The notes beneath the pieces are model-generated. The model searched no databases. It was not told the origin of the DNA and saw nothing but the letters and a program-made list of their open reading frames with translations. The position numbers were made by a program, and so were the translations under genes. DNA of 34,487 nt from a virus: positions 1 through 34,487 of the IMG/VR virus record IMGVR_UViG_3300009593_000059. One strand, written 5' to 3'. This document shows positions 1 to 34,487 of this stretch, piece after piece (position 1 is the first letter of the stretch; each line of letters opens with the position of its first letter).

Positions 1-1673
1 GTAATTCTAGCATCACCATTGACAACTAAATCTTCACTATAGAATCCAGTATCAACACCAACATGCAACTTAGTTGCAGTTGCTACTCCACTAACATTCC
101 AATTTCTAGTATTTGCTTCATCGTATATAATATCACCAGTAACATTTAAGTCGCCAGTTAAAGTTAAATTAGTTCCAGTAGCATTTTCTGCCAACTCAGA
201 TGCAGTTCCACCACCAAGATCCTCACTAGAAATTCCTATCCAACCAGTTTGGATTCCAGCATAAATGAGTAATTTATTTCCACCAGTTTCTTGATCGAAA
301 GTGACATCATCTAAATCCTTAATGAAAGCAGCACCACCCCCACCTATACTATAAAGTTGTTTTTGAACTCTATCTGTAAATAACTTATAACTCTTTGCTA
401 ATTTAGCTAAGGTGTCAAAATCTTGATCTATAGGAGTGAGAGGATCTTTAGATTGCTTGATATATGGGTCAGGACCAGAAACTACGGTTGACTCATTTAG
501 ATCTTCTTGAGTTTTCTTTAACTCTTCAACAATCTTATATAACTCATTAATATTAATCCCTTGACTTCCTATTCTCTCATCCAATTGAGATACTTCTTCT
601 CCCAAGTTCTGAATATCTTTATCATAATATTTTACTTCAGGAAGATTTGAAATGTCCTCTTTTACTTCATTAAAATACTCAGTAAGAGCTGAAGTAATAG
701 TATTTTGGGATTCTATATTTGTATCATTTAATTCCTTTAAATCCTTCTCTAATTTTTGCTTTAATTTATTATGCTCACCCAATAATTGTTTCTTTAACTT
801 TCTATCATCATCTTTAAATTGATCGCGATGATCCCATACTCTTGATGAATATTCCTTTAACTCTTTATAAATTTTATCCTTGGATTCTTCAAGATTTTTA
901 GTTAAGCCTTTAATATCTACTTTAGATTCAAATTCCTTAGTATCTACAGTTTCAGAAAGTTCTCTAATTTCTGTAGTGATTCTTCCTTGAATTAAGTTTA
1001 GATTATCCTGAACTTTAATAAAGTCATCATCAATAACACTAAAAGTTTTCCCAATCCAAGAAAAATCAGGAACTTCATTAACTTCATTAACCCACTTAGG
1101 GAAAACTGGAATACTATCTAATACTTCTTGAATATTAGTTTTTAATGATTCAATATCTTCCTCATAATATTTTACCTCAGGAAGATTTGAGATGTCTTTC
1201 TTAATATTATCAATTCTAGTTTGAAGAAAATTAATATCTTCTTCATAATATTTTACTTCTGGAAGTTCATCAATATTTTGATCTGTAAGATCCAATCTAT
1301 TCTCAATTTTTTCAATCTGTTCATCATAATATTTTACCTCAGGAATAGAATTTCTTACTTGTTTTACTTCTTCTAAAAGATTCCCTAATTCCTCATCATA
1401 ATACCTAATCTCAGGAATATCTGGAATATCATTACGAACAGAATTAATTAGATGCAATACCTCATTAAGATCGTGTGAGGTATTTTTATCCTCCACAAAT
1501 TCTTCTCTTATTTCTTCTACCTCTACAATCTCCTCTTCTTCTTTCTCTTCTATGAAGTCAGAAACTGATGGTAATTCTTGTTCTATTAAAAAATCATTAA
1601 CAGATGGCAATTCATTAGAATTGTCAGAATAATCTTCTATTGAAGGTAATTGATCGTCATTGATATCTGACAT
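1..1673 (-). CDS. Coiled-coil / tail-fibre-like virion protein, 3' part outside window
   Basis: An open frame runs from ATG at 1673 through the left edge without a stop (557 complete codons seen), so the C-terminus is missing. The first ~65 residues are very acidic and carry three LPS[IV]xD[FY] motifs (residues 9-15, 22-28, 34-40). A charged helical region follows with five copies of [IL]PE[VI][KR]YY[DE], four spaced about 26 residues apart, which suggests a segmented coiled coil. After a GGGG linker come fibre-like beta repeats (LTLTGDLNVTGDIIYDE, then WNVSGVATATKLHVG), very similar in style to the protein at 17080-18075. It follows gp16 by 45 nt. In T4 the next gene would be the large terminase gp17, but this is not a terminase. 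Inference: an elongated virion component, perhaps a fibre or whisker. The exact role is unknown. Confidence 0.85.
   Translation of the reverse strand, partial: MSDINDDQLPSIEDYSDNSNELPSVNDFLIEQELPSVSDFIEEKEEEEIVEVEEIREEFVEDKNTSHDLNEVLHLINSVRNDIPDIPEIRYYDEELGNLLEEVKQVRNSIPEVKYYDEQIEKIENRLDLTDQNIDELPEVKYYEEDINFLQTRIDNIKKDISNLPEVKYYEEDIESLKTNIQEVLDSIPVFPKWVNEVNEVPDFSWIGKTFSVIDDDFIKVQDNLNLIQGRITTEIRELSETVDTKEFESKVDIKGLTKNLEESKDKIYKELKEYSSRVWDHRDQFKDDDRKLKKQLLGEHNKLKQKLEKDLKELNDTNIESQNTITSALTEYFNEVKEDISNLPEVKYYDKDIQNLGEEVSQLDERIGSQGININELYKIVEELKKTQEDLNESTVVSGPDPYIKQSKDPLTPIDQDFDTLAKLAKSYKLFTDRVQKQLYSIGGGGAAFIKDLDDVTFDQETGGNKLLIYAGIQTGWIGISSEDLGGGTASELAENATGTNLTLTGDLNVTGDIIYDEANTRNWNVSGVATATKLHVGVDTGFYSEDLVVNGDARI
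622..1420 (-). repeat. Five [IL]PEVKYY[DE] repeats in a coiled-coil region
   Basis: Copies lie near 1390-1420 (IPEIRYYDEEL), 1317-1347 (IPEVKYYDEQI), 1238-1268 (LPEVKYYEEDI), 1158-1188 (LPEVKYYEEDI) and 618-648 (LPEVKYYDKDI). The first four are about 26 residues apart and the last is separated by a longer charged helix. The Pro/Tyr-Tyr element probably marks a kink or junction between helical segments. Confidence 0.8.
1554..1649 (-). repeat. Three LPSxxDF short linear motifs in an acidic N-terminus
   Basis: The translated copies read LPSIEDY, LPSVNDF and LPSVSDF, at residues 9, 22 and 34 of the protein starting at 1673. They are separated by low-complexity Asp/Glu/Asn/Ser sequence. The repetition inside otherwise disordered sequence suggests docking peptides for a partner protein. 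The partner is unknown. Confidence 0.75.
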
Positions 1674-1718
1674 TTCTAACCTATTAGTATAATACTTTGG
1701 GATTTTTCTCCCTACAAT

Positions 1719-2147
1719 CTATTTAGACTTACTATTATTCTTTAAAAGCTTTTGTAATTCTGCTGTGGATCCAACAAACAATGCATTAGTTACATTTGTG
1801 GGGGATTTGGATTCTTTCTCTTCATTAACATCCTTTACTTTCTTCTGAAGATCTAATAATTTATCAGTAGCATCAGAAACACTCTTAATTAATTGTCCAG
1901 CAACTTCATATGCCCTTGGCATCTCACTTTCCTGAGCAAGCTCTAGAATTCCATTAATAGCTTCTTGTCCCTTTTCAATTATAGAATATAAATTTCCTCT
2001 AGTATATTCATAATCTTTTGTGATATCATCTTTGGTAAATCTATCAGGCTTTTCTCTATCAATACCAACAGAAACCTTACTCTCATCTACTGATATTTCA
2101 GTAGGAGTAATATTAAATTCATCATTCAAGCTTTCATAGTCTGACAT
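1719..2147 (-). CDS. 16: Terminase small subunit gp16
   Basis: A 142-residue, mostly helical, charged protein at the position of T4 gene 16 (directly after gp15). The family regulates DNA packaging by binding concatemeric DNA and modulating the gp17 motor ATPase. The sequence shows an acidic N-terminus, a central DYEYTRGNLYSIIEKGQEA segment, a coiled-coil-like LIKSVSDATDKLLDLQKKVK stretch (about residues 87-106) and a C-terminal LQKLLKNN tail, typical of the gp16 oligomerising core in marine T4-like phages. The start at 2147 lies 10 nt after the gp15 stop with TAAGG upstream, suggesting coupling. T4 gp16 is slightly longer (about 164 aa). The identification rests on synteny and overall character more than on a unique motif. 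Confidence 0.82.
   Translation of the reverse strand: MSDYESLNDEFNITPTEISVDESKVSVGIDREKPDRFTKDDITKDYEYTRGNLYSIIEKGQEAINGILELAQESEMPRAYEVAGQLIKSVSDATDKLLDLQKKVKDVNEEKESKSPTNVTNALFVGSTAELQKLLKNNSKSK
1720..1727 (-). promoter_or_regulatory. Late-promoter-like TCTAAATA upstream of the left-edge gene
   Basis: TCTAAATA on the minus strand overlaps the gp16 stop codon (1719-1721) and lies 46 nt before the ATG at 1673. It contains the CTAAATA core, with two mismatches to TATAAATA. It is further from the start than the other candidates. Confidence 0.35.
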
Positions 2148-2157
2148 TTTTTATACC

Positions 2158-3168
2158 TTAGAATGTATTTCCATCAAATCCAAAATCATCACCAAACTCA
2201 ATTAATGATGAATCTATTCCAGTGCCAGAAGCAGTTTCTGTGTAATCAATACCCAGAACCTTAGATCCTAATACATGATTCTGAATAGTGGTATTATCCT
2301 GAGCTCTTCTTACTGTGAGTTTATTTCCAGTTACAGATTCAACGTACATCTCCTCAGTACCAATATAAATGTACTTGTTAGCCTTAACAACACTTCCATC
2401 ATCTACTTCAAGAATTTCATCAGTAAGATTAACATTTTCTGCTAACAAGGTTACAATGTCTCCATTATAATCTTTAGTAGCTCTTGGAACTACCTGATAA
2501 GTAAGATCTCTTACTGATGATGTTCCAGCAGACTTGGATCCTGCAACATAACCAATAGAAACCTTCTTAATAATATCTCCACTAACATCCGATATAGGAC
2601 CAAATACATATGTCTTGGCTGTAAAGGTTAGTGTATAAATGAGAGCTCTTCTTGTATCAAAATTACCTTCATAATCATCCTCCATAGTAATATTGTCAAG
2701 TTGAATAGGAACATCCCTCTTCTCTTTTAAGTTACCTAAAAAATTAATTGGAAGATTATATGCTGGTTGAAAATAAGGAATAATCTGTTCAATTATTTGA
2801 AGCATGTCATCATTGAGTTTAGTCATAATAGACAACTCAAAAGTCATATTATATGGTACTGGCATATAAACTTTTTTTACTTCTTTTCCATCAGGAGTTT
2901 GAGTAATTATTGTTTGTGACTGGGTTGATTTCCTACTAGAATCATATTGAAGACCCAAGAACTCAAATGACATCCGAGGAAGAGTCATCTGAGTTGGAGT
3001 ATTCAAATCAGCTTCTTGCTGCATTCTAGCAAGAAACTTTTGTGTAGGACCATAAGCTAAAGGGACTCTAATATCTCCAGAATCCTTTTTAACTTCTATA
3101 CCATTAAAAATAGAACCAAATCCAATAATAACGGATCTAAAGACCTCATTATAGAAATACTCAAACAT
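2158..3168 (-). CDS. 15: Tail completion / sheath stabiliser protein gp15
   Basis: Homologue of T4 gp15, which caps the tail tube and sheath and forms the joint to the neck. The start MFEYFYNEVFR matches T4 MFGYFYNSSFR, and residues 105-138 contain YNMTFELSIMTKLNDDMLQ followed by IIEQIIPYFQP, nearly collinear with the T4 block ending in IVEQILPYFQP. The protein has 336 residues against about 272 in T4. Residues ~244-307 form an extra module (YIGTEEMYVESVTGNKLTVR, then a T..Q.H..G tail) also present in the giant protein and the 2530-aa protein. A late-promoter-like CATAAATA lies 35 nt upstream of the start and overlaps the gp14 stop codon, and gp16 follows 10 nt downstream. Confidence 0.93.
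   Translation of the reverse strand: MFEYFYNEVFRSVIIGFGSIFNGIEVKKDSGDIRVPLAYGPTQKFLARMQQEADLNTPTQMTLPRMSFEFLGLQYDSSRKSTQSQTIITQTPDGKEVKKVYMPVPYNMTFELSIMTKLNDDMLQIIEQIIPYFQPAYNLPINFLGNLKEKRDVPIQLDNITMEDDYEGNFDTRRALIYTLTFTAKTYVFGPISDVSGDIIKKVSIGYVAGSKSAGTSSVRDLTYQVVPRATKDYNGDIVTLLAENVNLTDEILEVDDGSVVKANKYIYIGTEEMYVESVTGNKLTVRRAQDNTTIQNHVLGSKVLGIDYTETASGTGIDSSLIEFGDDFGFDGNTF
2248..2439 (-). repeat. C-terminal 'EMYV..VTGN.LTVRR....T...H..G' module of gp15
   Basis: Residues ~244-307 of gp15 lie outside the part alignable to T4 gp15. The same pattern occurs in the giant protein near residues 97-155 (LLKIGDEIIEY) and near nt 20790-20910 (LLKIDDEIVVVEEI then LVRRSQVGTT), and in the 2530-aa protein near nt 7125-7260 (ISSEIIKYTGVSGNTLTGIT). 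It is probably a small all-beta module. Confidence 0.7.
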
Positions 3169-3202
3169 TAATCTATACCTATACTACATCTATTTAACAT
3201 TT

Positions 3203-3210
3203 TATTTATG
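3203..3210 (-). promoter_or_regulatory. T4-late-type promoter octamer CATAAATA upstream of gp15
   Basis: CATAAATA on the minus strand is one mismatch from the T4 late consensus TATAAATA recognised by gp55-programmed RNA polymerase. It overlaps the gp14 stop codon (3206-3208) and lies 34 nt before the gp15 ATG. The site is inferred from sequence only. Confidence 0.6.
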
Positions 3211-4642
3211 GCATACCAAATGGATTGGTTTCTGAGAAGTCAATAATTAGATCCGCCTCAGATTCAATATTCTGATTGTCTGCAAATGGAGTAGTAGTTA
3301 AAGTACCCTCAACATTGGTTCTATCAGTGTCATAAACATTTGTAGACCCAATAACATAAACAGCTCCAGAATCTTGTCCAAGAACTTGTTCACCCCTGAT
3401 AAAGGTTCCATCAATAGTTGCAATTGAAAGATTGTTATTAATAGAATTCCACTTCCTAACTCTTGCCGTGGTGCCTGAAGTTTGTCCAGTAACAACTTCA
3501 TTATAATTATAAGAACCTGTTCCAATTCCTGTTGATCCAGGAGCATCAATGGTAATTGTAGGACTTCCTGTATATCCAATACCACCGTAGGTAATATACA
3601 ATGATGTAACAATGCCAGCGGTGTTTATAGATGCATATCCACGAGCAGTATTAATACCACTAGGAGGAGTGCTGAATGTTACTGACGGAGAAGTAGTATA
3701 TCCAGAACCTTGACTTGTTAATGTGACAACCCCAACAGTACCAGTAGAAATACCTGCTGTTGCAGCAGCTCCAGCACCACCACCACTTTGAGTTCCAATA
3801 CCTATAGTAATCCAAGGAGCAACTGTATAACCACAACCAGCATTGGTTATATAAATATCATCAATTTTTCCACCTTCTTCAGTACCATCACAATTAATAA
3901 ATGTCTGATTAATAGAAGCAATACCAATAGCAGTAATACCTCCAGAGGGGGCTGAGGAGAATCCTATGACAGGTTGGGAAGTATATCCACTACCCATATT
4001 GGTCATATAGATCTTATTAACTCCCCCACTAGCACAATAAGATGCACTAGCTGTTGCTTGAGAAGCAGATCCTATAAGAGTTAAGGTTTGGATATAACCT
4101 ACCTGTTCAATTTCATCATCAATTTGTTCTATACCAGTATCAATGACCTCATCTTCATATCTGAAGAGTTCACATCTTAATTGATAAACATAATTTTTCT
4201 TTAATTGATAAAATGGTTGTTCATGTTCAACATATTTAATTTCAAATAATCTATCACCTAATGGGAAATAAATTATGTCTCCCTCTTTAGGTCTATCATA
4301 TAATTCAACATTAGAAAGATTCTTCATCAATGGACTAATATAAGTCTCAAATCTTTCTCTAGAAATGACTAAATTTAAGTCATCCAATTCTTGAATACCA
4401 AACTTAGAAAGAAGAGATCCTTGTCCACCATAACCATCATAATTATCCACATAAGCTTCTATGGGATAAGCATCATCAAAGGTTGATTCTACTACTTCTT
4501 TAATTACAGTATTTTTGGTGATATATTTTCTGGGGATATAATATACCTCTACTCCATACATCTGAATCTGCTCATTGATGAGAGATTGGAGTAGGTTTTG
4601 TTCTCCTTTAGAACCTTGTAAAAAATAGGAATTGAGTACCAT
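3206..4642 (-). CDS. 14: Neck protein gp14 with large internal repeat insertion
   Basis: T4 gp14 homologue; with gp13 it forms the neck that closes the filled head and docks the tail. Residues 20-170 match the family: LINEQIQMYGVEVYYIPRKY (T4 VAESIQMRGVECYYVPREY), FGIQ, then GDIIYFPLGDRLFEIKYVE and PFYQL. The conserved C-terminal tail is DFSETNPFGMP. The protein has 478 residues against 256 in T4. The surplus is an insertion at ~205-435 made of four GxGYT-type beta repeats (GSGYT 217, GCGYT 269, GSGYT 312, GIGYT 354), followed by a TGQTSGTTARV module (382-432). The start has GAGG upstream, overlapping the gp13 TGA stop 9 nt away, so translational coupling is likely. This is a confident call with an atypical architecture. 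Confidence 0.92.
   Translation of the reverse strand: MVLNSYFLQGSKGEQNLLQSLINEQIQMYGVEVYYIPRKYITKNTVIKEVVESTFDDAYPIEAYVDNYDGYGGQGSLLSKFGIQELDDLNLVISRERFETYISPLMKNLSNVELYDRPKEGDIIYFPLGDRLFEIKYVEHEQPFYQLKKNYVYQLRCELFRYEDEVIDTGIEQIDDEIEQVGYIQTLTLIGSASQATASASYCASGGVNKIYMTNMGSGYTSQPVIGFSSAPSGGITAIGIASINQTFINCDGTEEGGKIDDIYITNAGCGYTVAPWITIGIGTQSGGGAGAAATAGISTGTVGVVTLTSQGSGYTTSPSVTFSTPPSGINTARGYASINTAGIVTSLYITYGGIGYTGSPTITIDAPGSTGIGTGSYNYNEVVTGQTSGTTARVRKWNSINNNLSIATIDGTFIRGEQVLGQDSGAVYVIGSTNVYDTDRTNVEGTLTTTPFADNQNIESEADLIIDFSETNPFGMP
3524..4030 (-). repeat. Four GxGYT beta-repeats inserted in gp14
   Basis: Residues ~205-373 of gp14 hold four imperfect units of about 42-52 aa with the pattern [IV]xxIYITNxGxGYTxxPxITIxxxP followed by a Gly/Ala-rich turn. 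The same unit is found in gp8, the 499-aa protein, the 2530-aa protein and many times in the 4265-aa protein. This is a protein-level repeat; the DNA copies have diverged. Confidence 0.85.
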
Positions 4643-4650
4643 GTCTTACC

Positions 4651-5493
4651 TCAACCAATAAGGTCCAAAGGTGGGAGTTCATAAGTGCTGAGCATACTTT
4701 CTCTAATGCTGTCTATTTCTTTTTCAGCATCATCATAGATTTGTCTTCCATTAAATTCAATACCACCAGGAAGTTTAACACCAGTAAATTTAATCAGATT
4801 CATACCCCATTGCCTTTTCATCAAAGCAGTAGCATATCTCTTAAGGAAGAAATCATTCCATACACCAGTGAATGAATCACCACTCAAAGCCCTCCAACAA
4901 TCAATGACAAGATAATCATTTACCTTTACTTCTGTCCATCTAACATCAATATACAACCTATCCATTCTTTGATTAAATCTAATCTGCTTATGAGTATTCA
5001 AAAGAAAATTCATAGTTTCCAGATAAGACATAGCCATTGTGTAGCTCAACAAATCTGTAGTTCCCCAATGATAAACATCATTTAAGAATAACTGATATTT
5101 AAAGCTAAACATGTTAGCGCTACTAATAGATGAAGCTTCATCATACTGAAAAATCTTAGTAATTCCAATAATATCAGATGGAATAGGAAGATAATTACTA
5201 TTCTCTTCAAAATTGAATTGAGTAGTAACCCCAACAGTAGTATTAACTGTTGTAGTGGTTATGCCAGCTGGATTATCTGTATTAGCCTTACCTCTATCAA
5301 TATCTTCTTGAGTAATCTTATACTTTAAATAAGTTTGTGATACTCCATCATAATGTCTCTCATGCCAATACTGTAAAGCGTCATCAATTAAGTCCTCACA
5401 TTGCTCCTCAGAAATATTAATTTCCAGCACAGGAGCTCCCAATTGCCTTAAACAATAGTTCTTAAATTCCTCTCTTGAAGCAGGCTGTGCCAT
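4651..5493 (-). CDS. 13: Neck protein gp13
   Basis: Homologue of T4 gp13, the head-completion/neck protein that joins the portal to gp14. The N-terminus has FKNYCLRQLGAPVLEINISE with a Gln/Asp-rich helix (T4 LKDVILRRLGAPIINVELT). The C-terminal third has FFLKRYATALMKRQWGMNL, then KLPGGIEFNGRQIYDDAEKE and a PPLDLIG end, matching the T4 LPGGVTIDGQRLIEEA and PPFGILVG. It has 280 residues against 309 in T4. A CATAAATA late-promoter-like octamer lies 24 nt upstream. No clear Shine-Dalgarno is visible before the ATG, only repeated AGTAGTAGT. gp14 follows after 8 nt. Confidence 0.93.
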   Translation of the reverse strand: MAQPASREEFKNYCLRQLGAPVLEINISEEQCEDLIDDALQYWHERHYDGVSQTYLKYKITQEDIDRGKANTDNPAGITTTTVNTTVGVTTQFNFEENSNYLPIPSDIIGITKIFQYDEASSISSANMFSFKYQLFLNDVYHWGTTDLLSYTMAMSYLETMNFLLNTHKQIRFNQRMDRLYIDVRWTEVKVNDYLVIDCWRALSGDSFTGVWNDFFLKRYATALMKRQWGMNLIKFTGVKLPGGIEFNGRQIYDDAEKEIDSIRESMLSTYELPPLDLIG

Positions 5494-5517
5494 GTTATGA
5501 TACTACTACTATTTTTA

Positions 5518-5525
5518 TATTTATG
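5518..5525 (-). promoter_or_regulatory. T4-late-type promoter octamer CATAAATA upstream of gp13
   Basis: CATAAATA on the minus strand overlaps the stop codon (5521-5523) of the preceding 128-aa gene and sits 24 nt before the gp13 ATG. It is inferred from similarity to TATAAATA and from its position. Confidence 0.6.
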
Positions 5526-5907
5526 GTGCTGAAGATACTCCCCCCTGTACCAGGATATTTCCTTCAGCAATTCTATAAATGGTTGAACCAGAACTCACTA
5601 AAACATCATACCAATATCTTCCCTGATTTAATGTTCTGGTAAGTGTGGACGCTAATGACACATCAAATTCACCATCAGCCTCACTGGTAAATCCTACAGT
5701 AAAGGTAGCTTTTGGATAAGCACTAGAACCAACTGATACTGATTTAGTCATCTGAGAAGATCCACTATATCCAGTGAAGTTGTAATTATCCTTATTGGGA
5801 CTTACAACTTTAAAACTGGACTTAAAATCAGCCCCACTATTAATAACCAAATTTACATTATATGCAACCCCAGAATTGGGGTCAAAAGTGATAGTATTAT
5901 TAGCCAT
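5521..5907 (-). CDS. Small beta-sandwich-like structural protein (BppU N-terminal-like)
   Basis: A 128-residue protein rich in Ser, Thr, Gly and Val with alternating hydrophobic pattern. The order YNFTGYSGSSQMTKS, ATFTVGFTSEADGEFDVSLA, RTLNQGRYWYDVLVSSGST, YRIAEGNILVQGGV resembles the compact beta domain in phage baseplate upper proteins and head-fibre proteins (BppU_N type), where a 'TG[YW]..R.Q.R...' strand and a 'G.Y.YD[LV]..S.G...RL.EG...V' hairpin recur. It starts 1 nt after the 66-aa gene stop and has no visible ribosome-binding site, so it probably depends on reinitiation. It lies between a tail protein and the neck genes, where T4 has fibritin and the short tail fibre. Function inferred: a virion decoration or adaptor protein. 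Confidence 0.7.
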   Translation of the reverse strand: MANNTITFDPNSGVAYNVNLVINSGADFKSSFKVVSPNKDNYNFTGYSGSSQMTKSVSVGSSAYPKATFTVGFTSEADGEFDVSLASTLTRTLNQGRYWYDVLVSSGSTIYRIAEGNILVQGGVSSAP

Positions 5908-5908
5908 T

Positions 5909-6109
5909 TTACTTGTCTATAAGGATCTGAATCATACTCTTAATGTCACCTATTTCATTTTCTAACTTATCAATCCTTTCTTTATCAGAAAGAAGTTTAT
6001 CTCTGTTTTGAACGTAGGACTGATAAGCTAAATTATTTTTATTTACTATAGCTTGGGTTTCAGTATCTCTAAAGAAACCCTCCATCCCTTTTACTGGTAT
6101 TAATGTCAT
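5909..6109 (-). CDS. 66-aa coiled-coil protein
   Basis: Small protein with an N-terminal GMEGFFRDTETQAIVNKN segment and a C-terminal heptad-like helix (LLSDKERIDKLENEIGDIKS, then MIQILIDK) that predicts a coiled coil. Its ATG shares one base with the TAA stop of the 2530-aa gene (TAATG), the classic arrangement for coupled translation, which supports it as a real gene. The N-terminal motif resembles small adaptor proteins kept beside structural genes in marine T4-like phages. The exact function is unknown. A trimeric attachment or whisker-like role is possible but not shown. Confidence 0.75.
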   Translation of the reverse strand: MTLIPVKGMEGFFRDTETQAIVNKNNLAYQSYVQNRDKLLSDKERIDKLENEIGDIKSMIQILIDK

Positions 6110-9100
6110 TATGCTAGTGCTATAGTTCTTAGATTTCTAAACTGAGGAGGAACTGCCTGATTTGTACTTGTACCTATAATCTTGATTCTAAATGAATCAA
6201 ATGGTAGAAGATTATTAGCTGTAAACTTATGTTCCCTATACAGATTCAATCCAGGATTGGCTGTAAATACGTCTGTCTTAGCAACTTTAGTATCTGACAA
6301 TCCACTACTACCAGAGGTACTAATAATATCACCTCTATTATCTATATTTCCATATCCGGGGAAAGGAGTAAAGATAACTTCATCAACCCTATTCTTTTGG
6401 TTAAGAGCGTAGAATACTCTAACATCATTGTAACTGCTGATATAAGCGTCCAAGTAAACTTGTAGTGAAGTGCCTGGATTCTCCAAATTGATAGTCTTAG
6501 TTACATAGAAACATCTGTTAGGATCATCAGTTGTTGTCTTAACATTGTAATCATTTACCCAGTCAGATACTGGTGAATTGACTCTATTAGAAACAAATAC
6601 TACTGCAACTTGATCTAAATCAACAGAAGGAGTTAATCTTGAATCCTCAGAAACAAGATTTAGATTCATAGTCAAAGACTTATTTCCTGGGAGATCTCCT
6701 AAAAGAGCATCCTCATTAGTCTTAGAAGCGACAATTCTTGGACTATCAAAATAATTCTCTCTATTGAGTGATATTTTTTGGAATCCTTTATCAACAAATG
6801 AAGCTTCAATTCCATCAATACTCTTACCAGAAGTTGTTCTAATAGAAGCGTTGATATTAGTTCCAGTTGGAGCCATACTATTGAAGTTTGGAATAGCCAT
6901 CTCAAATGGAACGTTATAAGTACCTTTGGCTATATTTCCAGTATTAGTTTTTTGTGTATTAATAAAGAGTGGTGAGAATAGTCCAGTATTTGTTCTATTG
7001 GTTCCTAAATCAGTATCAGAGGTATCAATCTTAACATGATATGTATCTAAGGTAATAGGATCTGGAACTGAAGCCTCATTGAGATTGTGAGTGGTGTTAA
7101 TCCTTCTCAAGGAAATACCATCTAATTCATACTTATAAGCCAAATCATTGATATCGTGATTCTCAACTGGTGTAGAATCAAATCCTCTAGTAATACCAGT
7201 TAATGTATTTCCACTAACCCCAGTATACTTGATAATCTCACTACTAATTTTAATATATCCTGGATTAGTAGCTCCAACTGAAACATTCTCAAAATTAGCA
7301 TAATTGAGAGTATTGCCAATACCAATTGAACCAGTAGAAGTGTTGGAATATGCTGATGTCAATTTGGAAGGATCTAAATCTGATGTAATACCCTTAAGTG
7401 TAACTACATTAGTTGTAGCATGCATTCCATGATTTCTCTGGAATATCTTCATATGCAATCCATCATCAATCACTCTAATTGGTGATTCTGGAATAACACT
7501 TCCACCACCAGAATAATTCAATGTAGTAGAAACTCCACTACTATTGGTATAATTGAGATATTCTCCAGCGGATGTTCCAAATTCACCCTGTACATCCTTA
7601 ATTATTAACTCATTATTTCCAAAGAGTTTATTTACTGAGAATTGCATCCCAGCACCAAGTGTTTTATTCCCAATACTAATTGGTGATAATACATCACCAA
7701 TTTGATATCCTTTACCTCCTCCATTTCCACCAAATCCGAAGCTAGAAATTGTAGCTGCAATAGCTACTCCATTTTCAATGGCTATTTCAGCAGTAGCATC
7801 AATACCATTACCAGTTAAACTAGTAAGTGCAACACCAGAGAAAACATAATAAGCTGAGGAAGGTGTATATCCTACTCCAGCGTTAGTAACAGTCAAAGTA
7901 GAGTGTGCAGAACCAGCATAACCCACCAGAGTACCTTCACCAGTAGTTCCACTCTGAGTAATTACATTACCTGCAACTAGTCCAGTATCAGCTACTGTAG
8001 TCCCAAGACCAACTCTAATTGATTTTGGTGTAAGTGTGATTCCATTTTTAGGAATAGCTTGTAAATCTTCTGGAAGATCTGGATTAAAGAATTGGACTGA
8101 ACCATCAGCTACAAAGTCTGCTCTAAACAGCTCAAATGCCAAGTCCTCATATTGGCTAGGAGTCCAAGTAGAAGCGTTCTGAGACTTAAAGAGTGATCCA
8201 AGTAGTCTTTGTGTAGAAACAAGTACTTGATTTTCTTCAGTAGCTAAAGTGGATATATCCGACTCACCCAATCTAGAAATCCAAACCCTATAATCTGTAG
8301 AGTTAGAAAGAAGAATGACAGCATATTCTGTCTGTCCATTCAAATATACTGGAGCGTGGAATTTAAACTTAGTAACCGCACTTGCATTCTCAGATACATC
8401 AATATCTTCAGGACTCATATCCACTTCAGAATATGCTAATATTTTTCCAGTAGGTGTTCCAAGTTCTACTTCTCTAAGTTGTAAAGTAACTGGAACACCA
8501 GCCTTATCCTTCTCATGGAAATATACATCTACACTAGTTAGATATACACCAGTAGGATCATCAACCATGAAGCTTTGTGCTAGCGGGTCAACATATTCAC
8601 CAGTCAATCTAGAAGAAGAACCAGACTGGAATGTGGTACTTGCTGTAGCACTATCACCAATAGTTCTGGTTTCTCTGAAGCTATCATCATGAGTAACTCT
8701 AGCATTTCTCAAAGACAAAGTAACTTCTTGTGTATTATCAATATCACCTTGAGAGTAGAAAATCTCCTCACAAGCTGTAGTTACAGTTCCTTCTATCTTA
8801 CTATCAATTGGACTACTAGTAAGTCTAAGTCTTGATCTACCTGTTTCAAATATTGGATTAGATGGATCAGCTGAACTTGGGACTCTATAAGAACCAATAA
8901 GTGTACCAATTCTATCAGTAACAAGTCTTACATCTCTAATTTCTGCTTGAGCTCCACTATTAACTCCCCTTAGAATCATTCCTTTAGCAATGAATCCTTG
9001 GAATTGTGGACTATCTTCAGCAGCTAAACTAAATGTATCAACATTCAAGATAGTAGAGGTTTCAGAATATTCTGCTGGTATTCTAACCTCTCTATTATAT

Positions 9101-12100
9101 GGGTTTCTATCATATCTATCACTAGGATTATTATAAGGACCATACTTATGGTTGGTAGAAGCTACTCTGAATACAATAGCTGGTTTAGTTACCTCATCAA
9201 TTTGTTCAGATTGTTCTACAGAAGACATCAAACCTCCAACAGCCTCACCAACCTCAAAGGTTCCGGAAACCATTTCAATTTCAATCAATTTAGGCATGTT
9301 GAACTTGGATACGTCAACATTATCAAAGAATGGATATACCTGAGTATAGGGCTTCATCCTTGTTGCAGTGAACTCAATATTACGAGCTCTCATGAAGTGA
9401 ATAATATTTCTACTTACAATTCTATCTCCTAGAGATTCAGTATCAATTTGTTCATTAACAGTGGTTTGAGTACCTTCTCTTTGTTGACTTAAATCAACAC
9501 CAACAGTACCTGTAATAGTTGTACTGGTAGTTGTAGTCTCTTCTGCTACCTGGAAAGTAGAAGGAACACCACCTTGCCAAGCTGTAGTTACAGCTCCACC
9601 CAGAAAATTCAATCCTTCAGATCTTGTTCCTTGTCTTGGAGAAGTAGTTGTTTCTGAAGATTGAGAAGAATCCAAACTAAAGGAAACATCTACACCTGTA
9701 GTTTCCCATGCCTTCCAAATAACAGGACTTAATCCAGATCTTGATCCATCAGCTGCGGTAGTTATTTCAGCTCTCATAGCCTCAGCAACACCTCTGAATG
9801 ACCCTTCCTGAAGGACATCCCTCAATTCCATTCTATTGACATCAATCCAGACATCAACAGTAGGTTCAAACTTCAATGAACCTTCCCAGAACTTAACTAA
9901 GAAAGGAGTTACACTTTCAGATCTTGTGACAAATGGTTGCCTTAACCATGATTGTTCTTGATAATCAAGAGTAATTACTTGACCAGCTCTCTTAACATTA
10001 GTTCCTAGAATATCAGCATATCTAGAATCTTGATTAGCTGCATTAGTAGTACCAATACCAGCCATGCTAGTATTACCAACCTGCAAATTAAAGGAAGTTG
10101 TGTAATGAGTTGGTCTCATTACTCTCTTTGTTGAATCAATACTATTTCTAAATCCAACACCTGTATCTTGAGGTTGAGTAGATGAGAAGTTATCAACATA
10201 AACACCAGACTTAAATCTATTAAGTCCGTTGGCATCAGGGACAAACAGATTCATCGTACTTGATTCAATCTGATTCAAAGAAGTATAATACTCAAGATTT
10301 TTAATTCTTTGCTCCAACTTGGAGATATCTGTCATTTGATATCTCTTATGATCAATAAACGATACACGTGCTTGACGAGCATCAAACATATAAGCTGGAA
10401 GAGATATGTTAGCTATATTCAGAGCACCTGATACCTCTTCTGGAAGAGTAGGATTATCATCAGGAGCTCCTTGCTTAACACTAAAGATTCCATCTCTATC
10501 CAAGTATACCCTATCAATTCTAGGAAGATAGTAACTATAACCTAATGAAATTGATTCATCAGAAGCAATGACATATTTGGAACTGTGTTGTCCACCATCA
10601 AAGTTTCTTCCATCAAATTCAAATGGTGATCTTACTCCTTCTGCAGGAGTATAGTCACTAACTCTAGGTCTAGCATCAATAATATCAGTATTTCTAATTC
10701 CATCAGTGGATGAAATCTCAGATGAATAATTGAAGTCGTCATAAGAATTTACTAGAGTAATATCTCCAGTATCAGCAGGATTATAATATGCGTTTAAATA
10801 ATATACTTTCAGTTTATTGGTAGGAACTGGTGAATTTACCTTTCTAACAATTCTTGAATAATCATAGATTGTTTCTCTTTGACCATTAGAGAAAGTGTAA
10901 TCCTCAGTTACATTGGGACTACCAATATCAATATTAGCTGCAAGAGCATTAACTCCAGACTGGGAGAAACTGATTACCTCTCCATTTTCAAAAACAGTAT
11001 TGTTTTTGTAGATAAAGGATACTGAAGTATCACTCTTTCTTGTAATGTAGAGTGCTGATGCACCACTAACAGTACCAACAATTTCCTCACCAAGAATTAA
11101 ATCATTTGTCGTTCCTGTAGGACCATCAGAAGAAGCTACAGTTAGAGATGGAGGATTGGGATCATCTGAATTTTTGGATTCAAATATTCCAAAAATGGTA
11201 ACAACATCAGGCTTATTCAAACAAATAACAGGATCTTGAACTCTAGTACCAAAAGCATAATTTCCATAAGTTAATCCATCATTAAAAGTAGTTCCACCAA
11301 TACCAGAACCATCTAATGAAGACTTATTAATTACTACAGAATTTACTATAGGATTAACCTTAGTCTTAGAGGTGATATAACTCTTACGTAGAGTTGCTAT
11401 TAATATACTACTAGAATCATCAGACCCAAGTCCATCTATCTGTATTTGAGTAGATCCACCTGTAAATATAAATTTATCAGCTGATAGAGCCTCAGTAGAT
11501 CCATCAGAACGAATTAATGTATATCTTTCTTCATCAAATGGTAAGAACACTTCATTGCTACTGGCTGATAGTGTAGCAGTAGCTCCATCAGTAATAGTTG
11601 TTTCAAATTGCTTCCTAATTGTAATAACTGCCCCATCCAAAACAGCGTTTTGAATATTTTTCTTGGGGAAAATACTATAAAGTGTATTATTACCAGAAGT
11701 ATTTCCACTAGTACGATTATTTTGAATTCTAGATTCAATTACGGCAAGATCAGTTACTTCAGTAGTAGAGGAAGGAAGACCTCCATCAACAAATCCAGTA
11801 ATAGTGGAAACTCCTGAAACTACAATGGAGTTTGTATTGACACTATCTACTTTAGCATAAGATATATCAGTCAATCCAGGAATCGCATATTGAATCAAGT
11901 TTCCTGTAGTTACAATACCTGGCCAAGTAGTTGTAGGAGTTGTAATTGTACAAACACCAGAATATGCGCTAATGCTAGCAATACCAATTTCTGACTTGAC
12001 AGTTTGAAGTAAATCTGCTGTAAATGTTTTAGCAGCTCCTACAACACCATAAACAGATTTGATATCAGAAATTTCATAATTTTTGATGTCTGTAGTAGTT

Positions 12101-13701
12101 CTTCCATTATCAGCAACACCATTAAACTTCAACCTCTCCCCAATGAAGAACTCGCCTTGTACATCATAAGCTGTAAGAGCAGTTCCAACAGATACACTAT
12201 TTCTTAAATATGCACTTGCTCCACTAGATTGACCTTGAATGAATACTGGAGTGTTTAATGTAATAGACTCATTAACTGTGAGGTCTGTATATGTCTGAAG
12301 ATCGAATAATGAAAGATCCCACTTATTAAGATCTGGTCTAGATGTATCATAAGATCCAGATTCTAATGCGTAGTCATAAATTCTAGAAACTCCAATTTCT
12401 TTACCTGGAGCACTTCTTTGATCATCACCAACTCTTTCACTTCTCAAACTAAGAGTATTGGTGGTATTAAATCCTATAGTTGCAGAACCATATGACCTAT
12501 TGACTGTAATAGTAGGTCCAAATCCAAAATTAACTGCTTGATTCTCAATCAATCTAGTAGTTCTGGGTTTTTCAATATCTAAGAAAGTAGGTCCTCTTAC
12601 ATCAACCTCATATCCTCTAATATATGCCTTTCCTGGTCCAATCTTATAAATGCAAAGATCATCACTAGGTACATTTCCATTCCAAGTAGTTTGACTAGAG
12701 GTATAAACTCCTCTATTACCATAACCATTGTTAAGACTTTCTCTAACAGTAGTTAAAAATTCTCTAATGTAATAATGTCCAGATTCATCAAATGTTCTTC
12801 TTGCTAACTCTTGACCTAGAATATTGTAATCTACAGAATCATTAATTTCTCTAAGAATACCATTCCTAACTTCTGCTAGTTGAACAAAGTTCTGATCATT
12901 GAAATCATCACTCTCTTTTTTAGCAAGGATAGCTTCAATCTGAAATCTGTCAGCTCCAGGAGCAGTATAATTATTAAATCCCTGAGCATTATCAGTTAAA
13001 GTGGGATCAATGTCTGAAGAAACAATATCTTCTGTGACATTTAAACCTACCCTATAACTTGGTCTATTACTATACTGATCAAGAATTAATATCTGATCTA
13101 AAACATCAACAAAATATCCTCTAAGGAAATATACACCTTGACTTAAAGCAAACGCAGATCCAACTGCACTAGCATCCTGTGTAAGAGTTTTAGAAAATCC
13201 TTCTCCAGCAGCAATGAATGTAGTGGTAAAAGAAATGGCCTCTTCTGTCAATAATACTTCATTATCAAAAAAAGTATTAGTAGCTAAGTCTGTAGTAGCT
13301 GATTCAAAATAATCAACATATAATGTCCATGTTCCTTTTTCAGATTCTTTATCTGTAATATATTTTACAACTTGAGCAGTGACTCCAGATGTCTCCCCAA
13401 CAATTCTCTTACCAACTAATTGATCCAGATATAAAGAAACTGGAATACCCAGAAATTCTGGTTCAATTTGAATAGCATAAAAATTGCTCAAATAAGACAG
13501 TTGCCCAGGAATGACCTTGGCTCCTTCTTTAAACAAATGGGTTCCTACATCTTCAACCTGATTTTGTAATGTAGATTGAAGATTATTTAATTCCCGAGCC
13601 TGTACAGGGTATCCGGGTTTAAATAAGACTTTGTAATAATTACTTTGCGGATCGAAATCGTCAAAGTATGGAGCAACATTAAGATTGGTTTCCTGTGGCA
13701 T
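6109..13701 (-). CDS. 2530-aa virion structural protein (DUF4815-type baseplate/tail protein)
   Basis: A giant structural protein between gp8 and the neck genes, where T4 has gp9-gp12 and fibritin. The N-terminus (NLNVAPYFDDFDP, then YYKVLFKPGYPVQARELNNL at 22-41) is the hallmark of DUF4815-type proteins of marine myoviruses. A second conserved block at ~1424-1467 reads IVSRNIIHFMRARNIEFTAT followed by PYTQVYPFFD. A third at ~1699-1790 begins DPLAQSFMVDD and ends NGQTEYAVILLSNS. Scattered between are shared modules: SGA-type units near residues 95, 480, 869 and 1569; GxGYT units near 1934-2007; and an EIIKYTGVSGNTLTG unit near 2147. It starts 6 nt after the gp8 stop and ends in TAATG overlap with the 66-aa gene. 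By position it may replace gp10/gp11/gp12 functions at the baseplate periphery. That role is inference; that it is a virion protein is well supported. Confidence 0.85.
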   Translation of the reverse strand: MPQETNLNVAPYFDDFDPQSNYYKVLFKPGYPVQARELNNLQSTLQNQVEDVGTHLFKEGAKVIPGQLSYLSNFYAIQIEPEFLGIPVSLYLDQLVGKRIVGETSGVTAQVVKYITDKESEKGTWTLYVDYFESATTDLATNTFFDNEVLLTEEAISFTTTFIAAGEGFSKTLTQDASAVGSAFALSQGVYFLRGYFVDVLDQILILDQYSNRPSYRVGLNVTEDIVSSDIDPTLTDNAQGFNNYTAPGADRFQIEAILAKKESDDFNDQNFVQLAEVRNGILREINDSVDYNILGQELARRTFDESGHYYIREFLTTVRESLNNGYGNRGVYTSSQTTWNGNVPSDDLCIYKIGPGKAYIRGYEVDVRGPTFLDIEKPRTTRLIENQAVNFGFGPTITVNRSYGSATIGFNTTNTLSLRSERVGDDQRSAPGKEIGVSRIYDYALESGSYDTSRPDLNKWDLSLFDLQTYTDLTVNESITLNTPVFIQGQSSGASAYLRNSVSVGTALTAYDVQGEFFIGERLKFNGVADNGRTTTDIKNYEISDIKSVYGVVGAAKTFTADLLQTVKSEIGIASISAYSGVCTITTPTTTWPGIVTTGNLIQYAIPGLTDISYAKVDSVNTNSIVVSGVSTITGFVDGGLPSSTTEVTDLAVIESRIQNNRTSGNTSGNNTLYSIFPKKNIQNAVLDGAVITIRKQFETTITDGATATLSASSNEVFLPFDEERYTLIRSDGSTEALSADKFIFTGGSTQIQIDGLGSDDSSSILIATLRKSYITSKTKVNPIVNSVVINKSSLDGSGIGGTTFNDGLTYGNYAFGTRVQDPVICLNKPDVVTIFGIFESKNSDDPNPPSLTVASSDGPTGTTNDLILGEEIVGTVSGASALYITRKSDTSVSFIYKNNTVFENGEVISFSQSGVNALAANIDIGSPNVTEDYTFSNGQRETIYDYSRIVRKVNSPVPTNKLKVYYLNAYYNPADTGDITLVNSYDDFNYSSEISSTDGIRNTDIIDARPRVSDYTPAEGVRSPFEFDGRNFDGGQHSSKYVIASDESISLGYSYYLPRIDRVYLDRDGIFSVKQGAPDDNPTLPEEVSGALNIANISLPAYMFDARQARVSFIDHKRYQMTDISKLEQRIKNLEYYTSLNQIESSTMNLFVPDANGLNRFKSGVYVDNFSSTQPQDTGVGFRNSIDSTKRVMRPTHYTTSFNLQVGNTSMAGIGTTNAANQDSRYADILGTNVKRAGQVITLDYQEQSWLRQPFVTRSESVTPFLVKFWEGSLKFEPTVDVWIDVNRMELRDVLQEGSFRGVAEAMRAEITTAADGSRSGLSPVIWKAWETTGVDVSFSLDSSQSSETTTSPRQGTRSEGLNFLGGAVTTAWQGGVPSTFQVAEETTTTSTTITGTVGVDLSQQREGTQTTVNEQIDTESLGDRIVSRNIIHFMRARNIEFTATRMKPYTQVYPFFDNVDVSKFNMPKLIEIEMVSGTFEVGEAVGGLMSSVEQSEQIDEVTKPAIVFRVASTNHKYGPYNNPSDRYDRNPYNREVRIPAEYSETSTILNVDTFSLAAEDSPQFQGFIAKGMILRGVNSGAQAEIRDVRLVTDRIGTLIGSYRVPSSADPSNPIFETGRSRLRLTSSPIDSKIEGTVTTACEEIFYSQGDIDNTQEVTLSLRNARVTHDDSFRETRTIGDSATASTTFQSGSSSRLTGEYVDPLAQSFMVDDPTGVYLTSVDVYFHEKDKAGVPVTLQLREVELGTPTGKILAYSEVDMSPEDIDVSENASAVTKFKFHAPVYLNGQTEYAVILLSNSTDYRVWISRLGESDISTLATEENQVLVSTQRLLGSLFKSQNASTWTPSQYEDLAFELFRADFVADGSVQFFNPDLPEDLQAIPKNGITLTPKSIRVGLGTTVADTGLVAGNVITQSGTTGEGTLVGYAGSAHSTLTVTNAGVGYTPSSAYYVFSGVALTSLTGNGIDATAEIAIENGVAIAATISSFGFGGNGGGKGYQIGDVLSPISIGNKTLGAGMQFSVNKLFGNNELIIKDVQGEFGTSAGEYLNYTNSSGVSTTLNYSGGGSVIPESPIRVIDDGLHMKIFQRNHGMHATTNVVTLKGITSDLDPSKLTSAYSNTSTGSIGIGNTLNYANFENVSVGATNPGYIKISSEIIKYTGVSGNTLTGITRGFDSTPVENHDINDLAYKYELDGISLRRINTTHNLNEASVPDPITLDTYHVKIDTSDTDLGTNRTNTGLFSPLFINTQKTNTGNIAKGTYNVPFEMAIPNFNSMAPTGTNINASIRTTSGKSIDGIEASFVDKGFQKISLNRENYFDSPRIVASKTNEDALLGDLPGNKSLTMNLNLVSEDSRLTPSVDLDQVAVVFVSNRVNSPVSDWVNDYNVKTTTDDPNRCFYVTKTINLENPGTSLQVYLDAYISSYNDVRVFYALNQKNRVDEVIFTPFPGYGNIDNRGDIISTSGSSGLSDTKVAKTDVFTANPGLNLYREHKFTANNLLPFDSFRIKIIGTSTNQAVPPQFRNLRTIALA

Positions 13702-13707
13702 GATTTC

Positions 13708-15267
13708 TTAGAACTGCAAGATAATTTTTACATCTTCTTTTTGTGACGAAGACCTTGTAACAGAGGGTCTGTTGTCAACATAAACAATATTTCCTGAATA
13801 TTTTTCAACTTCAGGTTCTGCTACGCCGCTGACAAATGTCTGGCCAAGATAATAAGTCCTACTATTTAGGACTGTAGATACACCCTGGAATGAGGTATCA
13901 ATACCTAGATTGACACTTCCACCAACAATAGTTAAATTGCCATCTCCATCATAAGGTGATGATGTGAACTTATTGACATCAAATCCATAAGTTGGAGTGG
14001 AATTTTGACTTCCGTTGAAGTTAAATCCAGCATTTGTTTTGTCTTGCCAATACTTCAAAACACCTGTTACTTGATCATAAGAAACTACTCTACCCACAGC
14101 AGTAGATCCAAGTCCAACAGTTTGAACAACATATGCATCAGGTTCAAAAGTAGCTGAACTATATCCAGTTCCTGTAAGTCTCAAAGCATATACTGAACTT
14201 GCTTTATCTAATGATAATATCTGATTAGAATTGATGGATAAAGGATCTTCAACCATTCCAACTCTTGAGAATTGGTTTCCAGTAATAAAATCTGGATTCT
14301 CAGTATCATTCTCAAATCTTGCATAAGTTAGAACGTTAAATGCACCCAACTCCCTATAAACATCATATCCATGTCCACCTTGAGGGGGAATGATGACATT
14401 AAAAATGGGAACAGTGGAACCTGTAGGAACTCCACCAGCCTCTAAATCTAGAGTACCATAAGTATACCTCTCACCACCCTTTGAAATAGTAACAGATTCA
14501 ACCTTAGAGTCATTATTAATAACTACAGTAGCTTCTGCACTATTACCATCTCCTAAAATAGGAACTTTAGTATAAGTCCTATTAGCAGTCCCTAATCCAA
14601 CTCCCCTATTCCTAATAGTTACAATCTTTAATTGTCCACTAACTGATGCATTGTCCCTAACAGCTGCATCATCACTATTAATATCCCAATTAACTGGAAC
14701 TGGAATATAGTTTGTAGAATCAAATTTAATAGCTTGACTTGGCTTAATAGTATATAAGTATTTCCAAATATACCCATCACCACTACTTCCAGCTTCTCTA
14801 GGTTCTAAATCAGTAAATGTTGGTTCATCAAGAGATGGACCACCTTGGAAGTTATTCTCAGGTTTAGCATTATTATAGAGACAAACATAAACTCTATAAT
14901 CAGAGTTCATTACATAATATTCTGCTGAATAGATATCAAAAGAACCAGAAGGTTGAGAAGGATTATCTCTACTTATATCATTTCTCCACATATCATAGGT
15001 GATACCGGATGTCCATGTAACCTTTTTGATTACTTGACTAACATCACTAGAAGAAATCTTCTTCATTGCTAACATAGTATCCCAATAATCATTGGATTGA
15101 TTCAAATTATCCTTAGGAGAAGGAGGAGTGGTATCCCAATCTGTCTGATAACTTATCGAATCAGGTAATCCAATAAATGCATAATAAGAATTAGAGCTGG
15201 ATTGTACTCCCGCAACAAAATTCTTTGCGTTCAATATACGTAATTGATCTGTAATTATAGCCGCCAT
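13708..15267 (-). CDS. 8: Baseplate wedge protein gp8
   Basis: Homologue of T4 gp8, which dimerises in the baseplate wedge with gp6, gp7, gp10 and gp53. Matches in order: SYYAFIGLPDS at ~27 with TPPSPKDNLNQS and YWDTMLAMKKISSSDV (T4 PPYPTDSVLGVTDMWTHMMGTVKV); YRVYVCLYNN; GDGYIWKYLYTI at 163-174 (T4 GDGYVWEYLFEI); TNYIPVPVNW; and a C-terminus VYVDNRPSVTRSSSQKEDVK ending in ILQF (T4 IYMENRPPIIMAMDQTEEIN ending in LFTF). It has 519 residues against 334 in T4. Extra sequence at ~214-291 is a GxGYT-type repeat pair, and further insertion follows to ~490. An AATAAATA late-promoter-like octamer lies 22 nt upstream. The leader is CTCCCCC, with no Shine-Dalgarno. Confidence 0.92.
   Translation of the reverse strand: MAAIITDQLRILNAKNFVAGVQSSSNSYYAFIGLPDSISYQTDWDTTPPSPKDNLNQSNDYWDTMLAMKKISSSDVSQVIKKVTWTSGITYDMWRNDISRDNPSQPSGSFDIYSAEYYVMNSDYRVYVCLYNNAKPENNFQGGPSLDEPTFTDLEPREAGSSGDGYIWKYLYTIKPSQAIKFDSTNYIPVPVNWDINSDDAAVRDNASVSGQLKIVTIRNRGVGLGTANRTYTKVPILGDGNSAEATVVINNDSKVESVTISKGGERYTYGTLDLEAGGVPTGSTVPIFNVIIPPQGGHGYDVYRELGAFNVLTYARFENDTENPDFITGNQFSRVGMVEDPLSINSNQILSLDKASSVYALRLTGTGYSSATFEPDAYVVQTVGLGSTAVGRVVSYDQVTGVLKYWQDKTNAGFNFNGSQNSTPTYGFDVNKFTSSPYDGDGNLTIVGGSVNLGIDTSFQGVSTVLNSRTYYLGQTFVSGVAEPEVEKYSGNIVYVDNRPSVTRSSSQKEDVKIILQF
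14395..14628 (-). repeat. GxGYT-type beta repeats inserted in gp8
   Basis: Residues ~214-291 read LKIVTIRNRGVGLGTANRTY, a GDGNSAEATVVI turn, then VESVTISKGGERYTYGTLDL. They fit the V..I.I.N.G.GYT...[IV] pattern with a Gly/Ala-rich link. They fall in the part of gp8 absent from the shorter T4 protein. Confidence 0.6.
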
Positions 15268-15288
15268 TTTTAAGGGGGAGATTTTTAC

Positions 15289-15573
15289 TTATTTATTATA
15301 AATTCCACGGGGGAATAATTGACCAGTAGCTGGTCTTCTGCCAGTCATCCATCCACGTTTTCCTCCAATACTAGAAGAAGTAATACCCAGAGAAATGCTT
15401 GACAAATTTACTACAGAAACCGTTCCATTACCCCAAGCATCTGCAGGATAAGCAGAAGTCATAAATCCAAGTGTAGAAGTTGTAGTATTAAATCCTACTG
15501 GTTGAGTACTAGCCCAACCCACTACAGCTGCAGTGGGTTGTGGGGTAAATGTCCAATCAGATGAAATAGGCAT
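15289..15573 (-). CDS. 94-aa small structural protein, unknown function
   Basis: A Gly/Ser/Thr/Pro-rich 94-residue protein with two parallel segments (VVGWASTQPVGFNTT and FMTSAYPADAWGNGTV) and a basic end (GGKRGWMTGRRPATGQLFPR). Its start overlaps the stop of the 499-aa gene by one base (TAATG), so the two are probably translated together. There is no signal peptide or membrane segment. No enzyme family is recognisable. The context inside the baseplate block suggests a minor tail or baseplate protein partnered with the 499-aa protein. Confidence 0.75.
   Translation of the reverse strand: MPISSDWTFTPQPTAAVVGWASTQPVGFNTTTSTLGFMTSAYPADAWGNGTVSVVNLSSISLGITSSSIGGKRGWMTGRRPATGQLFPRGIYNK
15290..15297 (-). 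promoter_or_regulatory. T4-late-type promoter octamer AATAAATA upstream of gp8
   Basis: AATAAATA on the minus strand overlaps the stop codon (15289-15291) of the 94-aa gene and lies 22 nt before the gp8 ATG. It has one mismatch to TATAAATA. The surrounding sequence is an A/T-only run, so the exact register is uncertain. Confidence 0.5.
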
Positions 15574-17072
15574 TAAGTCGTCCTCGCACAGAATAGAATT
15601 CCTTGAGTTTTAGTAGCATTACTATAAGAACCAGTAATGACCGTATATATCTCACTACCACTAACAGTAACGGTATCTCCCTGCTGAATATTTGCATTGG
15701 GATAATCATAACTAAAATCAATTAATACAAAATCATCTGGAATATAATATGGACAAGGAATCATTCCAGTACTAAGTGGTATTCCTTTAATTACTGCATT
15801 ATAATTTGCTGCATCTGGTATCTTAATATCATTCAATATACCACCTCTTCCTCTAGATCCATCAGCAATTCCAGTTCCATTCCCACCTCCATTATTTCTA
15901 TTGTAGATATTATTCTCTCTGTAAGAAGAGCCGTCCTTGGTAAGTGAAGAAGTAGATGAATAATAACTATCCTTAAATCTTTCGGATGAATAATTTCCAC
16001 CATCTGAAGAAGAATATCCCCATTCAGCACATCTTATGGATGTATAATATGCATTAACATCTGATTCTCCTTGAATATATGATCTAAATGTTAACACTGG
16101 TGTAGTATCTGGAAGAGAAGACTCAGGGAAGATAGTAGTATGTCCTCCAAGGAATAGATAATCTAAATCCCATATATCAGTTGTAAAATTATGAAGAATG
16201 AATGTTAGGAATGTATTATCATATAAAGTAGTAGATGATAGTGTTGGTTGTCTATATGAGAGAACAGCAAATTTTGGATCTAGTGCAGATCTAAAAATAT
16301 TTAAATCTAACTGATAATTTTTATCCGCAGCTATTTTTGTACTACCCATTGAGTTAATACTACTACCAACATTATTACTATCAATAAAACGATAATTGTT
16401 ATATAGGATATTTACATTAGGAACATCAAGTCTATATTCTCCAGCATGTCTTGGTACATAACCTGGCCCACCACTATAAGTAGAACTTTCTTCATATGGA
16501 TTAAATCCAGATCCAGTATGGAAATATATTTGATTATCATCATACATTTGATACCCTCTATAGGTAGTACCGTATGTCTTACCAGCTCCAATTACATGCT
16601 TTTGAATACCATATGGATTATCTGATAGGTCAGTTACTCCTTTACTAAAGAAATCAGTTGTAGATCCATAAGATACTGGACTTCCGCCACCATCAACCTT
16701 TACAGTCAATACTAAATCGAGAGCTCCATTTGCGCTTCCTCCAATATCATCTGCTTTAAGAGTAATTTGATCTCCTTCAGCATATCCACTACCACCATCA
16801 TTTACAAAAACTTGATAGATAGATCCACCATTTCTATCAACTCTAAATTGTGCTCCAGTTCCACTTCCATCAGTAGATGTTTGATTTACACAATAATAAT
16901 CACTTGATGAAGATCCTACAGTACCCCCACCAGAATATGTGGTAAAAGTAACTAATCCACTAATAGCATCTCCATGCCATTCTAACCAACTTAATGCTTC
17001 TCCTATTTGGCCAATGGCATCAGTTCGTGCCCATCCAGCGGCCCTTGAAATTGTAGTCGTTGTAATTGCCAT
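15573..17072 (-). CDS. 499-aa virion structural protein, unknown function
   Basis: A Ser/Thr/Gly/Tyr-rich protein with an N-terminal helix (ISRAAGWARTDAIGQIGEAL, then SWLEWHG) followed by a GxGY module at ~71-110 (GTGAQFRV, GSIYQVFVNDGGSGYAEGDQ, ITLKADDIGG). The middle region is aromatic-rich. A Tyr/Ser/Asn/Gly low-complexity stretch lies near residues 355-410, and the end is hydrophobic (STGMIPCPYYIPDDFVLIDF). I recognise it only as a tail/baseplate-associated protein by composition and location. It lies 7 nt after the gp9-type gene with AGAGG about 14 nt upstream of its start, and overlaps the 94-aa gene at its end. Its N-terminal helix could anchor it to the wedge while the C-terminal part is exposed; this is inference. 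Confidence 0.8.
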   Translation of the reverse strand: MAITTTTISRAAGWARTDAIGQIGEALSWLEWHGDAISGLVTFTTYSGGGTVGSSSSDYYCVNQTSTDGSGTGAQFRVDRNGGSIYQVFVNDGGSGYAEGDQITLKADDIGGSANGALDLVLTVKVDGGGSPVSYGSTTDFFSKGVTDLSDNPYGIQKHVIGAGKTYGTTYRGYQMYDDNQIYFHTGSGFNPYEESSTYSGGPGYVPRHAGEYRLDVPNVNILYNNYRFIDSNNVGSSINSMGSTKIAADKNYQLDLNIFRSALDPKFAVLSYRQPTLSSTTLYDNTFLTFILHNFTTDIWDLDYLFLGGHTTIFPESSLPDTTPVLTFRSYIQGESDVNAYYTSIRCAEWGYSSSDGGNYSSERFKDSYYSSTSSLTKDGSSYRENNIYNRNNGGGNGTGIADGSRGRGGILNDIKIPDAANYNAVIKGIPLSTGMIPCPYYIPDDFVLIDFSYDYPNANIQQGDTVTVSGSEIYTVITGSYSNATKTQGILFCARTT

Positions 17073-17079
17073 TTTTTGT

Positions 17080-18075
17080 TTATGCCTCTAATTGAAGAAG
17101 GGTGAGATCTACAGAAATAGATGTAGTTATTCCTGATTGGTTGGTTATCGCTGCATAAATTGTAGTATCAGCGGGATCATTTAAATTACCACCTGGAACA
17201 AATGGTGAAACAATTTGAGTTGTTGAAACTCCAGTGGTCACAATATCAGCAATCACCCCACTTCCTGGAATTGGATCATCACCAACACTCCTAGAAACAT
17301 CATCTGTTCTTGCTGAGTTACTAGTATATAGTCTTAACCATCCTGCTGTAGATAGTCCAACTTTCATCAAGAAATAAGATTTAAATCCAGTTAAATCTAT
17401 ATTTCCAATAGCATTATCTGAAATAGCACCAGTAGATCCAACTACTGTAGTTCTTGATGGTAAGATATTAGTACCATCACCATAATAAGTTGCTCCAGTA
17501 ACAATACCAATAGTAGCAATACCACTAATATTAATATTGGCACCTGTTACTTGATCATATACAACATCATCCTTTACATAAAGATCACCACCAACATATA
17601 AATCGCCACCAGTAGTGGTAATACCAGTAAGTGTAGAAACTCCTGTTACATTAAGTCCGCCACCAACAGAAGTCTCTCCAGAGACCTTAAGGTGACCTAC
17701 ACTACCAACACCAGAAACATTAAGTCCACCAATTAAATTAGTTTCACCAGTAACATTAAAATTGTGTGAGGATGTTGTAGTTCCAACCCCAACATTATCT
17801 GAAGTGTGAATACCTGTTGCATTCCTAGCAAAACTTCCTCCGCCAGAACCACCACTAGAAGTACTAGTAACTGTAATTACACCAACAGAACCAGAAAGGC
17901 TAATACCATTTCCAGCAACTAATGATGTTACAATTCCACTCATTAGTGTGGTCCCATCACCAATAAGATTATAAATCTCATCAAAATTGCTATTTACTTT
18001 AAGAGCACCAGCCAATAAAGTACTGCCAGTTCCATCATTGGGCGTTGTCCCTGTGCTAATCCCTTGTTTAGCCAT
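17080..18075 (-). CDS. gp9-type N-terminal domain fused to tail-fibre-like repeats
   Basis: The first ~45 residues (GISTGTTPNDGTGSTLLAGA, then LKVNSNFDEIYNLIGDGT) follow the T4 gp9 pattern TG..N..TGD.L..GG.KINSDFN.IYNAFGD, the part of gp9 that anchors long tail fibres to the baseplate. The middle (~95-205) is a Gly/Ser/Thr/Val beta-repeat fibre (FNVTGETNLIGGLNVSG, then GGLNVTGVSTLTGITTTGGD). The C-terminal ~110 residues (SYFLMKVGLSTAGWLRLYTS to the SVDLTLLQLEA end) look like a separate globular beta domain. It has 331 residues against 288 in gp9, and only the N-terminus looks homologous. AAAAGG upstream serves as ribosome-binding site, and an AATAAATA promoter-like octamer lies 27 nt before the ATG. 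Inferred role: baseplate-attached fibre or fibre connector. Confidence 0.8.
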   Translation of the reverse strand: MAKQGISTGTTPNDGTGSTLLAGALKVNSNFDEIYNLIGDGTTLMSGIVTSLVAGNGISLSGSVGVITVTSTSSGGSGGGSFARNATGIHTSDNVGVGTTTSSHNFNVTGETNLIGGLNVSGVGSVGHLKVSGETSVGGGLNVTGVSTLTGITTTGGDLYVGGDLYVKDDVVYDQVTGANINISGIATIGIVTGATYYGDGTNILPSRTTVVGSTGAISDNAIGNIDLTGFKSYFLMKVGLSTAGWLRLYTSNSARTDDVSRSVGDDPIPGSGVIADIVTTGVSTTQIVSPFVPGGNLNDPADTTIYAAITNQSGITTSISVDLTLLQLEA

Positions 18076-18102
18076 CGCGTCTTAAATACCTTTTATTAGA
18101 AA

Positions 18103-18110
18103 TATTTATT
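18103..18110 (-). promoter_or_regulatory. T4-late-type promoter octamer AATAAATA upstream of the gp9-type gene
   Basis: AATAAATA on the minus strand lies 4 nt past the giant gene's stop codon and 27 nt before the ATG at 18075. A purine-rich AAAAGG follows between it and the start. Inferred from sequence. Confidence 0.55.
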
Positions 18111-18114
18111 GTAA

Positions 18115-21100
18115 TTAAACAATGTAATCTTTATATTTTAATGGATTATATCTAGTAACCAGTCCAGAACTAGAAATACCTGAATAACCATCTTCACCAT
18201 AGAAATTAAATGATTGTGGATTTGTCCTACCAGCCAAATCAATCTTACCCCAACTATAAGAACCAAGATATGCGGAAGAACTAATTCCCCCAGCATAAAC
18301 TGCAAATGTCTGTGAATCAAATGTATAATTAGTAGAATCAAATGTAATTAATGTTGAAGCAAAATCTACTGTACTAATACCAGAAATATTAGCAAATACT
18401 CTCTTAACCATAGTGACACCAACACCAATCACATTCTTATCCAAGAGTTGAGTGTCAGAAACTTGGAAAACACTATCCAAGAATGATGTTGTAATGGCTA
18501 CCTGAGTAACAGAATCATTTTGTAGACTTACAATAGTCTCTTCATCTGCTGCAACACTAGTGTTATAAGTAGTGAAGAAATCACCTGTGGAAATTCCACT
18601 TACCGTAATAGCACTTCCAACAACATCAGTGTCCCTCATATATGAATTAGTAGGAATATAGAAATCTAGAATAATCTTAGTCTGAGATGTCATTCCACTA
18701 ACAAAAGTGGATATTCCAAATCCAACCACAATACCATTATCACCAGTATAAGAATTTACATTAATTCTTTCCCTTACTAATTTGGGAGATTCAATTAAAA
18801 CACTGGGGGGATTGGTTGTAGTATATCCATATCCAGGAGTTTGAACAGTAATGAGTGAAACATTATCATCAGACAATTCAGATACTGCTTTAGATGTTCC
18901 AGTAGTTCCAACTCCAATAGGATTACTAATAGAAATTGATGGAGCTAGGGTGTAACCAATACCAGAATTGGTAATATCTAAAGAAGTAATAGATCCAGCA
19001 ACAGATACAATAGCAGTTGCCATAGCACCTACTCTAGAATCCTGAGATGTTATTTCAATCTTATTCTGGAATCCTCTAATCTGTTGCTCATTATATGAGT
19101 CAAAGAAAGGTCTTAAGTTGTCAACATATGCTGTTGTAGAAGAACTAACAATTGGTTGGAGAAGATAAGCTGAAGGATAAATCAAAGGCTCATAATGATC
19201 TCTATCCTTACCAATCTTTACACCATTAATAATCTTATCTTGTAATTGCTTATACCAATTAACAGGTCTTGTAAGAGTTGAATCAGTAGTAATTCCAGGA
19301 CCTGCATAAGGATTAGTAGAAACAGAGTCAACAGTATTAATACCAATTACTACTCTCTCTTCTTGATCTAATCCAATTCCTTGACCATTGCTTGGATTAT
19401 TATTAATATCTAAACTATCACCAACTTTAACGGTTTCAAGAATATCATTGAACACAACATCCAATTCTCCAGTTCCCTTATAGAATAAGATTTTGGATTT
19501 ATCTCCAGCATTTGGTGGAGAAGTAAAGGTAATAACACTACCACCTGAGAATGTATATGCAACCTCTGGTTCTTGAATTACTTCATTAATGAAGACTAAC
19601 AAAGTTTTATCTACTTCAATATTAGAACCAGTAGCCGCTCTGATACTAAATGGATTATCATTTAGAGTTAATCTAAATGCTGTCTCTGATCCATTAAATT
19701 CATTATCTAAATTATCTAGAACTTCAAGAACACCTAAAGACCAACCACCAAATCTATCATTATGGGACCCATCAACAGTAATATTAAATTCCTCAAAAAC
19801 TTTTGAAGTATCTAATGGAATTCCTAATGATGTATCCACTCCTACTGTTAATATTTCCCCTTCCCCATAACCATGACCAAAATATTTAATTTCAAAATCA
19901 ATTATACTAGAACCTTGTCCAACTACAATATCAATTGTAGCTTCAGTTCCTAATCCAGCAACAGAAGAACTACTGTAGATTAAAGGAAGATTGGTATAGC
20001 TCCAAGGATCATCAAACACTACTTCTGGTGGATTAGTAGATGTATAACCACTACCAGGATTGGTAATGTCTACACTAACAACATGACCACCACTAACTAA
20101 TGCAGTTCCAACAAATTCAATATTAGGAGTTCCAGAACTATAAGTTTGAACTCCAACATTTACAACAGTTTGAACTCCTACCCTATATCCAGAGCCAGTA
20201 TTTCCAATACTAATAGAAGAAATAGTTCCAAGACCAGAAACAATAGCAGTTCCACCAGCACATACTAGAGGTTGATATCCATATCCATCATTAGATGATA
20301 CAGAAACAATAACACCACCTCTAGGAAGATCTCCAGCATTAGTGTCATAAGTAACAGTTGTGCCTGATCCAGTAAATGTTACACTTGTAATTCCAGAAGC
20401 TTCATCAATATCATAATTGGAAACTTTTGCTTGAGCTCCTTGTGGTTCCTGGAAGACGTTATTAATTAAAATAACCGCATTATCAGTAGAGAATCCAGTA
20501 ACATTAGAACCACCAGACTTAAGATTAAAATAACTTTGAATTCCAGTAAATTCTGAAGAAATGTCATCAAAAACAAAGTTATCACTATAGGCTGGATTGG
20601 GACTAGCTGGTACACCAGATCTAATAAATGTTCTTCCTTGGAAAGTAGAATTAGTAGAAATACCAGTCCAATCTCTATAATCAGGATTACCAGTTGTAGT
20701 ACTTAATGGAACCTGTCCATAAGGAGCCTGAGAGAAGTATAAAGTATTTCCTACAATATTATAGTTTCCAGAAATCTTAGTGACTACAGACCCACCACCA
20801 TGAGCATTAACTGTTGTTCCAACTTGAGAGCGTCTAACCAATATATTATTAACTCCACCAACTCCAATTTCCTCAACAACAACAATCTCATCATCAATTT
20901 TAAGAAGGTCTCTAGCTGCAATAGATGTTACTCCACTTAAAGTCAATTTAGTATCAAATACAATTGGAGCTGTAAGAGTATGAGTAATACTAGTATCACT
21001 AATTGGAGATTGAATCATATTATCAATAGCAACCAATGCTTTTGAATTCGCATTAGTTGCAGTCAAACTATGAGATGTTCCAATTCCAACAGAAGAGATT

Positions 21101-24100
21101 TCAAGAGAAACTGGAGGATCTAATAATGCATTAGAAGCACTTGAAGCAAATCTCAATTCAGAATCATTAACCTTAATAGCATAAAGTGTAGGCGGTAACT
21201 TATCAGTTACTCCAATACCAGGAACTGTAGCTGTAACAATTCCAATAGCTTGAGTTGATCCAGCTCCAGCATATGCATATGTTAACTCTTCACCAGTAAC
21301 AAAGAAGTGATCAGAAATTTGAATAGCATTTGGATATAAATTAGTTCCTTCAATATACCTTCCTCTCTGTGAAAGATAATTCTTGCTGACTTGGAAGGAA
21401 TCCAATCCCTTATCCTTATAAGTCCTTACTATCCCCACTGTTCCATTAAAGGAAACAGAAGGACATCCAGCATAAGCTCCAATCCATATATCAGTTCCAG
21501 TAGGACTAGAATCAATAGACTCTGTATAGATTTGAGTGGTTCCTTTTACTCCATTTAAATAGACATCAACATATTGACCAATTCTAGTAACTACAACATG
21601 ATTCCATTCATCCAATAAGACAGTTCCACCATCATATATAAAATCAAGTTGTGTTTTACCAACCTGATTATGATTAAATGAAGTTATTAAATTTCCATTT
21701 TGATCAATATAAACTATAAAGATATTATCGGTACTCATCATACCGGCCCAACTACTTATTAATGCTGATGGACACACACTTGATGGAGTATCTTCCATCT
21801 TAGACCATACCTCAAAAGCAAAGTCTCCTGAGAAATCAAAATCAGTGTCAGGAACTAATGCCCTTCTCGTATTTCTAAAGTTATAACCATAACTATCATA
21901 TTTTGTTGTAAGATTGATTAATGTGGCGTCATTTCCTGAAGAACTTCTATCTGTCCAAGTAGTAGTTCCATCGGCAGTTTCACCATCCAAATACATGATT
22001 AAACCATCTTCTACAGTATCTTCACCAGTTTCTCCAACTACAATTCCATTAGAACCATCAAAATCTCTCTTGAATATTTCTAATCCTTCATGCTTAAGTC
22101 CAAAAGCATCAACAACATCATTTTGACTCCCTTTATAAACTCCAACATCACCTTCAATAACAATATTGTTTAAATCAATCAATTCAGGATGAGCATTGTC
22201 ATCCCATTCTTGAAGTTCTAATCCAAGAATTCTTACTTCTACATCTGCACTAGCTATAGGAGTGAATGTGAAATTAATATTGGATCCTACTGAGGTAATA
22301 CCCACAGTTCCAATATTTCCTCCAGTTTCTACATTTGCAAACTCAACCCAAGAGTTATGAGATTCAGAATTAATAATAGCAACTTCTGAACATTGATATT
22401 GGGAATTAGTAGTATCTTCTACAGAAACAAAGTAATAAGCACTTGTATATGGTGTCTCATAAGTAGAAATAACATTTGCTGTTGGTGAACCAGAAGCAGA
22501 AATAGATCTATAAGATGAAGTTACTCTACCAACAGTAACTGCAGTAGAACCAACACCAACTCCACCAGATGAAATAGCCATTACCGAACTATTAGCGGTA
22601 ATTGCAACAGATACATTTGGATGGAATTCTACTATCATATTAGATCCACTAATAGAAGCTCCAAAAGTACCAAATCCAGTAGAAGTGGTATTTAATTCAC
22701 CAAATTCTACCATTGAAACTTCAGTTCCATCATGAATCAAATTCATCTCTTGAACAGAGAATCCATTATTAGTATCTTCAAGTTGAACATTAACTTTAGC
22801 TGATCTATAAGTTGAAGATATAGAAACCACTGTTGTAGTGGTGCCAGCAGCAACATTTACAAAAGAACCAGTTACAATACCAACATTACCCAGAGGTAAA
22901 TCTTCAGTGAGAATAGCATCATTTAATATTGATATATCTACACTTGAAACAGAATAATTATTATATTCAAATTTAATTGGATTCCAAGATAATCTCCAAG
23001 AATCAGATGCTACAATGAAATCATATGATCCCAATCCAGTATCAGGATAAGTGGATAATGTACCATACTCATTAATATATCCAATATCATTATTCTGTAA
23101 AATTGATACTATTGAGAACTGTCTTTCATCAGTATAAGTAGTATCTTTGGCTAAAGTGAATATTTTATTATACTTTCTATTAAAATCATATGAAGCTATA
23201 GCACTATATTGAGTAGCTCTTGGATTACTATTAAAGATTCCACTAAAATCATCAATGGATAATACTCTATTACCAACAGATTCATAGAAATCTGTAAGAC
23301 TTCTATTCTCAAAGTCAATCTCTTTAGAAATGATTACATTTCCTACTTGAATAGTTCCTTCAGTTACATAATCAAAGTCATAATAACAATTAAGGTATCC
23401 TATACCAATAATATCATTTACAATTTCAATATTAGAATCAATGGGAAGAGTAGTTAGATTTTCTGAGTCACCACTCTCAATAACTAAATCACTAAATTTA
23501 GCAAATCCACTAGTATGGTTAAGAACACTTACTGGATCATCCCAATCTTCTAAAGCAACCCTTGACTTCAATGAATAAGAGAAATTTTGATAATATTCAT
23601 TGTTTGGTAACTTTTGTAAGTTATCATTCAAGAATCCTGAATTAGATTGCCATCCAGAATTGAATGTTGCTCCAGCTCCAATTAAAATTTCAGCATCAAA
23701 GTTAATTTTAGATTGAATTACTCCTTGTGTATTAGAACTTTGTCCCTTTACAATACTACCAACTTTATATTCTTTATTAGTTGTAATCTTCAATTCTTCT
23801 AAAATTGGATCCCAATTCTCAACATATCCTAGTTGATCATCACTCTTCACTGGTTCCCCAATAAAGAAATTATTTTTCTTTAATACTGGCTTATAAATTG
23901 GGAAGTCAATTTCTGAAATAACTCTAGCATTAGATTTTGATGGAACCATAGTTCCTGGAACATCTCCATCACTAATATAATCTGATAATTTATATTCAAT
24001 CCAAGCGCCAGTTCCACCTAATTGACTATCAGCATTTGTAACCTCAAATAAACTATAATCATAATCTTCAGAATTAAATCCCTTTCCAGTAGATCCAATT

Positions 24101-27100
24101 CCAACACTAACATTTTCAACTAAAATCTTTGATCCAGGATTATATGGGAAATCAAGAGGATCGCTAAACGTAGCATCAGGATAAATTCTTACAGTTTTAG
24201 TTGATGAAGAATATGTAAGAGAAGAGAATCCAACACCATTAGAATTCCTAATAGGAATTATAGTTGGTTCAACATCATATATCCCTGTAGTATTTGTAAG
24301 AATAGTAAGACTCTTATCACCTAACTTATAAGTAATATCAATATTAGGGACAATTTTTCCAGTATATCCATCTTTTACAATAATTTTTGGAGAAACCAAA
24401 TAATTTCTACCTGCTGAAGCAATTCCAATACTTTCAAATGATGCAAGAGCTTCAATTTCAAGAATCTCTGGAAGATTAGCTACACCCTTTAAAGTATAGT
24501 CTGTAGGATAATCAAATCCAATTCTATTCAGTTTGCTATTTAATATCTTACCAATATTAATAGAATTGGCTTCTATAATAGCACCAGAACCCTTATTACT
24601 CTTTACAGATGTAATTCCAGGAAGAGATTCATATCCATTTCCATCATTTAAAATTTTAACTTTGGTTATACTACCATCAACATTTAAAGAGTCAGTTTCA
24701 TAAGATGCTTGAGAATTAGATTGATTATAAGTAAGAATTTTTGGAATTTCACCTACATTATAAGTAAATGATGTTGTTCCAACACCAGTAATTCTATGTT
24801 CTCCATCATAAGCTGTTTTTACTAAATGAATCTTATTATATGCATAAGATTCTTTATCAATTGTTAATTGACTCTTAATAACTGGTATAATATCCAAATT
24901 ATCTAATTGGAACTTATAATAGAGGTTATCAGGAACATCATCATCAATAGTAATGGTCAATTCTCCATCAACACCTACAGTTCCACTATTTGTAACTTCA
25001 AAATCCCTTGTAGTTTTAGATGTTAAGAATCTATTATCAAAATCTTGATCTGAGAATATTTCAAGGATAAAAGCAGAATATAGTGTCCCATTACTGGTAA
25101 ATGAAAGGGAAGAATCAGAAAGATCAAATTTTAACTTCTGTCCTCTTGATACATTTACTAATGGATTAATCTTAGAGATTGTTCCACTAGAAGCACTTGA
25201 AATATCCACAAAAGATGGAGTCTGACTATCTAATTGATATTTGTCCTCAACCAATCTAATTTTATTTCCACTAAATGGAATAACATAATACATACCCTCA
25301 TTAACCAATCCACCTGCAGGAGAAGTGGAAGTATGAATGACCTTTTCACCTTTTTTGAATTCATGACTAATAAATGTGATCGTATTTAAGGTAACATCAA
25401 CATCTCCAGCAACAAAATTCTGAGGATCTAATATAATTCTTCTATTATAATCATTGTACTTAACAGTAACAATTTTGGTGTCTATTGGTTTAATAGACAT
25501 ATAAACTCTATCACTAGTTCCAGACTGATTACTTAAGAGATTGCTTACCAACCCATGAGTAGAAGCTGTAGAAACTGTAACTATGTTTTTATCTAATTGA
25601 CCAGTAATTACATTATCTAATGTAGTCTTGAGACTATGATAAACTTCAGATCCAACATTAGTGAAATATAATAACCCATTATTAGTAGATATACCAACAT
25701 ATCCTGTAGAAGTTAGACCAACTCTAGTAGTTGCAATACCTAAAAGATTGGATGTAATAGGTGCTGCGTAGAATTTCTCATAATGACTTAAATCCCTATA
25801 TGGTTCTCCTGAAATTCCATTCCAACTTTCAATAGAAGTTCCACTATTAGTATTATAATAAACAATATCATTTAATTGTAAATTATGATTCTTATAATAG
25901 ATTTGTTGTGACTTAACAAAAATTTGAGTAGCTCCTACTCCAGGATTTGAGATTGGTAGAGTATTTCCAATTCCAGCTACAGTACCTAATCCAACACTTT
26001 CTGTTGGGTCAAAATACAATTCCCTATTAATTCTAAAGGTTTTAGTGGTTTTTAACGTTCCAACGTTAATATTAAACTTTCTAGGATCCTCATGAAGTAA
26101 GGTTAAATTGGTATAAGCTGTTCCTACAGTACCATCATATTGTCTTAAAACACGAATTCTCTCAGTTTCAGCATCTATATTTAAAACTTTAACTCTTTCA
26201 CTACTAATTCCAAGAATATCATTTTCACGAATGTATGGATATTGTAGAAGTCCAGAAACATAAAAATAAGTAGTTAATCCTGTTGCACCAATAGATCCAA
26301 TTCCAAGAGTAGTTACAAAATTGTCAGACCTAATTCCAATATTATAAGTTCCATCAAAACCTTCAAAATATTCAGAAAGACCATTAATATTGACAATATC
26401 AAGATTATCTAAATTATGAGGCTCAGTATTAAATCCAATAAATGTTCTTCTGTCATCTGTAGCAGAAAATTCAACATTATAAAATACAGTAGTAGCGCAA
26501 CTGACAGTATTAATTAATTTACCAGATACTCTTTCAACTCTAGCTGAAGCATCCTTTCCACCAGTACCCCTATTATCAAAATCTAATCTATCATTAACTT
26601 TATAATCTGATCCACCAGTTACAATCCCTACACTAGGAATAGTGCCCTTTGTAACTCCTTGAATATCAATAGTTTGTCGTATAATTTTATCAGAATTAAA
26701 GATATAATCATATCTACTACGAGAATCATTTGTATGATATTCTTTAGTATTTCTAAACCATTCTCCTTCACCTATATCATAGGAACTTTGGTTAGAATCA
26801 TATCCAAAATTAAATATATTTGGTTGAGAATAGAATGTATTTCCAACCAAGTATGGGAAAGCTGGTCTCTTATAATTTGTAAATGGACCAACAGAATCAA
26901 CTGATTTTGTATTTAAAGTGGAGAAATATGCATATGTTCCCTTTGGAAAATCTGGAGTGATACAGAATCTACCATTATGTTCATCCAAATCACCTCTTTC
27001 TGTAAAGATGTAATCTTCAACAAAGAATCCACCAAGATATGATGATAATGGAGGTCTATTGGTTTCATCAACACTTAATTCATAACCAGACTGAATTTGT

Positions 27101-30100
27101 TTAATAGTTCCACCAGATGGATCTGTATATCCATAGGAACCATAAATTGGGTTACCATCATATGCCCATCCCAGAATTGGAGAATGATATTTACTAGAAA
27201 CTTCAATTTCATTTACTAAGTTTAAGTCTGGTACTCCATAAAGTGTATTATCTTCATTTTCGCCACCTAAAGAATAGGTAGATTCTCTTAAAGGTCTTGG
27301 AGCATAAAGATGTGAATATTCTAAAGATTCTCCAGAAATATTTTCATCAACAAATCCATCATCACTGCTTATATTATTATAATTCCTTTCAAATAGGTTA
27401 ATAGTCCAAGTACGTAAAGTAGCATCAATTGTAGAATCCAACCCTGCAGGAGTCACAGTTATAGATGTGGAATTAGTAGTAAATCCAACACCTCCATTCA
27501 TAACTCTTATCTCTGAAAGAGTTCCAGTATTCTGATCTACAATAGGAGTAAGCCTTGTGTTACTTCCTGTTCCATCAATTACAATATCGGGTGGTGAATT
27601 ATACCCACTACCACCAGAATTGATAAGAATATCAACAATTTTACCATTATTGATAATAGGTGTAACAAGAGCTCCAGATCCTCTAGAAAGGCTAATTCTA
27701 GGTTGTCTATTAAAGTTAAAGATTGTTGAAGCACCATATCCAACACCACCACTAGTAATATCTACATCTTGAATAGATCCTCTAAAGATTGGTTGAACTT
27801 TAGCAGAGAAATCTTGACCAGTACCAGTAGATAATCCACTAACTCCACTAATGGTAACTAAAATTGGCTTATAATTGAAAGATCCATTTCCAGTAGAGTC
27901 CAAATCTACAAAAATGTCTCTATCATAATAATGATTAATAGAAGTAGATCCACTACCAACCAAATTAAGTGAGAAAGTATTATTATCAAGCTTTCTAACA
28001 TAATAACTCTCAATAGTGGAAATACCAACAATAGGTACACTACCTTCAGAGTATTGAATTACTTCACCAGTAGAATATCCATGATTCTTAATGGTGATAT
28101 TATTAAGGGATGTGCTAACCCCAGAAGTTACAACCTCTCTCTTATTATTCTTATATCCTTCTCCAGGATCAGTAACTATAACATTAGATACAATTCTCTT
28201 TCTTGAAGAGGATCTAATATTCTGAACTCCAGATCCCCAACTAATAAGATCTACTGTATTAATACCAACATTAGACTCATCTGGATTAGTATAAAGTTTA
28301 ATAGTATAATTATCTACTAATCCAACATAATAAAAGTTGTTGGTTGAGAGTCCTGTAACAACTGTTGACCCATTTGGCTCATATATTACTCGCTCATCTT
28401 GAGCAAATTTGTGGAAAGTAGAGAATCCAATAGTATTGTTAGCAATACTAACATCTCCACCATTTCTTTCTGCATTAAATTGTGGTGCATGTATCACAAC
28501 AGACATATTGACTGCTGCTGTAGCTTCTCTAACAGGATTACCACCAGTAATGGTAACAATAGGAGTATCTACATAATCAAACCCAGTATCAAGTAATTCT
28601 ATCCTCTCTAAATGTCCATTTACAGCACAAATTCCAGTGGCTCCAGTACCAACAACATCTTCAACCACCAAAAGGGGTGGATTAATGACATCATATCCAT
28701 TTCCACTATTTGTAACATCAAATGATTGAATATCTCCATAATAAATGGAATTTTGGGACTTATAATTGAGAATTTCAGCTCCATTAATCAAAATTCCAGT
28801 ATATCCTGGATCAGTTTCATAAGTTCCACTCTTATTGACTGGTTCCTTAATTTCTCTATAGATATTTTGAGGAGAAAGTGTCTTTTGATAGAAATTATAG
28901 TAAATAAATGAGTTATTATTGACTGTTCCACTTAAAGTCACATACTCTGCATCAAAAATATCAGATCTACTCTTTGAGATCTTAACATCAGTAGAATTAA
29001 TCCTCTTTATATAATAAACACCAGCATCTACTCCCTCAAATTTACTCTCTGACTTGGTTATGATAGAAAAACCATCAGGAGTTGTTGTTACTGTCTCAAC
29101 AACTCCTGGTTGATAGTAAATTGCATCACCAGTGTATAAACCATGATCAGTTTCTGATGTTAAAGAGATAGTTTTTGAATCTGATTGTGCAGATCCATTA
29201 AATTCGATGACTTTATCGTGAGGATTAAGAGGAAGATTGGGATAATCTGGTATAGAATTGGAAGAAACTAAAACATCACCATTAAATTTTGCATAAGTGT
29301 TCTGAACATTAGCAAAATAGTCTTGAAGTTGGGTATATTTTGATGAATTTCCCTTCAAAATATTATTTTTGATGGAAAATTTCTTATTTAAGTCAATTAA
29401 ACTAGAAAGTCTAATAATAAACTTCTTATTAGAGATAACTCTAACAACTGCACCAGTTGTTATCAAATTTGAATCATCAATAATACTAATAGAGTATCCA
29501 GGATTTAAAAAATGATTATCATATACTATAACTTCATAATTTCTTTCAGTTTCGTCAATAAGTGTGGCGGAAGATACATCCCAACTAGTTCTTACATTAA
29601 ATTTCCAGTTTTTAGACCTTTCAATGTTGGATTCTAGTCCAAGAGATTGAAGTCTAGCAGTATCATCCTTCCTATAAAATTCAGATTCCCCAATAACTCT
29701 AAGTTCTTGTAAAGTTGAGGTCATTCTAACTCTAATAGAATTCCCTAAACCTACAGTAGCATAAGAAAAATCATCTAATCTAATATTATTAGTCTCTGGA
29801 AGTGTTACATCTACTCCACTAACACTCAAAAACTGGTTATCATTCTTCCCAGTATATGAAATACTTACTTCATTGTCATCTGCATCATAAGATATAATTT
29901 TTCCAGTATCTGGAAACCCAATAGTAGAGTCTACATCTATAAATGTTGACCCTGCTGACACAGAATTAAGAATTTGTGTCTTTGGATTGGGTTTAAACTC
30001 ACCATAAATGGATCCATTTGTATCAATATCTCTTTGATATCCAGAATCTACCGAAATTTGGTAATAATTTCCTTCAGAATAGTCAATTTTTTCAACATTT

Positions 30101-30912
30101 GTGACTGTTCCTCTAGAATTTGTAGAATCTTGATAAATTGTCCTATTTTTTAGGTCTAAAGCGTCTCCATCTATAGGTTCTACAACAAAATCTTTAGTAA
30201 CTCTATAGTTTGCGTCCGAAGGTCTAAGTAAAAACTTACTTGGCTTAATAATTTCTACTTCTTCACCATATAAAGCTCTAAAAAGTATCTTAAATGACTC
30301 ATCAGTACCCTTAGATTTGTAAAAAGTATCAGCATTAAATACAAAATTCCTCTGATCTAGTCCAGGATACAGATTTCTTTCAGTAAATCCAGGTACAAAC
30401 TGGTTTTTTATCTTCTTAAAGAACTCTTGTAAGAAGATAATGTTTAAATTATGAATAGTTGTGCCCGCAGAGTGGCTACGTCTCTGTGATGTACTAAAAG
30501 TTAGTTGATCAGGATTGGGTCCAATATAAGATGTTATACCACTAAAGGCTCTCGTACACTTCTCAAATGTAGTATCTGTCTTATATTCATATTCTATGAT
30601 CTCATCACCAATCTTAAGGAGTCCATTAGTCTCAGGAAATCCTTGAGTAAAATTACCTTCTACCGCAGTATCAATAGTAATATCAGTATAACCTAAATCA
30701 TTCTCTAGAATAGTATGGGATTTAAGGTTAATTAGCTCATCAACTTTAACATATTTGTCAATATTTTGTATAATATCTAAAGGAGCTCCTTGGAATTCTT
30801 GAGAAACATAATATTGCTCCAAAAATTCGCCAAGAAGGGGGTAATCTTCTCTAACATATCGCGGGAGTTGACTCTGTACGATATCCTGGAATTTAACTCT
30901 ATCTACTGACAT
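18115..30912 (-). CDS. 4265-aa giant baseplate protein with gp7-like N-terminus
   Basis: One uninterrupted frame of 4265 codons. It sits between gp6 and the gp9-type gene, the slot of T4 gene 7. Residues ~1-300 resemble the C-terminal part of T4 gp7: FYKSKGTDESFKILFRALYG then EEVEI (197-221) against T4 FYSTKGIEASYKFLFKVLYN then EEVEIE, followed by LKNRTIYQDSTNSRGTVTNV against VGQTIYTATGRCNVTYIERS. The rest is a beta-rich mosaic: about a dozen GxGYT units; several 'H.L..GD.V.Y...YYV..I' units; 'GDEII.Y' units; a YHYH-like domain (~1200-1334); a duplicated domain (~2700-2900); a LamG-like domain (~2961-3184); and a conserved-looking end (GSYSWGKIDLAG, then RYNPLKYKDYIV). There is no signal peptide or transmembrane segment. 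It starts 9 nt after gp6. Inferred role: structural replacement of gp7 with host-contact or glycan-binding additions. Confidence 0.88.
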   Translation of the reverse strand: MSVDRVKFQDIVQSQLPRYVREDYPLLGEFLEQYYVSQEFQGAPLDIIQNIDKYVKVDELINLKSHTILENDLGYTDITIDTAVEGNFTQGFPETNGLLKIGDEIIEYEYKTDTTFEKCTRAFSGITSYIGPNPDQLTFSTSQRRSHSAGTTIHNLNIIFLQEFFKKIKNQFVPGFTERNLYPGLDQRNFVFNADTFYKSKGTDESFKILFRALYGEEVEIIKPSKFLLRPSDANYRVTKDFVVEPIDGDALDLKNRTIYQDSTNSRGTVTNVEKIDYSEGNYYQISVDSGYQRDIDTNGSIYGEFKPNPKTQILNSVSAGSTFIDVDSTIGFPDTGKIISYDADDNEVSISYTGKNDNQFLSVSGVDVTLPETNNIRLDDFSYATVGLGNSIRVRMTSTLQELRVIGESEFYRKDDTARLQSLGLESNIERSKNWKFNVRTSWDVSSATLIDETERNYEVIVYDNHFLNPGYSISIIDDSNLITTGAVVRVISNKKFIIRLSSLIDLNKKFSIKNNILKGNSSKYTQLQDYFANVQNTYAKFNGDVLVSSNSIPDYPNLPLNPHDKVIEFNGSAQSDSKTISLTSETDHGLYTGDAIYYQPGVVETVTTTPDGFSIITKSESKFEGVDAGVYYIKRINSTDVKISKSRSDIFDAEYVTLSGTVNNNSFIYYNFYQKTLSPQNIYREIKEPVNKSGTYETDPGYTGILINGAEILNYKSQNSIYYGDIQSFDVTNSGNGYDVINPPLLVVEDVVGTGATGICAVNGHLERIELLDTGFDYVDTPIVTITGGNPVREATAAVNMSVVIHAPQFNAERNGGDVSIANNTIGFSTFHKFAQDERVIYEPNGSTVVTGLSTNNFYYVGLVDNYTIKLYTNPDESNVGINTVDLISWGSGVQNIRSSSRKRIVSNVIVTDPGEGYKNNKREVVTSGVSTSLNNITIKNHGYSTGEVIQYSEGSVPIVGISTIESYYVRKLDNNTFSLNLVGSGSTSINHYYDRDIFVDLDSTGNGSFNYKPILVTISGVSGLSTGTGQDFSAKVQPIFRGSIQDVDITSGGVGYGASTIFNFNRQPRISLSRGSGALVTPIINNGKIVDILINSGGSGYNSPPDIVIDGTGSNTRLTPIVDQNTGTLSEIRVMNGGVGFTTNSTSITVTPAGLDSTIDATLRTWTINLFERNYNNISSDDGFVDENISGESLEYSHLYAPRPLRESTYSLGGENEDNTLYGVPDLNLVNEIEVSSKYHSPILGWAYDGNPIYGSYGYTDPSGGTIKQIQSGYELSVDETNRPPLSSYLGGFFVEDYIFTERGDLDEHNGRFCITPDFPKGTYAYFSTLNTKSVDSVGPFTNYKRPAFPYLVGNTFYSQPNIFNFGYDSNQSSYDIGEGEWFRNTKEYHTNDSRSRYDYIFNSDKIIRQTIDIQGVTKGTIPSVGIVTGGSDYKVNDRLDFDNRGTGGKDASARVERVSGKLINTVSCATTVFYNVEFSATDDRRTFIGFNTEPHNLDNLDIVNINGLSEYFEGFDGTYNIGIRSDNFVTTLGIGSIGATGLTTYFYVSGLLQYPYIRENDILGISSERVKVLNIDAETERIRVLRQYDGTVGTAYTNLTLLHEDPRKFNINVGTLKTTKTFRINRELYFDPTESVGLGTVAGIGNTLPISNPGVGATQIFVKSQQIYYKNHNLQLNDIVYYNTNSGTSIESWNGISGEPYRDLSHYEKFYAAPITSNLLGIATTRVGLTSTGYVGISTNNGLLYFTNVGSEVYHSLKTTLDNVITGQLDKNIVTVSTASTHGLVSNLLSNQSGTSDRVYMSIKPIDTKIVTVKYNDYNRRIILDPQNFVAGDVDVTLNTITFISHEFKKGEKVIHTSTSPAGGLVNEGMYYVIPFSGNKIRLVEDKYQLDSQTPSFVDISSASSGTISKINPLVNVSRGQKLKFDLSDSSLSFTSNGTLYSAFILEIFSDQDFDNRFLTSKTTRDFEVTNSGTVGVDGELTITIDDDVPDNLYYKFQLDNLDIIPVIKSQLTIDKESYAYNKIHLVKTAYDGEHRITGVGTTSFTYNVGEIPKILTYNQSNSQASYETDSLNVDGSITKVKILNDGNGYESLPGITSVKSNKGSGAIIEANSINIGKILNSKLNRIGFDYPTDYTLKGVANLPEILEIEALASFESIGIASAGRNYLVSPKIIVKDGYTGKIVPNIDITYKLGDKSLTILTNTTGIYDVEPTIIPIRNSNGVGFSSLTYSSSTKTVRIYPDATFSDPLDFPYNPGSKILVENVSVGIGSTGKGFNSEDYDYSLFEVTNADSQLGGTGAWIEYKLSDYISDGDVPGTMVPSKSNARVISEIDFPIYKPVLKKNNFFIGEPVKSDDQLGYVENWDPILEELKITTNKEYKVGSIVKGQSSNTQGVIQSKINFDAEILIGAGATFNSGWQSNSGFLNDNLQKLPNNEYYQNFSYSLKSRVALEDWDDPVSVLNHTSGFAKFSDLVIESGDSENLTTLPIDSNIEIVNDIIGIGYLNCYYDFDYVTEGTIQVGNVIISKEIDFENRSLTDFYESVGNRVLSIDDFSGIFNSNPRATQYSAIASYDFNRKYNKIFTLAKDTTYTDERQFSIVSILQNNDIGYINEYGTLSTYPDTGLGSYDFIVASDSWRLSWNPIKFEYNNYSVSSVDISILNDAILTEDLPLGNVGIVTGSFVNVAAGTTTTVVSISSTYRSAKVNVQLEDTNNGFSVQEMNLIHDGTEVSMVEFGELNTTSTGFGTFGASISGSNMIVEFHPNVSVAITANSSVMAISSGGVGVGSTAVTVGRVTSSYRSISASGSPTANVISTYETPYTSAYYFVSVEDTTNSQYQCSEVAIINSESHNSWVEFANVETGGNIGTVGITSVGSNINFTFTPIASADVEVRILGLELQEWDDNAHPELIDLNNIVIEGDVGVYKGSQNDVVDAFGLKHEGLEIFKRDFDGSNGIVVGETGEDTVEDGLIMYLDGETADGTTTWTDRSSSGNDATLINLTTKYDSYGYNFRNTRRALVPDTDFDFSGDFAFEVWSKMEDTPSSVCPSALISSWAGMMSTDNIFIVYIDQNGNLITSFNHNQVGKTQLDFIYDGGTVLLDEWNHVVVTRIGQYVDVYLNGVKGTTQIYTESIDSSPTGTDIWIGAYAGCPSVSFNGTVGIVRTYKDKGLDSFQVSKNYLSQRGRYIEGTNLYPNAIQISDHFFVTGEELTYAYAGAGSTQAIGIVTATVPGIGVTDKLPPTLYAIKVNDSELRFASSASNALLDPPVSLEISSVGIGTSHSLTATNANSKALVAIDNMIQSPISDTSITHTLTAPIVFDTKLTLSGVTSIAARDLLKIDDEIVVVEEIGVGGVNNILVRRSQVGTTVNAHGGGSVVTKISGNYNIVGNTLYFSQAPYGQVPLSTTTGNPDYRDWTGISTNSTFQGRTFIRSGVPASPNPAYSDNFVFDDISSEFTGIQSYFNLKSGGSNVTGFSTDNAVILINNVFQEPQGAQAKVSNYDIDEASGITSVTFTGSGTTVTYDTNAGDLPRGGVIVSVSSNDGYGYQPLVCAGGTAIVSGLGTISSISIGNTGSGYRVGVQTVVNVGVQTYSSGTPNIEFVGTALVSGGHVVSVDITNPGSGYTSTNPPEVVFDDPWSYTNLPLIYSSSSVAGLGTEATIDIVVGQGSSIIDFEIKYFGHGYGEGEILTVGVDTSLGIPLDTSKVFEEFNITVDGSHNDRFGGWSLGVLEVLDNLDNEFNGSETAFRLTLNDNPFSIRAATGSNIEVDKTLLVFINEVIQEPEVAYTFSGGSVITFTSPPNAGDKSKILFYKGTGELDVVFNDILETVKVGDSLDINNNPSNGQGIGLDQEERVVIGINTVDSVSTNPYAGPGITTDSTLTRPVNWYKQLQDKIINGVKIGKDRDHYEPLIYPSAYLLQPIVSSSTTAYVDNLRPFFDSYNEQQIRGFQNKIEITSQDSRVGAMATAIVSVAGSITSLDITNSGIGYTLAPSISISNPIGVGTTGTSKAVSELSDDNVSLITVQTPGYGYTTTNPPSVLIESPKLVRERINVNSYTGDNGIVVGFGISTFVSGMTSQTKIILDFYIPTNSYMRDTDVVGSAITVSGISTGDFFTTYNTSVAADEETIVSLQNDSVTQVAITTSFLDSVFQVSDTQLLDKNVIGVGVTMVKRVFANISGISTVDFASTLITFDSTNYTFDSQTFAVYAGGISSSAYLGSYSWGKIDLAGRTNPQSFNFYGEDGYSGISSSGLVTRYNPLKYKDYIV
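21360..22030 (-). other. LamG-like (concanavalin A-type) domain in the giant protein
   Basis: Residues ~2961-3184: GLIMYLDGETADGTTTWTDR, SSSGNDATLINL, FSGDFAFEVWSKM, DEWNHVVVTRIGQYVDVYLN, IWIGAYAG, FNGTVGIVRTYKDKGLDSFQ. This is the canonical order of Laminin_G_3-type jelly-roll domains (L.LDG...W.D.SG.GN...L; F....F..W.K; .W.HV..T..G....Y.NG). Such domains often bind glycans. It is a single copy at about 70% of the protein length, following directly on the duplicated beta domain. Confidence 0.82.
22215..22810 (-). repeat. Duplicated ~80-aa beta domain in the giant protein
   Basis: Two tandem related domains lie just ahead of the LamG-like domain. The first (~2701-2777) reads YRSAKVNVQLEDTNNGFSVQ, then IHDGTEVSMVEFGEL, IVEFHPN. 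The second (~2824-2899) reads YTSAYYFVSVEDTTNSQYQC, then INSESHNSWVEFANV, INFTFTPIASADVEVRILGL. The order [FV].V.ED..N.....E...I......VEF........GT......G.NI...F.P is shared. Confidence 0.7.
26915..27320 (-). other. YHYH-like domain in the giant protein
   Basis: Residues ~1200-1334 contain YHSPILGWAYDGNPIYGSYG followed by GGFFVEDYIF, RGDLDEHNGRFCITPDFP and KGTYAYFST. This is the order of YHYH-family domains (HSPI.G.A.DG.PIYGPYGY ... LDE.NG.F..TP ... YHYH). The terminal YHYH element is replaced by YAYF, so any metal or ligand site built on those histidines is altered. Confidence 0.72.
30013..30912 (-). other. gp7-like domain at N-terminus of the giant protein
   Basis: Residues 1-300. The opening helix (YPLLGEFLEQYY, 24-35) is comparable to T4 gp7 SNFEAFCEAYIQYL. 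A shared 'GDEIIEY...RS.S.G' module is inserted at ~97-155. The gp7 block then resumes with FLQEFFKKIKNQFVPGF and FYKSKGTDESFKILF. The protein therefore keeps only the C-terminal part of T4 gp7; the N-terminal two-thirds of T4 gp7 are absent. Confidence 0.7.
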
Positions 30913-30921
30913 CTAACTTTT

Positions 30922-32823
30922 TTATCTTGTGAGAGAACCGTTTAAGTAACTAGAAGTTACATGATAATTACTTCCTGAAATATCATCACCTGATGATATG
31001 TTATCTGGTAACATATTAATAGTACAATTATTGGTATCTAATTGTAAATAAAGATCCTGTAGTCCAATCACATCATTGGAATAAGGAGCCATTGATATCT
31101 CAATCAAAGGTGTCCCTTTATTTACCACAGTAGAAAGTACCTTAATTGGGTTTAATTTAATCTCACCTTTCTTATAATCAATAATACCGATATTATTCTT
31201 AACTATGACTGGTTCTGTTGGAGAATCCAATTTAAATAAGAATATTGATCCAGTTAGAAGATCCTTATTAGGAAGATCACCCAAATAAACTGTTCCACTA
31301 ATACCACTTACATTAAATCCAGATGTTTTAATATTATATCCATCTTCACTACCAACATGAATTCTATTTCCATAACAAATCTCATATTCTGCAAAAACAT
31401 TTACAGATGGCCTTAAATCCCTTCTCATATTAACTGTAGTAATATTAGAAGTAATAGATTCATTACTATCATCAATAACTTTCAAGAATTTACTATATTT
31501 AAATCTTGCTCCAAACTTATTCAGTTGTACAGAGTCTGCATAATCAGTTACATTAGATAAAATGCTAGTTTGTACGTAATTTGAAGAAGGTGCTAGGTTT
31601 GTATTATAATAAGCTGTAGTTTGTGTCTCTACATATAAGTATTTTAAATCAATAACCTGACTTACTATACCTGCAACTGAATATTTCCTTAATTGATCTT
31701 CAATATTATCCTTAACAGTAGAAGATAAGTAAACACCATTCTCTGGTTTAATACTAACATAAACCTTCCCATATTGTGGAGGTGTTAAGTCTTCACCACC
31801 ATATGCAGAGACTGATTCACATTCAGGATAGATTGTAGGAACAATGGATTCATAATCAGCAGCTGTTACAGCACGTTTTTGTGAGGAATATATTCTAGTT
31901 GCATATTTCTTAATAGAATCCATTCCTTCAATATCATCTCCACCATAGGAGACCATATCTGCAGATATAAGTGATATTCCAGATGTAATAGGAGTCCCAT
32001 TATTGTCTTGGAGTGAACCAGCATAAGTAAATTGATTTATATTATTGCCAGCTTTACCATGACTTATAATATAACTTGCTATAACGTAATTGGGTTCTTT
32101 TAATTGTTCACCAAATATATTATCTCCAAATAGAAGTTCATATCTTTCATCTTGTACTTCTTGAATAAAATATACTGGAGATGTTGGACCAATTTCAAAT
32201 AAACTATCAGAACGATTAAATGTTCTTTTAATAGTAGAATCTTTTGAGTCCTTTACAATAACTTCTATAGTATCAGTATCAATACCAGAGTTAGTTAAAA
32301 TATATTTCTGATCTGGTGTTCTAGAACTTACTGTAAAGTCCTGTTTAATAAATGTTCCCTCATGAATCTTTACATTATTAAAATTTGCTATACCATAAGA
32401 ATCTACAATAACTGTAATATCTGAAGGAATGCAAAATGTATAACTTGTATTATCGAATTGTGATCTTGTCAGTGCAACAATACCAGCTTTGAGTGTTAAA
32501 GTTACTGCAGTGGTTGATGATACATCTACAGAGAAACTAATCTCTGATACAGCTGATTTTCTTGATCTAGGTACATATCCTATATTACGCGCCAGAGACA
32601 CCACGTTCTCCCTGAGAGTGGCACTATCAATGAACACCTCATTAGATACCATGTTGGCATTATATGAAGAAATATATGTATTATAAGCTAGAGTATCAAT
32701 GATTGTTGAAAGATTAGACCCTTCAAAATCATAATCCGTAAAATTGGAATTAGATTTTAAATAATCCTTAATGGATGTCTTAATCTGGTCAAAATCTAGG
32801 TTACTGAAATTGACTAGTGGCAT
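30922..32823 (-). CDS. 6: Baseplate wedge protein gp6 (baseplate J family)
   Basis: Homologue of T4 gp6, whose dimers form the inner ring of the baseplate with gp25 and gp53. N-terminal features: YLKSNSNFTDYDFEGSNLST (T4 WLNGQNEFLDYDFEGSRLNV), IDTLAYNTYI, ATLRENVVSLARNIGYVPRS (T4 ANLRSSVVQAAQDNGYLPTS). The baseplate-J core has ERYELLFGDNIFG, then DDIEGMDSIKKYATRIYSSQ, KRAVTAADYESIVPTIYPEC (T4 QRCVTATDYDTFVSERFGS), YVSIKPENGVYLS and LRKYSVAGI. It has 633 residues against 660 in T4. It starts 7 nt after gp25 with AGG about 12 nt upstream (CTAGGTAATAAGTAAATG; gp25 ends in tandem TAA TAA). The giant gp7-like gene follows after 9 nt. Confidence 0.95.
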   Translation of the reverse strand: MPLVNFSNLDFDQIKTSIKDYLKSNSNFTDYDFEGSNLSTIIDTLAYNTYISSYNANMVSNEVFIDSATLRENVVSLARNIGYVPRSRKSAVSEISFSVDVSSTTAVTLTLKAGIVALTRSQFDNTSYTFCIPSDITVIVDSYGIANFNNVKIHEGTFIKQDFTVSSRTPDQKYILTNSGIDTDTIEVIVKDSKDSTIKRTFNRSDSLFEIGPTSPVYFIQEVQDERYELLFGDNIFGEQLKEPNYVIASYIISHGKAGNNINQFTYAGSLQDNNGTPITSGISLISADMVSYGGDDIEGMDSIKKYATRIYSSQKRAVTAADYESIVPTIYPECESVSAYGGEDLTPPQYGKVYVSIKPENGVYLSSTVKDNIEDQLRKYSVAGIVSQVIDLKYLYVETQTTAYYNTNLAPSSNYVQTSILSNVTDYADSVQLNKFGARFKYSKFLKVIDDSNESITSNITTVNMRRDLRPSVNVFAEYEICYGNRIHVGSEDGYNIKTSGFNVSGISGTVYLGDLPNKDLLTGSIFLFKLDSPTEPVIVKNNIGIIDYKKGEIKLNPIKVLSTVVNKGTPLIEISMAPYSNDVIGLQDLYLQLDTNNCTINMLPDNISSGDDISGSNYHVTSSYLNGSLTR

Positions 32824-32830
32824 TTACTTA

Positions 32831-33232
32831 TTACCTAGTAGATTGCAATGCGAATGTTAATTCTTGTTGTGGAACATCAATGCCTACAATAAAATAATTA
32901 ATACTTACATCAAAAGCATGCTCATTTTCATTAGCTTTTACATTAACCTTTTTTAACCTAACGCGAGGTTCAAAATTATTAATAGTATTTTCTATTTGTG
33001 ATTTAATAGAAGAAGCAGTCAAATAATCTAAATTTTCAAATAATAAATTAGAAACATTAGAACCTAAAGAAGGTTGAAATGGTCTCTCACCAGTAATAGT
33101 AAGTATTAGATTACGAATAGAACGAGCAATAGCATTCTCATTTTTTAGTGCTATTAGATCAGAATTAATAGGATTAACTTGAAAAGCAGCACTAATATCT
33201 TTGAATCCTTGACTGATTCTTTCAACAGGCAT
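32831..33232 (-). CDS. 25: Baseplate wedge protein gp25
   Basis: A 133-residue protein of the gp25/GPW family (132 aa in T4), the conserved core wedge subunit that contacts the first sheath ring. Seen: FKDISAAFQVNPINSDLIAL, ENAIARSIRNLILTITGERP, FQPSLGSNVSNLLFENLD and the family-typical NNFEPRVRLKKVNVKA near residue 90. It has no signal peptide, and despite the historical lysozyme label nothing suggests catalysis. A CATAAATA late-promoter-like octamer lies 25 nt upstream and no good Shine-Dalgarno is visible. gp6 follows after 7 nt, the arrangement conserved in contractile tail systems. Confidence 0.95.
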   Translation of the reverse strand: MPVERISQGFKDISAAFQVNPINSDLIALKNENAIARSIRNLILTITGERPFQPSLGSNVSNLLFENLDYLTASSIKSQIENTINNFEPRVRLKKVNVKANENEHAFDVSINYFIVGIDVPQQELTFALQSTR

Positions 33233-33257
33233 TTAAAATGTTACAACAATGTGCAGT

Positions 33258-33265
33258 TATTTATG
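33258..33265 (-). promoter_or_regulatory. T4-late-type promoter octamer CATAAATA upstream of gp25
   Basis: CATAAATA on the minus strand lies between the 63-aa gene stop (33269-33271) and the gp25 ATG, 25 nt before the start. It would drive gp25, gp6 and the giant gene. Confidence 0.6.
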
Positions 33266-33268
33266 TTA

Positions 33269-33460
33269 CTAAAATTCATTTAATACACTAGGATCACCAA
33301 AGAACTCAATATCTTCAGGATTTGTTACTTCAAACAATTCATTTGCTTTTGATTTTTTCTTTGGTGTCTTATCATCTTGATTAATTTCACGTAGAAGTTC
33401 TTTTGATTCTCCTATTGAATCCAACCAGATTAATTTATTGTCTTCCATGATAGATTTCAT
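33269..33460 (-). CDS. 63-aa protein of unknown function
   Basis: A short charged protein with LIWLDSIGESKELLREINQD near the N-terminus, a lysine patch (KTPKKKSK) and an acidic, aromatic end (DIEFFGDPSVLNEF). It has no membrane segment and no recognised family. It lies between the terminator at 33501-33526 and gp25. Two starts are possible: ATG at 33460 (used here) or ATG at 33448 (residue 5). Neither has a convincing ribosome-binding site. Its place just ahead of gp25 suggests a baseplate-assembly accessory role, but that is only context. Confidence 0.65.
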   Translation of the reverse strand: MKSIMEDNKLIWLDSIGESKELLREINQDDKTPKKKSKANELFEVTNPEDIEFFGDPSVLNEF

Positions 33461-33473
33461 TTTACTATAATAC

Positions 33474-33481
33474 TATTTACT
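33474..33481 (-). promoter_or_regulatory. Weak late-promoter-like octamer AGTAAATA ahead of the 63-aa gene
   Basis: AGTAAATA on the minus strand has two mismatches to TATAAATA, 13 nt before the ATG at 33460 and just downstream of a hairpin terminator. The position fits a restart of transcription, but the match is weak. Confidence 0.3.
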
Positions 33482-33500
33482 ATTGAGCTGGCCGCTGCAT

Positions 33501-33526
33501 AAAAAAAGGGGGGGAATTACTTCCCC
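33501..33526 (-). terminator. Rho-independent terminator overlapping a stop codon
   Basis: On the minus strand GGGGAA-GTAA-TTCCCC forms a 6-bp stem with a 4-nt loop (33511-33526), followed by CCC and seven T residues (33501-33507). The loop contains the TAA stop of the 48-aa gene (33517-33519). Extra C residues after the stem leave a small gap before the T-run. Confidence 0.75.
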
Positions 33527-33663
33527 TGACCCCTATATCGTTTTTTAGCTGAATTTCTACTGGTTGATGAATATTTAGTATGTTTACCATAACCTTGTCT
33601 ACTCTTTTTAGGAATAGCTTCAACATAATCAGTCCCCATAAGGGATCTTTTAATTTTTGCCAT
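33517..33663 (-). CDS. 48-aa basic protein of unknown function
   Basis: A short frame from ATG at 33663 to TAA at 33517. The protein begins MAKIKRSLMGTDYVEAIPKK and ends KKRYRGQGK. It is strongly basic with a Gly/Ser/Lys/Arg-rich second half (SRQGYGKHTKYSSTSRNSAK). It starts 3 nt after the glycosyltransferase-like gene, with TGAGGG 11 nt upstream of its ATG, and is followed immediately by a terminator whose loop holds its stop codon. This tight packaging supports it as a real gene despite its size. It could bind nucleic acid given the charge, but no family is recognised. Confidence 0.75.
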   Translation of the reverse strand: MAKIKRSLMGTDYVEAIPKKSRQGYGKHTKYSSTSRNSAKKRYRGQGK

Positions 33664-33666
33664 TAT

Positions 33667-34479
33667 TTAAATAACCCTCATTTTTTCATGTCCAACTCTG
33701 ATACGTGGATCACACCAGATTTCAAATCCAGCATCCATAGCATCTAAACAGAAACTAACATCTTCACCACACATATCTTGTACAGCACCAGATTCAAATA
33801 CTTGCATCTTAGGAGCAAACCAAGGATACTTCATAGCTTTACTTTCAAATACACCCTTCTTAATCATTACCCATCCAAATCCTGTATAATCAACAGTAAA
33901 GGGTTTCTGACGCTTACTAATACCATCTACCATCTCATGATTCATAACTCCACCATTATTACGGAAGTCATCCTCATCTAACCAATGTGCAACTGATGTT
34001 GTCTTACCATCTTCTGTAGAATACCAACCAGCAGCAATTTCATGCTCCTTAGATTCATCAACTGAACCATCTTCATTAACAGCTTCGGCTGGAAATGCTA
34101 GATCACATAATTGCCAAAACTTATCACTATTAAACACAATATCACTATCAATCCATAGCTGATAATCATACTCTAACTTACCATCCCAAGGTAATTGATC
34201 CGGTCCACGAAGTACATTAGCTCCTAAACACTTACAACGTGCAAAGTTAACCATACTGGAATAATCTTGAGAGATTTGAATACTCATTTGATTCTGAACT
34301 AAATCAAAACAAAGTTGTACAAAACTCTTAAGAAATGCATAAGAAACTCCTCTTCCTGGAAGACAAAATACAATTGCCTTTCCTTTCATTCTCGCCTTAA
34401 TAGCGTCAGTATCCCACTGTGGTCCATCTCCTTTCTTTGGTTTTGGTGTTGATGCTTTTACTGTAAAGCCTTTAGCCAT
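33667..34479 (-). CDS. GT-A-like glycosyltransferase protein
   Basis: A 270-residue protein with a GT-A layout. A first strand and turn (KAIVFCLPGRGVSY, ~34-47) precede an asparagine/arginine helix (MVNFARCKCLGANVLRG). A DxD-type metal/nucleotide-sugar motif follows in YDYQLWIDSDIVF (DSD at 111-113). An acidic acceptor-loop motif CGEDVSFCLDAMDAGFEIWC (237-256) then continues DPRIRVGHEK with His264. The GED...F......G and DP....GH combination is typical of family-2-like glycosyltransferases of phages and hosts. It may modify virion proteins, phage DNA or host surface sugars; the substrate cannot be read from sequence. It starts 8 nt from the right edge, so its promoter is not seen. The 48-aa gene follows after 3 nt. 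Confidence 0.78.
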   Translation of the reverse strand: MAKGFTVKASTPKPKKGDGPQWDTDAIKARMKGKAIVFCLPGRGVSYAFLKSFVQLCFDLVQNQMSIQISQDYSSMVNFARCKCLGANVLRGPDQLPWDGKLEYDYQLWIDSDIVFNSDKFWQLCDLAFPAEAVNEDGSVDESKEHEIAAGWYSTEDGKTTSVAHWLDEDDFRNNGGVMNHEMVDGISKRQKPFTVDYTGFGWVMIKKGVFESKAMKYPWFAPKMQVFESGAVQDMCGEDVSFCLDAMDAGFEIWCDPRIRVGHEKMRVI

Positions 34480-34487
34480 GATTTAAA

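Follow-up and report, generated by a model that had tools for sequence, protein, structure and literature searches.

A conserved array of LPS[IV]xD[FY] peptides as a candidate multivalent anchor of an adhesin-like fibre in a T4-like marine cyanophage

The neck whisker protein of bacteriophage T4, fibritin (gpwac), is reported to be a segmented coiled coil with loops, which has an N-terminal attachment region and a C-terminus that can be swapped (PMC3797505). At the neck, fibritin is bound by domain III of gp13, residues 190-239 (PMC12270204). A cyanophage neck fibre has been described in the Anabaena phage A-1(L), where gp82 is attached through its N-terminus and sits on a 15-fold ring (PMC10966104). 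A review reports that wac, g10-g12, g34, g35 and g37 are missing from T4-like cyanophages, and describes the g15-g18 interval as the hypervariable region of the cyanomyoviruses (PMC2984593). Fibre attachment in T4-like cyanophages is largely obscure, and the peptide array described here offers a concrete candidate for an anchor that appears to be under strong selection.

The stretch of DNA analysed, here called the window, comprises the 34,487 nucleotides of IMG/VR record IMGVR_UViG_3300009593_000059 and is a fragment of a marine T4-like cyanophage. A preliminary description of its sequence had noticed three near-identical peptides at the start of one protein and had suggested multivalent docking to a partner such as a capsid, terminase or neck protein.

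The fibre gene and its surroundings

The T4 gene names in the window were partly assigned from PHROG labels and position. Upstream of the fibre-like gene the order is gp25, gp6, a 4265-residue baseplate-like protein, a gp53-like wedge protein, a 2530-residue protein, gp13, gp14, gp15 and gp16. The 4265-residue structural ORF (18115-30912, minus strand) belongs to phrog_2885, baseplate wedge, and the 2530-residue structural ORF (6109-13701, minus strand) to phrog_358, the function of which is unassigned in PHROG. Profile matches, used as context, place the head-tail adaptor of the neck, gp13, at 4651-5493, the head closure protein of the neck, gp14, at 3206-4642 and the tail sheath stabiliser gp15 at 2158-3168; the small terminase subunit gp16 (phrog_445, 7.7e-55) occupies 1719-2147, and all four are on the minus strand. 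Directly downstream of gp16 lies the fibre-like gene (3-1673, minus strand), of which 557 codons are translated; it is open at the window edge, and its 3' end, like gp17, lies beyond the window. Its orthologues, gene 093 of SynMITS9220M01 (1167 residues) and a protein of Marine virus AG-345-E15 (1284 residues, the largest size among the complete relatives), are both encoded between gp16 and gp17. The proximity to terminase genes noticed earlier is therefore real, since gp16 adjoins the gene in the window and gp17 follows it in these two phages, but these neighbours only mark the hypervariable g15-g18 region reported for cyanophages (PMC2984593). Among 152 IMG/VR loci that extend far enough upstream, 145 have the C-terminus of gp16 just ahead of the fibre gene; two of the seven loci lacking the standard gp16 end (L014 and L079) were read, and gp16 is present there with a slightly different end.

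The window protein matches the tail fibre family PHROG 28263 at 9.2e-34, with the best stretch at residues 330-461, and the complete relatives match the tail-fibre family phrog_17885 at 8.5e-146 (SynMITS9220M01_093) and 1.7e-147 (AG-345-E15). The matches to both families fall in the coiled-coil and C-terminal parts. They suggest that the protein is a virion component, and on the best reading it would be an adhesin fibre carried by a marine T4-like cyanophage.

AlphaFold2 was run on residues 1-355 with 54 sequences; because the pTM of the model is 0.19, only local statements are safe. A segmented coiled-coil region is predicted from residue 70 to residue 355 (609-1466, minus strand), with helices at residues 70-82, 93-109, 115-133, 144-162, 171-187, 205-251, 254-281 and 290-342. 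These helices are 13-53 residues long, and the N-terminal ones are parted by repeated [LI]PE[VI][KR]YY[DE] junctions, the number of which differs between relatives. Residues 191-218 (1020-1103, minus strand) form a highly conserved patch, FPKWVNEVNEVPDFSWIGKTFSVIDDDF, made of invariant or near-invariant columns in the 54 sequences.

Ahead of the gene, a late-promoter-like CTAAATA (1720-1726, minus strand) overlaps the end of gp16; the late promoter of cyanomyoviruses has been given as NATAAATA (PMC2984593). Between this element and the start codon lies a leader hairpin, GGGAGAAAAATCCC (1699-1712, minus strand). In most loci a hairpin GGGAGAGAAATCCC precedes the fibre gene and is followed by AAAGTA and TTACTAATA. 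By strict pairing the hairpin is found in 145 of 154 loci, its stem being GA/TC in 132, GT/AC in 7 and AA/TT in 6. Four exact hairpin strings were searched in SynMITS9220M01 and occur there once, at the fibre leader only. A role as an mRNA-stability or regulatory leader is possible.

The N-terminal motif array

The window protein begins MSDINDDQLPSIEDYSDNSNELPSVNDFLIEQELPSVSDFIEEKEEEE. Its opening residues, MSDINDDQLPS, do not conform to a single N-terminal element like the MKxYxEFIxEA of the T4 capsid targeting sequence (CTS), a candidate that was rejected. The three motif copies, all on the minus strand, are LPSIEDY (1629-1649, residues 9-15), LPSVNDF (1590-1610, residues 22-28) and LPSVSDF (1554-1574, residues 34-40), the last of which is followed by I or V, E and acidic residues. 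The span 1554-1649 given in the preliminary description holds all three copies (residues 9-40); its count of three stands, and its strict pattern LPS[IV]xDF has to be widened to LPS[IV]xD[FY], as copy 1 ends in tyrosine. Judged by AlphaFold2 and by charge, the copies are embedded in a disordered acidic tail of about residues 1-68 (1470-1673, minus strand). The net charge is -21 over residues 1-65, with 37% D+E, and the block-mean pLDDT of 35-56 over residues 1-70 indicates disorder, in agreement with the acidic disordered N-terminus first described. The model places three-residue helical turns inside the motifs, at residues 12-14, 25-27 and 37-39, and further turns in the tail at residues 6-8 and 17-20.

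The three motifs are not due to chance. When the first 65 residues were shuffled 200,000 times, at least one match appeared in 11 of the shuffles and at least two in none. A loose form of the motif, searched across the whole window, returned the same three matches plus a further one that lies in a chance frame of 33 residues, and in a complete related genome of 190 kb the motif was found nowhere beyond the fibre protein. A PDB sequence search with the N-terminal 65 residues gave two chance-level matches only (E 1.1 and 2.2).

Two peptide-pattern searches with the window protein and its shaft yielded 157 loci, 155 of them with readable N-termini. One of the six patterns of the first search coincides in part with the end of copy 3, and those of the second search are clear of the N-terminus. 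Since some loci are different cuts of one contig, distinct N-termini were counted, of which there are 106. By the strict pattern, three copies are counted in 81 of these, two in 22, one in 2 and none in 1; by a relaxed pattern (LP[SPQ] plus a hydrophobic or aromatic residue), three copies are found in 97, two in 8 and none in 1. The sole N-terminus with no copy (L025) comes from a cut contig, in which the text ahead of the first Met shows two copies. The signature of copy 1 is LPSI[DE]D[FY], or LPS[IYV][DEN]D[FYL] in a wider form, that of copy 2 is LPSV[DE]DFIT and that of copy 3 is LPSVE[DE]FIE, and the distances between successive copies vary from 10 to 19 and from 11 to 15 residues. Within an N-terminus that is otherwise variable, disordered and acidic, conservation is highest in the motifs. 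Their conservation in orthologues, which the preliminary description had put forward as a check, is thus borne out, and the finding is the reverse of conserved flanks around unconserved motifs. A tblastn search of the named phages with the 45-residue tail found only SynMITS9220M01 and AG-345-E15, plus one match at chance level, so that nearly all the relatives are uncultured contigs.

The codons of the motif are diverse. Across 298 motif instances, found with a pattern that fixed L, P and Ser or Thr (no Thr occurred), all six Leu codons, all four Pro codons and the four TCN Ser codons are used, and LPS is encoded by 49 different 9-mers. A comparison of 44 independent nearest pairs counts 1 nonsynonymous and 42 synonymous codon differences in the LPS core (pN/pS 0.012); elsewhere in the tail pN/pS is 0.17 at positions 6-7, 0.26 at positions 4-5 and 0.38 in the linkers, all these values being drawn from rows required to have three copies by pattern, so that copy loss, seen as two copies in 8 of the 106 N-termini, is uncounted. 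These values indicate strong protein-level selection on the LPS core. A conserved short motif, a disordered region and variable linkers, the features of a short-linear-motif array, are all present.

Exchange of the fibre at the locus

At least six C-terminal types occur among 79 distinct complete members, while the motif array is kept, which places the array at the virion-proximal end. A downstream gene of 110 residues accompanies all 16 readable members of the PFILAL type and none of the 50 readable members of other types; the other 13 of the 79 have too little downstream sequence for this reading. The gene therefore goes with the C-terminus and not with the motif. The opposite end is also exchanged, to judge from the marine viruses AG-341-P01 and AG-345-O18 (L173 and L174), in which a fibre of the same shaft family at the same locus has a PSDFF-type N-terminus. 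The same shaft family is joined to a PGDFF-type N-terminus in S-CAM7 (AOV62422.1).

A survey anchored on gp16 started from 80 gp16 relatives and gave 75 readable downstream regions, of which 37 carry the LPS array, 9 an xDFF/EFF type and 29 other N-termini, two of the last group (L194 and L219) being FF-type by eye. The 39 LPS N-termini from this survey and the named loci have two copies in 5 cases, three in 31 and five in 3. In the FF-type tails L.[DEN][FL]F occurs two or three times, and in 12 of the 13 loci that were read the copies are 27 residues apart, one of these loci being L088, where the first copy was read by eye. The underlying 27-residue repeat (LGDFFSLIGEEKKK ... SLGDLFASLSEEKKK) is present in up to three copies and was seen in L085, L089, L194, L196-L199, L207, L209, L219 and L237.

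When the LPS type is mapped on a gp15 tree of 61 rows, 8 changes are required, against a mean of 20.7 after shuffling, and at least four of these changes are forced by well-supported branches; the rows of L085 and L088, which are FF-type, bore the label 'other' on this tree, which leaves the LPS count unaffected. The gp15 of the window groups with those of P-TIM68, L194 and L197, all of which have FF-type fibres. The identities of window gp13, gp14 and gp15 are 64, 55 and 59% to SynMITS9220M01, which carries the array, versus 65, 66 and 76% to P-TIM68, which does not. Being as close or closer to the non-carrier, these proteins display no visible co-evolving neck surface. For gp16 the identity to the window is 79.2% in AG-341-P01 and 71.7% in S-SM2, both non-carriers, and 70.0% in the carrier SynMITS9220M01. 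Taken together, the comparisons indicate that the fibre moves as an exchangeable cassette, and its anchor must then work with several neck backgrounds.

Other sequences of the interval also recur. A segment resembling TIEDAxGNxFxEVxDIIxPxP is shared by LPS fibres, by fibres of other types and by small proteins that seem unrelated: it occurs in the N-termini of L020, L043 and L046, in downstream genes of L042, L051 and L060, and at L089 9399-11951 and L090 9432-11423. Short genes downstream of the fibre (in L006, L007, L034, L060, L080, L098 and others) start with an MKxFKxFLxEA-like sequence resembling T4 ipII and ipIII, and are candidates for internal head proteins encoded in the g16-g17 interval. 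A SynMITS9220M01 gene annotated as a cytidyltransferase (L093 32252-33478; record 130252-131478) has the CTS-like start MKNFFQFLSEAQ.

Proposed attachment of the fibre and comparison with known systems

The motif array is rather likely to be a multivalent short-linear-motif anchor that attaches the fibre to the virion and is followed by the segmented coiled coil. The N-terminal 68 residues or so would act as a floppy acidic tether with three docking peptides of the form LPS[IV]x[DE][FY][IL]. Each copy would probably form a short amphipathic helical turn, with the Ser as N-cap and a hydrophobic face at positions 1, 4, 7 and 8, which could fit a groove on the virion partner. The coiled coil suggests a trimer, and a trimeric fibre would offer 6-15 motifs, which might bind a ring of identical sites by avidity. 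Beyond the tether would come the segmented coiled coil, the shaft and the exchangeable C-terminal domain, which presumably faces the host. The multivalent docking first suggested for the repeated motif is thus well supported by the conserved arrays, the apparent selection and the predicted disorder, and the repeated short aromatic motifs at the start of other fibres of this locus point the same way.

The location of the docking site is a guess. The neck or collar is the leading one because T4 whiskers bind gp13 domain III and the neck fibres of A-1(L) a 15-fold ring. The T4 domain III is unrecognisable in the comparison of cyanophage gp13 proteins, in which the middle of gp13 aligns unreliably. 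The site may instead be on the baseplate or the head; the C-terminal families are named tail fibre or baseplate proteins, and a baseplate site would fit equally.

The motifs might serve during assembly only, by recruiting a chaperone for fibre assembly or trimerisation or by bundling several fibres. Repeated motifs in a disordered tail are often a means of recruiting assembly factors, and an N-terminus compatible with many gp15 backgrounds is to be expected if its partner is not a neck protein. Such a role is nevertheless unlikely: no gene was found that travels with the motif, the 110-residue gene follows the C-terminal type, and a basic protein of SynMITS9220M01 with a phrog_727 match has look-alikes beside motif-free fibres. 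It is distinctly less probable that the motifs are a head-targeting signal akin to the T4 CTS, by which the fibre would be loaded on or in the prohead. T4 ipII and ipIII both start MKTYQEFIAEA, and a register of x-x-x-hydrophobic-x-acidic-aromatic-hydrophobic-x-E is common to these starts and the motif copies, with a full fit, out of 97 in each case, in 70 of the second copies and 32 of the third, but in only 4 of the first. Thirteen genes that follow the fibre have CTS-like N-termini; the five-residue core is generic, however, being found near the N-terminus of 11 of 256 SynMITS9220M01 ORFs versus 5.7 expected, and the CTS occurs just once, at the N-terminus, whereas the fibre carries an array.

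Docking on the terminase, either gp16 or gp17, is suggested by the gene order only and is very improbable, because motif-free fibres occupy the same place, carriers of the motif are not set apart by the similarity of their gp16, and the fibre type has a patchy distribution over the gp15 tree. The terminase is not known to be part of the finished T4 virion. The partners named in the preliminary description are unsupported; the terminase is improbable, and a neck protein or another conserved virion site may serve as the partner. That the region, acidic and repetitive as it is, might be low-complexity sequence kept by recent common descent and devoid of a binding function deserves almost no credence, provided that the alignment does not mislead, given that pN/pS is 0.012 for the LPS core and 0.38 for the linkers of the same tails, and given spacings that vary from 10 to 19 residues around motifs that do not.

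A broader proposal can be put forward tentatively, namely that the fibres of marine T4-like cyanophages use multivalent peptide hooks, either 2-5 copies of LPSxx[DE][FY] or L.DFF/PSDFF repeats, which dock on one conserved site shared by these virions. A set of weak contacts, in place of a single lock-and-key domain, would then let fibre cassettes jump between lineages with no refitting of the neck. The array would be a possible reason for the free swapping of fibre genes at the locus, and such a hook would help to explain the hypervariable g15-g18 region.

Among described fibres, the cyanophage tail fibres of PHROG 28263/17885 are alike in their coiled-coil and C-terminal parts, but the relatives in S-CAM7, AG-341-P01 and AG-345-O18 have other N-termini, of the PxDFF type, with no LPS array. 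The FF-type fibres (Bellamy gp121, S-SM2_107 and P-TIM68) occupy the same place after gp16 and have L.[DEN][FL]F-like repeats at the N-terminus. Their tails have a 27-residue spacing, are Lys/Glu-rich and are probably helical, whereas the linkers of the LPS fibres are short, flexible and acidic. A-1(L) gp82 resembles the window fibre as proposed here in being a cyanophage neck fibre held via its N-terminus, but gp82N is a folded pilus-like domain, and the part of the account consulted describes no motif array (PMC10966104). A literature search of limited terms and coverage, at the level of titles and the opening of abstracts, returned no description of such an array in a fibre.

T4 fibritin shares with the window fibre a segmented coiled-coil shaft, here predicted, an attachment region at the N-terminus, here proposed, an exchangeable C-terminal domain and a gene near gp13-gp16. 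The gene orders differ, wac being upstream of gp13 in T4 (12-wac-13) and the window fibre directly after gp16, as do the N-termini, fibritin having one conserved domain of about 50 residues in place of an array of short motifs. The window protein, SynMITS9220M01_093 and the AG-345-E15 protein do not match phrog_1056, phrog_9687 or Fibritin_C, all three of which are matched by T4 gpwac as a control, and the best BLASTP match of the fibre to gpwac (E 0.027) lies in the coiled coil. The fibritin N-terminal core, LP[FY]VDGxP...RIxWIKNGE, is found in T4 and Aeromonas 31.2 and is diverged in RB43, Mm5 and V07; it is not in the window protein, the N-terminus of which has only LPSI/LPSV. With neither a family match nor a shared N-terminal core, identity with fibritin by sequence is ruled out, and the fibre is one that has a fibritin-like segmented layout and is not fibritin by sequence.
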